This document shows, piece by piece, positions 1 to 64,000 of a stretch of 64,000 bases of DNA. Each line of letters begins with the position of its first letter. The stretch's first letter is position 1. Source of the stretch: Moritella sp. 5 (GTDB lineage: Bacteria; Pseudomonadota; Gammaproteobacteria; Enterobacterales; Moritellaceae); contig NZ_CP056122.1 in NCBI RefSeq assembly GCF_018219455.1, positions 2,418,001-2,482,000 on the forward strand. The letters are read 5' to 3'. Below the pieces are notes generated by a model. The model was not told the origin of the DNA. It ran no database searches and worked only from the letters and a program-made list of their open reading frames with translations. The position numbers and the translations under genes are program-made.

Positions 1-953
1 TTGATGACCTTAGCGCATTATGGCAACTCCTCGATCGTCAACCTGTTGTTCTTCACGCTTGTTCTGAAGATCTCGATGTATTCATGACGGTTGCAAATAA
101 ATTTCCTGATTTTTTCCATGATACACAAATCGCAGCTGCATTTTGTGGACTCGGTTCTTCTCTCGGTTTTGGTGGTTTAGTTTCTGAATTTCAAAATATC
201 ACGTTAGATAAAGGTGAGTCTCGTTCTAACTGGTTAGCACGTCCATTAACAACTAAGCAGTTAAGTTATGCCGCTGCTGATGTGTATCATTTGCTGCCAT
301 GCTGGCATGAATTAAAATCCAAACTTGATGAACTAGGCTATTACGATTTTTATTTGCAAGAGTTAGATAATTTACGTCGCAGAAAAATGATCAATAAGAA
401 TCCTAAAACAGTCTATAAACAATTCAAAAATGCATCTTTTTTATCACCTCGTGAGCTTGCAATCTTACAAGCGCTAGGCGAATGGCGTGAGACCAATGCG
501 GTTAACCGTGATATGGCTGTCAATTTTGTGGTTAAAGAAGCCCACCTTCTGGAAGTCGCGAAACAGCAGCCTAAATCATTACGAGATCTAAATAAGTTAG
601 GGTTACTTCCTATCGAGATTAAGCGTCACGGAAAACAGATTATCGATCTTGTTAAACAAGCTCAAAGTCTTTCAGATGAAGAGTTGCCTGAAGAGTTAAC
701 GCGAATTTCTGATTACCCTGGCTATAAAAAAATAGTACAAGGAATACGTAATAAGATTGCTATCGTTGCCGATAAAACGAATATTCCAGCAGAACTAATT
801 GGTTCAAAGAAAATTATCAATGAATTATTAAACTGGGTCTGGAAATTGACAGAGGAGGAGCGTGCTGTCGGTAGTAAACCTGTGTTGTTAAGTGATTGGC
901 GTTCAGAACTGATCGGTAATCACTTGTTTGAAGGTTTAATGGCTAATAAGTAA
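1..953 (+). CDS. rnd: Ribonuclease D, 3' part (start lies before the window)
   Basis: RNase D is a 3'-5' exoribonuclease that trims tRNA precursors. The reading frame is open from base 3, well before the first ATG at 84, and the residues encoded there (VLHACSEDLDVF) match the family, so the gene begins outside the window. Visible parts are the end of the DEDDy exonuclease domain (DTQIAAAF; LSYAAADVYHLLPCW, carrying the catalytic Tyr and Asp) followed by the HRDC domain (SPRELAILQALGEWRE). It converges on minE, with a shared hairpin between them. Confidence 0.93.
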   Translation, partial: DDLSALWQLLDRQPVVLHACSEDLDVFMTVANKFPDFFHDTQIAAAFCGLGSSLGFGGLVSEFQNITLDKGESRSNWLARPLTTKQLSYAAADVYHLLPCWHELKSKLDELGYYDFYLQELDNLRRRKMINKNPKTVYKQFKNASFLSPRELAILQALGEWRETNAVNRDMAVNFVVKEAHLLEVAKQQPKSLRDLNKLGLLPIEIKRHGKQIIDLVKQAQSLSDEELPEELTRISDYPGYKKIVQGIRNKIAIVADKTNIPAELIGSKKIINELLNWVWKLTEEERAVGSKPVLLSDWRSELIGNHLFEGLMANK

Positions 954-968
954 TAAGTAATAAGTAAT

Positions 969-999
969 AGCAAGTGTACATGAATGTTGTACACTTGCT
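969..999. terminator. Bidirectional terminator between rnd and minE
   Basis: A perfect 12-bp inverted repeat (AGCAAGTGTACA at 969-980, TGTACACTTGCT at 988-999) with a 7-nt loop lies between two convergent genes. T-runs are weak on both sides. Confidence 0.7.
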
Positions 1000-1006
1000 T
1001 AAATGC

Positions 1007-1273
1007 TTACTGGTCTTCAGAAAGAGTCACGTTCAGTTCTAAAACTGAAAGATTGTTGTCTCTTTGGTCAAGTTGAACATGAACCTGATCTGATGTTACA
1101 GCAACATACTTTTTGATTACTTCAAGTATATCCAGCTTTAACTGTGGTAAATAATCTGGCGTGCTGTCACGTATGTTACGTTCATGTGCAACAATTATTT
1201 GTAAGCGGTCTTTCGCTAAATTAGCAGATGACACATCCGGTTTTGATGTGCGAAAATAATCAAGTAACGACAT
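1007..1273 (-). CDS. minE: Cell division topological specificity factor MinE
   Basis: MinE stimulates the MinD ATPase and drives the pole-to-pole oscillation that keeps FtsZ rings at midcell. The 88-aa length is normal for the family. The N-terminal anti-MinCD region contains [11 protein letters not shown]-type sequence ([12 protein letters not shown]) and the C-terminal part forms the topological specificity domain ([11 protein letters not shown] at the end). The ATG immediately follows the minD stop codon, with GAGG in front, which indicates translational coupling. Last gene of minCDE. Confidence 0.97.
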
Positions 1274-2083
1274 TTAACCTCCAAAAATTCTGCTTAAAAA
1301 GCCTTTCTTTTCTACGTCAAGAAAACGAAATTCGCGTTCTTCACCTAAAATTCTAGAAACAGTATCTGCATAAGCTTGTCCTGCATCACTTTCTGTGTCA
1401 AGGATCACAGGTTGGCCACAGTTAGATGCTTTCAATACGGCTGCTGATTCAGGGATGACACCTGCAAGCGGTACGGCTAAAATTTCAGTGATGTTTTCAA
1501 CACTTAACATATCACCACGCGCAACGCGTTCTGGTACGTAGCGAGTAATAAGCAAATGTTCTTTAATCGGTTCTAGACCTTGTTCGGCACGACGAGAACG
1601 GCTTTGTAGCATACCTATAATACGGTCTGAATCGCGCACTGACGAGACTTCTGGGTTTGTGGTAATAACCGCTACATCTGCAAAGTATAATGCCATCATA
1701 GCGCCTGCTTCGATTCCTGCAGGTGAATCGCAAATGATGTAATCATGATTTTCAGCAAGTTGGTCTAATACTTTACCAACGCCTTCTTTTGTGAGTGCAT
1801 CTTTATCACGCGTTTGCGAAGCGGGTAGAATATTCAGGTTCGCTACGCGTTTATCTTTAATCAAAGCTTGCGACAGGTTTGCTTCACCGTTGATTACATT
1901 AACAAAGTCATAAACCACACGGCGTTCACAGCCCATGATTAAGTCTAAATTACGTAAACCGATATCGAAATCGATAACAACAGTTCTTTTCCCTCGCATT
2001 GCTAATCCAGTTGCAATAGCGGCGCTTGTAGTCGTCTTACCTACACCACCTTTACCGGATGTTACGACAATAATCTCAGCCAT
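1274..2083 (-). CDS. minD: Septum site-determining ATPase MinD
   Basis: MinD is a membrane-associated ParA/MinD-family ATPase that recruits MinC to the inner membrane. The 269-aa sequence has the deviant Walker A motif SGKGGVGKTT near residue 9, the switch region ICDSPAGIE, and ends in the amphipathic membrane-targeting helix (KGFLSRIFGG). The start is supported by AAGGA seven bases upstream. It sits between minC and minE, 15 bp after minC. Confidence 0.98.
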   Translation of the reverse strand: MAEIIVVTSGKGGVGKTTTSAAIATGLAMRGKRTVVIDFDIGLRNLDLIMGCERRVVYDFVNVINGEANLSQALIKDKRVANLNILPASQTRDKDALTKEGVGKVLDQLAENHDYIICDSPAGIEAGAMMALYFADVAVITTNPEVSSVRDSDRIIGMLQSRSRRAEQGLEPIKEHLLITRYVPERVARGDMLSVENITEILAVPLAGVIPESAAVLKASNCGQPVILDTESDAGQAYADTVSRILGEEREFRFLDVEKKGFLSRIFGG

Positions 2084-2098
2084 TTTAATTCCTTGAAT

Positions 2099-2818
2099 TT
2101 AATCGAACTTTGTAATTTCTAATTTGTTATTAATACAATTGATTTGCGCTCGAGCATTTAAAAATTCTGACTGCACGGCATCACTTAAAATATAAGTGCC
2201 ATTAATTGATAATAATTCTGGGTCTAATTTGTTACAAAAAATTTGTGCGCTACCGTCACCTTTAGCACCAGCTATTGCACGGCCACGTAATGCACCATAT
2301 ATATGAATTGAACCATCTGCAATAACTTCAGCACCTGCGCTTATATTACCCAAAACGGTTAAAGAAGCATCTTGAGCATAAATTTGTTGCCCAGATCGTA
2401 TCTGCCCTTTATGAACTATGGTCTTAGTTACAGATTTTTCAACAATAACTGTCTGAATTTCTGGTTTTATTTTTGACGTTGATACAAATGTGCTTGTATT
2501 ATTTTTAGCTGTATTCGATATAACGGAAAGGCCAGCCTCTCGAACACTTAGTTTTTGTTCTGCCGTTTTACAACCCTCAATACCTACAAGATTCATCCCA
2601 TTATTGGTGATGACATGTTCAATAGCTTGAAAGTCGATATCGTCGGCTAAGTTCGCCACGTTAACAACAACCGGTGCAGATTTAAAAAATGCAGGTGCTT
2701 GGCATACTTTGTCGGCAATAAAGGAATGAAGATTAGCCATTGCAGCATCATTTTCGATATGAATTACTGAAAGCGTAAAGCTAGTCCCTTTAAATTTTAT
2801 TGACTGATCTGCCATCAT
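2099..2818 (-). CDS. minC: Septum formation inhibitor MinC
   Basis: MinC is the FtsZ antagonist of the Min system. The 239-aa protein has the N-terminal inhibitory domain (FKGTSFTLSVIHI), a variable linker around residues 115-135, and the C-terminal beta-helical domain that binds MinD (GQQIYAQDASLTVLG, GGAEVIADGSIHIYG-like, LRGRAIAGAKGD). The N-terminus has two adjacent Met codons; either may be used, with AGGGA just upstream. First gene of the minCDE operon. Confidence 0.96.
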   Translation of the reverse strand: MMADQSIKFKGTSFTLSVIHIENDAAMANLHSFIADKVCQAPAFFKSAPVVVNVANLADDIDFQAIEHVITNNGMNLVGIEGCKTAEQKLSVREAGLSVISNTAKNNTSTFVSTSKIKPEIQTVIVEKSVTKTIVHKGQIRSGQQIYAQDASLTVLGNISAGAEVIADGSIHIYGALRGRAIAGAKGDGSAQIFCNKLDPELLSINGTYILSDAVQSEFLNARAQINCINNKLEITKFD

Positions 2819-2943
2819 TTTTCCCTGGTTGCTTAGTTTTTATGCCTGTTTTTGCATTTATTGTTATAGCACTTAGTTAATTCATTATGCCATGTTATAT
2901 TTTACTTGCAAAATAGGCAAGTTCATAACCAAAGAGAAAAACA

Positions 2944-3222
2944 ATGCTGTGTTCAATTTATAAAACTAATAAAAAAGAAGAGATGTATTTATTTATTTCC
3001 CGCCGTGACGATTTTAGCCAAGTTCCTGAAACTTTATTAGGTATGTTTGGTCAACCTAAGTTAGTTGTCACGATGAATTTGACTGAAACACGAAAGTTGC
3101 CATTTGCCGATACTAAGAAAGTATTAGATAACTTAACAACAACGGGCTTTTATTTACAGATGCCACCACCGCCTGTAAATCATTTAGATGAATATAAAAA
3201 ATGGCGTGATGAAAACAAATAG
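2944..3222 (+). CDS. ycgL: YcgL-domain protein
   Basis: The 92-aa protein matches the YcgL family (MLCSIYKTNKKEEMYLFI start; LETRKLPFAD-like and GFYLQMPPP core), a small fold of unknown biochemical role found across gammaproteobacteria. In E. coli ycgL also lies beside minC, divergently oriented, exactly as here, so the neighbourhood supports the call. No ribosome binding site of note precedes the ATG. Confidence 0.9.
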   Translation: MLCSIYKTNKKEEMYLFISRRDDFSQVPETLLGMFGQPKLVVTMNLTETRKLPFADTKKVLDNLTTTGFYLQMPPPPVNHLDEYKKWRDENK

Positions 3223-3253
3223 CACGTCATTGAAGGGTACATAAGGAGATAAA

Positions 3254-4216
3254 ATGAAATTAGCAGGACTAGTGTTATTAGCTTTAAGTTCAACATCTGT
3301 GTATGCCAAGCCGACATTCGATGAATATTTATCGACCTTACGCACTGAATCCGAATTATTAGGGCTCAGTGAACAAACGATTAATGATGCGTTCGGTACT
3401 ATTAACTATAGAAAAAAAACAATCGTACATGACAAAGCGCAACCGGAACGCCAAAAAATAACACTTGATGCGTATATTCCTAGAGCTGTTCCAGAATGGA
3501 AAATAGCGAAAGCGCGTAAATTGTTCCAAGAAAATAAAGAACTATTAGACCGAATTGGAAAAGACTTTGGTGTTCAACCAAGATTCATTGTCGCGCTGTG
3601 GGGAGTTGAAACAAACTTCGGTAGTTATACTGGGAACTTCTCTACATTATCTGCACTTGCGACACTTGCCTATGACGGTAGACGTGAAACTTTTTTCAAA
3701 AAAGAATTCTTTGCAGCATTAAAAATTATTGATGAAGGCCATATTACACCTGCTGATATGAAAGGATCATGGGCTGGTGCTATGGGGCAAGTTCAATTCA
3801 TGCCGTCTTCATTTAATGCGTATGCGGTTGATTATAACAAAGACGGAAAAAAGGATATTTGGAACAATACAGCCGATGCGTTGGCTTCTGCTGCAAACTA
3901 CCTAAAACAAGCAAAGTGGGATGATACTTATACTTGGGGTCGACAGGTATTGTTACCTAATAATTATGATGCACAAGTATCAGGTCTTAAGTTAACAAAG
4001 AAATTAAATGAATGGCAGTCACTCGGTATACGGACTTACGAAGGAAACAACCTACCTAAAGTTGATCTTGATGCGTCTCTGATTATGCCTGATGGTGAAA
4101 ATGGCCGTATCTATTTAGTATATAACAACTATAAAAGCATTATGCGTTGGAATCGTTCTGATTATTTTGCTACTTCTGTTGCACATTTGTCTGATGCAAT
4201 AAAATTCAAGGATTGA
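3254..4216 (+). CDS. MltB-type lytic murein transglycosylase
   Basis: This enzyme cleaves the MurNAc-GlcNAc bond of peptidoglycan, releasing 1,6-anhydro-muropeptides in the periplasm. The 320-aa protein begins with a signal peptide (about residues 1-18, cut after VYA). The catalytic glutamate is in ALWGVETNFG and the substrate-binding region in GSWAGAMGQVQFMPSSF, both hallmarks of the SLT_2/MltB family. There is no lipobox, so it is probably soluble, unlike E. coli MltB. AAGGAG precedes the ATG. Its stop overlaps the region of the next gene's ribosome binding site. Confidence 0.9.
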   Translation: MKLAGLVLLALSSTSVYAKPTFDEYLSTLRTESELLGLSEQTINDAFGTINYRKKTIVHDKAQPERQKITLDAYIPRAVPEWKIAKARKLFQENKELLDRIGKDFGVQPRFIVALWGVETNFGSYTGNFSTLSALATLAYDGRRETFFKKEFFAALKIIDEGHITPADMKGSWAGAMGQVQFMPSSFNAYAVDYNKDGKKDIWNNTADALASAANYLKQAKWDDTYTWGRQVLLPNNYDAQVSGLKLTKKLNEWQSLGIRTYEGNNLPKVDLDASLIMPDGENGRIYLVYNNYKSIMRWNRSDYFATSVAHLSDAIKFKD

Positions 4217-4218
4217 AA

Positions 4219-4890
4219 ATGAGCTACTCCCTTTATCAACATAAGAACATCAGTGATAATACGTTAGACTTACCCGCAGGTAAGGTTGTTTGTATCGGTC
4301 GAAATTACCTCGACCACATTCGTGAGCTTGGTAACGAAGTTCCAGAGCAAGCATTATTGTTCATGAAACCCGCTACAGCACTTGTTAGTCTTGATGAGCC
4401 ATTATTATTACCAGCAGGACTTGGCGAATGTCATAACGAACTTGAAGTCGCTTTATTGATAAGTTCACCAATTCAACGTGGTGATGTTATAAATATCGCA
4501 GAAATGATATGGGGAGTAGGGCTTGGTCTTGATTTAACATTAAGGGACTTACAATCAAAGCTCAAAGATAAAGGCCAGCCGTGGGAACGGGCTAAAGCCT
4601 TTGATTATTCGTGTCCGATATCAAGATTTATTCCAATTAATGAATTTCATGATTTGAATCAGCTTGAATTTAGTTTAACCGTTAATAATATAACTAGGCA
4701 GCAGGGCAATACTGCTAAAATGATGCGTTCAATAGAGTCATTGATCTCTGAAATTACGGACTGTTTTACACTGCTACCCGGTGATATTGTGCTCACAGGT
4801 ACACCAGCAGGCGTCGGCGTGCTAAATAGCGGAGATAAACTTGCATTAACGCTAGCAAACCGTTATAAGTTCGGCTGCGAGATTATTTAG
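4219..4890 (+). CDS. Fumarylacetoacetate hydrolase family protein (YcgM-like)
   Basis: Proteins of this family hydrolyse or decarboxylate 2-oxo acids such as acylpyruvates. Family signatures are CIGRNYLDHIRELG near the start, the metal-binding CHNELEVALLI segment (E-x-E), and GDIVLTGTPAGVG near the C-terminus. A TTG at 4213 in the same frame overlaps the previous stop, but ATG 4219 is well placed behind AAGGA at 4208-4212, so it is chosen (223 aa). Exact substrate cannot be told from sequence. Confidence 0.88.
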   Translation: MSYSLYQHKNISDNTLDLPAGKVVCIGRNYLDHIRELGNEVPEQALLFMKPATALVSLDEPLLLPAGLGECHNELEVALLISSPIQRGDVINIAEMIWGVGLGLDLTLRDLQSKLKDKGQPWERAKAFDYSCPISRFIPINEFHDLNQLEFSLTVNNITRQQGNTAKMMRSIESLISEITDCFTLLPGDIVLTGTPAGVGVLNSGDKLALTLANRYKFGCEII

Positions 4891-4901
4891 AGATTAATGA
4901 A

Positions 4902-5336
4902 ATGGTAGAAAAATTTTGGCAGACTAAAACACTAGCTAAAATGTCTGATACAGAGTGGGAGTCACTTTGTGATGGTTGCGGAAAATGTTGTTTGCATAAG
5001 ATTATCGAAGATGAAACGGATGAAATACATTTCACCAATGTTGCTTGTGAGTTATTAAATACCAAATCATGTCGCTGTAAGAAGTACGAGAAACGTTTTA
5101 AGTATGTTTCAGATTGTTTTAAGGTGACATTAGATGATATAGATGCATTTCATTGGTTACCTGAAACTTGTGCTTACAAGCGTTTACTTGAAGGGAGTGA
5201 TATTCCTGAATGGCACCCGCTAATTACAGGTAGTCAATCTGAGATGCATAAATTAGGTTATTCAATTCGTGGTAAAGCCGTTGCTGAATCACAAGCAGGT
5301 GACTTAGAAGACCATATCATAACGTTTAAACTGTAA
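4902..5336 (+). CDS. ycgN: YcgN/YkgJ-family cysteine cluster protein
   Basis: The 144-aa protein carries the cysteine cluster of the UPF0260/YcgN family: CDGCGKCCLHK near residue 23, then CELLNTKSCRCKKY, then later single cysteines (DCFKV, ETCAYKR), probably a zinc or Fe-S site. Function is unknown. In E. coli ycgN lies directly after ycgM and near ycgL, and the same order is seen here with a 12-bp gap. Confidence 0.9.
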   Translation: MVEKFWQTKTLAKMSDTEWESLCDGCGKCCLHKIIEDETDEIHFTNVACELLNTKSCRCKKYEKRFKYVSDCFKVTLDDIDAFHWLPETCAYKRLLEGSDIPEWHPLITGSQSEMHKLGYSIRGKAVAESQAGDLEDHIITFKL

Positions 5337-5350
5337 TTATTGAGGATAAG

Positions 5351-5593
5351 ATGACCGAATCTATTCATGGTAGAGAAATCGTAGCGCTATTAGCTGCGCA
5401 GTCACAGGTAATGAAAAAGGCTGAACTATTAAATCTTATAGGTAAGCAATTTCCTCAAGATTTATTTCACACATGCAAAATAAAAGGCATGGATAAAACA
5501 CAAATACTAGCAAACATGATGACGAAAGGTCGCATTGTAGAGAGAAACAATGTTTTAGTTGCTGAAACGAGTTGTGGGTGTAAAAACAAATAA
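5351..5593 (+). CDS. yecH: YecH-family small metal-binding protein
   Basis: The 80-aa protein starts with ESIHGREIVALL and has FHTCKIKGM and a C-terminal CGC, the pattern of the YecH family, which is predicted to bind metal. Role unknown. It follows ycgN by 14 bp with GAGGA in front of the ATG, so it is likely cotranscribed with it. Confidence 0.8.
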   Translation: MTESIHGREIVALLAAQSQVMKKAELLNLIGKQFPQDLFHTCKIKGMDKTQILANMMTKGRIVERNNVLVAETSCGCKNK

Positions 5594-5595
5594 TG

Positions 5596-5622
5596 ATTCA
5601 GGGGCTATTTAGCCTCTGAATA
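5596..5622 (+). terminator. Hairpin after yecH
   Basis: An imperfect inverted repeat, ATTCAGGGGCT / AGCCTCTGAAT with loop ATTT, lies directly after the yecH stop. There is no U-tract, so termination would be weak. Confidence 0.4.
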
Positions 5623-5783
5623 TCTCAAAGTCAGAGAAAATATTATCATTTTAAATAATACGGGAAATTGTTTAGACCATCATGCAATAGTGTTTCTATA
5701 TTCTAAATAAACGCAGACTTTAATTTAACGCTACAACTTAAGTAAAGCTATAACGTTAAATCATTCAAAGTTGAACAGGGTAG

Positions 5784-7178
5784 TTAATTAAGGGCTTCTA
5801 GAAGATCACCAATCTTCTCGATTTGTATTATCTTCGCACCATTATTTTCCATTGATTTGTGGTAATTTGCTTTCGGTATATAGATCACATCAAAACCGTG
5901 TTTAATCGCTTCGTTAACGCGCGGAACACCACCATTAATGGGTCTAACTTCACCACTTAACGAAATTTCGCCCATAAAACAGTGTTTACGAGACATTTCT
6001 TTATCGTTCAGAGAGCTAATTAATGATGCAGCAATGGCTAAGTCAGCACTTGTATCTGTTTCAGGTAGCTTTAAACCACCAACTAAGTTGACATAAACAT
6101 CATGGAACAGCTTAATTCGTCCATGTTTACGTAGCACTGCGGTAATCATTTTTAATCGATTAAAACTAAGACCAATACTCACGCGTTGTTGATTTTCTGC
6201 CTCACATTCAGAGACTAAACATTGTACTTCAAGTAATAAATTACGATTACCGTCACGAATACAAGTAATTGCAGAGCCTGCTACGTGCTCGTCGGCACCA
6301 GATAGGAACAACTTACTTGGATTATCGACAGAGAGCATACCTTTACTGTGCATTTGGAAGATACCGACTTGGTCTACATCACCAAAACGGTTTTTACTTG
6401 CACGTATTGTACGAATAATACTGTCGTTAACCTCAATATGGAGCAGGGTATCAACAATATGTTCGAGGGTTTTTGGACCCGCTAAGTCACTGCCTTTGGT
6501 TACGTGGCCAATAATGATAAGTGTAATACCATGCTGCTTGGCAAATCGGCTCAGTTCTTGAGCACAGCCTTTAACTTGACTAACAGAGCCGGCACTACCG
6601 TTACAGTGTTCACTTTCTAAAGCTTGGATCGAGTCTATAATTAAAAATTTAACTTTAGCCTCTAAAGCCCGCTCCATAATGTTAGACACAATATATTCAG
6701 ACATCAGTAACAAGTTTTCTTCTACAAAATGAATTTTCAAACGTTCTATGGCGCGACTTTTGAACTGTTCTAAGCTTTCTTCCGCAGTACAGTACATCGA
6801 AACCATTTGCTTGCTAAGATTTGCAGAGAGCTGTGTCAATATCGTCGTTTTTCCGGCACCTGGATCACCAGAAATCAGCACAATAGAGCCCACGGTTAGA
6901 CCGTTACCGAGTACACGGTCTAATTCACCTATCTCTGTATCTATTTTATTTAATGCGACGTGTGATACTTCAGACATCTTTTTAACGGTATTGCCGAGTG
7001 TACCGGCATAACCACCTTGAGATGCTATTGCACGTTGTTGACTCGGTAATGTCGCTTCTTTGAATTCAGCTAATGTATTCCATGCTTTACAGGCATTACA
7101 CTGGCCTTGCCAGCGAGGGAAGTTAGCACCACATTCTGAACAGAGGAAGCTTATTTTTGTTTTGGGAGTTTTGGCCAT
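5784..7178 (-). CDS. radA: DNA repair protein RadA
   Basis: RadA is a RecA-like ATPase that drives branch migration in recombination intermediates. The 464-aa protein has the N-terminal C4 zinc finger (CSECGANFPRWQGQC...CKAW), Walker A SGDPGAGKTT near residue 106, the RadA-specific KNRFG motif, and a C-terminal Lon-protease-like domain (GGLKLPETDTSADLAIAAS). Length is normal. It follows the ThrE-type exporter on the same strand but a terminator separates them. Confidence 0.96.
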   Translation of the reverse strand: MAKTPKTKISFLCSECGANFPRWQGQCNACKAWNTLAEFKEATLPSQQRAIASQGGYAGTLGNTVKKMSEVSHVALNKIDTEIGELDRVLGNGLTVGSIVLISGDPGAGKTTILTQLSANLSKQMVSMYCTAEESLEQFKSRAIERLKIHFVEENLLLMSEYIVSNIMERALEAKVKFLIIDSIQALESEHCNGSAGSVSQVKGCAQELSRFAKQHGITLIIIGHVTKGSDLAGPKTLEHIVDTLLHIEVNDSIIRTIRASKNRFGDVDQVGIFQMHSKGMLSVDNPSKLFLSGADEHVAGSAITCIRDGNRNLLLEVQCLVSECEAENQQRVSIGLSFNRLKMITAVLRKHGRIKLFHDVYVNLVGGLKLPETDTSADLAIAASLISSLNDKEMSRKHCFMGEISLSGEVRPINGGVPRVNEAIKHGFDVIYIPKANYHKSMENNGAKIIQIEKIGDLLEALN

Positions 7179-7195
7179 GATTTAACTATAAAAAA

Positions 7196-7225
7196 ATACT
7201 CATGCCATAATAATAGCATGAGTAT
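7196..7225 (-). terminator. Terminator downstream of the ThrE-type exporter
   Basis: Perfect 10-bp stem ATACTCATGC / GCATGAGTAT with a 10-nt loop. On the minus strand it is followed by a run of seven T, as in a Rho-independent terminator for the gene ending at 7261. Confidence 0.8.
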
Positions 7226-7260
7226 ATGGATGTTTATACAGTTGTTTTCGTTTAATAAAA

Positions 7261-8487
7261 TTACAAACTCTTTTTGGCTGGTAATACCGCGTTTGCTAAA
7301 ATCATACCCGCAAGGATCGCAATAAAGATCATGAAAACAAAACCACTGTCATTAATATTATTTAATATTTCATGTCCTGAAATATAAGTATTTAATTCCA
7401 TATAAGTTCTACTACCAGGAACTAACAATACAATACCTTGAATCAAGACTATTGATGCGGGTCTGTTTTTAATTATTGCATATATATTACTAAATAAACC
7501 GACGGTGAAAGAACCGACGAAAGTACCTAAAGTGAAGCCTAAGTATTGGGCGGCAAAGGTACTAACAACATAAGCAATAAGACCTGCTGAAATCCCCCAA
7601 AGCATGTCAGATTTATGCACATTAAACGCAACGACAAGGCCTGTTGATAGCGCAACTACAGCGATGTAGTTTTTCCAATCGGGTAACGAGTAACTCATAT
7701 CAAGCATTAGCGGGTCAATTGTCCAAATCAGATTCCCTAACGTGATACCAAGTAAAGCGCCGAAATAGAGTTTAAAAAGCAACATGATGGCATCAACTAG
7801 TTTAGAAGTACCAGAAACCAAATCTTTGTTTACGATCTCACTTAGCGCGACAGTAATGGCTAACCCTGGAATGAAAATAATAACAGATGATAATATGACA
7901 AATGGAACATTAATATTCACTTCGAGGCTGGCGAAAAAACACGCCAACAGCGCGGAAATAAAAGGTGCGAAGAACTCTACAATTGAAGCAAGTCGTGACG
8001 AGTGCGCAGACAGTTTGTATAAAACAAAGACAAGAAAAGAAAAGAAAAATGAGCTTACAATGTCTAAACTTGAATCAGACAGCAGCATTGCAAACGCGCC
8101 ACCGGTCACACACCAACCAAGCGCTTCAGTTTTTACGCCATAAAAACCAGGTTGTTGCTTCGCTTCAATTAATAAATCGATAGCCTGGTCCAACGTAACT
8201 TCTGAATCTACAACTTTTTCGACAATTTCATCAATTGTTGCCAGTTTACCAAGGTCGTTACCCGCCGGTTTAACGCGTGCAATATGCGTATGCTGATCGT
8301 CTGGGTTACTTGAAAATATGAATGTAAACGCTGTCGGAGTGACAAGAAAACTTGCTTCGATATTCCAGAACTTAGCTAAATTTATTAAATGATTTTCAAT
8401 TCGATAACTTGTTGCACCACAACGATGTAAGGCGAGCCCGAGTTTAATAATAAAATTTATTTGAAGCTTATATGTCTGACTGTGCAT
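7261..8487 (-). CDS. ThrE-type threonine/serine exporter family membrane protein
   Basis: The protein contains the two parts of the ThrE family: a cytoplasmic N-terminal DUF1212 region (IKLGLALHRCGATSYRIENHL) with membrane helices after it, and a C-terminal DUF3815-like membrane bundle (GTFVGSFTVGLFSN). About ten hydrophobic segments are visible. These proteins export threonine or serine. The frame stays open to an ATG at 8532, but homology starts at MHSQTYKLQ, so ATG 8487 is preferred; neither start has a strong ribosome binding site. Confidence 0.8.
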   Translation of the reverse strand: MHSQTYKLQINFIIKLGLALHRCGATSYRIENHLINLAKFWNIEASFLVTPTAFTFIFSSNPDDQHTHIARVKPAGNDLGKLATIDEIVEKVVDSEVTLDQAIDLLIEAKQQPGFYGVKTEALGWCVTGGAFAMLLSDSSLDIVSSFFFSFLVFVLYKLSAHSSRLASIVEFFAPFISALLACFFASLEVNINVPFVILSSVIIFIPGLAITVALSEIVNKDLVSGTSKLVDAIMLLFKLYFGALLGITLGNLIWTIDPLMLDMSYSLPDWKNYIAVVALSTGLVVAFNVHKSDMLWGISAGLIAYVVSTFAAQYLGFTLGTFVGSFTVGLFSNIYAIIKNRPASIVLIQGIVLLVPGSRTYMELNTYISGHEILNNINDSGFVFMIFIAILAGMILANAVLPAKKSL

Positions 8488-8731
8488 AGTTATATTCTGG
8501 GAGATGCAAAAAGAGCTATATTTTAGTTCCATTTAAGTTAATTTGTTAGCTTAAATGTTGGTTATTTTCAATTTAATCGAAAATTGTAGGTGACTTGTTA
8601 AATTAAAAGTTGTTTGTAGTGTGTGAGACCACTTAAGTAACTTAAATTTTGGAATGTAACTTCTAATTTCCCTCGATAATATATAAATCATAAAATTTAT
8701 ATTGTATTAGCGGCTTCAAAAAGGGTTTCTT

Positions 8732-9460
8732 ATGTCGAAAGTAATTACTGCAGCAAAACAAGTATGGTCTGCAAAAGATCAAATTACACGTAATATTTGG
8801 TTAGCAGGTTTAGGTGCCTATGATAAAGGTTATGAATCAGCATCAAACACGGTAACGAAAAGCCAATCAATCTTCGATGAATTAGTTGAGCGAGGCCGTA
8901 AGTTAGAAGCAGACACAACACAAACTCTTACGTCTCAAAAAAATAAATTAACATCAGCAAGTCAATGTGCGACAGATGCGTTACAAGATAAAGTACATAA
9001 GGCCGTCACGACGTTAACGCATATTGATGTTAATACATTCGATAACATTATTGATAAAATTGATCAAATCGAAAAGGCACTTTCAGAAGCTAAAACACAG
9101 CAAAATAAAGACGTAATCGTCGAAGTTGAAGCGATTAAAGACGTTGTTGAAAAAGTAGAGATTGCTGTAACGGGAAAAGTGGCGAGTGTGGCAGCCCAAG
9201 TAACCGCTGCAGTGGAAACTGTCGCCGACGTTATTGCGCCAGCAACAACCAATCCAGTAGTTGTACAGGCAAGTGAAAGCGTTTCAAGTGTTGTCGCTCA
9301 AGTGACCACGGCGGTTGAAACTGTTGCTGATGTTATTGCGCCTACAGCAGTTAATCCAGTTGTAAAAGAAGCTGTTGCAACAGTTAAGCAATCGGTTAAG
9401 CAAACGTCAAAAAAAGTACCAAACAAACGAGTTAAAAAAGCAGTCGCGAAAAAAAAATAA
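8732..9460 (+). CDS. Phasin family protein (PhaF/PhaI-like)
   Basis: Phasins coat polyhydroxyalkanoate granules. Residues 1-100 match the family (QVWSAKDQITRNIWLAGLGAYDKGYE, then a helical region). Residues about 145-205 hold two near-identical 34-36-residue blocks built on VAAQVTAAVETVADVIAP, and the C-terminus is Lys-rich (KQTSKKVPNKRVKKAVAKKK), as in PhaF proteins that also contact DNA. No PHA synthase is in the window, so a granule role is inferred only from the family. The gene stands alone, followed by its own terminator. Confidence 0.8.
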   Translation: MSKVITAAKQVWSAKDQITRNIWLAGLGAYDKGYESASNTVTKSQSIFDELVERGRKLEADTTQTLTSQKNKLTSASQCATDALQDKVHKAVTTLTHIDVNTFDNIIDKIDQIEKALSEAKTQQNKDVIVEVEAIKDVVEKVEIAVTGKVASVAAQVTAAVETVADVIAPATTNPVVVQASESVSSVVAQVTTAVETVADVIAPTAVNPVVKEAVATVKQSVKQTSKKVPNKRVKKAVAKKK

Positions 9461-9473
9461 TAATGTAGTGTAA

Positions 9474-9508
9474 CTTATTGTGGTGGTTGGTAGGACTGCC
9501 ACAATAAG
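9474..9508 (+). terminator. Terminator after the phasin gene
   Basis: Perfect 10-bp stem CTTATTGTGG / CCACAATAAG followed by ATTTTATTATTT, 14 bp after the stop codon. Confidence 0.75.
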
Positions 9509-9734
9509 ATTTTATTATTTCAAGTATGCCAACCTCTGTAATCATATAGCTCCCTTATTTATATAATCCTTCCATATAGTTAGCGCCGATTTTGTCGTTT
9601 AATAACATCCTAATAATCTAACTTTAATACGTATCACATAACACAAATAAATTACCTAAAATAGGTATTTCATCGTGCGGAAAAGACACAATAATGATAT
9701 GGTTAATATAAGATTTATTACAAAGAGAAGTTAA

Positions 9735-10460
9735 ATGTTCGACTACTATAACAACATAGTAATCCTTACAGGTTCAGGTATTTCTGCTGAATCAGGTATT
9801 GAAACATTCCGTGCAAGTGATGGATTATGGGCTAAACATCACATAGATGATATTGCCACTCTAGATGGTTATCGTCGAGATCCAGAGTTAGTTTATAGTT
9901 TTTATAATCAACGATTTAACCAATTATCTTTGCCTAGTATTCAACCTAATGACGCACATATAGCATTAGCTGAGCTACAAAAAAACTATTCTGGTAACGT
10001 TAGTATTATCACGCAAAATATAGATAATTTACACGAGCGTGGTGGTGCGGAGAATGTTATTCATATGCATGGCGAGTTAATTAAAGCACGTTGTGAAAAG
10101 ACGCATAAATTATTCCCCTACAAGCAATTAAATAAGACACTAAAATGCCGATGTTGCAAAGAAGCCGGTAACCTTCGCCCACATGTTGTCTGGTTTAATG
10201 AAATTCCTTTATCTATGAATGATATTTATAAAACATTAAGCACTGTAGATCTCTTTATTGCTATCGGTACATCAGGCTCGGTTTACCCTGCGGCTGATTT
10301 TGTTAATGAAGCACATAAAGCGTGTGCGCATACCATCGAAATAAATTTAGACTCTACGCATATCTCGGATAACTTTCAAGAACACCGAATCGGTAAAGCA
10401 ACGGATGAAGTGAGAGAGTTGGTTGATGAATTAATGGCGAGAGATAAGCAATTCTTTTAA
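9735..10460 (+). CDS. cobB: NAD-dependent protein deacylase, sirtuin class III
   Basis: CobB removes acetyl or succinyl groups from lysines using NAD. The 241-aa protein shows GSGISAESGIETFR (NAD binding), ITQNIDNLHERGG, the catalytic His in VIHMHGEL, and NAD-contact residues in AIGTSGSVYPAA. The YSFYNQR segment supplies the Tyr and Arg that mark desuccinylase-type sirtuins. The zinc site is incomplete: only one Cys (RCEKT) is seen in the first half, with CRCC in the second, similar to E. coli CobB. It is the short form without an N-terminal extension. Confidence 0.95.
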   Translation: MFDYYNNIVILTGSGISAESGIETFRASDGLWAKHHIDDIATLDGYRRDPELVYSFYNQRFNQLSLPSIQPNDAHIALAELQKNYSGNVSIITQNIDNLHERGGAENVIHMHGELIKARCEKTHKLFPYKQLNKTLKCRCCKEAGNLRPHVVWFNEIPLSMNDIYKTLSTVDLFIAIGTSGSVYPAADFVNEAHKACAHTIEINLDSTHISDNFQEHRIGKATDEVRELVDELMARDKQFF

Positions 10461-10482
10461 AGAATCAATTAGAATTGAACGC

Positions 10483-10520
10483 GATAAAAAGGTGCATACA
10501 TGATGCACCTTTTTATTATC
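10483..10520. terminator. Bidirectional terminator between cobB and potD
   Basis: GATAAAAAGGTGCA / TGCACCTTTTTATTATC inverted repeat around a 7-nt loop, with A-run and T-run on either side, between two convergent genes. Confidence 0.9.
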
Positions 10521-10541
10521 ACTTCTAAGCTGCGTTTAACC

Positions 10542-11576
10542 TTACAGGTTTTGCGCTTTTAGTTTTTCGTAATAGCGTTCGTAAATGATATTTGCTTCAC
10601 CAACATCTGAGTGGAACTCACCGTTTTCAATTGTTTCTGCATCAGGGAATACAATCTTGTTTTCAGTAAACTCTTTAGGTAATAATTTTTTAGCTGCCTT
10701 GTTAGGCGTTGGGTAACCAATCTCTAAAGCAACTTCAGCAGCAACTTCTGGGCGTAGTAAGAAGTCGATAAGCTTGTGTACGGCATCAACGTTCTTGGCA
10801 TTCTTAGGAATTGCTAAGCTATCCATCCAAAATACAGCGCCTTCTTTTGGATATACCATCGTAATATCACTATCTTCTTGTTGGGCCATGTACGTGCTGC
10901 CGTTCCAAATCATACCAAACTCTACTTCGCCTGCTATATAAGGGTTAGCTGGTGTGTCAGAGTTAAATACAAGCACGTTAGGCATTAGTTTTTTCAATAA
11001 TTCATATGCTTGTGCTAATTCTTCTTTGTCTTGTGTATTAGCTGAGTGACCTTGTATTTTTAATGCCATGTGGAAAATTTCACGAGCATCGTCAGTCAAT
11101 AGTAACTGACCTTTCCATTTCGGGTCCCACAAGTCTTCCCAGCTTGTTATTGACGATAATTCAATATTTGCAGTGTTGACACCAATACCCGTTGCACCCC
11201 AGATATATGGAATACTATAACGGTTACCTAAATCATATTCTTTGTTTAACAAAGACGGTTCTAGGTTACCAAAATTAGTTAGCTTCTTATGATCTATTTC
11301 TTGAAGCATACCTTCTTTCTTCATTTTACTAATGAAGTAAGTTGACGGTACAACAAGATCATAACCGTTCTTATCATACGTTTTTAATTTGGCGTACATT
11401 GACTCGTTAGATTCATACGTTGAATAAACGACTTTAATACCTGTTTCTTCAGTGAAACGAGCTAACAAACCTGGCGGAATATATTCAGACCAGTTATAAA
11501 AATTAATGGTTGTTGCGTAAGCTGAGCTACTAAAAAGTAGGGCAGTGGCAATACACTTTATGGTTGATTTAAACAT
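10542..11576 (-). CDS. potD: Spermidine/putrescine ABC transporter substrate-binding protein
   Basis: Periplasmic binding protein of the polyamine importer. The 344-aa protein has a signal peptide (about residues 1-21, ending SSSAYA), then INFYNWSEYIPPGLL typical of PotD/PotF, and conserved DLVVPSTYFISKM and WKGQLLLTDDAREIF regions. It is the last gene of potABCD and is separated from potC by an intercistronic hairpin, which may allow a different expression level for the binding protein. Confidence 0.95.
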   Translation of the reverse strand: MFKSTIKCIATALLFSSSAYATTINFYNWSEYIPPGLLARFTEETGIKVVYSTYESNESMYAKLKTYDKNGYDLVVPSTYFISKMKKEGMLQEIDHKKLTNFGNLEPSLLNKEYDLGNRYSIPYIWGATGIGVNTANIELSSITSWEDLWDPKWKGQLLLTDDAREIFHMALKIQGHSANTQDKEELAQAYELLKKLMPNVLVFNSDTPANPYIAGEVEFGMIWNGSTYMAQQEDSDITMVYPKEGAVFWMDSLAIPKNAKNVDAVHKLIDFLLRPEVAAEVALEIGYPTPNKAAKKLLPKEFTENKIVFPDAETIENGEFHSDVGEANIIYERYYEKLKAQNL

Positions 11577-11639
11577 AGTAATTTGACATCTTCTTTTATT
11601 GAATAGTAAACAATTGCAGCATAAGGCTGCATAACAAGT

Positions 11640-11667
11640 AAAAGTAGATTCTAGAGAATCTACTTTT
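11640..11667 (-). terminator. Intercistronic hairpin between potC and potD
   Basis: A perfect 13-bp inverted repeat (AAAAGTAGATTCT, AGAATCTACTTTT, 2-nt spacer) overlaps the potC stop codon; four T follow on the minus strand. It looks like a partial terminator or an RNA-processing/stabilising hairpin. Confidence 0.6.
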
Positions 11668-12430
11668 CACCTTTATTAATAAGGGCTGCGGCAATAACAA
11701 ACGAAATCGATATTAAAATCATAACTGTCGCCAATGCATTAACCTCGGGCGAAACGCCCACTTTAACCATCGAATATATCTTCAATGGGAGTACTTCAAA
11801 ACTAGGGCCTGTCACGAACGAGCTCACAATTACATCATCAAGCGATAAGGTAAATGATAATAGCCAACTCGCAATAATGGCGGGCTTAGCAATGGGTAAA
11901 ATAATGCGTTTAAAGATGGTTGCTTCGCTTGCGCCTAAATCTTTACCGGCTTCTAATATCGCGTTATCAAAATTACTTAAACGACTGTAAACCGTGATGA
12001 CAACAAACGGGATGCAAAAGGTTATGTGAGCGATAAGTAAGGTCACAAAGCCAAGATCTAAACCAAGTATAATAAATAAAGATAATAATGAAATCGCCAT
12101 CACAATATCGGGAGACATCATCACAACAAAGAGTAGCCCAGATATAAACTTTTTACCTTTAAACTTATGCTTAAATAAAGCGACGGCGCCCAATGTACCT
12201 ATAACGACGGCAATTGATGATGCAAAAACAGCAATTGTTATCGAGTTAAATGCGGCTTGGAGTAATGTATCGTTACTCCAAAGTAGTTCATACCACTTTG
12301 TTGTCAATCCTTTCCACTTTAAGCCGTATTTAGAGGCATTAAACGAATTTCCGATTAAAATAAAGATGGGTGTATACAAGTATATATATACTAATAGCAA
12401 CAAGACTTTGGATATATGACGTTTAAGCAT
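11660..12430 (-). CDS. potC: Spermidine/putrescine ABC transporter permease PotC
   Basis: The 256-aa inner-membrane permease has six hydrophobic segments and the EAA motif that contacts the ATPase (EAGKDLGASEATIFKRIILPI). The conserved SLDDVIVSSFVTGP segment is typical of PotC. Its start overlaps the end of potB by 8 bp, consistent with one operon. Confidence 0.94.
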   Translation of the reverse strand: MLKRHISKVLLLLVYIYLYTPIFILIGNSFNASKYGLKWKGLTTKWYELLWSNDTLLQAAFNSITIAVFASSIAVVIGTLGAVALFKHKFKGKKFISGLLFVVMMSPDIVMAISLLSLFIILGLDLGFVTLLIAHITFCIPFVVITVYSRLSNFDNAILEAGKDLGASEATIFKRIILPIAKPAIIASWLLSFTLSLDDVIVSSFVTGPSFEVLPLKIYSMVKVGVSPEVNALATVMILISISFVIAAALINKGEK

Positions 12431-13280
12431 TGTTACCTCTGTTTTTAATCGATTTACCTACCTTATAATAGAAAAACAGTAAGCCCGCCATGAACACTGT
12501 TAAAGTGATACTTGCGGCAGAACCAAACGGCCAATCTCGAATATTCAAAAATTGTGTTTTGATTGTATTACCAATCAGTAAGTTTTTAGCTCCCCCGACC
12601 AGGTCTGCAATATAAAACATCCCCATAGCAGGTAAAAATACTAATAACATACCTGCGATAATCCCCGGCATCGTCAAAGGTAATTCAACTTTTAAAAAAG
12701 TAGTAAACTTAGAAGCACCAAGATCTTTCGCAGCTTCAATCAAGCTTTTATCTATTTTTTCAATACTCGAATACAATGGTAAAATCATAAATGGCAGTAA
12801 TATATAGACCAAAGCAAAAATGACGGCAAATTCGGTGTACATCAGCTTTAACGGCTTATCAATGATATGTAAATTGAGTAATAAAGCGTTAAGTAGACCC
12901 TTTTTAGCTAATAAGATCTTAATTCCGTATGTTCTAATTAATGAATTTGTCCAAAACGGGACAATAATTAGGAATAACAACACAGGTCGTACTTTTTTAG
13001 GTAACAGGGCTATCGTATAAGCAAAAGGGTAGCCAATAATTAAGCAGACAAATGTTGCTATACTCGCCATATATACTGAATGACTTAATACCTTGAAGTA
13101 CAAGGGATCAAATAAACGCACATAGTTGTCTAACGTAAAAGTTAAGCTTATTAAGTTTGCATCATCACGTGTTAAAAAACTGGTGACGATAATCATCAAA
13201 TTAGGTACTAAAACGAAGACACTTAGCCAAACAAGTAACAGTCCAATAGAGAAACGCTTAAAAAGCGACGAATTAATCAT
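12423..13280 (-). CDS. potB: Spermidine/putrescine ABC transporter permease PotB
   Basis: The 285-aa permease partner of PotC has about six membrane segments, [17 protein letters not shown] (PotB-typical) and the EAA loop ([21 protein letters not shown]). It overlaps potA by 8 bp at its start and potC by 8 bp at its end. Confidence 0.95.
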
Positions 13281-14376
13281 TTGTTAAGATAACCTCCCAG
13301 CTTTCTACCCATGAAACAGCCACTTTTTGTCCGAGGCTATGGTCAAAATCGGGATCATCTTCATCAAAGAATTCACTGATTTGTACTCTTTCACCTGAAT
13401 CTAAGCGGATAACCGAATCTAGCGTCATCCCTTTGTAATTCCGTTCGATAATATGCCCAGTAATCTGTGCTGACGTAGCTTTAGCGTCTATTTCTTTAAT
13501 TCTTAAATCTTCTGGTCGTAATAAAATATTGATTTGCTGATCGAGTTCTAATGATAGTGCTGTTGAAATCGTATACTGACAGCCATGTACACTGGCAATG
13601 TATTTATCTTCACCTAAGCATGATTCAATAGCACCAGGGAAGATATTAATTTCACCAATAAACTTAGCCACGAATAAGTTTATTGGCGTTTCATATATTT
13701 CTCGAGGTGTACCTATCTGTTCAACATTCCCGTTGTTCATTACAATAATACGATCAGACATTGTTAATGCTTCTTCTTGATCGTGCGTAACGAATATAAA
13801 GGTAATGTTTAACTTTCGTTGCAACATTTTAAGCTCGTTCTGCATTTCCTTACGCAGCTTATAATCTAATGCGCTTAACGATTCATCCAATAGCAGTACT
13901 TTTGGCTGGTTAATTACAGCGCGTGCAATTGCAACACGTTGCTGTTGACCACCTGAAAGTTGGGCTGGCTTGCGATCTTTAAAATCAGTTAACTTAACGA
14001 TAGCGAGAATATCTTCAACACGTTGTTTGATTTCTGATTCCGCAATTTTTTTCATACGCAAACCAAAGGCTATATTTTCAAACACCGTCATGTGAGGGAA
14101 CAGAGCATAGCCTTGAAAAACGGTATTGGTATTACGCTTTTCTGCCGGGACATCTGTGATACATGTATTTTCAAGGTATACATCACCGCTATCAAGCGTT
14201 TCTAATCCAGCAAGCACACGCAATGCAGTTGTTTTGCCACAGCCAGAAGGGCCTAAAATTGTGACAAATTCACCATCATAAATATCTAATGTTAAATCAT
14301 TAATAATAAGTTTGTTATCAAATGACTTTTTTGCGTTAGCAAGTCTAATGATTGAGTTTTGATTTTTATTAAGCAT
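13273..14376 (-). CDS. potA: Spermidine/putrescine ABC transporter ATP-binding protein PotA
   Basis: ATPase of the polyamine importer. It has Walker [10 protein letters not shown], the signature LSGGQQQR, Walker B VLLLDE, the switch His in FVTHDQEEA, and a C-terminal TOBE regulatory domain (LLRPEDLRI). The frame is open up to 14454, but homology and a TAGG ribosome site support the ATG at 14376 (367 aa, beginning LNKNQNS). First gene of the operon. Confidence 0.95.
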
Positions 14377-14640
14377 CAATAAACCTAAATGATAAGAGGC
14401 CCATCTAATCGAATAAGATGAACAATTTGCGTGAATTCTAATGCTATAGTTCACAGAAATGAAGCATAAATTTGAACTTCAATAAAAATAATGCATTTAA
14501 AACATATTCAGGTCATTTTTAAAACTTTAAAAGTAATAAAGTCGGAATATGTGCTCTAATTTATGACTTATTTTAGGTATAATCAGCGAGAGAATAATAC
14601 CCCCTTACTTTTACTTACTTATTTATTAAGGAACCAGATC

Positions 14641-15288
14641 ATGTTTAATAACCATTTCATCAAAGTGGTGCTTCTTTCAAGTCTCCTTGTCCCTTCTTTA
14701 AGCGCCCAAGAATTAGTCGTTGGTTATGATGGTTTTTATAACAGAATAAAAAATAGTAAAAAAGAACAGTACGTTAATACAAAGATTGGTGTTTTCCTTA
14801 ATAATAGTCAGACAGGTAAACATTGCCAGATCGAAAATGCATTTATTAATTTCGAAGGCGCGATCACTGATGTTAAAATTGGAGCTGACTCTGAGTTACT
14901 GCTTCCTTACGATAAAGATTTACGTGATAATAAAGCAAAACTGCACGTGAATGTGACCGATACCGCGTCATGTGACCTTGCGTTTCAAATTATGGCTGCA
15001 GACAATAACAGTGTTGAATATTCAACTTTATCTTTAGTGAAGCAAATTGAAGAGTTTGATCTATTTTTAGGTAATATGGCGGGTTACTTTGGCCGGATGA
15101 ATTTACCTGCAACTGTAGGCGTACAATTTATTTTTGATGAACCTGTTGACGCTTATACCACCAGCGGAGATTTATTTAAAAGTGGTCAACAAATTTCGTT
15201 ATCTCAGGATGAAATTATTCGTGATAAAATTGCGGGAATAAAATTCAGTAAACAACCACTACGTATCATTCCGCTAACTGAAATTTGA
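14641..15288 (+). CDS. Secreted DUF2987-like protein
   Basis: ATG 14641 follows AAGGA at the proper distance and begins a signal peptide (FNNHFIKVVLLSSLLVPSLSA), giving a 215-aa precursor; the frame upstream to 14563 is not needed. The mature start LVVGYDGFYNRIK and a later conserved LLLPYDKDLR resemble DUF2987 proteins of Shewanella-like bacteria, as I recall them. Function is unknown. Two cysteines in the mature part could form a disulfide. Confidence 0.7.
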   Translation: MFNNHFIKVVLLSSLLVPSLSAQELVVGYDGFYNRIKNSKKEQYVNTKIGVFLNNSQTGKHCQIENAFINFEGAITDVKIGADSELLLPYDKDLRDNKAKLHVNVTDTASCDLAFQIMAADNNSVEYSTLSLVKQIEEFDLFLGNMAGYFGRMNLPATVGVQFIFDEPVDAYTTSGDLFKSGQQISLSQDEIIRDKIAGIKFSKQPLRIIPLTEI

Positions 15289-15323
15289 TTTACTCTGAAT
15301 TAGGTAAAGTTCAAAATTTAGTA

Positions 15324-15356
15324 AAAAAAAGCACTGCGATAATGCAGTGCTTTTTT
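15324..15356. terminator. Bidirectional terminator between the DUF2987-like gene and ttcA
   Basis: A-run, GCACTGC / GCAGTGC stem, GATAAT loop and T-run between two convergent genes. Confidence 0.9.
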
Positions 15357-15376
15357 ATTTCTAAAATTCGAAACGT

Positions 15377-16306
15377 TTATAATTCAACAACAGTAATAGC
15401 GTCGTTTGGATCAAAATTTTCTACACCTGTTTTAGATTTTTCAACAGGAACCATTTCAATTTCATTATCAAACGCTGTATCGAGTTCAGTTAACTCATCA
15501 GCGCGCTCTAAATCCATATTCACAAAATCAAACGCGTTGGTGTCTGCAAGGTGGCTTGGCACTATGTTACGAATAGCATTAAAGCAATTATTCACACGAC
15601 CAGGGTTTGCTTCATCCCACTGTGCTAGCATTGCCTTAACCGCTTGGCGTTGTAAATTTTCTTGTGAACCACATAGGTTACAAGGGATAATAGGGAATTC
15701 TTTAAAGGCTGAGTAAGCTTTAATATCTGCTTCGCGGCAATATGCAAGTGGGCGAATAACAATATTACGCTTATCGTCAGAAATTAGTTTTGGTGGCATT
15801 GTTTTCATTTTGGCACCATGAAACATATTCAAGAATAATGTTTCAACGATATCATCAGCATGATGGCCAAGTGCAAGTTTGGTCGCACGAAGCTCTACCG
15901 CTGCATTATACAGAATACCACGACGTAAACGAGAACAAAGGCTACACGTTGTTTTACCTTCTGGAATTTTATCTTTAACGATACTGTAAGTATCTTTCTG
16001 AACAATTTTGTATTCAATTCCAAGATTTTCAAGGTAGCGGGGAAGAATATCTTCAGGGAAGCCCGGTTGTTTTTGATCTAAGTTAACCGCAATAATATCG
16101 AAACTAATCGGTGCAGCTGCTTGTAATTGAATTAAAATATCAAGCATTGTAAAACTATCAGCACCACCAGACAAACAAACCATGACTCTGTCACCATCTT
16201 CAATCATATTATAATCTACGATTGCTTTACCTGTTTCATGGCGCAGTTTTTTTTGCAGTTTAGCAAATTGCTTTTTTTCTAAAGCGGTAAGGTTTTCTGG
16301 ATTCAT
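15377..16306 (-). CDS. ttcA: tRNA 2-thiocytidine(32) synthetase TtcA
   Basis: TtcA thiolates cytidine 32 in certain tRNAs using a [4Fe-4S] cluster. The PP-loop motif [10 protein letters not shown] and the two CxxC motifs ([11 protein letters not shown] and IPCNLCGSQ) are present. The frame is open to 16357, but the N-terminus [13 protein letters not shown] at 16306 fits the family (309 aa). An acidic tail of roughly 35 residues follows the conserved core. Confidence 0.94.
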
Positions 16307-16424
16307 TGGGTCACTCAGGATAAATATTGCTGTAAGCAGCGCAGTATACCCAAGCAAGCTGGAAAAGCAAGTTCCAGAGCAAGGGCAGAGTGTTACCGTA
16401 AAGTTTTACATTAGAAATTGATCA

Positions 16425-17336
16425 TTATTTTAATGCGAGAAGGTCACAGTTAATTGAATCAATCACCATTTCAGCCGTATTGCCGATTAAAAATGCAGAA
16501 AACCCGTTACGCGTTGGTGCACCGAGTATGACTAACTCGGCATCTACTGCTTGAACTACATCAGCAATCACGTCTTCCGGAGCTCCCGACTGAACATGTA
16601 CATTTTCTTTAGCGACATTAAATTTAGCGGCATGACTATACATAGTGCTTTTATGATGGTCTTCAATCTCTTGATTATATGCGACCGCATCAAAATTAGG
16701 GATTTCTATCGATATATGTTCAGGTGTACTTGGATAAGCATTCACTAAATGTATATTTGCATTAAGTAATTCTTTTAGCTGCAGCGCTTCTTGGGTAATT
16801 CGTCCATTAATAGAGTTACCATCTTCTGAGCTGAGGCTCGTTGTTTCAAGTACTTGAATAGCGGCAACAATATTCCCCCCAACCGGCCATTCATGCTCTT
16901 TAACAAGCAATACTGGACATTGACTTTTACGCAACAGATGCCAGTCAGTTGGTGTAAACATAACTGCACTTAGCTTATTATGATCGTGTGTACTTTTTAC
17001 AATCAAATCGTGATTATTGAGTTTAGCTTCTTCTAAGATTGATTCGAAAGGACGCTTATGCCAAATAAGCTTTAACTTTAAATTTGTACCTGAATAATCT
17101 TGTTTTAATTGCTGTGTAAATGATTTTTTTTCTTCGGCAACAATAGCATCTTGCATTGATTGACGTTCATCACTCGAAAATAGAGACGTTAGTTCATAAG
17201 AAAGGTCATAGATAACAAGAAGAAGGGTAATTGATACATTATCTTGTTGAGATGCTAGATACAATGCACGGGATAATGCGATTTGTGGCGTATTAACGGG
17301 ATCTGCAACCACTAGAATATTTTTATATTTATTCAT
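16425..17336 (-). CDS. uspE: Tandem universal stress protein UspE
   Basis: The 303-aa protein has two Usp domains: the first starts NILVVADP, and the second ends with the nucleotide-binding pattern GAPTRNGFSAFLIGNTAEMV (G-x2-G-x9-G-S/T-like). UspE participates in stress resistance and motility/aggregation in E. coli. It lies next to fnr, the same arrangement as in E. coli and Shewanella. Confidence 0.92.
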   Translation of the reverse strand: MNKYKNILVVADPVNTPQIALSRALYLASQQDNVSITLLLVIYDLSYELTSLFSSDERQSMQDAIVAEEKKSFTQQLKQDYSGTNLKLKLIWHKRPFESILEEAKLNNHDLIVKSTHDHNKLSAVMFTPTDWHLLRKSQCPVLLVKEHEWPVGGNIVAAIQVLETTSLSSEDGNSINGRITQEALQLKELLNANIHLVNAYPSTPEHISIEIPNFDAVAYNQEIEDHHKSTMYSHAAKFNVAKENVHVQSGAPEDVIADVVQAVDAELVILGAPTRNGFSAFLIGNTAEMVIDSINCDLLALK

Positions 17337-17347
17337 AAGGCACCTTC

Positions 17348-17440
17348 ATCACAAATTGAATATAGAGTAAGTATATGTTTCTTATATTGATTATACACCA
17401 TCAACAATTTTACTTATTTAACTATATCTCAATTTGTGAT
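17348..17440. promoter_or_regulatory. Inverted repeat in the uspE upstream region
   Basis: ATCACAAATTGA (17348-17359) and its exact complement TCAATTTGTGAT (17429-17440) flank 69 bp just before uspE. Each arm contains a TGTGA-like half-site, as CRP half-sites do, but a full CRP palindrome is not present. Function is unproven. Confidence 0.35.
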
Positions 17441-17496
17441 AGATGCCATAAATGTATTGCATTTTATGGGCTATAAGTTAGCACTGTGAACTAAGA

Positions 17497-18237
17497 CTAT
17501 TTCTTACCAGCGAGTAAAGCTAAACCCTCACGATCTAAGATCGTGATGTATTTTCCTTTAACTTCAATCATTTTACTTATTTGGAAGCGACCAAGTAGGC
17601 GGCTGATGGTTTCAACTGTAAGCCCTAAATAATTACCAATATCACCACGTGTCATGGTCAATCGGAATTCTTTAGGCGAAAATCCACGCTCAGAGAAACG
17701 CGCTGAAAGGTTATTTAAGAAAGCGGCAAGACGTTGTTCAGCGTTCTTTTTACTTAATAAAAGAATCATTTCTTGATCAGCGGCAATTTCGCCACTCATT
17801 AAACGCATTATTTGGCGACGTAACATCGGCATTTTACCAATTAAGTCATCAAGGGTGTCATAAGGTATTTCACAAACCATAGACGTTTCTAATGCTTGAG
17901 AAAAACTTGGGTGAATACCAGAGCTCAATGCATCAAAACCGATTAAGTCACCAGCTAGATGGAAACCTGTAATTTGCTCATCACCTTGTTCTGTAATTGT
18001 ATATGATTTTACAGATCCTGAACGGATAGCGTAAAGTGATTTAATTTTATCACCAGCTTTAAAAATTTCATCGTGCTTTTGAAAAGGTTTTTTGCGTTCA
18101 ATAATTTGGTCGAGAGAATCTAGCTCTGAATCATTCAAAGAATATGGTATGCAAAGTTGGCTAATGCTGCAGTTTTGACAGTGGATTTCACACTTTGAAG
18201 TAGCAATTCGTGTAGGGATCTTGTTATCTAGGGCCAT
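17497..18237 (-). CDS. fnr: Oxygen-sensing transcription regulator FNR (EtrA)
   Basis: FNR activates or represses genes under anoxia through an oxygen-labile [4Fe-4S] cluster. The 246-aa protein has the N-terminal cysteines C20, C23 and C29 (in [11 protein letters not shown]) and the internal Cys in SMVCEIPYD, corresponding to the four cluster ligands. The DNA-recognition helix reads [11 protein letters not shown] with the E-x2-SR residues that read TTGAT. It adjoins the cbb3 oxidase genes it is expected to control. Confidence 0.97.
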
Positions 18238-18254
18238 AATTCCAATAAACTCTT

Positions 18255-18268
18255 TTGATATATGTCAA
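18255..18268. promoter_or_regulatory. FNR box upstream of fnr
   Basis: TTGATATATGTCAA matches the FNR consensus TTGAT-N4-ATCAA at 9 of 10 positions and lies about 18 bp before the fnr start codon, a position suited to autorepression as known for E. coli fnr. Confidence 0.65.
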
Positions 18269-18281
18269 TATTGTAGCAAAA

Positions 18282-18971
18282 TTAAATGCCAGAAGCACTT
18301 AATTGTACTAATGCTATATAAATAATATGTAAACCGAATAAAACGAGTAATAAACCACTCACTTTCTTGAATCTGGTGTTTTGTATTAAATGGTTGAATT
18401 TATTCGATAAGTTCCCAACTAAGAACATGATAGGAAAGGTTCCTAACCCGAAAGAAAACATCGTTAATGCCGACTCTAATGCTGACCCGCTTGATAACGC
18501 GAGAGTTAATGCTGAATAAACTAAGCCACACGGTAACCAACCCCATAAAAATCCGAGCGGGAAGGCGTGATAAGGTGTTTTTAATGGCAAAAATTGGCGA
18601 GCCAGAGGTTGAATATATCGCCAGACTAAACGACCAACTTTTTCAAGTTGGAGAATTGCTGAATTGATTTGCGCAATATATAAACCAATCAATATTAATG
18701 TAATACCAGAAACAAAGCGTAAAATCACTAATAAGTCATAGCCAGCACCAAAATTTAAGCCAATTTGTGCAGTATAACCGACAATTAGGCCAATTAGCGT
18801 GTAGCTAGAGATTCGTCCTAGATTATAAAATAGTGGGGCGAGTGATGCAGTTTGAGGTGATGATTGCGTGTTTGCATGTGCGATTGCGCCAGAAATACCG
18901 CCACACATTGCAATACAATGACCAGCCCCTAAGATACCAATCATAAAAGCAGCGAAAAAACTAGTTATCAT
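18282..18971 (-). CDS. Sulfite exporter TauE/SafE family protein of the cco cluster
   Basis: The 229-aa protein has about six membrane helices and the N-terminal GAGHCIAMCGG segment typical of the short cytochrome-oxidase-linked branch of this family, often suggested to act in copper supply (ccoH/SafE-like). ATG 18971 overlaps the ccoS stop in ATGA fashion; the longer frame to 19049 is unlikely. Role is inferred from its place after ccoS. Confidence 0.8.
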   Translation of the reverse strand: MITSFFAAFMIGILGAGHCIAMCGGISGAIAHANTQSSPQTASLAPLFYNLGRISSYTLIGLIVGYTAQIGLNFGAGYDLLVILRFVSGITLILIGLYIAQINSAILQLEKVGRLVWRYIQPLARQFLPLKTPYHAFPLGFLWGWLPCGLVYSALTLALSSGSALESALTMFSFGLGTFPIMFLVGNLSNKFNHLIQNTRFKKVSGLLLVLFGLHIIYIALVQLSASGI

Positions 18972-19155
18972 GTTTGACAACTGGTTTAGTAACCGGTGAT
19001 TCGTTGTTATTATTATCGTCGTCGTCAAACAAGATATTACTGCCTTCACGTTCTAAATCTTCAAATTGGTCTGACTTAACGGCCCAAAAAAAGATACCTA
19101 CAGCGATTGCAACAAAAATTATCGCAATCGGGATTAACATAAAAATAATTTCCAT
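18961..19155 (-). CDS. ccoS: cbb3-type cytochrome oxidase assembly protein CcoS
   Basis: The 64-aa protein has one membrane helix (LIPIAIIFVAIAVGIFFWAV) followed by SDQFEDLEREGSNILFDDD, the CcoS signature. CcoS is needed for cofactor insertion into the cbb3 oxidase. The start overlaps the ccoI stop by one base. Confidence 0.93.
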   Translation of the reverse strand: MEIIFMLIPIAIIFVAIAVGIFFWAVKSDQFEDLEREGSNILFDDDDNNNNESPVTKPVVKHDN

Positions 19156-21548
19156 TACTTTAACAGCCTTAATGAATTACCAATAACGAGCAGTGAGCTG
19201 AGTGACATTCCAATAACAGCAATATAGGGAGGGACGCTTCCTGACATTGCTAACGGTAAAATTAATGAATTGTAACCAAGTGCCCACATTAAGTTTTGTT
19301 TTATTATTTTATATGTTTTTGTCGCAGTAGCCAGCATATATTTCATTGCAATGAAATCAGTCGTTAATAACACCACATCTGCACTGTTTTTCGCAAGATC
19401 AGAGCCTTCACCCATTGCAACAGATACAGTCGCAGCACTGAGTACTGGCGCATCGTTAACCCCATCGCCAACCATTAGCATTAATTTTCCTTGTGCTTGT
19501 TGTTGATTGATGTAGGCAAGTTTACTTTCTGGTGATTGGCTGGTTTTTATATTTGTTATTGCCAAACCGTTGATCACTTTATTGGTGTTGTTTTCTGTAT
19601 CGCCAGTAAGCAGGGTAACGTCTAAGCCAGTATTGGCAATATAATCCAATGTGGTTGAAACGTTCTCTCGCATTTCATCTTGAATATAAAAACGTGCAAT
19701 TAACTGATTGTTTTTAATTAAATAAACAACAATTTCTTTACCATCTGATGTTGAACTTGTTTGCTGTGTAAAGGCAGAAGAACCTATTTTGTAAGTATTC
19801 TCGCCAAGTGTTCCCGTAATACCTAAACCAATATGATTTTGTGTTGTATCAAATTGAATTATTTCTATATTCGATTTAAACGCAGATGCTATCGGGTGTG
19901 TTGAGTGTTGCTCTAAAGACGTTGCTATGCGTAATAATTCATTTTCTTGTAATTCACTGTCCGATTTAATACTCGTTAGCGAGAATGAACCTTTTGTTAA
20001 CGTTCCTGTTTTATCGAATGCGATTTCATCAACTTTAGTTAGCGATTCAAGCACGTGTTCTTTACGAATTAAAATACCACGTTGAGATAAGAAGCTGGTT
20101 GCGCAGGTTAGTGCCGTTGGCGTAGCCAATGATAAAGCACAAGGGCAGGTTGCTACAAGAACAGACAAGGTGACCCAAAACGCTTTCTCAGGTTCATAAC
20201 CCAACCAGAAAAGGTAAGTACTTGCGGATATGACCAATAGCGCGAGAACAAAATAACGTGATATTTTATCAGCCAAGATTGAAATCTGAGGTTTTGATGA
20301 CTGCGCTGTATTTTGTAACCGGATAATTTCTGAAATCAAATTGTGCTTGTGTGTTTTAGTAACGCATACCTTAATTGTTTGTTCAACATTAAGACTACCT
20401 GTGTACACACCACAATCAACCGATTTTGTAATGGGTAAGAACTCACCAGTTAGCATTGATTCATCTACACTTGTTTCACCTGCTACAATGGTGCCATCAC
20501 AAGGGATCACTTCGCCGATTTTGACAATGACGAGATCGTTGATTTCAAGCTGTTTTGTAGGAATTAGTTTTTCAGTTTTATCTTTATTAACACGCAATGC
20601 CATATTTGGAATAAGCTTTGCCATGTTTGCACTCAGTTCGGACGTTTTCTTTCTGGCTCTTAGTTCTAGATAACGACCAAATAATAAGAAGAAAGTGAAC
20701 ATTGAAATAGATTCGAAGTAAACTTCGCCTGTTCCAGTCATGGTTGCATAAGCAGAGGCTGAATAAGCGCCAAGTAATGCGATTGAAACAGGTACGTCCA
20801 TACCCAGCGTTCTGGTACGTAAATTACGTAAGGCATTAGAATAAAAAGGCTGTGCGGAATAAAGTAATACAGGCGTTGCAACAATCAAACTTACCCATCG
20901 GAAAAGTTGGCGATACATCTCTTCCATATCACCGAACCAAGTAGAGTAGAGCGCTACTGCAAACATCATTACTTGCATTGTTGCTAACCCAGCTAACCCT
21001 AATCGTCTGAAATAAGATTTAAGTTGCTTGTTGTACATCAATTCATGTTGGTCTGCTTGAAAAGGCGATGCACTGTAACCTAAATTGCTGATTCGTTTTA
21101 AAATATCACTTAACTTTATTTCTTCATCAACCCACTTTATCGTAATGCGATTACTTGTCGCGTTGACGTTGATGAAGTGAATACCTTGGGTATTACGTAA
21201 ACTTTTTTCAATTAACCAAGCACAAGCGGCACAGGTTAATCCTTCAACGGTGAGGGTGATTTCTTTTATTTCACCGTCTTGATAAACAAACTCATCTTGA
21301 ATTTCATTATCATCGTATATTTCTAATCGTAATAACTCATCCGGTACTAATTGCTTTGCTGTGGGAGATAAATCAGTTCTGTGTTCATAATATGAGCTTA
21401 AGCCTGAACCGACAATCATTTCAGCGACAGACATACAACCTGGGCAACACATTTCACGTTCTTCAGGTGCGATATACACTTTATATTTATTTTTATCTGC
21501 AGTTAAAACATCTTCGCCACAGTGATAACAATTAGTACCGTTTGACAT
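19155..21548 (-). CDS. ccoI: Copper-transporting P1B-type ATPase CcoI (FixI)
   Basis: This ATPase moves copper across the inner membrane for cbb3 oxidase assembly. The 797-aa protein has an N-terminal Cys-rich region (CYHCGEDV, CCPGC), a heavy-metal domain with CAAC (GLTCAACAWLIEKSL, about residue 102), the membrane CPC motif (TCPCALSLATPTA), the phosphorylation site DKTGTLT and the hinge GDGVNDAPVL. It overlaps ccoH by one base and ccoS by one base. Confidence 0.96.
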   Translation of the reverse strand: MSNGTNCYHCGEDVLTADKNKYKVYIAPEEREMCCPGCMSVAEMIVGSGLSSYYEHRTDLSPTAKQLVPDELLRLEIYDDNEIQDEFVYQDGEIKEITLTVEGLTCAACAWLIEKSLRNTQGIHFINVNATSNRITIKWVDEEIKLSDILKRISNLGYSASPFQADQHELMYNKQLKSYFRRLGLAGLATMQVMMFAVALYSTWFGDMEEMYRQLFRWVSLIVATPVLLYSAQPFYSNALRNLRTRTLGMDVPVSIALLGAYSASAYATMTGTGEVYFESISMFTFFLLFGRYLELRARKKTSELSANMAKLIPNMALRVNKDKTEKLIPTKQLEINDLVIVKIGEVIPCDGTIVAGETSVDESMLTGEFLPITKSVDCGVYTGSLNVEQTIKVCVTKTHKHNLISEIIRLQNTAQSSKPQISILADKISRYFVLALLVISASTYLFWLGYEPEKAFWVTLSVLVATCPCALSLATPTALTCATSFLSQRGILIRKEHVLESLTKVDEIAFDKTGTLTKGSFSLTSIKSDSELQENELLRIATSLEQHSTHPIASAFKSNIEIIQFDTTQNHIGLGITGTLGENTYKIGSSAFTQQTSSTSDGKEIVVYLIKNNQLIARFYIQDEMRENVSTTLDYIANTGLDVTLLTGDTENNTNKVINGLAITNIKTSQSPESKLAYINQQQAQGKLMLMVGDGVNDAPVLSAATVSVAMGEGSDLAKNSADVVLLTTDFIAMKYMLATATKTYKIIKQNLMWALGYNSLILPLAMSGSVPPYIAVIGMSLSSLLVIGNSLRLLK

Positions 21549-22039
21549 TAATCTTGCTCGCCGTCTAACTTAATTACAGAAGTATTTGGATATTGAACGT
21601 ATTCTTGAACACGCCATGTATGATCAAAAGACTCTGCACGCACACGCCATTTTCCTTGTAGCATATCTTTTGGTATTTCTACACGGTAACTCCCGTCAGC
21701 CGCTGCTGTAGCTAACATTGAAATATCATGTTTTGCCAACGTTACGTGGAAAAATGAAATGTTAAGCGCTTCGTTCTCTGTTATATCACCTGTGGCTGGT
21801 GTGAACACAGCAAAGCCGTTGTCGAATTTTAAATTGAATGTAATATTTCGAGCTAACGCTTCATGGTATTTAGTTAAGTCTTGGTTAATTTTTTTACCAT
21901 CTTTATAGTAATCTTCAGAAACCATGTTTGGCTGGTTATGTTGAAAAACAATAAATGTCGAAGTACCTGCAACCACAGACAAAAAAGGAAAGAAAAAAAC
22001 GAACCAGAACCAAGGTTCTTTATACCAATAAGATTTCAT
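21548..22039 (-). CDS. ccoH: FixH-family cbb3 oxidase assembly protein CcoH
   Basis: The 163-aa protein has an N-terminal membrane helix (PWFWFVFFFPFLSVVAGTSTF) and a periplasmic FixH domain (VSEDYYKDGKKINQDL). ATG 22039 lies six bases after GGAG and fits the family better than the upstream ATG at 22075. It begins the ccoH-ccoI-ccoS-safE operon. ccoG, often placed here in other bacteria, is absent. Confidence 0.9.
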   Translation of the reverse strand: MKSYWYKEPWFWFVFFFPFLSVVAGTSTFIVFQHNQPNMVSEDYYKDGKKINQDLTKYHEALARNITFNLKFDNGFAVFTPATGDITENEALNISFFHVTLAKHDISMLATAAADGSYRVEIPKDMLQGKWRVRAESFDHTWRVQEYVQYPNTSVIKLDGEQD

Positions 22040-22091
22040 TGTGAACTCCAAAAAGGGAAAAGCGAAATTTAACAAAGTTACAGCTAAAAAA

Positions 22092-22118
22092 AAAGCTCCA
22101 TTTAGTAAATGGAGCTTT
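22092..22118 (-). terminator. Terminator of ccoNOQP
   Basis: Perfect 12-bp stem AAAGCTCCATTT / AAATGGAGCTTT with a 3-nt loop, followed by nine T on the minus strand, separating ccoP from ccoH. Confidence 0.9.
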
Positions 22119-22135
22119 AAATTACCACTATTACG

Positions 22136-23053
22136 TTACTTTACACTTAAGCTGTAAACATAACTGCTTAATAGCGTTACTTTGTCTTCACCAAGGATGT
22201 GACTCCATGCTGGCATTACACCGCTACGACCGTAACTGATTGTTTGTTGGATTACTTTACGCGAACCACCGTACAACCAAGTTTTGTCCGTTAGGTTAGG
22301 TGCACCTAGCATCGTCATGCCTTTAGCATCTGCACCATGACAAGCAGAACAAGTTTGAAGGAATACTTCTTTACCTGCGGCTTGATCACGAGCGTTAACT
22401 TTACGACCAGATAGGCCTACAACATAAGTTGTAACGAGATCTACTTTCTCATCGCCAAGTACAGGCAACCAAGCTGGCATTACACCTGCACGGCCGTGCA
22501 TGATAGTGGTTTTGATATCAGCAGTCGTACCGCCGTATAACCAATCACCATCAGTTAGGTTAGGGAAGCCTTTAGCACCACGTGCATCAGAACCATGACA
22601 CTGTGAACAGTTTTGCAAAAATAGGCGTTGACCTACTTTAACCGCTTCCGGATCCTTCGCTATGTCAGCAATTTCACGGTATTCTGTGAAGTTACTTTCT
22701 TCTGTTTTAACTAATTTGTTAAATACAGCTGCATATTTTTCATCTGCAGACGACACTTCGCGTTGGTATTCATTAGTGCTCGTCCAACCTAATAGGCCCT
22801 TATAAGCACCTAAACCAGGGTAAAGTGCAAAATAGATGAAACCACCAATACATGTGAAAATAAACAAGTATTTCCACCATGTTGGTAATGGATTATTTAA
22901 CTCTTCGATACCATCGAAAGAGTGACCCATTGATTCGCCTTCTTTAACACCCGTATCATTCTTGTTACATAGCCAAAGTAGCCATAAGCAACCAAAAATA
23001 CTACCGAGCGTGATCACTGTGATCCAAATACTCCAAAAAGTACTCATAATCAT
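22136..23053 (-). CDS. ccoP: cbb3-type cytochrome c oxidase subunit III (diheme CcoP)
   Basis: CcoP passes electrons from soluble cytochromes to CcoO. The 305-aa protein has an N-terminal membrane helix, a second one (YLFIFTCIGGFIYFALYPG), and two c-type heme sites, CSQCH and CSACH. The first ATG (23053) is four bases after GGAG; a second ATG two codons later is also possible. Confidence 0.96.
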   Translation of the reverse strand: MIMSTFWSIWITVITLGSIFGCLWLLWLCNKNDTGVKEGESMGHSFDGIEELNNPLPTWWKYLFIFTCIGGFIYFALYPGLGAYKGLLGWTSTNEYQREVSSADEKYAAVFNKLVKTEESNFTEYREIADIAKDPEAVKVGQRLFLQNCSQCHGSDARGAKGFPNLTDGDWLYGGTTADIKTTIMHGRAGVMPAWLPVLGDEKVDLVTTYVVGLSGRKVNARDQAAGKEVFLQTCSACHGADAKGMTMLGAPNLTDKTWLYGGSRKVIQQTISYGRSGVMPAWSHILGEDKVTLLSSYVYSLSVK

Positions 23054-23059
23054 AAACTC

Positions 23060-23251
23060 CTAAATACGAGCAGATGTATTTCTCTGCTCTCCATTAAGTG
23101 AATCACTGTGGACTTTTTCATCAGCAAATACTAAGTTAGCAGCTTCATCAAACGAACGTTTTTGACGTTTGCTGTAAGCCCAAGCAATAATACCGATAAT
23201 AATGGCCATTAGTATTAGGGTATAAACCCCTTGAAATGTACCGTAATCCAT
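23060..23251 (-). CDS. ccoQ: cbb3-type cytochrome oxidase subunit CcoQ
   Basis: The 63-aa protein has a single membrane helix (VYTLILMAIIIGIIAWAY) and the typical KRSFDEAANLVF tail. CcoQ stabilises the oxidase complex. It lies 11 bp after ccoO and 6 bp before ccoP. Confidence 0.92.
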   Translation of the reverse strand: MDYGTFQGVYTLILMAIIIGIIAWAYSKRQKRSFDEAANLVFADEKVHSDSLNGEQRNTSARI

Positions 23252-23262
23252 ACGTTATACCC

Positions 23263-23865
23263 CTATTTTAATGCATGACCTAATGATTGCAGGTAAGCAA
23301 CCAAAGCGTCTAGTTCAGTTTTACCTTTAACCGCGGCTTCTGCACCAGCAATATCGGCATCTGTGTAAGGAACATCAAAGTAGTTTTTGAAGATACTTAG
23401 TTTCTTAGCAGATTCTGAACCATCTAATACATTTTCAGCTAACCAAGGGAAAGCTGGCATGTTTGATTCAGGAACAACACTACGTGGGTCAAGTAAATGA
23501 GCACGATGCCAATCATCAGAATAACGACCGCCAACACGCGCTAGATCTGGGCCAGTACGTTTAGAACCCCATAGGAATGGATGCTCCCAAACAGACTCAC
23601 CAGCAACAGAATATGCACCGTAGCGCTCTGTTTCTGCACGGAAAGGTCGGATCATTTGACTATGACAAACTGAACAGTTCTCACGGATGTAGATATCACG
23701 ACCTTCCATCTCTAGCGCCGTATAAGGGCGCAGGGTATCTAAAGGTTCAGTGGTATCTTTTTGCCAGAATAGTGGCGTAATTTCAACCATTGCGCCAAAG
23801 CTGATAGCAATGACGATGAAGATCGCTAATAAACCGATGTTCTTTTCAATTAATTCATGTTTCAT
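23263..23865 (-). CDS. ccoO: cbb3-type cytochrome c oxidase subunit II (monoheme CcoO)
   Basis: The 200-aa protein has an N-terminal membrane anchor ([19 protein letters not shown]), the heme c motif CSVCH, and the distal Met region in [10 protein letters not shown]. It sits 15 bp after ccoN with GGAG before its ATG. Confidence 0.96.
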
Positions 23866-23880
23866 AACATATCTCCTAAG

Positions 23881-25308
23881 TTATGCAGCTTCAGCATCAG
23901 CTTTGATTGAATGATCTGCGGCAGAGATTGTCTTAAAGACATTATATGCCATAAGAAGCATACCTGTTACAAAGAACACACCACCAATGAAGCGCACAAA
24001 GTAGAATGGGTATGAAGCTTGCAGTGATTCAACGAAGCTATACGTTAAAGTACCGTCAGCATTTACCGCTCTCCACATTAGCCCTTGCATAACGCCTGAG
24101 ATCCACATTGCAACAATGTAAAGAACTGTACCGACAGTTGCCAACCAGAAGTGAACATTGATAAGCTTAACGCTATACATACGACCTTGGTTAAATAACA
24201 CAGGGATTAAATGGTAGATAGCACCAATAGAGACCATTGCAACCCAACCTAGGGCACCAGAGTGTACGTGACCAATAGTCCAGTCAGTGTAATGCGATAA
24301 TGCGTTTACACTCTTAATTGCCATCATAGGGCCTTCGAACGTAGACATACCGTAGAAAGATAAAGATACAATTAGGAAACGTAGGATAGGGTCATAACGT
24401 AGTTTATGCCATGCACCTGAAAGCGTCATGATACCATTAATCATACCACCCCAAGATGGCGCAAATAGGATTAACGACATGACCATACCAACTGACTGAG
24501 TCCAATCAGGTAACGCTGTGTAATGAAGGTGGTGAGGACCAGCCCAGATGTACAGCGATATTAATGCCCAGAAGTGAACAATAGATAAACGATATGAGTA
24601 AACAGGACGATTCGCTTGTTTAGGAACAAAGTAATACATCATACCTAGGAAACCTGCCGTTAGAAGGAAACCTACTGCATTATGGCCATACCACCACTGA
24701 ACCATTGCATCAATAGCTCCACCGTAGATAGAATAGGATTTCATCATATTCAGTGGGATTGCAGCATTATTCACTATATGTAGAATAGCAACAGTTAGAA
24801 TGAATGCGCCAAAGAACCAGTTCGCAACATAAATATGTGACGTACGTCGTTTAACAATGGTGCCAAAGAATACAATTGCGTAGATAACCCAAACAATTGC
24901 AATTAAAATACTAATTGGCCATTCAAGTTCTGCGTATTCTTTTGAGGTGTTATAACCCTGTGGTAATGATATAACGGCGGAGATAATAACAAGTTGCCAA
25001 CCCCAAAATACAACTGCTGGTAAAACACCGCCAAATAAGCGGGTTTGACAGGTACGTTGAACAACATAAAAAGATGTTGCCATTAGGGCCGAAGTACCAA
25101 ATGCAAAGATTACTGCATTGGTATGTAGGGGACGAAGACGGCTATAAGTTAACCAAGGTGTATCGAAATTTAGTGCAGGCCAAATTAGCTGTGCTGCAAT
25201 TAGCACACCAACTGACATACCAACAATACCCCAGATAACAGCCATCACAGTAAACTGTCGTACAACTTTATAGTTATAGTCAGTTTTTATAGGTGAATGA
25301 GAGCTCAT
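23881..25308 (-). CDS. ccoN: cbb3-type cytochrome c oxidase catalytic subunit CcoN
   Basis: CcoN holds the low-spin heme b and the heme b3-CuB site of this high-affinity terminal oxidase and pumps protons. The 475-aa protein has about twelve membrane helices with the His ligands in [37 protein letters not shown] and [12 protein letters not shown]. First gene of ccoNOQP, downstream of a consensus FNR box. Confidence 0.97.
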
Positions 25309-25503
25309 ATTTTGCTTCCGGTGCTACGAATAATTAAACATCTTACGATGCGTGAATACCCAAAAAAGTACGTGTAAATATAGGTGTTCTAAATTGACTA
25401 CCGTACTCAGATGGGGATATTACGCGATTTTACGTAACATTAACAGCGGAATTTGTTTGTTATTTTGTTAAAAAGACACTATAAATAGGTGTATTTATCT
25501 TGG

Positions 25504-25517
25504 TTGATTTAGATCAA
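25504..25517. promoter_or_regulatory. FNR box upstream of ccoNOQP
   Basis: TTGATTTAGATCAA is an exact match to the FNR consensus TTGAT-N4-ATCAA, about 196 bp before the ccoN start. Activation of cbb3 operons by FNR under low oxygen is established for related bacteria. Confidence 0.8.
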
Positions 25518-25659
25518 TGAATTTGGGATTAAAAATAGATTTTTCAATGTTGAATTGATAATAATCAAGCAAAAATAGTGCTAAGAACATAACAGGGTGT
25601 AAAATGATTCGTGTTCTTTTTGAGTCTAGCGCAACATAAGGTTATTAGCTTGTTAATAA

Positions 25660-25706
25660 AAAAGGTTGCTTAGCTCTGCTGTATTAAGAGAGTTAGGCAA
25701 CCTTTT
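25660..25706 (-). terminator. Terminator of pgm
   Basis: AAAAGGTTGC...CTCT pairs with AGAG...GCAACCTTTT over about 16 bp; a run of T follows on the minus strand, after the pgm stop. Confidence 0.8.
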
Positions 25707-25753
25707 GGCTCGTACTAGATTAAAGTATGAGATTAAACGTGTTAATTAATCGC

Positions 25754-27397
25754 TTAAGCTTTTAATGCTGCTGATACAATTTCTTGTGCTTCGCTTAAAA
25801 TTAACGCTAAATGCGCTTCATTTTTAAAGCTTTCTGCATAAATTTTGTAAATAGCTTCTGTGCCTGATGGGCGCGCAGCAAACCAACCATTTTCAGTCGT
25901 TACTTTTAAACCACCAATTTTCCCATTGTTGCCTGGCGCGTTTGTTAATTTAGCCGTGATAGTTTCACCGGCCAATGTTTTAGCCTGAACCGACTCTGGT
26001 GATAAATTCGAAAGAATCGCTTTTTCTTCAAATGAAGCTGGCGCATCGATACGGTTATAAACGGGAGAGCCAAACTCTTCAGTCAGTGCTGCATAAAGTT
26101 GTGCAGGATCTTTACCTGTTACCGCAAGAATCTCTGCAGAAAGTAATGCTAGAATGATGCCGTCTTTATCCGTAGTCCAAACGGTACCGTTTTTACGTAG
26201 GAATGATGCACCCGCACTTTCTTCGCCGCCAAAGGCAAAATCGGCAGTATGTAAACCGTCAACAAACCACTTAAAACCAACAGGAACTTCACATAATGGA
26301 CGTTCAATCTTAGTTGCGACACGATCAATCATAGAACTTGATACAAGTGTTTTACCTATTTTCGCATTCACTGGCCAATCTTTGCGATGACTAAATAAGT
26401 ATTGAATTGCGACTGCAAGGTAATGGTTCGGATTCATCAAGCCACTTTTCGTCACAATACCATGGCGGTCATAATCGGGATCATTGCCAATGGCAATATC
26501 AAAATCGTCTTTTAAATTGATCAAACTTGCCATTGCATAGGGTGATGAACAGTCCATGCGGATCTTGCCATCTTTATCTAGGCACATAAATGAAAAACTT
26601 GGGTCTACGCGGTCGTTTACTACTTCAATATCTAAATTATATTTCGCAGCAATCACTTCCCAGTATGCAAAACCAGAACCGCCTAACGTATCGACACCGA
26701 TTTTAATGCCTGCATCTGAAATCGCTTTAAGGTTGAGCACATTTTCTAAATCTGCAACATAGCCTGCTACATAATCAATTTCTTGATAATGAGCAGACTC
26801 AATAGCAATAGCAAAGCTAATACGTTTAACAGCAGTTAAGCCTTCTGCAATAATATCGTTGGCACGGTTTTCAATTATTTTCGTTACATCACCATCAGCC
26901 GGGCCACCATGTGGCGGATTATATTTAATGCCGCCATCTTGTGGTGGGTTGTGTGATGGCGTGATAACAATACCGTCAGCTTGAATTTTGTTGCTATTGT
27001 TATGCGTTAAAATTGCATGTGAGATAACCGGCGTCGGTGTAAAACCATCATCCGCTTGAATGCGTACATCAACACCATTTGCAACTAATACTTCGATAAC
27101 TGAAATATTTGCTGGTTCAGATAATGCGTGTGTATCTTTACCGATAAATAAAGGGCCTGTAATGCCTTGTTCATGGCGATATTCAGCAATCGCTTGAGAA
27201 ATAGCGAGGATATGGTCTTCATTAAAAGAAGACGCAAAAGCGTTACCACGATGACCAGATGTGCCAAATGCAACACGCTCAGCAATTTTACTCACATCAG
27301 GTTTGTTGATGTAATAATGAGAGACAAGTGCAGGGATATTACAAAGATCAGAATTTAATGCCTTTTGTCCGGCTCTTTGGTGAACTGCCATGTGCAA
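25754..27397 (-). CDS. pgm: Phosphoglucomutase (alpha-D-glucose phosphate-specific)
   Basis: Pgm interconverts glucose-1-phosphate and glucose-6-phosphate. The 547-aa protein has AFGTSGHRG near residue 44, the phosphoserine loop [13 protein letters not shown], the metal loop [10 protein letters not shown] and the sugar loop [10 protein letters not shown]. Length matches E. coli Pgm. Confidence 0.96.
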
Positions 27398-27631
27398 TTA
27401 TTTCCTTAATATATGAAAGCGATTATTTGTTTTAATTGTTACCATTATACCTCTTATAAGTTAATAGTGGCACACTGTTTCATTTGAAATGACAAAAAAC
27501 TGGTCTTAGTTGTTGTTTCTGCGCTTTCTATAACCAGTGATTAGTAGCTGCGTATTAAGATTATAGGCATTGGTGTATCGATTGTGTTAAAATGCGTGAT
27601 TGTAAATTATTTATTTAGAGTTAATTTAGTT

Positions 27632-27913
27632 ATGGCGCGTACAGCTGCAGCATTACATATCTTAGTAAAGCACCAAGATAAAGCATATGAAATTTTAGAA
27701 CAGCTAGAAAAAGGTGGCAACTTCCAAAAGCTAGCTAAATCACATTCTCTTTGCCCATCAGGTAAGAAGGATGGTGGTAACTTAGGTGAGTTCAGAAAAG
27801 GTGCGATGGTTCCCGCCTTCGATAAGGTTTGTTTCAATGCTGAAATTCTTACTCCACATCTTGTTAAGACCAAGCATGGTTGGCACATCGTTAAGATATT
27901 GTATAGAACGTAA
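27632..27913 (+). CDS. ppiC: Peptidyl-prolyl cis-trans isomerase C (parvulin)
   Basis: A 93-aa single-domain cytoplasmic parvulin: [13 protein letters not shown] at the start, [30 protein letters not shown] and the closing [10 protein letters not shown]. The frame is open from 27584, but the family begins at the ATG at 27632. Confidence 0.93.
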
Positions 27914-27925
27914 TTAGCTTGTAAT

Positions 27926-27956
27926 AAAAAGCCCTCAATTAATGTGAGGGCTTTTT
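27926..27956. terminator. Bidirectional terminator between ppiC and the DsbA-like gene
   Basis: AAAAAGCCCTCA / TGAGGGCTTTTT, 12-bp perfect stem with A- and T-runs, between convergent genes. Confidence 0.92.
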
Positions 27957-27972
27957 ATGCTTCGTTATTAAA

Positions 27973-28644
27973 CTATTTACCTGAATATACTTTTTTTACT
28001 TCACTTGCAATAAGCGCTTTTAATGGTGCGTCGCCAAAAGTTGTCAGTTTCACGCCGTTAACATAGAAGGTCGGTGTCTTTAATACTTTTAGCGTTTTAG
28101 CATCTTGTGTATCTTGAGCCAATTTGTCAGTAATAACTGTTTTCTTCATATCAATTTTAAGCTTTTCAATATCAATACCAGCGTCCTGCAGATATGGATA
28201 TAACAACTCTACATTGGCAGTATGATTGATTGCCCAACGACTTTGATTATATAGCGTCGTACTCAGTGCATCCCAGTATTTACCTTGCATTTTAGTTGCT
28301 TCTAATGCGGTAACAACAGGTCCTACATTTTTATGGAATGCCACTGGTCGAACAATTAAGTTCACTTTGCCTTTATATTTCTTTATTTGGCTTTTAACGA
28401 GAGGGTAAAAGGCACGACAAGACTCACATGCGGGGTCAAAGAATTCAACAATAGTCACTTTGGCATTTTGATTACCAAAAATAAGTGCATTTTCACTGTA
28501 GAGATATTGATCTATATTTTTATTTGTCTCTTGAGTCATAAATGCAAAGGCACTGATTACAACAGCTATACATAATATAGCCATTGATATTATTTTATTT
28601 TTCTTTTTTATTTCTAAACTTTTTGTTGTCACTAATTTTTTCAT
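27973..28644 (-). CDS. Membrane-anchored DsbA-family thioredoxin-fold protein
   Basis: After an N-terminal membrane segment (ISMAILCIAVVISAFAFM) comes a thioredoxin fold with active site CESC (FFDPACESCRAFYP) and the cis-Pro loop KTPTFYVNG. It resembles DsbA/DsbG-type thiol oxidoreductases (ScsC/Com1-like) acting in the periplasm. ATG 28644 follows TAGG; the frame is open to 28674. No partner DsbB is next to it, so its redox role is uncertain. Confidence 0.8.
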   Translation of the reverse strand: MKKLVTTKSLEIKKKNKIISMAILCIAVVISAFAFMTQETNKNIDQYLYSENALIFGNQNAKVTIVEFFDPACESCRAFYPLVKSQIKKYKGKVNLIVRPVAFHKNVGPVVTALEATKMQGKYWDALSTTLYNQSRWAINHTANVELLYPYLQDAGIDIEKLKIDMKKTVITDKLAQDTQDAKTLKVLKTPTFYVNGVKLTTFGDAPLKALIASEVKKVYSGK

Positions 28645-28811
28645 GAATAAACCTAAATAGAAAATGAAATACACAGCGTATTCTAGATTTAAAAATCAAT
28701 AACGTCTTGATCAAACGCTAATTTACGGATAAAAAGTACAGGTAATTACTCTATCGGTTCATGAAATCAACACCAAGCTAAGTAATGCGTAACATCTGCA
28801 CGTAGAATTAA

Positions 28812-28845
28812 AAAAACCAGCTGCCAATTTTAGCATCTGGTTTTT
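28812..28845 (-). terminator. Terminator of the porin gene
   Basis: AAAAACCAG / CTGGTTTTT with inner pairing, followed by T's on the minus strand, 38 bp after the porin stop. Confidence 0.8.
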
Positions 28846-28882
28846 GTTATCTATATTGCTTTGCTATATAAGAGGCAAATTG

Positions 28883-30001
28883 TTAGAAACCGTATTCAAG
28901 ACCTACACGAGCAAATGTTTCTTGGCTATCAGACGTTTTTGCACCCCAGCCAAGTTTGTCTGTCATACCAACTCGCACATAAGGAACAAAACCGTTCACA
29001 ACACCCATCACTTGTAGTGATGTTACAGAAGAGCCTTTTCTTTCGTTTGAGTTGTCTTCTGAATCTACGTCTTCCGTTGCCGCGTAACCCAATTTAATAC
29101 CCAGTGGGCCATTCCAATATTGCGCAACAACAGAATATGAACCTTGTGAGTCAACTTTTTTAGTCGCTATATTCTCAGCTTGGCCGTATTTATACGCGGC
29201 AGCAATGCTGATGCCAGTATCTAAAATTGGTGCTTCAAAACCAACGAGATAGGTAAAAGTGTCCGTTATAACTGCGTCTATTGGATCTACAGCAGCAACA
29301 GGTACAATCACACCATTCGCATCAATTTTATGTCCTGCTGCGACACCATCTACAGCTGCTTTTGATTGTCTACTATTACCATACTCAAACGTCGCATGTA
29401 ATGTGACCGTATCAAATGCTTTATACTTAGCTGCGCCACCGAACCAATGGCCATTTTCATCACTGCCAGCACGACCCGTTGCAACATTAACATTCAGATT
29501 TCCCATCGCAGGGGCAAAATAACGAATAGACTCCGTACGATCGTACATGTAAGCAATATCTCCTGTTGCGGCAGGGTCAAATACGCGGCCTAAGCCAGGG
29601 TTAGTAAAAGGCCAGTCCACAACTTCGTACATAGGCGTTAACTGTCGGCCAACAGTTACTTTACCGTAATCACCTTCAACACCCACGAATGTATCGCGGA
29701 AACCTAAACCGCCACCAGACCAGTCATCTACATCTGTATATCCTGATTCAACTTGAAATATGACATTTATCTCATCTGTCATTTGCTTACTACCGCGAAA
29801 ACCTACACGTGTTTCGTTATCAATACTGTAATCTGCCAGATTTGTATCATCACCCGTGTGGCCATAAGTAGATACTGCTACGACACCGTAGATTTCCACA
29901 TTGCCTGTATTTTCGGTGCCTAATACGTATGCACTCGCGCCAGTTGAAAACAAAACAGTTGATACCGCTAGGGATACTGCCGATAGACTTAACTTATTCA
30001 T
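28883..30001 (-). CDS. Gram-negative trimeric porin
   Basis: Outer-membrane general porin of 372 aa. The signal peptide ends at ASA (about residue 24), the mature start VEIYGVVAVSTYGH and TRVGFRGSKQMTDEINVIFQVE are typical, and the last residue is Phe (VGLEYGF), needed for insertion by Bam. A CRP-like site lies upstream. Confidence 0.92.
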   Translation of the reverse strand: MNKLSLSAVSLAVSTVLFSTGASAYVLGTENTGNVEIYGVVAVSTYGHTGDDTNLADYSIDNETRVGFRGSKQMTDEINVIFQVESGYTDVDDWSGGGLGFRDTFVGVEGDYGKVTVGRQLTPMYEVVDWPFTNPGLGRVFDPAATGDIAYMYDRTESIRYFAPAMGNLNVNVATGRAGSDENGHWFGGAAKYKAFDTVTLHATFEYGNSRQSKAAVDGVAAGHKIDANGVIVPVAAVDPIDAVITDTFTYLVGFEAPILDTGISIAAAYKYGQAENIATKKVDSQGSYSVVAQYWNGPLGIKLGYAATEDVDSEDNSNERKGSSVTSLQVMGVVNGFVPYVRVGMTDKLGWGAKTSDSQETFARVGLEYGF

Positions 30002-30127
30002 TCTAAATTCCTTTTAGTAGATGTAAATGCTGTTTGTTATTTGTCGTAAATTAATAATGAACTTTATAACTTGTTGATTTTGAGTCTACTCAATTAAATT
30101 CGCGTTACAAATTAAGTTGTTTTCATA

Positions 30128-30143
30128 CGTGATAAAAATCACA
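30128..30143. promoter_or_regulatory. CRP-like site upstream of the porin
   Basis: CGTGA-TAAAAA-TCACA fits TGTGA-N6-TCACA at 9 of 10 positions, about 127 bp before the porin start. Confidence 0.55.
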
Positions 30144-30522
30144 ATAAAATTAATATAAAGTTATAAATAATGATTAAGATCTCATTAATAACTATGGCCT
30201 ACCATTAATTCACTGTAATAATTTACATGGTAAACTATGTGATCTGGATTTATTTATGAAATGAACTTTCATTACGCCTCTAACAATAAAGACTGAAATG
30301 ATAATTATTTACACGTAGGTAGCTGATTTTTAGTCATATTAATATCATCCCATTTAGAGTTGGCCTGCGAGAATTATGTTAATTATGATTATGCTTCATT
30401 TAATCAGAGGTGGTTTTTATGTTTGTTATTTCTCATACTGTGATTATTTAATTTATTCCTCACGCTTAGTTATTCATTAATAATGACTTTAATCACGTAA
30501 CATCCATAAAATTCATTATAAA

Positions 30523-30538
30523 AGTGATTTTTGTCACA
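30523..30538. promoter_or_regulatory. CRP-like site upstream of the chitobiase
   Basis: AGTGA-TTTTTG-TCACA fits TGTGA-N6-TCACA at 9 of 10 positions, about 97 bp before the start of the GH20 gene. Catabolite control of chitin use is known in Vibrio-like bacteria. Confidence 0.6.
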
Positions 30539-30634
30539 TTGGGTAGAAATCCTGCTGGTAAATACAGTTGATTATTTTATAGTCCAAATTAAGTTTAAGG
30601 TTAAAACTGATTTCATGCAAAGGAAGGGGTGGAT

Positions 30635-33289
30635 ATGAAAAAAACAGCAATAGCACTTGGATTAAGTCTTGCACTGGCAGGTTGTACTACAATGCCAGAA
30701 ACGTTATCGACACAAACGGTGGTTGATGCAATATCTTCATCTGTACAAGTTACTTATCAGGTAAATCAAAAGCTTGAATCTGATTCGGCTGCAATATGTA
30801 AAACACTTGGCGCTGGATGGGCAGCATGTCAAGATGCGACAATTCAACTGACTAATAACGGTGCTGCGATTAATTCTAATGAGTGGGAAATATACTTTCA
30901 TAGTATTCGTCGTATCTTAGATGTGAAATCACCTGAATTTACGATTGAACATATTAATGGTGACCTACATAAACTAACACCTACAGATAAATTTAAAGGC
31001 TTTGATGCAAATTCAACAGTAGAAATAAACTTCATCGCAGAGTACCCGTCATTATTTGAAACCGATGTGATCCCACGCTATTACGTAACAGCCGAAAATG
31101 CAGAACCAAAAGTCATCGCAAGTACTGATACCGAAGATATGTCAAAGATCATCACACCATTAACAGGCGAAAACTTAAAGCGTCATGCCGATGATAACAG
31201 CATAATTATGAATGCAAATACGCGGTTTGATAAAAACAAAGCGACTGCACAACTGTCAGTATCTACAATTGCAAACAAGATTTTACCAACACCTGTTTGG
31301 CAAGATATCGCTATTAGAGGAAGCGCAGACCTTAGTAAAGGCATTAACATTAATGCTCCAGGCATGAATACGGCGTCACTTGCTGCTGTTACAAGCCGAT
31401 TTGATGATTTCGGTGTGAATGTTTCAGGTAAATACCCAGTAAATGTGACTATTGCACCTCTACAATTAGATACTGATTATGCTAAATCAGGTGGCTACAG
31501 CCTTGATATTTCAGATAGCAGCGCCGAGATTATTGCGTTTGATAATGCTGGTGCACTCTACGCTTTACAATCTATCGCATCCTTAATTCCATCCGATTTT
31601 TTGTCGAATAAAACCATTTCACAAGTAAGCGTTAAAGATGCGCCAAACTTTGAATACCGCGGAATGGAAGTTGATATTGCACGTAACTTCCACAGTAAAG
31701 CATCGCTTTTACGTTTACTCGATCAAATGAGTGCGTATAAATTGAATAAATTCCATATTCACCTGACTGATGACGAAGGCTGGCGCTTGGCCATTCCAGG
31801 ATTACCAGAGTTAACCGATGTTGGCTCACAACGTTGCCACGATTTAGACGAAAACAGCTGTTTATTACCTCAACTTGGGTCTGGTCCAACATCAGATAAC
31901 CTCGGTTCAGGTTATTTATCTAAAGAAGATTACATCGAATTAGTCCAATATGCTGATGCGCGTAACATTGAAGTCATTCCAGAAATTGATATGCCAGCGC
32001 ACGCGCGTGCTGGCGTGATTTCAATGGAAGCACGTTACAAAAAATACAAAGATTCCGATATTACAAAAGCAAATGAATACCGCTTAGCAGATCCTGATGA
32101 TGAATCCGTTTATACAACCATTCAATTCTACAATGACGGTATTTTAAATCCTTGTATGGATTCAACTTATAAGTTCATTAGTAAAGTTATTTCTGAAGTA
32201 CAGTTAATGCACCTAGAAGCCGGCCAGCCATTAAAAACATGGCACATGGGCGGTGATGAAGCTAAAAATATTCATTTAGGCAATGGTTATGAGCAGACAG
32301 GCGGGTCAACAGCTTGGAAAGGTGATAAAGACTTAACTAAAGAATCAATGCCGTGGGCTAAATCACCACAATGTATCGCGCAAGTTGCCGCAGATGATAG
32401 CTTAGAAACTGCGCATGATCTTGGCCCTATGTTTGTTAAAAAAGTCGCAAATATCATTTCCGCTGCAGGCATTGAAAAAACACAACTCTGGCAAGATGGG
32501 CTTAAAGATGTTGATCCTAAAGATCTGCCATTGATCGCCGTTGCTAACGTTTGGGAAACCTTGTATTGGGGCGGTGCCAACGCATCAAATCACATGGTAG
32601 AACAAGGGTTTGAAGTCGTTCAATCACATCCGGATTACCTGTATTTCGATTTCCCTCAGGAAGTAAACCCGAAAGAACGTGGTTACTATTGGGCAACACG
32701 TTATACAGACAGTAAAAAGGTATTTAAATTCTCACCGAACAACTTACCTCAGAATGCTGAAACATCTAAAGACCGCGATGGTAATAACTTTAATATAAAA
32801 GGTGACACGGAAAAACGTGGTTACAATGGTATTTCGGGTCAGCTTTGGAGTGAGGTAGTACGTACAGATGAACAGTTTGAGTACATGGTATTCCCACGGA
32901 TCTTACCATTAGCAGAACGTGCGTGGCATAAAGCATCATGGGAACTTAATTATGTTAAAGATCGCGAATTCAAAGGTGGCGAGACCACATTTGTCGACAC
33001 GAACAAGCAGCAGACTGAGTGGATTCAGTTTGCGAACATCATTGGACAACGTGAACTGGCTAAAATAGATTCAACCGGTATTCAATATCGTTTACCAGTA
33101 CCAGGTGGGAAAATAGAGTCAGGTAAATTGGTTACGAACGTTGCATTCCCTGGTCTAGAGGTACAATACAGCACAGACTCAGGTTCATCATGGGTAACTT
33201 GGACTAAACCTGTTGAGGTCACATCAGCAGAGCTAAGAACGGTATCCCCCGATGGTAAACGCTTTAGTCGTATCACAAGCGTAAAATAA
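30635..33289 (+). CDS. Chitobiase, beta-N-acetylhexosaminidase (GH20), lipoprotein
   Basis: This enzyme splits N,N'-diacetylchitobiose to GlcNAc. The 884-aa protein has a lipobox (LALAGC, Cys about residue 17), an N-terminal CHB_HEX carbohydrate-binding domain (about 35-195), a GH20b domain, the TIM barrel with the catalytic Asp-Glu pair (WHMGGDEAKN, about residue 540), and a C-terminal domain (about 810-884). ATG 30635 is chosen over GTG 30629 because AGGAAGGGG at 30621 is better spaced. The outer-membrane lipoprotein location is inferred. Confidence 0.94.
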   Translation: MKKTAIALGLSLALAGCTTMPETLSTQTVVDAISSSVQVTYQVNQKLESDSAAICKTLGAGWAACQDATIQLTNNGAAINSNEWEIYFHSIRRILDVKSPEFTIEHINGDLHKLTPTDKFKGFDANSTVEINFIAEYPSLFETDVIPRYYVTAENAEPKVIASTDTEDMSKIITPLTGENLKRHADDNSIIMNANTRFDKNKATAQLSVSTIANKILPTPVWQDIAIRGSADLSKGININAPGMNTASLAAVTSRFDDFGVNVSGKYPVNVTIAPLQLDTDYAKSGGYSLDISDSSAEIIAFDNAGALYALQSIASLIPSDFLSNKTISQVSVKDAPNFEYRGMEVDIARNFHSKASLLRLLDQMSAYKLNKFHIHLTDDEGWRLAIPGLPELTDVGSQRCHDLDENSCLLPQLGSGPTSDNLGSGYLSKEDYIELVQYADARNIEVIPEIDMPAHARAGVISMEARYKKYKDSDITKANEYRLADPDDESVYTTIQFYNDGILNPCMDSTYKFISKVISEVQLMHLEAGQPLKTWHMGGDEAKNIHLGNGYEQTGGSTAWKGDKDLTKESMPWAKSPQCIAQVAADDSLETAHDLGPMFVKKVANIISAAGIEKTQLWQDGLKDVDPKDLPLIAVANVWETLYWGGANASNHMVEQGFEVVQSHPDYLYFDFPQEVNPKERGYYWATRYTDSKKVFKFSPNNLPQNAETSKDRDGNNFNIKGDTEKRGYNGISGQLWSEVVRTDEQFEYMVFPRILPLAERAWHKASWELNYVKDREFKGGETTFVDTNKQQTEWIQFANIIGQRELAKIDSTGIQYRLPVPGGKIESGKLVTNVAFPGLEVQYSTDSGSSWVTWTKPVEVTSAELRTVSPDGKRFSRITSVK

Positions 33290-33349
33290 TTAACCATCGT
33301 TATAAATAGCATGATTATAAACGACTTAAGGTAATAACAAGAGATAACA

Positions 33350-33895
33350 ATGATGAAACTTAAATTTTTAGCACCACTACTACCACTTACAATGTCAGCC
33401 TGTACAAATACTTACCAAGATGCGAACGCAGAGCAATTTCAAGATATGGTCTCAATTAAACAAACTTGGGAAGGTAAAAGGTTAACAGGGCCAGCGATAA
33501 CATTAGAGCCACAAGCTGGAACCAGCCAAGCACTATTTACTGCCGATGCCTATATGTATGGCAGAGAAAGTAAGAACGACAAACATCAAATAAATACGCG
33601 TGTTAACCTACTTGTTAAGCACACAGATTTTGGTTTTGAATATGGATTTGTGTCTTTAAACGGACATCAATCTGTCGCGATTAAACAAGAGCGAGCAACA
33701 TTTAGAACATGTGATGAGTTATGTGTTTACGACCAAATGTTCTCATTTTCGTTACCAAAGGACCTAGGTAATGATGATCTGACCATTAGACTGCAAGAAA
33801 AAGCGGGGAGTAAACACGGTCCACTTATCACGCTGCCTACAGAGTATCTGAAAGGTTATCAACATGTGCAGGCCGAAATTAAAGCCAGTAATTAG
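33350..33895 (+). CDS. Putative lipoprotein of unknown function
   Basis: I do not recognise the family. The 181-aa protein begins MMKLKFLAPLLPLTMSAC, a lipoprotein signal with Cys at about 18. The mature part is beta-rich, with a CDELC pair. It lies 60 bp after the chitobiase on the same strand, so a chitin-related role is possible but only by position. Confidence 0.65.
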   Translation: MMKLKFLAPLLPLTMSACTNTYQDANAEQFQDMVSIKQTWEGKRLTGPAITLEPQAGTSQALFTADAYMYGRESKNDKHQINTRVNLLVKHTDFGFEYGFVSLNGHQSVAIKQERATFRTCDELCVYDQMFSFSLPKDLGNDDLTIRLQEKAGSKHGPLITLPTEYLKGYQHVQAEIKASN

Positions 33896-33929
33896 TACAA
33901 GGTTGTAAGCTTGTACTAATATGCCCTAA

Positions 33930-34109
33930 TTATAATGAGCTGCCTTTGTGTGCTGTACATATTTGAGTGAATGTTTGAATAACAGAACCGTTTTGTAATT
34001 TACATTGCACTTCCGGCCCTAATACTCCAGAGCCTTGCCCTTCGGTTGCACTCACTGAAAATGTAACTGAAGGTATCACTAACACCATCAATAAAATTAA
34101 TTGTTTCAT
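33930..34109 (-). CDS. Small secreted protein (59 aa) of unknown function
   Basis: ATG at 34109 is preceded by AGGA at six bases. The product has a signal peptide (KQLILLMVLVIPSVTFSVSA) and a short mature chain of about 38 residues with two Cys (VQCKLQNGS and QICTAHKG) spaced to form a disulfide. It is too short to appear in ordinary gene lists. The good ribosome site, signal peptide and Cys pair together support a real gene. Family unknown. Confidence 0.65.
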   Translation of the reverse strand: MKQLILLMVLVIPSVTFSVSATEGQGSGVLGPEVQCKLQNGSVIQTFTQICTAHKGSSL

Positions 34110-34227
34110 AGTATTCCTACTGTTTTATTTAAGTAGATACATAGATGTATCATCCTCTACTTTGTAATAGTAGACAGTAGGTAATTAACTTCAAGTTTGA
34201 TAAATTAATTTATACTAAAAATTAAGA

Positions 34228-36024
34228 CTATCTCGATTTATGCTTATATACAGCCGTATCAAACTGCAGTTCGCAAAGACGTTTATATAAAGTCGATTCA
34301 TTCATCAATTGAGAGTGCGTTCCTTGAGCAACAATTTCCCCTTTATCCATCAGTAAAATAAGGTCTGCATTTACAACTGTCGATAACCGATGGGCAATAA
34401 TAAGTGTCGTTCTATTTTCCATTAATTTTTCAAGTGCTGCTTGAACATGATGTTCACTTTCTGCATCGAGAGCACTGGTTGCTTCATCAAGTAATAATAC
34501 TTCAGGGTCTTTTAAAATCGCACGGGCGAGGGCGATACGTTGTTTTTGACCACCGGACAAACGCACACCTTGCTCACCTAGAAAACTGTTGTAACCTTCT
34601 GGTAGTTGATCAATAAATTCATTCGCATGGGCTAGTTCAGCAGCTTTAATCACATCTTCATCTGAAGCGGTTGGATCACCATAGCGAATGTTATGCCAAA
34701 CATCAGCGCTAAATAAGACCGGGTGTTGCGGTACCATGCCCATTCGTTTGCGCACATCATTCAGTTCTAACTCATTAATATTGATATTATTAAACAGTAC
34801 ATGACCCATTTGCGGATCATAAAATCGCTGTAACAGTTCAAACAGTGTCGTTTTACCTGCGCCTGATGGACCAACCAATGCGACGACTTTACCTTTCGGG
34901 ATTTTAAGATTAATTGATTTTAAAGCAGCTGTATTTGGGCGTGATGGATAATAAAAATTCAAGTTTTTAAATTCAATAATATTGTCATGTTGCTTCGTGA
35001 TTTCTTTCGGTGTATCAGGTGATTGTATCTTGCTTGTGACTTCAAGTAATTCTAACAACCGTGTGGCAGAACCAGCCGCCCGCTGCAATTCTCCATAGAC
35101 CTCGGAAATAGTAGCGACCGACATAGCGACCATAATGGCATAAAACAAAAACGCACCTAATTCACCGGCTGTCATTTTTCCTTCGAGAACATCCATGCCG
35201 CCAATCCAAAGCATTATACTAATGGCACTAAATGTCAGGAATATAACAATTGCGATTAATAGCGAACGTTGTTTAATTCTATCTTTTGCCACTGTAAATG
35301 CATTTTCTACTTCATTAGCAAACGATAATTGTTCTTTTTCTTCATGCGTATAGCTTTGTACGACTTTAATGTTTTGAATTATTTCACCGGCATATGTACC
35401 AATATCTGCAATTGCATCTTGACTACTTGCAGCCAATACTCTTACTTTTCTACCATAGATAAGTATAGGAATAAGGATAAAAGGGACACAAGCAACAACC
35501 CATAAAGTCAGTCCTAAATTTGTGACTAATAACATAATCAAGCCACCAAATAACATGAGCACACTCCGTAATGCCATTGAAAACGAAGAACCAATGATAG
35601 ACTGAAGTAGTGTGGTGTCAGTTGTTAGCCTTGACATTATTTCACCACTTCGATTTTCCTCAAAGTAATTTGGGTGAAGCTTAATAACCTGATTAAAAAC
35701 TGCTTTTCGTATGTCAGCACTCACTCGTTCACCTAACCATGACATTAAGTAAAATCGGCTAAATGTACCGACAGCAAGTAATGTTATGAGTACAATAAGC
35801 ACAAATATGGCGTTTTTTAATTGTGTTTCTGACCCCGCAATAAAGCCATTATCAATCACAAACCTAACCCCTTGGCCTATTGATAAGTTAACCCCCGCGG
35901 TCACCAAAAGAGCAAGTAGGGCGTACATTACCATCAGTTTATAAGGCTTAATAAAAGCAAATATAGGTAATAAACTTGTAAATGCCTGAGTCTTATTTAT
36001 TTTCCCCGATAATCTTGCACTCAT
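34228..36024 (-). CDS. MsbA/BmrA-like ABC exporter (fused permease-ATPase)
   Basis: A 598-aa half-transporter that should work as a homodimer. Six membrane helices (about residues 25-310) are followed by an ATPase with Walker A GPSGAGKTT, signature LSGGQKQR, Walker B VLLLDEATSALD and the switch His in IIAHRLST. Similar exporters move lipids, peptides or drugs; the substrate is not evident. Confidence 0.88.
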   Translation of the reverse strand: MSARLSGKINKTQAFTSLLPIFAFIKPYKLMVMYALLALLVTAGVNLSIGQGVRFVIDNGFIAGSETQLKNAIFVLIVLITLLAVGTFSRFYLMSWLGERVSADIRKAVFNQVIKLHPNYFEENRSGEIMSRLTTDTTLLQSIIGSSFSMALRSVLMLFGGLIMLLVTNLGLTLWVVACVPFILIPILIYGRKVRVLAASSQDAIADIGTYAGEIIQNIKVVQSYTHEEKEQLSFANEVENAFTVAKDRIKQRSLLIAIVIFLTFSAISIMLWIGGMDVLEGKMTAGELGAFLFYAIMVAMSVATISEVYGELQRAAGSATRLLELLEVTSKIQSPDTPKEITKQHDNIIEFKNLNFYYPSRPNTAALKSINLKIPKGKVVALVGPSGAGKTTLFELLQRFYDPQMGHVLFNNININELELNDVRKRMGMVPQHPVLFSADVWHNIRYGDPTASDEDVIKAAELAHANEFIDQLPEGYNSFLGEQGVRLSGGQKQRIALARAILKDPEVLLLDEATSALDAESEHHVQAALEKLMENRTTLIIAHRLSTVVNADLILLMDKGEIVAQGTHSQLMNESTLYKRLCELQFDTAVYKHKSR

Positions 36025-36190
36025 TATATTTACCTTCGCTTTAGATTGATTGATAATCAGAATAGCAGACTTGTATCAAGCTAATTAAGATTATAGCGAT
36101 AAGTAGATACCAACTTTTTACAGTAACTGTTGTCTCACCCTAATACCCAAGATAACTATTTTATCATTATCAATAAGAGCGAAGCATTTT

Positions 36191-36646
36191 ATGTTTAAAA
36201 CATTACAAAGTTTATTTAAACAATTCACTAATGAAACCGCTTCAATAGGCAGTGCTAATACTAGAGAATTTGAATTATCAATGGCTGCATTGTTATGTGA
36301 AGTCGCCAGTGCTGACAATGTCATAAGTGAAAAAGAAAAAAATGCAAAGTCACACCAACTTGCAGTGTTACTCGATATCAATATTGAAAGAGCTAATGAA
36401 TTGTTAACTCTTGCTCAGGGAAATAGTGACGAATCGGTATCAATTTATGAGTTCACCTCTAAATTACGTAACATCGATTATGCACAACGCTATGTACTAA
36501 CAGAGGCTATGTGGCATGTCGCTTATGCCGATGGCATTCTTGACCCATATGAAGAAGCTTTGATCAGACAAGTATCAGAACTTATCTACATTACACATTC
36601 AGATTTCATCAAAGCAAAATTAGCCGCATATCCAGAGCCTTTATAA
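36191..36646 (+). CDS. TerB-family (tellurite resistance TerB-like) protein
   Basis: The 151-aa helical protein matches the TerB fold: AALLCEVASADNVISEKE and MWHVAYADGILDPYEEALIRQVSELI, both with acidic metal-binding patterns. Single-domain TerB proteins are common and are not proof of tellurite resistance; no other ter genes are nearby. Confidence 0.85.
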   Translation: MFKTLQSLFKQFTNETASIGSANTREFELSMAALLCEVASADNVISEKEKNAKSHQLAVLLDINIERANELLTLAQGNSDESVSIYEFTSKLRNIDYAQRYVLTEAMWHVAYADGILDPYEEALIRQVSELIYITHSDFIKAKLAAYPEPL

Positions 36647-36676
36647 TAGTTATCATTTCTGTGACCGTATAAAACC

Positions 36677-36705
36677 AAAGCCTGATCATACGAGCAGGCT
36701 TTTTT
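36677..36705 (+). terminator. Terminator after the TerB gene
   Basis: AAAGCCTG / CAGGCTTTTTT stem-loop with T-run, 30 bp after the stop. Confidence 0.88.
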
Positions 36706-36714
36706 GTGTGTAAA

Positions 36715-36741
36715 TAATTTCATACTGTTCGTATGAAATTA
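36715..36741 (-). terminator. Hairpin downstream of the PEP-CTERM gene
   Basis: Perfect 11-bp stem TAATTTCATAC / GTATGAAATTA with 5-nt loop, 10 bp beyond the stop of the PEP-CTERM gene on the minus strand. Confidence 0.5.
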
Positions 36742-36751
36742 TGCTTCGCTA

Positions 36752-37504
36752 TTAGAGACTCGTCTGAAATTCATTATTGCGAATTTTCTTTAATACTATA
36801 ACCCGACTTGATACTAGTAATATGATTCCTAATGCTAAAATGGCGATTGAAGATGGTTCTGGCACTGACGGACTGACTTCTTCCTCGAATCCTGCATAGC
36901 GAACCTGTGATTGAGAATAGTTATAAAAACCAAATTTGCCGGTATTAAAGCTCCCTGACACATCAAAGATATTCGTACCATCAATACCGATTTTAATTCC
37001 AGTCGTTGTAAAGTCTAAAGTGAAATCGTAAACAGTATTATCTGCCCACCCGTTACTTGGATCATAGTTAGATGCTAGGACAGTTATATCTGAACCTGTA
37101 TGATCCCAATAATTTACATTTGGACCGCTAGTTTTTGACAGCGTAAAACCAGATGGAGCATACCCCCATGCATGGTTTTGAGTACCTTGTTTCCAATCAA
37201 AAAGTAAAAAATTATTACTATTATTATACCCGAAAGCAAAACCTATATAGTCGTCGTCACTTGTAGTTTCAACTCCAAAAGAGCCCTCAAATATACTATC
37301 TATATAGTTAGAGTCACTAAGAAAGAAAGTTGGATCTCCGTTTATGGTTTGTAAAACGCTTGTCCCTGTACCATCTACGGTCCAAGTTCCTCCAGAGGTA
37401 GGTGTCCAGGTGTTTAAGTCAAGCAATCCCGCATTAACAAAGCTGCTCATAGATAAAAATAAGACAGCTAAACTGGTTTTCAACATTCTTATATGCATAT
37501 GCAT
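36752..37504 (-). CDS. PEP-CTERM sorting-signal surface protein
   Basis: The 250-aa protein has a signal peptide (TSLAVLFLSMSSFVNA), a beta-rich central domain of the thrombospondin C-terminal/concanavalin-like type (YIGFAFGYNNSNNFLLFDWKQG), and a C-terminal PEP-CTERM signal: PEPSSIAILALGIILLVSS followed by basic residues. Such signals are processed by exosortase and are linked to exopolysaccharide-producing envelopes. No exosortase is in this window. Confidence 0.88.
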   Translation of the reverse strand: MHMHIRMLKTSLAVLFLSMSSFVNAGLLDLNTWTPTSGGTWTVDGTGTSVLQTINGDPTFFLSDSNYIDSIFEGSFGVETTSDDDYIGFAFGYNNSNNFLLFDWKQGTQNHAWGYAPSGFTLSKTSGPNVNYWDHTGSDITVLASNYDPSNGWADNTVYDFTLDFTTTGIKIGIDGTNIFDVSGSFNTGKFGFYNYSQSQVRYAGFEEEVSPSVPEPSSIAILALGIILLVSSRVIVLKKIRNNEFQTSL

Positions 37505-37710
37505 TCCTTATTAATATCTTTTAGCTATTTTGGTAAGCGTATTTTATTGCTTATAGCAATAGCACTTTGATAGAGCTGCAATAAACACACCAAAAATTAA
37601 ATAATAGTAATAACAAATGGTTGAAGCATAACTTAATATTTTATGAACCTTTTTGTAAAAAAAGCCGACAGTACAAAATCAGCATTATAAATTCTGTTAT
37701 AAACACTCTA

Positions 37711-37790
37711 TTTTTAACACAATCATTAGGAACGTTAATGTTTAAGAAAATCATATTATGTCTCTCCGTCATTTGTTCAGGGTTTCAGCT
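37711..37790 (+). repeat. Duplicated 5' end of the secreted-protein gene at 39235
   Basis: About 80 bp around 37711-37790 closely match 39205-39281, covering the CTATTTTTAACACAA leader, the start codon and the first 15 or so codons (MFKKIILCL). The copy here breaks off into TRAP permease sequence. Confidence 0.8.
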
Positions 37791-38025
37791 AATGGGGATC
37801 GAGATTATCTGATTCGCGATATTATTCGTGATGATGATTGAATGCGCTCTGGTTACTCCACCTGTCGGCTTAAACCTATTTACGATACAAGCAGTAACAG
37901 GCAGCCCAATAATCGATATAACTAAAGGTGTAACTCCTTTTTTCATACTCATTTTATTGGCGGTTTTGATTATCTACCTGTTACCAGAGATCGCGTTATT
38001 TATCCCTTATCATTACACGGGGTAG
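37738..38025 (+). pseudogene. Chimeric remnant: signal-peptide fragment joined to the C-terminal end of a TRAP transporter large permease (DctM)
   Basis: The ATG at 37738 encodes MFKKIILCLSVICSGF, the same start as the 39235 gene, then runs into LMGIEII and a TGA at 37810-37812. Past the stop the same frame continues with CALVTPPVGLNLFTIQAV and ends ALFIP, the conserved end of DctM/SiaM-type TRAP permeases. The rest of the transporter is missing, so this is debris of a deletion or rearrangement. Its last 26 bases overlap the 3' end of the convergent BASS gene. Confidence 0.75.
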
Positions 38026-38938
38026 GAGGTGTCTCCTCACGCTGCGACCAGTATCCAGCCAATAATGCACCGGATAAATTATGCCACACAGAAAATATAG
38101 CCGCAGGTAAAGCTGCCAGCGGAGTAAAGAATTTCATCGCCAGCGCGGTCGCTAACCCCGAATTTTGTAATCCGACCTCTAATGAAATGGTTCGACAAAT
38201 CGTTTTATTGAATCCCATTAAACGGCAACAGATATACCCAAGCAATAATCCGATGCTGTTATGCAAAACAACAGCAAGTGCAATCAAGGGACCAAGCTGT
38301 GCAAATTGTTTTGCATTAAGTGCGACAATAATCATAATTGCGGTGACAATCGATAGCATAGAGATAAGAGGTAATATAGGAGTAATACGAGTAATTTTAC
38401 TTCCTATCAATTGGTTTATTAGCAAACCGATACTCACAGGTAATAATACAATTTTAACTAGGCTCCATATCATCACAGCCATTGGAATATCTACTTTTTG
38501 GCCAATCAATAACTCTGCCAATAAGGGGGTTAATACGACGCCAAGCAGTGTTGACGTTGCCGTCATGGTGATAGATAAAGCAACATCGCCTTTCGCCAAA
38601 TAGCACACTACATTCGACGCAGTCCCACCTGCCACAGTTCCAACTAATACCATACCTATCATCAGAGATTCATCCAAACCCATAAATATGCTAATCATTA
38701 ACGCGACCAAAGGCATAATAGTAAATTGTAGTAATACTCCGGCACCAACCGCATATTTATACGTAAGCACATTGGTAAAATCACGAAAACTGAGTGTTAA
38801 CCCCATGGATAACATAATGATAATCAATAATGGAACAATATAACCTTTGAAAGAAATCAAAAGTTCGGGTTGAACATAGGCGAAAATAGCCCCCAAAAGT
38901 GCCCATAGCGGGAAAAGAGCTGTAATTCTATTTAACAT
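38000..38938 (-). CDS. Bile acid:sodium symporter (BASS) family transporter
   Basis: A 312-aa membrane protein with about nine to ten helices and the BASS sodium-site motifs (GTVAGGTASNVVCYLAKGD and SLEVGLQNSGLATALAMKFF). Family members import organic anions with Na+. The C-terminal tail (EETPPTPCNDKG) runs into sequence shared with the dctM remnant, so the end may have been altered by the rearrangement. Confidence 0.88.
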   Translation of the reverse strand: MLNRITALFPLWALLGAIFAYVQPELLISFKGYIVPLLIIIMLSMGLTLSFRDFTNVLTYKYAVGAGVLLQFTIMPLVALMISIFMGLDESLMIGMVLVGTVAGGTASNVVCYLAKGDVALSITMTATSTLLGVVLTPLLAELLIGQKVDIPMAVMIWSLVKIVLLPVSIGLLINQLIGSKITRITPILPLISMLSIVTAIMIIVALNAKQFAQLGPLIALAVVLHNSIGLLLGYICCRLMGFNKTICRTISLEVGLQNSGLATALAMKFFTPLAALPAAIFSVWHNLSGALLAGYWSQREETPPTPCNDKG

Positions 38939-39234
38939 GTATTATCCTTTTTAAATTTGTGCGCATTCATTTGCAGCTGAAGTATGTGTAATTAATTGTC
39001 CAGTTATTGGTTCCGTTTTAAACGTAGATCGATTTTAACCCTTTTAAAACATTAGCTATTTTGTAATTTTGTGACTAAGCATTATAGTCAAAAGGGGTAG
39101 TGTGTAAACACATCATCTTTACCCTTATTCATTTCTTTTAAACCTTGAGCACTCATAATAAATTGGCTAGACGAAATACCCATTGTTGGGTATTATTAAT
39201 AATTCTATTTTTAACACAACAATTAGGAACGTTA

Positions 39235-39657
39235 ATGTTTAAGAAAATAATATTATGTCTCCCCGTCATTTTTTCAGGGTTTACTTATGCAAGCTGTAGC
39301 GTGCCCAATAGTTTGGAAAATATGACGTTGATCAATCATGTTGAATCCCAATACAGTGCAACGAATCCGAATGCAGGAGCTATATCGAAAGTTACCTATA
39401 CGACAGATCGTTATCTTAACGAATTTCTTAATAAAGAAATTGGTCCTTTCACTGGATCTTATACTTATAAAGTACTCGACGATGAAAATGGTGTCGGTAT
39501 CTATTTGGGTGACGAAACAAAACCACTGAACAAACCCTCACATACAGTTATCTTCAAATGCTTAACGGATAAATATGGTATGGCGATCTTTACTCAAATA
39601 GCCGGCGCTAATGAGCCTGTAGGCAGACAAAATACTCTTACCTATACGATAATGTGA
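39235..39657 (+). CDS. Secreted protein of unknown function
   Basis: The 140-aa product starts with a signal peptide (FKKIILCLPVIFSGFTYA, cut before SCSVPN). The mature part has two Cys (SCSV; IFKCLTD) and no family I recognise. The frame is open from 39145, but the signal peptide and the copied 5' end at 37738 both mark 39235 as the start. Confidence 0.65.
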   Translation: MFKKIILCLPVIFSGFTYASCSVPNSLENMTLINHVESQYSATNPNAGAISKVTYTTDRYLNEFLNKEIGPFTGSYTYKVLDDENGVGIYLGDETKPLNKPSHTVIFKCLTDKYGMAIFTQIAGANEPVGRQNTLTYTIM

Positions 39658-40054
39658 GAATGATAGGTGTCTGCAATGACATCGCCAACTTAGGTACAAG
39701 CTAAGTTGGCTCATCTTAAATAGCGCATGTTATGTAAGGCAGAAAAATAGATAGCCAACACGATTAATCAAGCATGAGAGCGTTAAGTTAATAAAGAGAA
39801 AAGGGCAGTCACATCAGTTACCACCTCTAACAGATCGGACCTTTTTGTGATAACCCATCACGTGCAAGGTATTGATAATACATTATTGACATGATATTTA
39901 GTTGTGATAATTATGCATCATCCAGAAAATATTGAGTTGATTATTTCGCTTAATTCAAATAATTAGATATTTTCCGGAATGGATTTTTGGTTTTTTCAAT
40001 GAACCAAAAAATGATGGATATATGCCTAGGATTGGCATTATTTAAGGATAAATC
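39658..40054. other. Non-coding stretch before the chitinase
   Basis: No gene supported. It holds a terminator for the preceding gene and, at about 39985-40010, an A/T-rich hairpin (TTTTTGGTT / GAACCAAAAA) in the chitinase leader. Confidence 0.6.
39684..39710 (+). terminator. Hairpin after the 39235 gene
   Basis: Perfect 10-bp stem GCCAACTTAG / CTAAGTTGGC with 7-nt loop; only a short T-rich stretch follows. Confidence 0.6.
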
Positions 40055-41515
40055 ATGTTTAAACGTACATTTCTATCTACTTTGATAGGCTATAGTGTTG
40101 TACTCAACAGTTATGCAATGAACCCACAAGAAGACCCACTTAATCCAACCGGATTTATCGTTTCTCAATCAGAAGTTAAAGCTGCAGAAGATGCTAAAAC
40201 ATTAGACCCTATGTATGATATTTGGGCTCAAGCATTACGCACACAACCTAACGCTGTGGTCGACGTTATTGAACCTGGTTTAGTTTCAAATCCAGACAAT
40301 GTTAAACGCTTAGAACGTGTTTTCCCACAAACTGAATGGGACTTCTTAACGAAGATGGCCGCTCCTGAATATACCTATACTCGTTTATTACGTGCTGTTG
40401 GTAAGTTTCCTGCATTCTGTGGTGAATACACAGATGGCCGTAACTCAGATGCAATTTGTAATAAATCAATCATTACTGCATTTGCTCATTTTTCACAAGA
40501 AACGGGTGGGCATATTGCTAAAGACAATATCTCAGACAACCCGCAAGCCTTAGAAGAGTGGCAGCAAGCGCTTGTACACGTTCGTGAGATGGGTTGGTCT
40601 GAAGGTCAAGAAGGGTACACGACAGCTTGTGGTCAGAACGATTGGCAAAATACCCGTTGGCCATGTTCTGCAGGACAAGGTTATTTTGGTCGTGGTGCTA
40701 AACAACTTTCTTACCACTTTAACTATGGCATGTTCTCTGAAGTCATGTACGACGGTGATGCGACTGTATTGTTAAATAATCCAAGTATAGTTGCTGATTC
40801 TTGGTTAAATTTGGCGTCTGCTGTTTGGTTCTTTTTAACTCCACAAGCACCAAAACCAGCAATGTTGCATGTTATTGACCGAACATGGTCTCCGTCACAG
40901 CGTGAAGCAGATGCCGGAATTACTTATGGTTTTGGTACCACAATCAACGTTATCAATGGCGGGATTGAGTGTGGAGAGCAAAACAAAACTAAAGGACAGC
41001 CAGTTAATCGAATTCGTTACTGGGAAGGGTTATCAGCACACTACCAAATCCTTCTTGAGTCTGATGAAAAAAATACATGTTTTCAACAAACACCCTACGG
41101 CAGTATTAATCTGAATGGCGCAACTGATGTGCTTTACACAAACTGGGATGGTAACTGGAAATATTACGCGGACCGTCCAGGTGGCGCTTCATTTGAGTGT
41201 GAATTAGTTGGCTTTCAAACTGCTTATTCAGCTCTGGTCCCAGGTGATTATGGAAAATGTGTCACAAACTTCTTTGGCTCTCATGCAGGTTGGCCATGGT
41301 TATTCATTAAGGCTGTAACAGTCACTCCAGTAACTGCAACGTCAGTTGATTCATCTCCAACTAATTTCATTATTTGGGAAGATGGTGTGTCTCAAGTAGC
41401 CAGCGGTGACAAGGTAACAAATATAGGTAAGTGTTTTATTGCTAAAAATGCTCCTGGCGTTTGGGATACTCCAGCGGTTTCTAACAACCTGTGGGACGAA
41501 ATATCCTGCCAATAA
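40055..41515 (+). CDS. Secreted GH19 chitinase
   Basis: A 486-aa endochitinase. The signal peptide is about residues 1-21. The GH19 catalytic core covers about 95-355: the general acid Glu in FAHFSQETGGH, the conserved GQGYFGRGAKQLSYHFNYG, and NPSIVADSWLNLASAVWFF. The C-terminal 125 residues are rich in aromatic residues and Cys and may bind substrate, but I cannot name the module. GGATAA precedes the ATG. GH19 enzymes are patchy in bacteria, so transfer is possible. Confidence 0.9.
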   Translation: MFKRTFLSTLIGYSVVLNSYAMNPQEDPLNPTGFIVSQSEVKAAEDAKTLDPMYDIWAQALRTQPNAVVDVIEPGLVSNPDNVKRLERVFPQTEWDFLTKMAAPEYTYTRLLRAVGKFPAFCGEYTDGRNSDAICNKSIITAFAHFSQETGGHIAKDNISDNPQALEEWQQALVHVREMGWSEGQEGYTTACGQNDWQNTRWPCSAGQGYFGRGAKQLSYHFNYGMFSEVMYDGDATVLLNNPSIVADSWLNLASAVWFFLTPQAPKPAMLHVIDRTWSPSQREADAGITYGFGTTINVINGGIECGEQNKTKGQPVNRIRYWEGLSAHYQILLESDEKNTCFQQTPYGSINLNGATDVLYTNWDGNWKYYADRPGGASFECELVGFQTAYSALVPGDYGKCVTNFFGSHAGWPWLFIKAVTVTPVTATSVDSSPTNFIIWEDGVSQVASGDKVTNIGKCFIAKNAPGVWDTPAVSNNLWDEISCQ

Positions 41516-41547
41516 GTTAGTCTTTTGTTAGTCTAAATCTAAAATCC

Positions 41548-41576
41548 TCGTTAGTTAACGGGGATTTTTATGTTTT
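41548..41576 (+). terminator. Terminator of the GH19 chitinase
   Basis: AAAATCC-CGTTA / TAACG-GGATTTTT stem with T-run, about 35 bp after the stop. Confidence 0.85.
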
Positions 41577-41602
41577 GGTGTTTTAATATGTGTGAAGATA
41601 TT

Positions 41603-41640
41603 TGATTTCATCATATTTTGGATAAAATATGATGAAATCA
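41603..41640. repeat. 17-bp perfect inverted repeat near dif
   Basis: TGATTTCATCATATTTT (41603-41619), GGAT loop, then its exact complement (41624-41640). It follows a good terminator, so it is not needed for that; it lies 133 bp from the dif site. Confidence 0.8.
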
Positions 41641-41772
41641 TTTAGATGCATATCATATACTTTATGGTAAATAACCCAAGTGTTAAATTGACAACATCTC
41701 AAATCGTCACTGCCTATCAAATAATACAACCGGTCATCAAATAGGGTCTTATCTCAGATCACTATAAACCCT

Positions 41773-41800
41773 ATTTAACATAATATACATTATGCGCAGT
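41773..41800 (-). other. dif: Chromosomal dif site (XerC/XerD recombination site)
   Basis: Read on the minus strand: XerC arm ACTGCGCATAA, 6-bp centre TGTATA, XerD arm TTATGTTAAAT. From memory this differs from the E. coli dif only in the first two bases of the XerC arm. Chromosome dimers are resolved here at division, so the site marks the replication terminus. The satellite array starts inside it: sequence shared with the repeat units begins at 41789, at the edge of the XerC arm, as expected for XerC-mediated insertion. Confidence 0.92.
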
Positions 41801-41897
41801 GATGTAATAAGTCCCAGATAGAGATGTCAGGTTTGTAATATCGTTATTGATATCAAAACCCTGTCCCTGGTACTCCAATTTGATATCAAAAACCCGT

Positions 41898-41956
41898 GCG
41901 CTACGTGAAATCTGAAAAACTTTACCAGTATTGTTACTGTAGATTTCACACAGCGC
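41898..41956. repeat. Conserved satellite hairpin, copy 1
   Basis: GCGCTACGTGAAATCT (41898-41913) and AGATTTCACACAGCGC (41941-41956) pair over 14 of 16 positions around a 27-nt loop. Same element at 46126-46184 and 50362-50420, with a weaker version at 50561-50619. It lies just after the replication operon. Candidate replication origin, packaging signal or terminator; not determined. Confidence 0.75.
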
Positions 41957-41961
41957 GATGT

Positions 41962-42240
41962 CTATTTAGATGCTTGATTACTAATGTTTTTATCTGACTT
42001 CAAGAATTCCAGTTCTTTCAAGTATGCGAATATTTTTGCATAACCAATGAAAGCTTGTTCATCACCATCAGTAAAATCTTGTGATAATAATTCTTCATGT
42101 AAAAATATTATTGATTCTTTAATATCATCGAACTCGATAGAAATTTCTTTGCTCGCTGGATAACATTGTTCACCAGAACGATAAAATAAAGCGCTGTCTG
42201 TCAGATGATTATTTGCGATAGTTAATTCATGTTCCGTCAT
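41962..42240 (-). CDS. Satellite small protein of unknown function (92 aa), copy 1
   Basis: I do not recognise it. It is a mostly helical, acidic 92-aa protein (EISIEFDDIKESIIFLHEELL). It starts one base after the preceding gene's stop, so it is the last gene of the rstA-like operon. By position it could correspond to RstC of RS1, but no sequence similarity is claimed. A decayed copy of its 3' half remains at about 50430-50560. Confidence 0.7.
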   Translation of the reverse strand: MTEHELTIANNHLTDSALFYRSGEQCYPASKEISIEFDDIKESIIFLHEELLSQDFTDGDEQAFIGYAKIFAYLKELEFLKSDKNISNQASK

Positions 42241-42241
42241 A

Positions 42242-42604
42242 TTATTTCACCGTGTGTGTTGGACAATTTTCTTGAGCTGCAACGGCTCGATTCTTACAAC
42301 GTTTACCTAATTTAGTTTTAGATTCGCATCGTGAAACGTCTTCTTGGCCAACGTATTTATAATTAAATGGTTCTTGTTCACTAAGTCGTTCTTGTTTTTC
42401 GTAGATCTCAATTTTAAAGTAATTCCAGTTTGAATCTGGCTGACCATGCGACATTATTTGTGCTGAACCATCATCATTTTCTCTAATCCACATGCCCGTC
42501 TGATTTTCAATTCTTGGTGCTAGTAATCTAGTATTTACATTTTCTTCAACGTGACCAGCTAACGAACCGCCAGTAAATCGAATTGTTGTTTTTCCATGAG
42601 GCAT
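42242..42604 (-). CDS. Satellite protein with C-terminal Cys/His cluster (120 aa), copy 1
   Basis: Function unknown. The last 30 residues contain CESKTKLGKRCKNRA...NCPTHT, a C-x6-C-x9-C-x2-H pattern that looks like a small metal-binding finger. The N-terminal part is beta-rich and basic (HGKTTIRFTGG). It lies 12 bp after the RstB-like gene, in the replication operon, so a nucleic-acid-binding role in satellite replication is a reasonable guess. Confidence 0.7.
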   Translation of the reverse strand: MPHGKTTIRFTGGSLAGHVEENVNTRLLAPRIENQTGMWIRENDDGSAQIMSHGQPDSNWNYFKIEIYEKQERLSEQEPFNYKYVGQEDVSRCESKTKLGKRCKNRAVAAQENCPTHTVK

Positions 42605-42616
42605 CTTAATATCCTT

Positions 42617-42898
42617 TTATAGATCGAGTTCAATTGGCTTAATGGTTAATCCAAAACGTTTTAGTTCTAGGCCACCGTAGTTATTAATCGCAAAACTTGA
42701 AGCATCAACTGAGTATGTTCCGGCACCATATGGCAGTTGACCGTCTTGAACAGATAGCTTCATTTCAACTGGGAATTTACCGCCTAAGTGAGCATATGCA
42801 ATTTGCTCGTTAAAGCTTCGACCCGGTTTACCGTCTTTAGGTGGTAAAGTTCGAGTGATTAGATCAACATTTTCAGGGAATATTTCTATGTGTAACAT
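42617..42898 (-). CDS. rstB: RstB-like single-stranded DNA-binding protein, copy 1
   Basis: The 93-aa protein matches inoviral ssDNA-binding/RstB-type proteins: GKPGRSFNEQIAYAHLGGKFP, then YGAGTYSVDASSFAINNYGGLELKRFG-like strands typical of the gene V fold. Such proteins coat the phage single strand and in CTXphi are required for integration. It lies between the replication initiator and the 120-aa protein with 11- and 12-bp gaps. Confidence 0.82.
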   Translation of the reverse strand: MLHIEIFPENVDLITRTLPPKDGKPGRSFNEQIAYAHLGGKFPVEMKLSVQDGQLPYGAGTYSVDASSFAINNYGGLELKRFGLTIKPIELDL

Positions 42899-42909
42899 GT
42901 GACAGCCTC

Positions 42910-44052
42910 CTAGGCATAAGCTTTAAATGGTAATATATTTGATTGTGCAACAACTGGTAAGTGGTACCAATCAGGTACGTTTAAATGTTTTATTTCAATC
43001 ACTTGTGAGCGCTTTAGTGTCGGGCATATACGGCTGACATCGAATTGCTGACCGATATCAATACCGATCACTTTTAAGCGTGCTTTATGTTCATAAAACT
43101 GAGAATTTGATAACATATTTCTTAAATCAGTACCGTGCTGCCACATTGTAAAGTAGCTCATGGTCGTGTTTGCTTGTCGCAATGTTTTAACCGCTGAGGC
43201 TTCAAGTAGTTGATGTGCAATGGATTGATGTTCATCGTGTGAAATATGTATTGTTTTCATAGCTTTATCGATCTCTTGAAGATGTGGTATGAAGTCTTTT
43301 TCTGAGACTGCACCGTAAAATTGTAAGTTATATCGTTTTAATAATGATTGGCGTAAGCTGTGTTCTTCACGAACTACGCCTTTTTGTTCACAATAGTTAA
43401 TTAAATCATGTATATAACTAAGTCTTTCTGGCTGGATTACGTCTCTTTTTCGTTCATCTTTTTGTAAATGCCGTTTAAGCTCGACTGCTTTATTATAAAG
43501 TTTGGTCATATTCCAAGTTGAAGCTTCACCCCAGTTGCAGGTATTTCCATCGGGGTAAAGCTTAGGTTTGCGCCCTCGCCCAATTTGCATTGATGACATT
43601 CCACGGATAAATGATTGCTCATTTCCCTTGCCTACTTCATGGTTAACCGTCCAATCAATTGCTGTAATTTCAGCACCATTACCGACCAGTTGAGATGCTT
43701 TACCTTCTGGTGTTTGACGATGGTACATTTTGGTATTTTTTGTGAATGCTGGCAGTCCATGTTTAGCCAGAATATGGTTAAAAACTTCGACACATTCATC
43801 TAATGTTTTCAATCCAAAAAGATTGTCCATACGCTGCCAACGTGAAGGATTTCCTTCAACTCGAACTCTTACACCATCACATCGGATCGTTAGTTTCGTT
43901 GAATGTGAGCCTTCAATGATCTTTTGATTTACAGATGTAGGTAATTTCTCACCCGTTTCTAGATCGATTTTTTCAATAACATGACGACCTACAAGGGGTA
44001 ACCCACCTTGTAAATGATCTTGCTGTATGAAAAGTCGGTCTATAAAAAACAA
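42910..44052 (-). CDS. rstA: RstA-like rolling-circle replication initiator, copy 1
   Basis: The 380-aa protein resembles RstA of CTXphi and related Vibrio inoviruses (phage replication protein gene II/X type): FFIDRLFIQQDHLQGG start, EGSHSTKLTIRCDG, EGNPSRWQRMDNLFGL and YFTMWQHGTDLRNML. It should nick the plus-strand origin and start rolling-circle replication. The start codon is TTG at 44052, with AGGA about ten bases upstream; no in-frame ATG fits better. Divergent from the repressor gene, sharing the operator region. Confidence 0.88.
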   Translation of the reverse strand: MFFIDRLFIQQDHLQGGLPLVGRHVIEKIDLETGEKLPTSVNQKIIEGSHSTKLTIRCDGVRVRVEGNPSRWQRMDNLFGLKTLDECVEVFNHILAKHGLPAFTKNTKMYHRQTPEGKASQLVGNGAEITAIDWTVNHEVGKGNEQSFIRGMSSMQIGRGRKPKLYPDGNTCNWGEASTWNMTKLYNKAVELKRHLQKDERKRDVIQPERLSYIHDLINYCEQKGVVREEHSLRQSLLKRYNLQFYGAVSEKDFIPHLQEIDKAMKTIHISHDEHQSIAHQLLEASAVKTLRQANTTMSYFTMWQHGTDLRNMLSNSQFYEHKARLKVIGIDIGQQFDVSRICPTLKRSQVIEIKHLNVPDWYHLPVVAQSNILPFKAYA

Positions 44053-44134
44053 TGTATGGAAATCCTGTCAATGCAAATGTTGGTATATATTAATGTACCT
44101 TATAGTAAACATTTATCACATGCAATGATTGTGG

Positions 44135-44164
44135 TTTATATTTATGGTGTATAGTGAATATAAA
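44135..44164. promoter_or_regulatory. Candidate repressor operator between the rstA-like and rstR-like genes, copy 1
   Basis: TTTATATT / AATATAAA inverted repeat with 14-bp spacing, in the 135-bp divergent promoter region. The same site is at 48363-48392. Confidence 0.55.
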
Positions 44165-44187
44165 TATGTATCAATAAGGAGTTTTAG

Positions 44188-44559
44188 GTGATTGGTTCTG
44201 TACTTAAGGAAGCTAGAGAGGCTATAAATCTATCTCAAAATAAAATAGCTGAAGCTGTTGGAGTAACTAAGCAAACCTACTTAAAGTGGGAAAATGATGT
44301 TACCGAACCTAAAGCTTCTCAAGTCACAAAGCTAGCCAAAGCATTGAATATTTCAGAAACTGAAATCTGCCAAGGTAAGCTAAATAGTAAAATGCCCCTA
44401 GAGAAGTTTATTGTTCAACTGGCTCAAATAGGAGCAGGTTCGAGTCTTGAAGCACTTAGAATTTGGGAGCAAATTCCAGACCATGGGCAATTTCTTCTAA
44501 GCCTTGTTGATGGCGATATTTCTAAAGATAAAGAAGATTTGATAGACGCCTTGAGTTAG
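44188..44559 (+). CDS. RstR-like HTH repressor, copy 1
   Basis: The 123-aa protein has a Cro/CI-type HTH in the first 60 residues (LKEAREAINLSQNKIAEAVG, VTKQTYLKWENDVTEP) and an unrelated C-terminal half. Start is GTG at 44188, seven bases after AAGGAG. Its divergent position next to the rstA-like gene is that of rstR in CTXphi, where the repressor controls the rstA promoter and superinfection immunity. Role here is inferred from that layout. Confidence 0.85.
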   Translation: MIGSVLKEAREAINLSQNKIAEAVGVTKQTYLKWENDVTEPKASQVTKLAKALNISETEICQGKLNSKMPLEKFIVQLAQIGAGSSLEALRIWEQIPDHGQFLLSLVDGDISKDKEDLIDALS

Positions 44560-45157
44560 TCGATAGTCCGGAATTCCGGAGTTAGTTTGGGTGTAACAGG
44601 AACCCAAACTTAAAAACCCCCTTTTTCGCTCATCGCTCGATTGTCGAATAAGAGACATATTATGCGAATCAATCCCCCGCTGCGCGGAGTCTCAACACGC
44701 ATAACATGCCTGTATAAAGCGTTCGTGCATAAAGCATTATCTAGGTGGGGAAAATCAGTAAAGTGATCATAGCGAAGCATTGACGCACAATCTTAGCCAA
44801 AAGATTGGTTTAGCAGAAAGATGGGTAACGGCTACGCCTATGTAACAGATAACCTCTGTCACATGTAACAGCTATTCATTAACTATAAACAGAGTAAATA
44901 TTACTAGGTAATAAATACTTTAATGATGTACGGGTATATTTATATCCGTGTTTTCTCGTTGCTCAGCCTTCGCCCTCGAAAGTCACGTCATAAATAAACC
45001 TTGAATCAAATTTGGAATTTGATAGTTAAACATAAGCTTTTGATATTACCGTATAAAAATAATAAAACACTGTATATATTCTGAATATTAGACAGAGTAC
45101 TCTTTGATCTTCTCATAAATTCTAAAACTATTAATCATATAAGGAATTATTGGCTAA
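44560..45157. other. Satellite intergenic region with hairpins, copy 1
   Basis: About 600 bp with no supported gene. It holds the palindrome TCCGGAATTCCGGA (44569-44582), a hairpin AGTTTGGGT / ACCCAAACT (about 44584-44610) that could terminate the repressor transcript, and a GAATCAAATTT...TTGATATTAC block shared with element 3 just before its cargo gene. A replication origin may be here but is not identified. Confidence 0.6.
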
Positions 45158-45916
45158 ATGAAATTAACAATAATAGACCCCGAATTAAACCTTCATCAAT
45201 TACCAGCCTTTATAATTACAGCCTTTAGTGGAATTATACTTGCTGCCATACTTACTGCCCAAGTATGGCCGTTAGCACCACAGGTAATAAGTGATTACAC
45301 CACTATTAATTATGTTGCATTTGAAATTCTTAAATTACCATGTGCAATTATAGCCGTAACTCTTTCTTTATTAATTATCATAGGAACAATGCATCGTTCA
45401 GCTCAGACTGTAAGGCAAATTAAAATAGCTACTAAACAAAATGACATTTCAAATTATTACAAGCACTTAGATGAGTTTAGAACTTATGTTTTAGCTAATG
45501 AAAAGCTTATAAAAGCATATGAAAATAATTCAATAAAACGAATACATGACAAAATATGGGCCAATTACCTTAATAATAATTACAACATCGAAATCATAAG
45601 TGAAATTCAAGATAAGTATGAAAATATATTCAATGTAATTATACAGGAGGAACACACACTCCAAGACTGTGAAGAGTGGGAAGATTCTTTAAATAGAATG
45701 ATTGAACTGTTTTGTTTCGATCATTATAAAAGCCCTAAAGCTATTGATGGCCCTAATCATCTATCTAATTATACCAGAGATATATCTAAACTTTTTATCG
45801 TAGTCTTGTCGTTCGAATTAGATGTGAAATCTGAAATAAAGCTAAAACAAGTGAATAAAATTGCTGCACACATAGCGAGCAAAGGCGATATTAAAACGTG
45901 GTTAAGAGCAAAATAA
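45158..45916 (+). CDS. Satellite cargo membrane protein (252 aa), copy 1
   Basis: I do not recognise the family. Two membrane helices lie near the N-terminus (AFIITAFSGIILAAILTA; LPCAIIAVTLSLLIIIGT) and a helical cytoplasmic domain follows, rich in Asn, Lys and Glu, with Cys-Glu-Trp-Glu near residue 171. It sits between the repressor and the attP hairpin, the slot that holds different membrane proteins in the neighbouring elements. A role in immunity or superinfection exclusion is a guess. AAGGA lies 12 bases before the ATG. Confidence 0.7.
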   Translation: MKLTIIDPELNLHQLPAFIITAFSGIILAAILTAQVWPLAPQVISDYTTINYVAFEILKLPCAIIAVTLSLLIIIGTMHRSAQTVRQIKIATKQNDISNYYKHLDEFRTYVLANEKLIKAYENNSIKRIHDKIWANYLNNNYNIEIISEIQDKYENIFNVIIQEEHTLQDCEEWEDSLNRMIELFCFDHYKSPKAIDGPNHLSNYTRDISKLFIVVLSFELDVKSEIKLKQVNKIAAHIASKGDIKTWLRAK

Positions 45917-45920
45917 TACC

Positions 45921-46028
45921 CTTCGCATAATGCGGATTATGTGTAAATACCACAAGTGGCCTGCTTGCCTGTTCCAGTGTCGCAAGCAGGTAAATATTCA
46001 ACATAATCACGTTGCTATTATGCGCAGT
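45921..46028. other. attP: Satellite attP hairpin, copy 1/copy 2 junction
   Basis: Two dif-like sites face each other: CTTCGCATAA-TGCGGA-TTATGTGTAAAT at 45921 onward and, inverted, the arms ACATAA...ATTATGCGCAGT ending at 46028. Nested complements (GCATAAT 45925-45931 with ATTATGC 46017-46023; CCTGCTTGC 45960-45968 with GCAAGCAGG 45982-45990) allow the single strand to fold into one long forked hairpin, as described for attP1/attP2 of CTXphi. Confidence 0.85.
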
Positions 46029-46125
46029 GATGTAATAAGTCCCAGATAGAGATGTCAGGTTTGTAATATCGTTATTGATATCAAAACCCTGTCCCTGGTA
46101 CTCCAATTTGATATCAAAAACCCGT

Positions 46126-46184
46126 GCGCTACGTGAAATCTGAAAAACTTTACCAGTATTGTTACTGTAGATTTCACACAGCGC
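46126..46184. repeat. Conserved satellite hairpin, copy 2
   Basis: Same GCGCTACGTGAAATCT / AGATTTCACACAGCGC hairpin as at 41898-41956. Confidence 0.75.
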
Positions 46185-46189
46185 GATGT

Positions 46190-46468
46190 CTATTTAGATG
46201 CTTGATTACTAATGTTTTTATCTGACTTCAAGAATTCCAGTTCTTTCAAGTATGCGAATATTTTTGCATAACCAATGAAAGCTTGTTCATCACCATCAGT
46301 AAAATCTTGTGATAATAATTCTTCATGTAAAAATATTATTGATTCTTTAATATCATCGAACTCGATAGAAATTTCTTTGCTCGCTGGATAACATTGTTCA
46401 CCAGAACGATAAAATAAAGCGCTGTCTGTCAGATGATTATTTGCGATAGTTAATTCATGTTCCGTCAT
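46190..46468 (-). CDS. Satellite small protein of unknown function (92 aa), copy 2
   Basis: Identical in sequence to the protein encoded at 41962-42240; see that entry. Last gene of the copy-2 replication operon. Confidence 0.7.
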   Translation of the reverse strand: MTEHELTIANNHLTDSALFYRSGEQCYPASKEISIEFDDIKESIIFLHEELLSQDFTDGDEQAFIGYAKIFAYLKELEFLKSDKNISNQASK

Positions 46469-46469
46469 A

Positions 46470-46832
46470 TTATTTCACCGTGTGTGTTGGACAATTTTCT
46501 TGAGCTGCAACGGCTCGATTCTTACAACGTTTACCTAATTTAGTTTTAGATTCGCATCGTGAAACGTCTTCTTGGCCAACGTATTTATAATTAAATGGTT
46601 CTTGTTCACTAAGTCGTTCTTGTTTTTCGTAGATCTCAATTTTAAAGTAATTCCAGTTTGAATCTGGCTGACCATGCGACATTATTTGTGCTGAACCATC
46701 ATCATTTTCTCTAATCCACATGCCCGTCTGATTTTCAATTCTTGGTGCTAGTAATCTAGTATTTACATTTTCTTCAACGTGACCAGCTAACGAACCGCCA
46801 GTAAATCGAATTGTTGTTTTTCCATGAGGCAT
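46470..46832 (-). CDS. Satellite protein with C-terminal Cys/His cluster (120 aa), copy 2
   Basis: Identical to the protein at 42242-42604, including the C-x6-C-x9-C-x2-H pattern near the C-terminus. Confidence 0.7.
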   Translation of the reverse strand: MPHGKTTIRFTGGSLAGHVEENVNTRLLAPRIENQTGMWIRENDDGSAQIMSHGQPDSNWNYFKIEIYEKQERLSEQEPFNYKYVGQEDVSRCESKTKLGKRCKNRAVAAQENCPTHTVK

Positions 46833-46844
46833 CTTAATATCCTT

Positions 46845-47126
46845 TTATAGATCGAGTTCAATTGGCTTAATGGTTAATCCAAAACGTTTTAGTTCTAGGC
46901 CACCGTAGTTATTAATCGCAAAACTTGAAGCATCAACTGAGTATGTTCCGGCACCATATGGCAGTTGACCGTCTTGAACAGATAGCTTCATTTCAACTGG
47001 GAATTTACCGCCTAAGTGAGCATATGCAATTTGCTCGTTAAAGCTTCGACCCGGTTTACCGTCTTTAGGTGGTAAAGTTCGAGTGATTAGATCAACATTT
47101 TCAGGGAATATTTCTATGTGTAACAT
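46845..47126 (-). CDS. rstB: RstB-like single-stranded DNA-binding protein, copy 2
   Basis: Identical to the protein at 42617-42898; second gene of the copy-2 replication operon. Confidence 0.82.
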   Translation of the reverse strand: MLHIEIFPENVDLITRTLPPKDGKPGRSFNEQIAYAHLGGKFPVEMKLSVQDGQLPYGAGTYSVDASSFAINNYGGLELKRFGLTIKPIELDL

Positions 47127-47137
47127 GTGACAGCCTC

Positions 47138-48280
47138 CTAGGCATAAGCTTTAAATGGTAATATATTTGATTGTGCAACAACTGGTAAGTGGTACCAATC
47201 AGGTACGTTTAAATGTTTTATTTCAATCACTTGTGAGCGCTTTAGTGTCGGGCATATACGGCTGACATCGAATTGCTGACCGATATCAATACCGATCACT
47301 TTTAAGCGTGCTTTATGTTCATAAAACTGAGAATTTGATAACATATTTCTTAAATCAGTACCGTGCTGCCACATTGTAAAGTAGCTCATGGTCGTGTTTG
47401 CTTGTCGCAATGTTTTAACCGCTGAGGCTTCAAGTAGTTGATGTGCAATGGATTGATGTTCATCGTGTGAAATATGTATTGTTTTCATAGCTTTATCGAT
47501 CTCTTGAAGATGTGGTATGAAGTCTTTTTCTGAGACTGCACCGTAAAATTGTAAGTTATATCGTTTTAATAATGATTGGCGTAAGCTGTGTTCTTCACGA
47601 ACTACGCCTTTTTGTTCACAATAGTTAATTAAATCATGTATATAACTAAGTCTTTCTGGCTGGATTACGTCTCTTTTTCGTTCATCTTTTTGTAAATGCC
47701 GTTTAAGCTCGACTGCTTTATTATAAAGTTTGGTCATATTCCAAGTTGAAGCTTCACCCCAGTTGCAGGTATTTCCATCGGGGTAAAGCTTAGGTTTGCG
47801 CCCTCGCCCAATTTGCATTGATGACATTCCACGGATAAATGATTGCTCATTTCCCTTGCCTACTTCATGGTTAACCGTCCAATCAATTGCTGTAATTTCA
47901 GCACCATTACCGACCAGTTGAGATGCTTTACCTTCTGGTGTTTGACGATGGTACATTTTGGTATTTTTTGTGAATGCTGGCAGTCCATGTTTAGCCAGAA
48001 TATGGTTAAAAACTTCGACACATTCATCTAATGTTTTCAATCCAAAAAGATTGTCCATACGCTGCCAACGTGAAGGATTTCCTTCAACTCGAACTCTTAC
48101 ACCATCACATCGGATCGTTAGTTTCGTTGAATGTGAGCCTTCAATGATCTTTTGATTTACAGATGTAGGTAATTTCTCACCCGTTTCTAGATCGATTTTT
48201 TCAATAACATGACGACCTACAAGGGGTAACCCACCTTGTAAATGATCTTGCTGTATGAAAAGTCGGTCTATAAAAAACAA
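47138..48280 (-). CDS. rstA: RstA-like rolling-circle replication initiator, copy 2
   Basis: Identical to the protein at 42910-44052, with the same TTG start. In a tandem array either copy could nick both origins and release a unit-length circle between them. Confidence 0.88.
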   Translation of the reverse strand: MFFIDRLFIQQDHLQGGLPLVGRHVIEKIDLETGEKLPTSVNQKIIEGSHSTKLTIRCDGVRVRVEGNPSRWQRMDNLFGLKTLDECVEVFNHILAKHGLPAFTKNTKMYHRQTPEGKASQLVGNGAEITAIDWTVNHEVGKGNEQSFIRGMSSMQIGRGRKPKLYPDGNTCNWGEASTWNMTKLYNKAVELKRHLQKDERKRDVIQPERLSYIHDLINYCEQKGVVREEHSLRQSLLKRYNLQFYGAVSEKDFIPHLQEIDKAMKTIHISHDEHQSIAHQLLEASAVKTLRQANTTMSYFTMWQHGTDLRNMLSNSQFYEHKARLKVIGIDIGQQFDVSRICPTLKRSQVIEIKHLNVPDWYHLPVVAQSNILPFKAYA

Positions 48281-48362
48281 TGTATGGAAATCCTGTCAAT
48301 GCAAATGTTGGTATATATTAATGTACCTTATAGTAAACATTTATCACATGCAATGATTGTGG

Positions 48363-48392
48363 TTTATATTTATGGTGTATAGTGAATATAAA
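48363..48392. promoter_or_regulatory. Candidate repressor operator, copy 2
   Basis: Same TTTATATT / AATATAAA inverted repeat as at 44135-44164. Confidence 0.55.
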
Positions 48393-48415
48393 TATGTATC
48401 AATAAGGAGTTTTAG

Positions 48416-48787
48416 GTGATTGGTTCTGTACTTAAGGAAGCTAGAGAGGCTATAAATCTATCTCAAAATAAAATAGCTGAAGCTGTTGGAGTAACTAAGC
48501 AAACCTACTTAAAGTGGGAAAATGATGTTACCGAACCTAAAGCTTCTCAAGTCACAAAGCTAGCCAAAGCATTGAATATTTCAGAAACTGAAATCTGCCA
48601 AGGTAAGCTAAATAGTAAAATGCCCCTAGAGAAGTTTATTGTTCAACTGGCTCAAATAGGAGCAGGTTCGAGTCTTGAAGCACTTAGAATTTGGGAGCAA
48701 ATTCCAGACCATGGGCAATTTCTTCTAAGCCTTGTTGATGGCGATATTTCTAAAGATAAAGAAGATTTGATAGACGCCTTGAGTTAG
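48416..48787 (+). CDS. RstR-like HTH repressor, copy 2
   Basis: Identical to the protein at 44188-44559, with the same GTG start and AAGGAG site. Two identical repressor genes double the dosage for immunity. Confidence 0.85.
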   Translation: MIGSVLKEAREAINLSQNKIAEAVGVTKQTYLKWENDVTEPKASQVTKLAKALNISETEICQGKLNSKMPLEKFIVQLAQIGAGSSLEALRIWEQIPDHGQFLLSLVDGDISKDKEDLIDALS

Positions 48788-49385
48788 TCGATAGTCCGGA
48801 ATTCCGGAGTTAGTTTGGGTGTAACAGGAACCCAAACTTAAAAACCCCCTTTTTCGCTCATCGCTCGATTGTCGAATAAGAGACATATTATGCGAATCAA
48901 TCCCCCGCTGCGCGGAGTCTCAACACGCATAACATGCCTGTATAAAGCGTTCGTGCATAAAGCATTATCTAGGTGGGGAAAATCAGTAAAGTGATCATAG
49001 CGAAGCATTGACGCACAATCTTAGCCAAAAGATTGGTTTAGCAGAAAGATGGGTAACGGCTACGCCTATGTAACAGATAACCTCTGTCACATGTAACAGC
49101 TATTCATTAACTATAAACAGAGTAAATATTACTAGGTAATAAATACTTTAATGATGTACGGGTATATTTATATCCGTGTTTTCTCGTTGCTCAGCCTTCG
49201 CCCTCGAAAGTCACGTCATAAATAAACCTTGAATCAAATTTGGAATTTGATAGTTAAACATAAGCTTTTGATATTACCGTATAAAAATAATAAAACACTG
49301 TATATATTCTGAATATTAGACAGAGTACTCTTTGATCTTCTCATAAATTCTAAAACTATTAATCATATAAGGAATTATTGGCTAA
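48788..49385. other. Satellite intergenic region with hairpins, copy 2
   Basis: Same content as 44560-45157; no gene supported. Confidence 0.6.
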
Positions 49386-50144
49386 ATGAAATTAACAATA
49401 ATAGACCCCGAATTAAACCTTCATCAATTACCAGCCTTTATAATTACAGCCTTTAGTGGAATTATACTTGCTGCCATACTTACTGCCCAAGTATGGCCGT
49501 TAGCACCACAGGTAATAAGTGATTACACCACTATTAATTATGTTGCATTTGAAATTCTTAAATTACCATGTGCAATTATAGCCGTAACTCTTTCTTTATT
49601 AATTATCATAGGAACAATGCATCGTTCAGCTCAGACTGTAAGGCAAATTAAAATAGCTACTAAACAAAATGACATTTCAAATTATTACAAGCACTTAGAT
49701 GAGTTTAGAACTTATGTTTTAGCTAATGAAAAGCTTATAAAAGCATATGAAAATAATTCAATAAAACGAATACATGACAAAATATGGGCCAATTACCTTA
49801 ATAATAATTACAACATCGAAATCATAAGTGAAATTCAAGATAAGTATGAAAATATATTCAATGTAATTATACAGGAGGAACACACACTCCAAGACTGTGA
49901 AGAGTGGGAAGATTCTTTAAATAGAATGATTGAACTGTTTTGTTTCGATCATTATAAAAGCCCTAAAGCTATTGATGGCCCTAATCATCTATCTAATTAT
50001 ACCAGAGATATATCTAAACTTTTTATCGTAGTCTTGTCGTTCGAATTAGATGTGAAATCTGAAATAAAGCTAAAACAAGTGAATAAAATTGCTGCACACA
50101 TAGCGAGCAAAGGCGATATTAAAACGTGGTTAAGAGCAAAATAA
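49386..50144 (+). CDS. Satellite cargo membrane protein (252 aa), copy 2
   Basis: Identical to the protein at 45158-45916: two N-terminal membrane helices and a helical cytoplasmic domain of unknown function. Confidence 0.7.
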   Translation: MKLTIIDPELNLHQLPAFIITAFSGIILAAILTAQVWPLAPQVISDYTTINYVAFEILKLPCAIIAVTLSLLIIIGTMHRSAQTVRQIKIATKQNDISNYYKHLDEFRTYVLANEKLIKAYENNSIKRIHDKIWANYLNNNYNIEIISEIQDKYENIFNVIIQEEHTLQDCEEWEDSLNRMIELFCFDHYKSPKAIDGPNHLSNYTRDISKLFIVVLSFELDVKSEIKLKQVNKIAAHIASKGDIKTWLRAK

Positions 50145-50148
50145 TACC

Positions 50149-50256
50149 CTTCGCATAATGCGGATTATGTGTAAATACCACAAGTGGCCTGCTTGCCTGT
50201 TCCAGTGTCGCAAGCAGGTAAATATTCAACATAATCACGTTGCTATTATGCGCAGT
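50149..50256. other. attP: Satellite attP hairpin at the copy 2/element 3 junction
   Basis: Same forked hairpin as at 45921-46028. The sequence beyond ATTATGCGCAGTG diverges from copies 1 and 2, marking the start of element 3. Confidence 0.85.
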
Positions 50257-50361
50257 GTTGTGTTAAACCCAATAGAGGTGTCAGGATTGGCACCGTTAGA
50301 AATGTCATGTTCATTAGCCATTATTCTGTTCAAACCATTCTATTTACTACAAAATTACCGT

Positions 50362-50420
50362 GCGCTACGTGAAATCTGAAATGTTTTGCCAGTATTGTTA
50401 CAGCAGATTTCACACAGCGC
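50362..50420. repeat. Conserved satellite hairpin, element 3
   Basis: GCGCTACGTGAAATCT (50362-50377) and AGATTTCACACAGCGC (50405-50420) are unchanged from copies 1 and 2, although the loop and surroundings have diverged. Retention suggests function in cis. Confidence 0.75.
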
Positions 50421-50429
50421 GCATGTTAT

Positions 50430-50560
50430 TTTCGGGTTTGATTATTAAAATTACCTAGCTGACTTTAAATGTTCGAGTTCTTTTGAGCACGTGAATATTT
50501 TTGCATAGCCATCAAGTTTCGTTCATCATCGTCATCAATATCTTGTGATAACAATAACAC
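50430..50560 (-). pseudogene. Remnant of the satellite 92-aa gene
   Basis: Recognisable matches to 41962-42095, such as GAATATTTTTGCATA and ATCTTGTGATAA, with indels that break the frame and no start codon region. Confidence 0.6.
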
Positions 50561-50619
50561 ACGCTACGTAAAATCTAAGTTAGCTTTCCTTGTGATTACC
50601 AACGTGATTTACACAGCGC
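50561..50619. repeat. Second, diverged hairpin in element 3
   Basis: ACGCTACGTAAAATCT and GATTTACACAGCGC pair much like the conserved satellite hairpin; it may come from another lost satellite end. Confidence 0.55.
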
Positions 50620-50937
50620 TCATTATAGATTTGTATTATCAATAAATAGATTCTGTGATCACTTGTCTGTTTTTGATTTAGGAATCGATTAGCTAAATTT
50701 GGATTTACAGTTCTTAACCTGGTAATAATTTTTGCTGACCATTAAATATGATTTTGTTTATCAGGCATCATTCAATGCGAATTCGTATTAGATCAATATG
50801 ACTGAACCAATCTAATTCTAAATATACTAATTGGAATTTAAGATGCTATTTTGAATCGATCCTACGTTAATTTTACTAACTAGGATGTTACTTACTGATT
50901 CAGATTTCACGTAGCGTCACGTAAAATAGCTATGCTA

Positions 50938-51115
50938 TTGATTAAACTATTAATAATAACGCTAAAGTCTCGATTTTGCGGAACGTCAATTAACACTGTG
51001 TTTATATACAGTTGAATATCTACCCCCGTAAAACTCTGACTTTTAATTATAGTTTAGAAATATTTGGTACAAGCTCCCTATCCTTTTTTATGCTGATAAG
51101 ACGTTTAAATGTTAA
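50938..51115. repeat. Diverged repeat shared by elements 3 and 4 (copy A)
   Basis: About 175 bp with long matching stretches to 52795-52975, e.g. AACACTGTGTTTATATACAG and CCCTATCCTTTTTTA. Estimated identity by eye is 80-85 percent. Confidence 0.7.
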
Positions 51116-51513
51116 GCTCGCACATAAGAATGGTTGTATATAATGATTCGTTTTTGGTGCATTATTGGCGTTAATCATGCCTAATGGTTGATTTATGACT
51201 CATTAAATAAGCTTGTATTTAATGCGCCATTTTAGGTTCATTATAACCACTTTGCGGTATAATGAGTATGTAGAACACATAACTAAGCCGAATCAAATTT
51301 AGAACCTTATGGCGTAATTTAGGGCTTTGATATTACTGTATAAGAGCAAAGACACTCTTTAGATTCTAATTTGGATTAAAATAGTTAACCTTGAGAAATC
51401 CAGCGATCTTGGCAAAACCGTATTGCTGCAGAGAGTTAACCCCCGTAAGACAGTAAGGGGGCTTCGCCTGATATTTCAGTTTCCGCTATAAATGCACAAT
51501 AAGGGAATCATAT

Positions 51514-51876
51514 ATGAGCATTATATATATTTTATTCGGTTTTTTAATTTTAGTGTTGGTAGCAATCTATATGGTATTAAATAGTCTTCTGTCTCAACTT
51601 CAAAACAGTGGAAACACTATTAATGCGTATGGTGAAGAATACATGCAACAAAGGAACCTTGTTGAACGGCAAAGTGAAGCGCTAGAATTAATTGCTGATA
51701 ATATGGAAGAAGTAAAAAGAGATGTGAAAGAGATGAAGGATGTTGCCGATATTTTCTATAAATATAAGCTACCTGATAGAGAAGAACGTGAATTTATAGA
51801 CAAGATGTTAATTCAAGAAGAAGTTTTTGATGGTGTGAACAAAGCAATGTATAAAAACAAAAAAACCACTGTATAA
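51514..51876 (+). CDS. Element 3 cargo: membrane-anchored coiled-coil protein (120 aa)
   Basis: Family unknown. One N-terminal membrane helix (IIYILFGFLILVLVAIYMVL) is followed by a charged coiled-coil stretch (about residues 45-85: RQSEALELIADNMEEVKRDV) and a short tail. Its leader shares a block with the leader of the 252-aa cargo gene in copies 1 and 2, so it occupies the same slot. AAGGGA lies nine bases before the ATG. Confidence 0.7.
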   Translation: MSIIYILFGFLILVLVAIYMVLNSLLSQLQNSGNTINAYGEEYMQQRNLVERQSEALELIADNMEEVKRDVKEMKDVADIFYKYKLPDREEREFIDKMLIQEEVFDGVNKAMYKNKKTTV

Positions 51877-51953
51877 AGTTTCAAAATGAAACAAGAGTAC
51901 ACTATTAAAGATAGTGTACTCTTTAAAATGACTAGGAAATCAAAATAGACACT

Positions 51954-52514
51954 TCATCGTACGGCATTTATATTCGAAATTATTAACTCTTCAACAGGTT
52001 CAACAGGTTCAACAGGTTCAACAGGTTCAACAGGTTCAACAGGTTCAACAGGTTCAACAGGTTCAACAGGTTCAACAGGTTCAACAGGTTCAACAGGTTC
52101 AGAAGACCCCGTGGAGTTGAATTCAGAAACACTCTTAAGCTCATTGAATAGCTTAGCTGATTCAATAGTCCGTTTTTGTATTACCATTATTGCTGATTTT
52201 TTAATATCAATAACCCCTTCCATGGCAACTGTCATTTGAGCTATTTCACCAAAAGAGTCCTTAGCCATAGCTAAAGATCGAATCACATCTAAATCTCCCT
52301 CTCCATTCTTATTATACTTCATGTACACATAGCACTGATTATCAAATGCCACCTGCTTCTGAAGAGCTGTGCTGTTAATGCTTGCCAAAATGAATTGTAA
52401 CTCTCGCTGACGCTGACGATTAGCTTTAGCTACGCCAAATTGATAGATGGAAATCAAAGTACCAACGACACCAAAAAAAGTACCAACAACACCAAACCAA
52501 AACGATAAATCCAT
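51954..52514 (-). CDS. Element 3 cargo: membrane-anchored protein with Pro-Val-Glu repeats (186 aa)
   Basis: Family unknown. ATG 52514 sits eight bases after GGAG; the ATG at 52532 would place that site inside the gene. It has an N-terminal membrane helix (FWFGVVGTFFGVVGTLISIY), a basic stretch (ANRQRQREL), a helical domain, then twelve tandem Pro-Val-Glu triplets encoded by 9-bp repeats, and a short tail. Convergent with the 120-aa gene, 77 bp away. The repeat tract probably forms a stiff acidic spacer. Confidence 0.7.
   Translation of the reverse strand: MDLSFWFGVVGTFFGVVGTLISIYQFGVAKANRQRQRELQFILASINSTALQKQVAFDNQCYVYMKYNKNGEGDLDVIRSLAMAKDSFGEIAQMTVAMEGVIDIKKSAIMVIQKRTIESAKLFNELKSVSEFNSTGSSEPVEPVEPVEPVEPVEPVEPVEPVEPVEPVEPVEPVEELIISNINAVR
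51990..52097. repeat. Twelve tandem copies of a 9-bp repeat
   Basis: TTCAACAGG repeated 12 times without change. It is in frame within the 186-aa gene (Pro-Val-Glu on the minus strand), so copy-number changes by slippage would not disrupt the frame. Confidence 0.95.
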
Positions 52515-52595
52515 AAGTAATACTCCAATCATTAATGTATACGAGACATAATAACATAATGCTACTAAGCTTATGATTGAAATAGATTATACGCT

Positions 52596-52706
52596 CTTCG
52601 CATAATGCGGATTATGTATAAATACCACTACTTGGCCTGTCAGCCTGTTCCAGTATTGCAAACGGATTCTTATTCAACATAATCACGTTTCTATATATGC
52701 GCAGTG
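52596..52706. other. attP: Diverged satellite attP hairpin at the element 3/element 4 junction
   Basis: CTTCGCATAA-TGCGGA-TTATGTATAAAT faces inverted arms ending TATATGCGCAGT. The inner stem is less perfect than in copies 1 and 2 (GGCCTG...CAAACGG), so folding may be weaker. Confidence 0.75.
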
Positions 52707-52794
52707 TTGTAATAAGCCCAGATAGAGGTGTCAGGATTGCCACCGTTAGAAATGTCATGTTTTCAGACTTAACGTAGTATTATGTGAAACGTCT

Positions 52795-52975
52795 ATACTA
52801 TTGATTTTATTGTTAATAATAATTTCAAAGTCTCGATTTTACGGAGCCTCAACTAACACTGTGTTTATATACAGTTAAATATCTCCCCCCGTAAAATCAT
52901 GACTTTTAACTGTAGTTTAGAAACGTTTGTTACAAGACCCCTATCCTTTTTTACTGCTAGCAAGATGTTTCAGGC
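52795..52975. repeat. Diverged repeat shared by elements 3 and 4 (copy B)
   Basis: Counterpart of 50938-51115; the CTGTGTTTATATACAG and CCCTATCCTTTTTTA stretches are shared. Confidence 0.7.
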
Positions 52976-53024
52976 TGGCTATAATGTAATATTAAATTAT
53001 GACAGTGTATTGGAGTTAATATTA

Positions 53025-53525
53025 ATGGACGTTCAAGAATTCATATCTAATGTAGGTGGACAAACCGCCATTTTTATAAGCTTGCTAGCTGCGCTCTGGG
53101 CTATATGTTCAAATATAATAACCAATAAAAGAATAAAGACTCACAAAAGTAAGTTAGAAGAGTTAACTCGTATTAAAAAAGACAGTGATTACCGAAAACT
53201 GGAACTATATAAAACAGTCTTAAAACCATTAACAGACCTAACAGCCAAAATTCCTGAAGAAGGAAAATTAAGTCTTGATGATATAAGCCAATTTGATAAA
53301 GAACGACTAGAGGTCTCTGCACACTTAGCTTTATTTGCTTCAAGTGATGTATTTGATAAGTTCACCGAATTAGTCGATTACATCCATAACTCGCAAGTAC
53401 AATTTAGTACTATCGATGAATTTGAATTTGAAGTGTTCCGCGCCAAAATGCTTAAATTACTTAGTGAAATGAGACGGGACATAGGCTTTCACAAGGATGA
53501 AATTACTTACAAAGGCTATAGATAG
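53025..53525 (+). CDS. Element 4 cargo: membrane-anchored helical protein (166 aa)
   Basis: Family unknown. ATG 53025 follows GGAG by nine bases; the longer frame from 52899 would run through the repeat block and is rejected. One membrane helix (TAIFISLLAALWAICSNII) leads into a basic coiled-coil-like stretch (KRIKTHKSKLEELTRIKKDS) and a helical domain ending in a Lys-rich tail. The layout resembles the other cargo proteins although sequences differ. Confidence 0.7.
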   Translation: MDVQEFISNVGGQTAIFISLLAALWAICSNIITNKRIKTHKSKLEELTRIKKDSDYRKLELYKTVLKPLTDLTAKIPEEGKLSLDDISQFDKERLEVSAHLALFASSDVFDKFTELVDYIHNSQVQFSTIDEFEFEVFRAKMLKLLSEMRRDIGFHKDEITYKGYR

Positions 53526-53578
53526 ATTAAAGTTAAAAGACTAATGGGTGGTCTCAATATGAAACTTGCCCTATTTGT

Positions 53579-53641
53579 TCAAAGCTAGCTCCTTACGATT
53601 GTACTTTCTTGCTTGAAAGATCTAATCGTAGAGCTAACTTT
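53579..53641. repeat. Large imperfect hairpin between element 4 cargo and the PLC gene
   Basis: AAAGCTAGCTC...ACGATT pairs with AATCGT...GAGCTAACTTT, with an inner CTTTC / GAAAG stem. It lies between two convergent genes and may act as a terminator although T-runs are poor. Confidence 0.5.
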
Positions 53642-53671
53642 GAGTTTAAATTACCTTTTCTTATCCCGAAT

Positions 53672-54868
53672 TTAGTAATCTCGATTGTTCAACTCGATAA
53701 GCTCTAGAATTAACTGCCGTTTACGACCAACGAAATCCATACCTACAGCACCTGCAATATGTTGACTCACCTTCTCTCCGTGAAGGGCACTCGCTATCGG
53801 ATTGCTTTCTTTTTCCTCCATAAAATACCACGAATCAACCGCATCAGTGAGTTTTTGTACAACGCCTAAGTTTATATCTTTAACAACCTCACGCTGCTCT
53901 ATATTAGAGACACTTTCATAACAGCCCAACCAGCGATTTTCACGCTTCACTCTTACCGCAACTTGTGCCGCTAGGCATAGTTTGCTCGGAATCGAGCCGA
54001 GAAAAAAGTTAGCAACGCCAAGCGCAGTATAGCCGCCTGTAGGGGTACAAGGTATATTGAAAGACATGACTTTAAGTCTTTCTTCATCTAGCGTATAAGC
54101 CTCATCTACTAAGTCTTCAAGGTACTTTCTGTGCCCTTTCATAAAGTGCTTATTTGAAAATCCGCCAGCCTTGTGCTTGGAGTAGTCTCCAAACATTTCA
54201 GAGGCATCTTTAAATGTCTCTTTTTGCTTCGATTTAATCTTGTGAAATAAACACAATACTTTACCTTGGCGAATACAATCACCGACGCCAACCTTCCAAT
54301 ATTCAGAAGTTGGCATGATACTTTTAGAGAACATTGTCACTATCTTTTTAACGATAGAATAGGCTTTGCCCTTATAATCAAATTTAATGACGATTGGCTC
54401 TTTGTTCTGTACTGCTAATATTAAAAGATTAGTAATATCAGACTCTATATCGCCTCCCAGTAAGTTGATAGGGCCATGAACACCAATGAGCTTACCGCCT
54501 TTAACCCCGACACGGATATCAAAGTATCTAATCCCTGCATTAAATTGAGAGGTAAGATTCAACTCCTGAGTAACCGTCCCTCCTCTCGCGAGCCTCCTGA
54601 TGACCCCACCCGTAAACCTATAGGTCAAGGCATCGTGTGACCCAGGTAACGTGTAAGTAGCCAAAGGCCTTTCAGCTAGCACACCACCTCTATCTGATAG
54701 ACACTTTATCCAGTTATCTAATTTAGATACATTAACACCTTCAGTTCGATTTAGACCCCTTGGACCACGAAAGCCGGTATTCATGTTGGTGACCATCTGA
54801 ATCTGGTTTAGATTATCCCCATAAGTTAATTGAGCATTGTCTAAATTGCTAAGGTTTTGATTGTTCAT
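53672..54868 (-). CDS. PI-PLC X-domain phosphodiesterase-like protein
   Basis: The 398-aa protein has the X-domain hallmarks of phosphatidylinositol-specific phospholipase C: the first catalytic His in LPGSHDALTYRF (about residue 73), FNAGIRYFDIRVG with conserved Arg and Asp, and the second His in LIGVHGPIN, then IVIKFDYKG. The N-terminus is polar with no signal peptide (Asn/Gln-rich, first 60 residues), which is odd for enzymes that are normally secreted. It could use another export path or act inside the cell; no evidence decides. Confidence 0.78.
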   Translation of the reverse strand: MNNQNLSNLDNAQLTYGDNLNQIQMVTNMNTGFRGPRGLNRTEGVNVSKLDNWIKCLSDRGGVLAERPLATYTLPGSHDALTYRFTGGVIRRLARGGTVTQELNLTSQFNAGIRYFDIRVGVKGGKLIGVHGPINLLGGDIESDITNLLILAVQNKEPIVIKFDYKGKAYSIVKKIVTMFSKSIMPTSEYWKVGVGDCIRQGKVLCLFHKIKSKQKETFKDASEMFGDYSKHKAGGFSNKHFMKGHRKYLEDLVDEAYTLDEERLKVMSFNIPCTPTGGYTALGVANFFLGSIPSKLCLAAQVAVRVKRENRWLGCYESVSNIEQREVVKDINLGVVQKLTDAVDSWYFMEEKESNPIASALHGEKVSQHIAGAVGMDFVGRKRQLILELIELNNRDY

Positions 54869-55270
54869 CGAAGTTCTCTTATTTTTCCATATTCAATAGA
54901 ATTATATTTACATCTTTTATAACCATAAAGTGTAGGTTAATACTCTGCGTATCCTTGATTATTAACACATTACACACTTAAATATGGCACATCAACACAA
55001 TGAATGTAAGAAACGTAAGAGATGTAAGGGGGTGTAAAATAGCAGAATAAACGACAGAGTTAGGCCATTGTGAATAATGTATAAAATTATATTGACACCA
55101 TCGTTCACAATTTAAAATAATGGTTTATATATGGAACATTACTGGTACTTCAAGCCATTAATGGGTGATTTATGGAACATTAAGTTAAATCATATTAATG
55201 TTCCATTTTGGGAGCGTTAATGTTATTTTTAACCTATAATGTACGTATAACAGAACATTAAAGGGTTGAT
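54869..55270. other. Promoter region between the PLC-like gene and hipBA
   Basis: No gene supported. The right half holds the hipBA operator repeats. Confidence 0.6.
55131..55206. promoter_or_regulatory. hipBA operator repeats
   Basis: ATGGAACATTA occurs at 55131-55141 and 55172-55182, and its complement TTAATGTTCCAT at 55195-55206; the last two form a perfect 12-bp palindrome with 11-bp spacing. A further half-site, AGAACATTAA, lies just before the hipB start. Multiple operators bound by HipB are known for hipBA. Confidence 0.75.
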
Positions 55271-55615
55271 ATGAATTATTCAAACATGACAGCACCTGCA
55301 ATCACCACTGTGATTGGTGAAAGGCTAAAAACCTACCGCCTTAACGCGAACAAGACCCAAGCATCAATCGCTAAAGACGTAGGATTAACCCGTAAAAAGA
55401 TAGCCAATGCTGAGAATGGGCAATGCTCACTCGAAACCATGATTATTATTATGCAAGCGCTAGACGTTATAGACCAAATCGATATTTTTCTTCCGGCAAC
55501 TCAGATATCACCGGTTCAGCTTGCCCAGCTACATGGGAATGAACGAAAAAGAGCATCTAGCCCAAGAGAACAACAAAAACAAGAACCTGAAAACGAGGAT
55601 AACCTAGGATGGTAA
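55271..55615 (+). CDS. hipB: HipB-like HTH antitoxin
   Basis: The 114-aa protein has an Xre-type HTH (LKTYRLNANKTQASIAKDVGL, written here in part; VTRKKIANAENGQ-like follows) and a disordered, charged C-terminus (SPREQQKQEPENEDN). It should bind and neutralise HipA and repress the operon. Its stop codon overlaps the hipA start by 7 bp, coupling translation. Confidence 0.85.
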   Translation: MNYSNMTAPAITTVIGERLKTYRLNANKTQASIAKDVGLTRKKIANAENGQCSLETMIIIMQALDVIDQIDIFLPATQISPVQLAQLHGNERKRASSPREQQKQEPENEDNLGW

Positions 55616-56934
55616 AAGAAGTTATTGAGGTCAGTTACAACGACCTTGCTGTCGGCGCTGCCAGCTACGACCCAGTGACAAAGCAAAGCGCGTTTGAGTA
55701 CGATCCTAGCTTCATTTCTAGTGGGATTGAACTATCTCCCCTAATGATGCCACTCTCTAAGAAAATTTATTCATTCCCATCAATCGATCATGCTACTTTT
55801 AAAGGTCTTTCGGGGCTTTTGGCTGACTCTTTACCAGATGATTTCGGTAATACAGTCCTCAATGCTTGGGTAGCTCGAAACGGACGATTACCCAGTGAAA
55901 TAACCCCGCTTGAACGTTTAAAGTATACGGGAGCGAGAGGAATGGGTGCATTGTCTTATTCTCCGCCAAAGAAATACGGTAACTCTTTCAATAAGTCGCA
56001 AGAGATAGAGATCAAGTCTCTGGTTTCTGTCGCTCAAAACATTCTCTCTGAGAGACAAGACTTTGGCGTTGAACTTGATCATGCTGGCCGTGAAAACAAA
56101 GACGCCATGTTAGAACTTATGTCTGTCGGAATGAGCGCCGGTGGTGCCAGACCTAAAGCAGTTTTGGCATTTAACGAGAGTTTTAGCGAAGTTAGATCCG
56201 GCCAAGTTGAAGTCCCAGACGGATTTACCCATTACTTAATGAAATTTGATGGTGTCAGTGAGCATAACAAGAACAAAGAGACATTTGGTGACCCACTAGG
56301 TTACGGCGCGATGGAATATACGTATTATCTCATGGCAAATAAGCTTTGCGGTATTGATATGATGCCAACTCAACTATTGAACGAAGGTGATCGTCGCCAC
56401 TTTATCACCCAACGTTTCGATAGAATCGGAAACAAGCGCGTACATGTGCAGACCCTAAACGCAATGGCACATGTTAGCTACAAGCAAGCGGGCTCATACT
56501 CGTATGAGGAATTGTTTGGAGTCGTCCGACAACTAAGATTGAAAGCGCCAGAGGCTATGCAGCTATTAAGACGCTTAATCTTTAATATCGTATCGCGTAA
56601 CCATGACGACCACTCAAAGAACTTTGGATTTATGATGAGTGATGCCGGTACCTGGTCTCTTTCTCCGGCTTACGACATTGCATACTCATACAAGCCAGAT
56701 AGCGACTGGGTCAGTTGTCATTGGATGACTCTCAACGGTAAGCGTGATAATTTTGAGCGTAGTGATTTCTATAGCCTGAGTACACTAAGTCCCCTATTTA
56801 CTAAAAAACTCATAGACGAAACCATCGACGATATCACACAGCATGTATCTACGTGGCGTACACTCGCTACCGAACAAGCTGTCCCGCTATCGTTAATAGA
56901 TGAAGTCGAGTCAAACCTAAGGCTTAATATTTAG
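55609..56934 (+). CDS. hipA: HipA-like serine/threonine kinase toxin
   Basis: The 441-aa protein is a type II toxin kinase of the HipA family; E. coli HipA phosphorylates glutamyl-tRNA synthetase. Visible motifs are the Gly-rich loop MSAGGARPKAVLAFN, HFITQRFDRIG, the catalytic NHDDHSKNFGF, and the metal-binding LSPAYDIAYS. All catalytic residues appear intact. Confidence 0.9.
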   Translation: MVKEVIEVSYNDLAVGAASYDPVTKQSAFEYDPSFISSGIELSPLMMPLSKKIYSFPSIDHATFKGLSGLLADSLPDDFGNTVLNAWVARNGRLPSEITPLERLKYTGARGMGALSYSPPKKYGNSFNKSQEIEIKSLVSVAQNILSERQDFGVELDHAGRENKDAMLELMSVGMSAGGARPKAVLAFNESFSEVRSGQVEVPDGFTHYLMKFDGVSEHNKNKETFGDPLGYGAMEYTYYLMANKLCGIDMMPTQLLNEGDRRHFITQRFDRIGNKRVHVQTLNAMAHVSYKQAGSYSYEELFGVVRQLRLKAPEAMQLLRRLIFNIVSRNHDDHSKNFGFMMSDAGTWSLSPAYDIAYSYKPDSDWVSCHWMTLNGKRDNFERSDFYSLSTLSPLFTKKLIDETIDDITQHVSTWRTLATEQAVPLSLIDEVESNLRLNI

Positions 56935-56945
56935 CAATTAATCAC

Positions 56946-56982
56946 AAAGGTGCGACCAGAATATTTGGTTGCACCTTTTAAG
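56946..56982 (+). terminator. Terminator after hipA
   Basis: AAAGGTGCGACCA / TGGTTGCACCTTTT stem with 7-nt loop. Confidence 0.85.
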
Positions 56983-57037
56983 CCCTTCACACTAAATGTA
57001 AACAATCATGTGTGACCTCTTTTGAAACAAAATCGTA

Positions 57038-58690
57038 CTATGCTGGTTCCGATGCAATCGTTTTGCTCGGCTTGGACTTAGTATTGTGTAACTGATGGGT
57101 GACAGTTTGGCTTTGTATATTAAATTCCATTGTCGGTTGCCAGATACTTGCTTCTCTGTGTGTTACCACAATTACTGTCGCTTTTAGAGAATGAACATGT
57201 TCTGCGATAAGTCTCTCGGTAGCATCATCAAGTGCCGACGTGGCTTCGTCAAAAATCAGTATAGGTGCTTGCTTGATTAGAGCGCGTGCAATAGCCAACC
57301 TTTGTTTCTCGCCACCGGATAACGCTGCACCTTTTTGCCCAATAAGTTGATGAATACCTAATTCAGAACGATCTATTACCTCACTTAACTGAGCATGCCT
57401 TGCACATAGCTCGATTTCTTCATCGCTCGCATCGGGTTTACCTAAGCGGATGTTGTCTGCCAAAGTCCCAGTGAAAACAATAGGATCTTGTGCAACGTAA
57501 GAAAAATATTGAGTGAGCACGTCGTAACGGGTTTGTTTTATATCGACACCACCCAGAGTAATTTGACCTTGCGTAGGGTCATCAAATCGCATCAGCAAAC
57601 CTAACAGAGTACTCTTACCACCGCCACTTGGTCCATTAATCACAACTTTCGCGCCTTCTAAAATTTCTGCGTTTGCACCAATAAAAATGTCTGAGCAGCC
57701 AACATTATGTAACTGTAATTTGTGATGATTTGGCTGCTGAGCATTTTCCGGTTTAGGCTCTGGCAAGCTTGGTACCGTGGATAAATGAATATAGTCTTTA
57801 ATCGCCGCGCGCACATCATTAATCGCAAACCCAGCCAATGCTAACTCGCCCAAAGGCGCTGCTGCTCTAGTGATGAGTATCAAAAGCGATAAAATCAATA
57901 GTGGCTCTGTTGTACTAGAGACAACCAAGTAAGTCGCCATACCTGCCAGCGGTAAAATTGTTGCGAGCGTCGATACAAATGTGGTTTTAGATGCGGCTCG
58001 GTTGATGCCTTTGTGAACTTTTTCTTGCTTAGTCCAACTTGCTTCAATTCGTTCAACTGCCCGCTTTGGACCCGCGGTCGCGCGCAGTAGATCGAGGTGG
58101 TCGATCAGTTCGAGTGTGTATTTGGTGGCATTCACATCTGCGCTGTGTCGATCGCTATCGGTATGGATCAGTGCCAATTGCGCTTTATATTGAATGAATA
58201 ACGCGCTTGCGAGTAATGCTGCACTCAGCGCCGCTATGGTTAAACCACCAACTAGACCAATTCCAACCACCAGAAATAAAGGTAGGAGTGGCGCGTGTAG
58301 GAAGGTTTGCAGTTGGTGAGCTGGTATGCTCATAAAACCAGGAATGCCACGCTCTGCCAGTTGAGTTGTTTGCGTTCTGTGATGGTCGGTAAACCAAGCT
58401 AGCTTTGCTTGGCTAAGTGCTTTACCAAGCGCTGAATAGAGATCACCAGTAAGTTTTGCTCCGGACAAAAATCCAGATCGAGTGACTATCACAGTTGCCA
58501 AGATTGCAGCAGCCGCGGCCACCAAAACATACATAGGTGTTTGCTGTTCAACTATGGATAGGGCCAAAACAGTGTAGGCTGCAGCTTCCAGTACGGCAAC
58601 GAGAACCCAACCAGTGCCAACAAGGAACAGCCGACGTTTTGCCTGTTCTGGAAGTACGTTACTAGCGGAATTAGTGCTGTTGTTCGTCAT
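57038..58690 (-). CDS. ABC transporter half (permease-ATPase), partner of the 60297 gene
   Basis: The 550-aa protein has about six membrane helices and an ATPase with Walker A GPSGGGKST, signature LSGGEKQR, Walker B ILIFDEATSALD and the switch His in VVTHREAS. It starts 4 bp inside the preceding gene, so the two form a heterodimer. It resembles siderophore transporters of the YbtQ/IrtB type as I recall them; the call is tentative. Codon use looks more GC-rich than the satellite genes next door. Confidence 0.75.
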   Translation of the reverse strand: MTNNSTNSASNVLPEQAKRRLFLVGTGWVLVAVLEAAAYTVLALSIVEQQTPMYVLVAAAAAILATVIVTRSGFLSGAKLTGDLYSALGKALSQAKLAWFTDHHRTQTTQLAERGIPGFMSIPAHQLQTFLHAPLLPLFLVVGIGLVGGLTIAALSAALLASALFIQYKAQLALIHTDSDRHSADVNATKYTLELIDHLDLLRATAGPKRAVERIEASWTKQEKVHKGINRAASKTTFVSTLATILPLAGMATYLVVSSTTEPLLILSLLILITRAAAPLGELALAGFAINDVRAAIKDYIHLSTVPSLPEPKPENAQQPNHHKLQLHNVGCSDIFIGANAEILEGAKVVINGPSGGGKSTLLGLLMRFDDPTQGQITLGGVDIKQTRYDVLTQYFSYVAQDPIVFTGTLADNIRLGKPDASDEEIELCARHAQLSEVIDRSELGIHQLIGQKGAALSGGEKQRLAIARALIKQAPILIFDEATSALDDATERLIAEHVHSLKATVIVVTHREASIWQPTMEFNIQSQTVTHQLHNTKSKPSKTIASEPA

Positions 58691-60297
58691 ACTTCTTCGT
58701 CCTGTTTGTCAGCGTTTCGAGTTAATGTCAGCGTAAAATCTGTTTGCTGAGCGAGGTCAGAGTCATGGGTTACTACAATAATGGTTTTACCTTGTTGGTG
58801 AGCCAGTGAACGCAAGTTTTGCATCACAAGCAACGCAGTTTCCTTATCAAGGGCGCTAGTAGGCTCGTCAAGTAAGATTATGTTGGCGTTACTTAAGAAC
58901 ACGTTAGCAAGCGAGATGCGTTGTTGTTGCCCGCCTGAGAGAGAGGATGCGTCCGCTGCAAGATCAATAATCAACTGGGCGCGGCTCAGTGCATCGCGAA
59001 ACGTATCGTCAGTCGCATCTGGTGTAGCCAATTGCAGATTCTCTCGCACCGTTGTTTTCAAAACACCTGTGTTTTGGGGTACGTAGCGTATTGCATTATG
59101 TCGCGATACTTCATCAAGGTCTGATATATCATCATGACCTAGGGTAACGGTCCCTGATGAAGGCTGTTCGTAACCGGATAAGATACGTAAAAAAGTACTT
59201 TTACCAACGCCACTCGGGCCCATAATGGCTGTAAAAGAGCCCGGAAGAAAAGAGTAAGAAAGATCGTTGATGATCGTTTTTTGCTCGGTGATAACCTTGA
59301 TGTGTTCGGCATGTAACGAGTCTGATTTACTCTCTCGCTTGACTTGGCCTGAAGCGATGGTGCTTTCTTGTAAAAAGTTGCTGATGTGTTTTGCGGCGTT
59401 TTTACCTGCCGTTACATAGTCTAAGCCGTGGCCCAACTTTAGCACGGGGGTCACGATGGCAAGGCCAAAAAAGAAAACCGAAGCCATGGCCGCAGGACTT
59501 AACTCATAGGAAATCGTGTAAGCGATAGCTAAAGTGGCGACCGCTTGTAGCAGCGCGACAGAAACCGCAGCAGCAAGTGCAACATTGCTCACCCACTTTA
59601 CTATACCGTCTGTAAAGCGTTGCGTGGCATGTCGATAATTGGCAATGGCGCCCGATTGAGTACCATAAATACGGTTGACTCGGATGCCCCTTGTGTAGTC
59701 GTTCACTGCAGTAACAATCTCACCCATAATGTTCATGCGTTCAGTGCCATATTTGGCCGCATACTTGGGTAGAAACACCAGATAGTAAAGTGAGGCGATA
59801 AGACCAGGGATAAGGGCTAAAAGCGCAATTGGCCCTGCCAAACTCAACATGATGAGAATGGACGCTAATGGCACCAACATAAACGTGACAAATTCAGACG
59901 GTAAGTGTGCAATCATATGGTGCAGTGTATTAATGTCCTCCGAAGCCAAGCGACGAAGTTGATTCTCACCATATCGAGAGACGGTTTTGCTTGGTAACCT
60001 AGCCAGATGCTGAACCACTTGACGGCGTAGTTGAGAGGAAAATTGGGATTCAGCTTCATGAACCCACCAGGATGCTAATGAAGAGACGGCGGCACTAACG
60101 ATCCAAAGTCCGATTGCACTGAAGATCCATTTACTCGAGAGGTCGTCAATTAATTGTATTAAGCACAATAGTGCACCGATTTTTGCAAGTGCAGCGACCA
60201 CTTCAGCAAAGGTACCCAGCATTAGCTTGGCGATTGATGGTTGTAACGCTGGCATCAGCGCAGGTGTGAGATAATGTTGGCTGATTTTGTTTATCAT
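58687..60297 (-). CDS. ABC transporter half (permease-ATPase), siderophore-exporter-like
   Basis: The 536-aa protein has an exporter-type membrane domain with QLRRLASEDINTLHHMIAHLP, a signature I associate with YbtP/IrtA-type transporters, then an ATPase with [29 protein letters not shown] and VVTHDSD. It lacks an extra domain such as the SIP domain of IrtA. No siderophore synthesis genes are in the window, so the substrate is open. Confidence 0.75.
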   Translation of the reverse strand: MINKISQHYLTPALMPALQPSIAKLMLGTFAEVVAALAKIGALLCLIQLIDDLSSKWIFSAIGLWIVSAAVSSLASWWVHEAESQFSSQLRRQVVQHLARLPSKTVSRYGENQLRRLASEDINTLHHMIAHLPSEFVTFMLVPLASILIMLSLAGPIALLALIPGLIASLYYLVFLPKYAAKYGTERMNIMGEIVTAVNDYTRGIRVNRIYGTQSGAIANYRHATQRFTDGIVKWVSNVALAAAVSVALLQAVATLAIAYTISYELSPAAMASVFFFGLAIVTPVLKLGHGLDYVTAGKNAAKHISNFLQESTIASGQVKRESKSDSLHAEHIKVITEQKTIINDLSYSFLPGSFTAIMGPSGVGKSTFLRILSGYEQPSSGTVTLGHDDISDLDEVSRHNAIRYVPQNTGVLKTTVRENLQLATPDATDDTFRDALSRAQLIIDLAADASSLSGGQQQRISLANVFLSNANIILLDEPTSALDKETALLVMQNLRSLAHQQGKTIIVVTHDSDLAQQTDFTLTLTRNADKQDEEV

Positions 60298-60607
60298 ACT
60301 CTTCCCAACTTATTGAGGTAGTGAAAAAAGGTGTGGGATTGATATGTTGAGCGTATAAGGCTCTCACCACTGGTGCTTTGGATGCCGTAATCAGGTTTTA
60401 AGTCGTAAATAATATGTTCGATAATCGAGCCTACGTTTTAATCTTGTAGTAATGCTCATAATATGAGCAATATTATTAGAATTAGCAATTAGTATTTCCG
60501 GTTGTATAGAAAAGTTAGCGATATAAATCAAAGTGTTGATAATTTACTGGGCATGACAACATGGGCATCAATATATCAGGGTATTTGGTTGCACCTATTC
60601 TTATATG
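60298..60607. other. Intergenic region before the ABC exporter operon
   Basis: No gene supported. It includes the palindrome GCTCATAATATGAGC, about 160 bp before the exporter start. Confidence 0.55.
60451..60470. promoter_or_regulatory. Palindrome upstream of the ABC exporter operon
   Basis: GCTCATAATATGAGC flanked by A/T-rich sequence; could be a regulator site. Similarity to a Fur box is weak and not claimed. Confidence 0.4.
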
Positions 60608-61390
60608 CTATATGGCATGTTCCATCTCACTTAACCAAGACGGTATATTTTTGTTATACCAATCAATACATTTACTCGTTTCCGGGTGACGCCTTTCTAT
60701 CAACAAATTAACAACCTCAATAACAAACCACGCTTTAGCAATAATTAGCTGTTCAAATAACTCTGAACCATCGTGGTTACTGTTATTCTTTAGATAACAT
60801 TCTACAATTGTTGAATACTCAGTATAATTCCCCATATCTTGTACCAATGGGGCTAAATCAATAGCAGGGCTACCTTTCCCGAACCTTTCCCAATCAAACA
60901 ATACAATGCTGCCATCGTTACGCCTACCCCAATTACCACTGTTCGTATCGCCTGAAATATAATGTTCTGATTCGAATAATATGGCGCTTTTCTTTTGCAT
61001 GTAATGGAATAGATTCTCGCAACTTTTAGGGAGGTTTAAAGCAAGTAGAGCTGAATCACTTTGATTTATGTCCCATTTATGTTGCTTTATCGGAATTTGG
61101 TAAGGATCATTACAATTATGGACAAGCAATAGCTGTTCATACATCTCAGAAGTTTGAGTTAATTCCGTAAGAGTAAGCGGGTTAGGTATATATTCAATGA
61201 ACAAGTCACGCCCTTGGCTATAAAATAGTTCAGGAATACCAACACCAATAGTCCGTAATTTTGGAGCGACTAATTTATAGAAATCCACTTCAATAGAAGT
61301 CGCATTTATTTTTTGAATACACTGAACACCTTGATATTCAGTTAAATACACCTGTGCTTCCCCCATTTGGGATAATTCTTTCTGTTTCAT
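60608..61390 (-). CDS. Aminoglycoside phosphotransferase (APH)-family kinase
   Basis: The 260-aa protein has the APH/choline-kinase fold: a catalytic-loop-like YISGDTNSGNWGRR and the metal-binding IVLFDWERFGKGSPAIDLAPLV. The substrate is unknown; the family includes antibiotic, choline and fructosamine kinases. ATG 61390 with AAGAG upstream suits the family better than 61453. Confidence 0.75.
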   Translation of the reverse strand: MKQKELSQMGEAQVYLTEYQGVQCIQKINATSIEVDFYKLVAPKLRTIGVGIPELFYSQGRDLFIEYIPNPLTLTELTQTSEMYEQLLLVHNCNDPYQIPIKQHKWDINQSDSALLALNLPKSCENLFHYMQKKSAILFESEHYISGDTNSGNWGRRNDGSIVLFDWERFGKGSPAIDLAPLVQDMGNYTEYSTIVECYLKNNSNHDGSELFEQLIIAKAWFVIEVVNLLIERRHPETSKCIDWYNKNIPSWLSEMEHAI

Positions 61391-61591
61391 AGAATGACTC
61401 TTAGTAAACGGGACGCCGTATAATGTAAATCGCAGTTTATTTATAAAATACATAGCTAAGACAATAAGTCATTACATTTCTTTAATTTATTTATAACGTT
61501 TCACAATTTACAAGGTATTCACTAAGGGGTACCCTATGAGAGTGTAAAATACCTTTCAAAGGAAATTGCACTGGATAACAGTTATTGAGGA

Positions 61592-61618
61592 GGTTGCTAT
61601 CTTGCTAAGATGGCAACC
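61592..61618. repeat. Hairpin before the methyltransferase gene
   Basis: GGTTGC-ATCTT / AAGAT-GCAACC with loop GCT, about 60 bp before the ATG at 61676. Possibly a leader hairpin. Confidence 0.45.
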
Positions 61619-61675
61619 AGGGTTTGAATCGAGACGTCTTACTCCACAAACGTTAGCACAAAATATGAGAGCAAT

Positions 61676-62299
61676 ATGAATAATTCTTTACGGGAAACAT
61701 ATAATAGTTTTGCAGATACTTATGACGTAAATAGAGGGGCTTTTGATATATCTGACATCCTCAACTCGTTTTATTCTAATTTAGCGTCTAAGAGTGGAAA
61801 ATTACTTGATCTTGGTTGTGGTGCTGGAGAGCCTGTTGCCAGCTATTTTATAGATAATGACTGGCAAGTTACAGGTGTCGATTTTTCTGAACGTATGCTC
61901 GAGTTAGCTTCAAAGTATGCGCCTAAAATGAAGGCTGTTAGAAGTGATATCAGTGATGTAAAATTTAAGTCAAATGAGTTTGATGCAGTAACAGCAACGT
62001 ATAGCCTTTTTCACATTCCATCTGAACTTCATGTCGATCTTTTTTCCGAAATATTTAAGTGGTTAAAACCCAAAGGAAAACTTCTATTTACTTATGCAAC
62101 GAAGGAAGCTACTGGGGTTGAAGAGTTTAGCGGTTATATCAAATTCATGGATACTGAGTTTTATTACAGCCACAAGAAACCCGCTGAGTTATTTTGTGAT
62201 TTACAACGTATCGGATTTACAATTGAGGCTCAGGAATATCATACAATCTGCAATGAAACACTCTTGTGGATTACGGCGCAAAAACCTGATAATAAGTAA
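61676..62299 (+). CDS. SAM-dependent class I methyltransferase
   Basis: The 207-aa protein has motif I LLDLGCGAGEPVA near residue 45, motif II GVDFSERMLELA, and VTATYSLFHIP with the following GKLLFTYAT. The substrate is not evident. It stands alone between convergent neighbours. Confidence 0.87.
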   Translation: MNNSLRETYNSFADTYDVNRGAFDISDILNSFYSNLASKSGKLLDLGCGAGEPVASYFIDNDWQVTGVDFSERMLELASKYAPKMKAVRSDISDVKFKSNEFDAVTATYSLFHIPSELHVDLFSEIFKWLKPKGKLLFTYATKEATGVEEFSGYIKFMDTEFYYSHKKPAELFCDLQRIGFTIEAQEYHTICNETLLWITAQKPDNK

Positions 62300-62363
62300 A
62301 AAACAGTTAGGTTTCCAACTACCTAGGGGAATTCTGCTTAACGTTATCGTACTAAGCCTATAT

Positions 62364-62402
62364 CAAAAAACAGGCAGTATCATTCACTGCCTGTTAGTTT
62401 TT
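62364..62402. terminator. Terminator after the methyltransferase
   Basis: AACAGGCAGT / ACTGCCTGTT perfect 10-bp stem with A- and T-rich flanks, between convergent genes. Confidence 0.85.
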
Positions 62403-62470
62403 AAGTCTGATATATTGAGCTCTAATTTACAAAATAAGTAAACATATTATGAGTTAAGAAGCACTCTAAC

Positions 62471-63274
62471 TCACTTTTGGAAGAGATGTGTTAGGCTCTC
62501 CATTTGTAAACGCACTCGCTTTGTAAATACCTTAGGCGTTATTTTGGCTATTTTTTTACATTCTCGCGTCATATGTGATTGATCGCTAAAACCATGGCTT
62601 AGAGCCAAATCGGCAAGGCCACTATCAGGGATTTCACGAAGTACATTTATCACAGATTTCACGCGTAAAATACGTTGATAGTGCTTAGGCGTTAACCCTA
62701 ACCATTTTTGGAACTGACGTTCAATCTGGCGCTGACTAATCGTAATATCATTGCAAAATTGTGTAGGTGTTTGAGACTGTTCTATAGCTTTAAGTGCGTG
62801 GGCTAATTCAATAGGAATAGGACATGACAAATCTAACCTATCGATCAACCAGCGATATAATGTTGTGATACATGCGAAGTGACCATGGTTCGATGCAAGA
62901 GATTCTCTTAAATCTTGTAGCGCTAATGTCATTTTGTTATCAGTAGTTACTATTTTCGGTTCGTCGTAACGCTTCCCAAGTACACCAGCCCCGATTGCAG
63001 GATGAAAACGCATCCCGACCAATTTAGATCTCGGTGGAAGAGAAATTTTCTGGGCAAACTTACTGACAGGTAATACTATCACCCCCGTAGGGAAAATATT
63101 ATCTCCAAGTTTAATCGTAGATCCAAGATTAAATATTATACCACTGCATGCATCACCATGTAACCAATGGTCGCAGGCTTCAGGTCCATGAACTGACGCA
63201 GACCATATCCCTTGAATGTAAGGCGACAGCAGCCCTTTAGGCTGAATTAATTTGAATTCTAGCGATGATTTCAA
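62471..63274 (-). CDS. AraC-family transcription regulator
   Basis: The 267-aa protein has an N-terminal DUF6597-type sensing domain (PYIQGIWSASV) and two C-terminal HTH motifs (TISQRQIERQFQKWLGLTPK and GLADLALSHGFSDQSHMTRE). It lies 16 bp after the carboxymuconolactone-decarboxylase-family gene on the same strand, so it probably controls that gene or is cotranscribed. Confidence 0.87.
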   Translation of the reverse strand: MKSSLEFKLIQPKGLLSPYIQGIWSASVHGPEACDHWLHGDACSGIIFNLGSTIKLGDNIFPTGVIVLPVSKFAQKISLPPRSKLVGMRFHPAIGAGVLGKRYDEPKIVTTDNKMTLALQDLRESLASNHGHFACITTLYRWLIDRLDLSCPIPIELAHALKAIEQSQTPTQFCNDITISQRQIERQFQKWLGLTPKHYQRILRVKSVINVLREIPDSGLADLALSHGFSDQSHMTRECKKIAKITPKVFTKRVRLQMESLTHLFQK

Positions 63275-63290
63275 ATCTTAAAAGCTCCTT

Positions 63291-63746
63291 TTAGCTTGAA
63301 AAACCGACTTCTGGTTTAAAAGCTTTAGCAATACGATTCCAGCTGTTTATGGCATTGACAGCCAAGGTCAAATCAACTAGACCTTGCTCACCAAATATAT
63401 CTAAAGTTCTTTGATACAGTTGGTCTGATACCGGCTGTCCTGATGTGATACATTCAGCCCAATGTAAAGCGCTCTGTTCAGATTCAGTATACAAGAGTGT
63501 ATCTTGCCAAGCTGATAATCCAATGAGACGTTCAGCAGACTCACCTTGCTTTAATGCATCTTTACTGTGCATATCGATGCAAAATGCACACTGGTTAATC
63601 TGAGATACACGCAGTTTAACAAGTTCCCATATTGCAATCGACAAGGTTGATGACAGACTAAATTGTTGCTGGAGACACCTTTCTTGTCTTAATAAAATAG
63701 TCATTAATTTTGGTGATACCGCATAATAATTAATTCTATAGTTCAT
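63291..63746 (-). CDS. Carboxymuconolactone decarboxylase (AhpD-like) family protein
   Basis: The 151-aa protein has the AhpD redox motif and proton-relay pattern INQCAFCIDMHSKDALKQGE (CxxC with downstream His), followed by ERLIGLSAW. Such proteins act as alkylhydroperoxidase-like antioxidants. Paired with the AraC regulator downstream. Confidence 0.88.
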   Translation of the reverse strand: MNYRINYYAVSPKLMTILLRQERCLQQQFSLSSTLSIAIWELVKLRVSQINQCAFCIDMHSKDALKQGESAERLIGLSAWQDTLLYTESEQSALHWAECITSGQPVSDQLYQRTLDIFGEQGLVDLTLAVNAINSWNRIAKAFKPEVGFSS

Positions 63747-63907
63747 AATAATACCTCTCTTAAAAATACAAGAATAAATAATATACGGTCTTATTTATTG
63801 AATATTTTCGACATCGCCGAAAAAGGTGATGTTGTGGCTAAGTAATATTGTTAACTGCTTCCAAATAACTTCTGTAGCTTATATTATGAATGAGTAGACG
63901 CTTTAAC

Positions 63908-64000
63908 TTATAAAGACAGCTTAGGTTGGATAAAGTCGATAAACGCAGAAATACGTTTTGCTACTGAAGAAGACTGATAGAACACCGCGTTGATCTGTTC
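63908..64000 (-). CDS. LysR-family regulator, C-terminal 30 codons (cut by the window end)
   Basis: The minus-strand frame from 64000 to the TAA at 63908-63910 encodes EQINAVFYQSSSVAKRISAF and a short tail, the usual C-terminal end of LysR effector domains (AVFYQS...R+SAFIDF). The start lies beyond the window. Confidence 0.7.
   Translation of the reverse strand, partial: EQINAVFYQSSSVAKRISAFIDFIQPKLSL

Follow-up and report, generated by a model that had tools for sequence, protein, structure and literature searches.

The chromosome of Moritella sp. 5 carries two identical units beside its dif site that combine phage-type replication genes with no recognised coat genes, which raises the question of what kind of element this is and how it could multiply and spread. 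The locus was analysed within a window of 64,000 nucleotides (positions 2,418,001 to 2,482,000 of contig NZ_CP056122.1), in which all coordinates are given. An initial annotation had described two identical units offset by 4228 bp and located at dif, and both statements were confirmed: the units are equal letter for letter in a string comparison (Table 1), and the array abuts the sole dif of the genome (one site at three or fewer mismatches to a 26-base pattern in the whole genome). The full-length unit has only these two matches in the single 4,991,674-bp contig. The units lie head to tail, the minus strand, which codes for Rep, being the presumed viral strand. The dif site consists of a XerC arm, the 6-bp centre TGTATA and a XerD arm; it is regenerated where the array begins on the left, and att junctions are present at each unit edge, the arrangement looked for in Xer-type integration. 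The left flank (301 bp), used as query, found matches in 48 of 59 genomes, its own included, with the dif part covered in 46. Perfect identity of two copies is also what an assembly artefact would produce; however, the genome is a single contig, and the same tandem layout occurs in four other genomes at other spacings (3184, 3323, 3321 and 3404 bp), which makes an artificial second copy very unlikely. Among 394 genomes of the order, 13 contain satellite relatives with a close Rep, five of them as tandem pairs. With a probability of about 0.8, we regard the array as an RS1/TLC-like inovirus satellite (IMEX) that is integrated at dif by a fold, copied off the tandem and spread by a helper; its copy number and packaging we infer.

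Table 1. Features of the satellite array and its neighbours (window positions; limits of the two decayed copies are approximate)
Feature	Position	Second copy	Strand	Basis
Chromosomal dif, 28 bp, ACTGCGCATAATGTATATTATGTTAAAT	41773-41800		-	sequence
Satellite unit, copy 1	41789-46016		-	exact 4228-bp repeat
Satellite unit, copy 2, identical	46017-50244		-	exact 4228-bp repeat
92-aa protein, function unassigned	41962-42240	46190-46468	-	sequence
120-aa protein, function unassigned, C-terminus contains cysteine	42242-42604	46470-46832	-	
gpV-type single-stranded-DNA-binding protein	42617-42898	46845-47126	-	PF02303 E=6e-22; phrog_1199 E=3e-27
G2P/X-type rolling-circle initiator Rep, TTG start	42910-44052	47138-48280	-	PF05144+PF05155; phrog_702 E=1e-96; TIGR01629
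Divergent HTH repressor	44188-44559	48416-48787	+	profile matches
Double hairpin, probable ori(+)	44567-44609	48795-48837		covariation, pattern scan, relatives
252-aa cargo protein, hydrophobic N-terminal segments	45158-45916	49386-50144	+	sequence
attP2, dif-like, inverted, 6-bp centre	45920-45947	50148-50175	+	sequence
attP1, dif-like, 11-bp centre, TAGCAACGTGA	45996-46028	50224-50256 (right end)	-	sequence; folds with attP2
Decayed older satellite	about 50245-52693			unit-start and 92-aa-gene remnants, no rep
Membrane-protein-like genes of first decayed satellite	51514-51876; 51954-52532		+; -	
attP2/attP1 remnants of first decayed satellite	near 52597-52703			
Second decayed satellite remnant	about 52694-53525			membrane-protein-like gene 52899-53525 (+)

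The unit encodes a G2P/X-type Rep, a gpV-type single-stranded-DNA-binding protein (SSB), a divergent repressor, two small proteins and a membrane-protein cargo. A search for structural phage genes among these six proteins yielded no match to any virion family of Pfam or PHROGs, with the 92-, 120- and 252-aa proteins left without an assigned function; the unit is an inovirus-type replication module without recognised virion or assembly genes. No match to the 92-aa protein was obtained in Pfam, PHROG or NCBIfam. The divergent repressor of the initial annotation is the HTH gene on the plus strand, whose best NCBIfam match is the RstR family, below the cut-off (47.7 versus 80 bits); its match to the VC1465 Xer-activation family (E=0.0013) lies far below the cut-off (18.8 versus 70 bits). 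The names RstA-like and RstB-like hold for function only, since the initiator is of the G2P/X type and the SSB of the gpV type, with PF02303 as its only Pfam match and none to CTX_RstB (PF07459). The likeness to RS1 is likewise partial: absence of virion genes, gene order and location at dif agree, but the unit in the window lacks a RstC-like antirepressor, no phrog_6488 match being listed for its proteins. Two candidates for RstC were rejected, namely the 92-aa protein (hhalign probability of 0.5% against a RstC-like alignment) and the 66-76-aa proteins of the relatives L045, L046 and L010, which did not align to the RstC-like set (1.3%). Among 43 hand-chosen accessory ORFs of relatives, no family named as inovirus virion was found; these ORFs matched 24 PHROG families (E<=1e-5) and 22 Pfam families (E<=0.0024), some without known function, and the looser scans covered the best 25 of 82 and the best 25 of 32 families.

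Entry into dif appears to depend on two dif-like sites at the end of the unit, attP1 and attP2, which are 48 bp apart and form a predicted hairpin with a z-score of -4.6 (0 of 200 shuffles were as good). In CTX, attP1 has a 12-bp centre and the inverted attP2 a centre of 5-7 bp, the sites lying about 90 bp apart (PMC4246890). The sequence places the unit's attP in the same class as the CTXphi-class IMEX attP(+), as both combine a long-centre site with an inverted site of 6-bp centre and would fold as single strands, whereas the spacing is shorter in the unit, which also lacks CTX genes. An attP of this type fits copying off tandem prophages rather than excision. The fold is widespread in the family: in 17 of 19 sites, 7-9 of the 9 XerC-arm positions are paired to sequence lying over 60 nt downstream, and z is -3 or lower in 14 of 19. 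The folded segments (114-189 nt) were picked site by site, and L048 does not differ from L100 along 170 nt, so the 19 folds are not independent. The two sites of this set that do not give the XerC-arm fold are L094 and L096. The set omitted L044 and three sites that were in another fold run, namely L011, the decayed site at 52703 and L051 site 51, which is cut by the contig end. In that other run, the fold was not given by L011 or by either L051 site; in the set of 19, L051 site 4012 does pair with a shorter segment (z -1.2).

The double hairpin at the 3' end of the repressor gene is likely to be the ori(+). Across relatives, 97.4% of 234 cells are paired, and 14 cells have changed on both sides compared with 0-2 when the alignment is slid; of the five measures of covariation, the one for further pair types showed no gain over shuffles (118/500). 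The pattern was detected in 12 of 394 genomes, all within the 13 with a close Rep, and the reversed control in none. It is also 95% identical at the corresponding place in records of the Vibrio filamentous phages 10N.239.311 PE002 (Tubulavirales), where it overlaps the repressor gene end. The relative L092 carries a duplication of 2424 bp of its satellite whose breakpoint falls within the equivalent loop, TGTT being common at the joint (one event); the CTX ori(+) is nicked between G and T in the loop of the second hairpin (PMC4439123). From these elements, a cycle can be proposed in which the viral single strand folds, inverted attP1 and attP2 forming a dif-like hairpin, and host XerC joins this hairpin to dif beside the XerC arm, thereby restoring dif at one edge, as CTXphi and the junctions suggest. 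A second integration or unequal exchange would give the head-to-tail pair. Upon relief of repression, Rep may nick the hairpin in one copy, and replication that arrives at its counterpart in the neighbouring copy would release a unit-length circle without excision, which would be coated by the SSB. The unit has no coat genes, so spread would need the virion proteins of an inovirus, presumably one that is met only at times.

To our knowledge, inovirus satellites are known mainly from V. cholerae, namely RS1 and TLC. RS1, the satellite of CTXphi, has the gene order repressor, initiator, ssDNA-binding protein, as does the unit, and both share the lack of virion genes, a CTX-type inverted attP pair at dif and tandem arrays. 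Relatives of the unit adjoin a helper-like inovirus, and four of those scanned (L009 from V. splendidus, L012, L050 and L053) carry a PHROG 'anti-repressor' gene, as RS1 has RstC. The rst genes of RS1 are common to its helper, whereas the L093 satellite shares only the attP block with an inovirus; the unit further differs from RS1 in its initiator and SSB families, the missing RstC-like gene, its own cargo and the lack of a visible helper in the genome. TLC (TLCphi) shows tandem duplication and has a Cri-type Rep, and a VC1465-family Xer activation factor is linked to it, a family which the HTH protein of the unit matches only weakly. Like the unit, TLC lies at dif, replicates autonomously and lacks morphogenesis genes, but its double-stranded attP resembles dif in the XerC arm and the centre while its XerD arm is degenerate (PMC4246890), whereas attP1 of the unit has two good arms and an 11-bp centre and is accompanied by a second, inverted site; TLC is compared by description, no TLC record being named among the matches listed. 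The PE002 phages have the same order of divergent repressor, Rep (47% identity) and SSB; in contrast to the satellite, they possess annotated coat genes, a 490-aa protein, DUF2523 and Zot/pI, and their SSB matches CTX_RstB. A plasmid is also reported, by the title of Schmid et al. 2024, to be a replicon acting as an inovirus satellite. The satellite belongs to the known RS1/TLC-like kind, and the attP fold, the ori hairpin, the Rep distribution and the common attP block are new here. No description of the family was met in the titles and abstract starts of a literature search, which does not imply its absence from print.

The array might instead be an immobile remnant, the descendant of a complete inovirus whose coat genes disappeared within the lineage, the dead prophage having recently been duplicated by RecA. 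Decayed copies do abound in the genus, two lying directly beyond the pair, unit-like sequence was found beside dif in all nine sister genomes examined, and the genome has no Zot/pI match. However, the unit retains an intact Rep, SSB, repressor, ori hairpin and attP, and in the sister species G001 the 92-aa and SSB proteins are 98% or more identical (98% for the former), as is the 120-aa protein (99%), while the cargo region differs. Moreover, 12 of the 13 close-Rep genomes have no Zot match, and in a tree of 23 rows (17 satellite and six phage Reps) a single branch (97/98) separates the satellite Reps from the others, which makes independent recent deletions unlikely. In a 30-row tree (21 satellite and nine phage Reps), which included two very long-branched phage Reps and left out the L049 satellite Rep, the satellite clade was not recovered, and a single clade was not rejected (p-AU 0.30). 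A dead prophage is hence improbable as an explanation of the array. The description of the satellite as lying outside Vibrio is correct for the Moritella host, but the family is not confined to such hosts, with members in V. splendidus L009 and on a V. tapetis plasmid.

Dependence of the satellite on a helper inovirus for packaging and spread is probable. The helper envisaged in the same genome was not borne out: a profile search found no Zot/pI match in Moritella sp. 5, so a helper, if there is one, is not seen there. The same profile detects pI in PE002, which makes the missing match in the unit informative. Zot/pI is present in one of 13 close-Rep genomes versus seven of seven distant-Rep genomes (Fisher p 1e-4), and Zot is not enriched in carriers relative to the other sampled genomes (1/13 vs 48/381, p=1), so resident helpers gain no support from this comparison. 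The Zot-bearing regions of the genomes G049 and G157 were also dismissed as helpers of the genus, as they lie away from dif and have only a weak 34-bp match to the unit. In viral contigs, satellites of this family adjoin apparently complete inoviruses, evidence that is biased because these IMG/VR contigs were chosen as viral. The expectation that a helper uses a common attP was met in these relatives, as in both contigs that were compared the attP blocks of satellite and adjacent inovirus are almost the same (435/437 and 293/300 nt). A small integrating plasmid, moving without phage through conjugative plasmids or transformation, for example, would agree with the 12 of 13 carriers without Zot and with the conjugative plasmid of V. 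tapetis, which bears the repressor-rep-ssb module, a RstC-like gene and the ori hairpin. The gpV-type SSB and the attP block common to relatives and adjacent inoviruses point to packaging, and such a plasmid is considered unlikely. A packaging-hairpin candidate (TATGTCA..TGACATA), absent from 41-53 kb of the window, occurs in L009, L053, L055, L091-L093 and L099, in satellite and phage parts alike.

A wider proposal can tentatively be made, although we give it less than even odds: a long-lived coatless satellite lineage with its own Rep and ori would maintain itself in four or more families of the order as tandem dif arrays, switch helpers in the course of time by gaining or matching their attP together with a neighbouring block of about 300 bp, and carry membrane-protein genes that can be exchanged. 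In this view, replication would proceed from the array itself, which would not be a by-product. Searches based on Zot/pI would miss 12 of the 13 close-Rep genomes, and the ori hairpin together with the folded attP offers a simple handle for finding more satellites of this family. How satellites gain an attachment sequence in common with helpers of different Rep, and whether release needs tandem dif arrays, can now be tested. Membrane-protein cargo occupies a variable slot that follows the intergenic region and precedes attP2 and is not conserved in G001; its role is perhaps phage exclusion or defence, although this is a guess. The 252-aa protein has no informative match in Pfam, NCBIfam, PADLOC or PDB, a TcdA/TcdB Pfam match (18.4 bits, cut-off 23.6) being taken as chance, and its single-sequence AlphaFold model is poor (pLDDT 44). 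A scan of viral contigs found no relatives of it, and at E<=1e-6 it has matches in five of 394 genomes, its own included. Its N-terminal half is 27-33% identical to proteins near the ends of eight Vibrio cyclitrophicus phage records of 13.9-15.1 kb; a ninth match, from Klebsiella, covers 26%.

The two units at the dif site are equal strings, their left edge is the one dif of the genome (the sole site at ≤3 mismatches to a 26-base pattern), and neither has a further full-length match in the genome, which is a single contig of 4,991,674 bp. The perfect 4228-bp tandem pair described in the initial annotation was borne out, as was its assignment to the RS1/TLC kind. A query of 301 bp from the left flank matched 48 of 59 genomes, its own included, and 46 of these matches cover the dif part. 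The tandem element is a real and well-formed satellite of inovirus type, belongs to the RS1/TLC kind, and combines a CTX-class attP with a cargo and a Rep lineage of its own; its anatomy, junctions, conserved hairpins and distribution are established by the comparisons described here.

Features of the satellite array and proteins encoded by each unit
Feature	Coordinates	Strand	Details
Canonical dif	41773-41800		left edge of the two units
Satellite unit, copy 1	41789-46016		4228 bp
Satellite unit, copy 2	46017-50244		4228 bp, string-identical to copy 1
Double hairpin, candidate ori(+)	44567-44609		palindrome then stem-loop; 3' end of repressor gene
attP2, inverted dif-like site	45920-45947		6-bp centre; 48 bp from junction site
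attP1, unit junction site	45996-46028		good XerC and XerD arms; 11-bp centre
G2P/X-type initiator (Rep), 380 aa		minus	PF05144, PF05155; phrog_702; TIGR01629
gpV-type ssDNA-binding protein, 93 aa		minus	PF02303
120-aa protein		minus	function unassigned
92-aa protein		minus	function unassigned
HTH repressor, 123 aa		plus	best NCBIfam match RstR, below cut-off
Cargo, 252 aa		plus	hydrophobic segments at N-terminus

The claim that the unit carries no virion genes also held: profile searches with the unit proteins gave no match to virion families, and the Zot profile used recovers pI of the Vibrio filamentous phage PE002, which served as a sensitivity control. The sister species G001 matches the unit at 88% over 41805-45011, and the cargo region is unmatched. 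According to PMC11630473, marine Vibrio filamentous and tailless prophages possess variable loci near their border, often adjoining a regulator, which are enriched for defence genes; a defence function of the unit cargo is therefore a reasonable guess, and nothing more. An anti-repressor family according to its PHROG description, phrog_6488, is represented in the Vibrio splendidus locus L009 and in L012, L050 and L053, and a relative is found on a V. tapetis plasmid. RstC is the founder of this family; an RstC-like gene was not found in the window unit by a PHROG search of its proteins or by alignment comparison of the 92-aa protein.

By its attP1 and inverted attP2 the unit belongs to the CTX class of attachment sites and differs from the TLC class, as these classes are set out in PMC4246890. 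Folded as single-stranded DNA, the att region gives a hairpin that pairs both sites, with an energy of -23.6 kcal/mol and a z of -4.6; none of 200 shuffled sequences did as well. When 19 family sites were folded, some of them near-identical and with segments of 114-189 nt picked per site, 7-9 of 9 positions of the XerC arm were paired >60 nt downstream in 17 and z was ≤-3 in 14; the arm fold was absent in L094 and L096. In a separate fold of 14 sites, the XerC arm was paired downstream in 11, including the decayed site at 52703 with 6 of 9 positions; L011 and both L051 sites, one of which is cut by a contig end, lacked this pairing. Integration would proceed from a single strand and be mediated by XerC. 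Since the host's centre and XerD arm persist at one edge, dif is re-formed and the unit beside it should be the most recent arrival; both decayed units further right (50245-53525) would accordingly be older than the intact pair. A decayed-satellite gene at 51954-52532 contains perfect 9-bp repeats coding Val-Glu-Pro (about 51990 to 52100), whose copy number is likely variable.

The double hairpin is present in the satellite stretches that extend that far, the exceptions being L011, with a truncated rep, and the contig-end cuts L047 and L057. In Vibrio PE002 phages, too, this hairpin overlaps the repressor gene at its end. An alignment of 18 sequences that includes two phages and one plasmid has 97.4% of its 234 cells paired, and both sides have changed in 14 cells versus 0-2 in slid controls; one of five covariation measures, further pair types, was ordinary. 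A pattern derived from these same sequences matched 12 of the 394 sampled genomes of the order, all within the 13 with a close Rep, and the reversed pattern matched none of the 394; the thirteenth, G386, has a variant. We infer that the double hairpin is ori(+), and that units are released from the array by rolling-circle replication. PMC4439123 places the nick of the CTX ori(+) in the rstR region, at a G-T step within the second hairpin's apical loop. On the viral contig L092 (IMGVR_UViG_2916734906_000002, 8446-13297), two copies of a satellite follow each other at a period of 2424 bp, and a search between them found no attP. The joint falls inside the hairpin loop of the putative ori, between GGGGTTAC and TGTTACACCCC, fused to another place with TGTT in common. 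An initiator nick within TGTT followed by misplaced rejoining would leave such a trace. The duplication represents one event, and its breakpoint offers a natural hint of where nicking occurs.

Rep was detected at E≤1e-40 in 20 of the 394 genomes; 13 of these genomes have close Reps (59-100% identity; families f1, f5, f16 and f21) and seven have distant ones (≤40%). Zot was found in one close-Rep genome (G315, on the same contig) versus all seven distant-Rep genomes (Fisher p 1e-4). The helper inovirus sought in the satellite's own genome did not materialise, as a Zot-profile search gave no match there. Satellite carriers are not enriched for Zot relative to the rest of the sample (48/381, p=1), and helpers are therefore not usually resident. 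Tandem pairs occur in five of the 13 close-Rep genomes: the window genome, G212 (99.6% over 2308 bp, divergent beyond), G310 (one mismatch in 3194), and G369 and G258 (100%). In G154, several contig ends carry copies, and the remainder have a single or contig-end-cut copy. Named relatives include Vibrio splendidus, Shewanella gelidii, a Psychrobiaceae MAG, the V. tapetis plasmid and Photobacterium pectinilyticum, whose copy is truncated. In a Rep tree of 17 satellites and 6 phages, a single branch (97/98) separates the satellites from the phages. This split is not recovered in a tree of 21 satellites and 9 phages, two of the phage Reps being very long-branched, and a single satellite clade is not rejected there (p-AU 0.30). 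On the V. tapetis conjugative plasmid (L080, NZ_LT960613.1 1-8855), repressor, rep, ssb and RstC-like genes form a module that includes the ori hairpin; it may be a satellite captured as a replicon.

Within the genus, Rep at E≤1e-40 is limited to the window genome and G001 among eleven genomes. Unit-like sequence, ranging from short pieces to about 1 kb, lies beside dif in all nine sister genomes read there (L070-L078), the region that corresponds to window 41700-53600, and this locus appears to have gone through repeated rounds of colonisation and clearing. No dif at ≤3 mismatches exists anywhere in the genome of the tenth sister, G001. Its satellite (L043, G001:C1:2562000-2580000, near 9270-10710) shows the dif-proximal edge followed by an apparent insertion sequence; its dif may have been lost or replaced.

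Packaging would depend on a helper. On IMG/VR contigs retrieved by Rep or ori pattern, satellites adjoin inoviruses, an adjacency biased by the gathering of these contigs as viral. A pI-like gene was found in the stretches examined of six of seven distinct satellite-Rep contigs (one weak, E=4e-6), and the seventh, L094, has other phage-like genes; these assignments include a PHROG check of ten phage proteins of L092, L093, L096 and L097. The neighbouring inoviruses look complete. The attP blocks of satellite and neighbour, compared in two contigs, agree at 435/437 nt in L092 and at 293 of the first 300 nt, down to 367/400, in L093. A blast comparison of ten different elements gave 25 matches: L048 and L100 agreed at 100% over 170 nt, the other 24 matches lay at 71-92% over 36-229 nt, and the window and L045 blocks matched none of the others. 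In L093, the neighbour Rep is phrog_453 and the satellite Rep phrog_702, the kind of the window; the L092 phage Rep also matches phrog_702, but phrog_8855 better. Since the blocks agree and the L093 Reps differ, the attP block can follow the neighbouring phage while Rep does not.

At L011:9258-9629, L091:5706-6074 and L100:172-564, genes with sub-threshold matches (E 3e-7 to 3e-15) to the VC1465 Xer-activation family adjoin att-like sites whose centres measure 7-8 bp, adjacent to satellites or phages; these may be TLC-like elements within the same arrays. In L099 (IMGVR_UViG_2609460203_000002, 2022-10580), where a 522-aa gene adjoins a PE002-like SSB and an HTH gene, two 3.7-kb pieces 4.85 kb apart are 100% identical, perhaps a further array of small elements.
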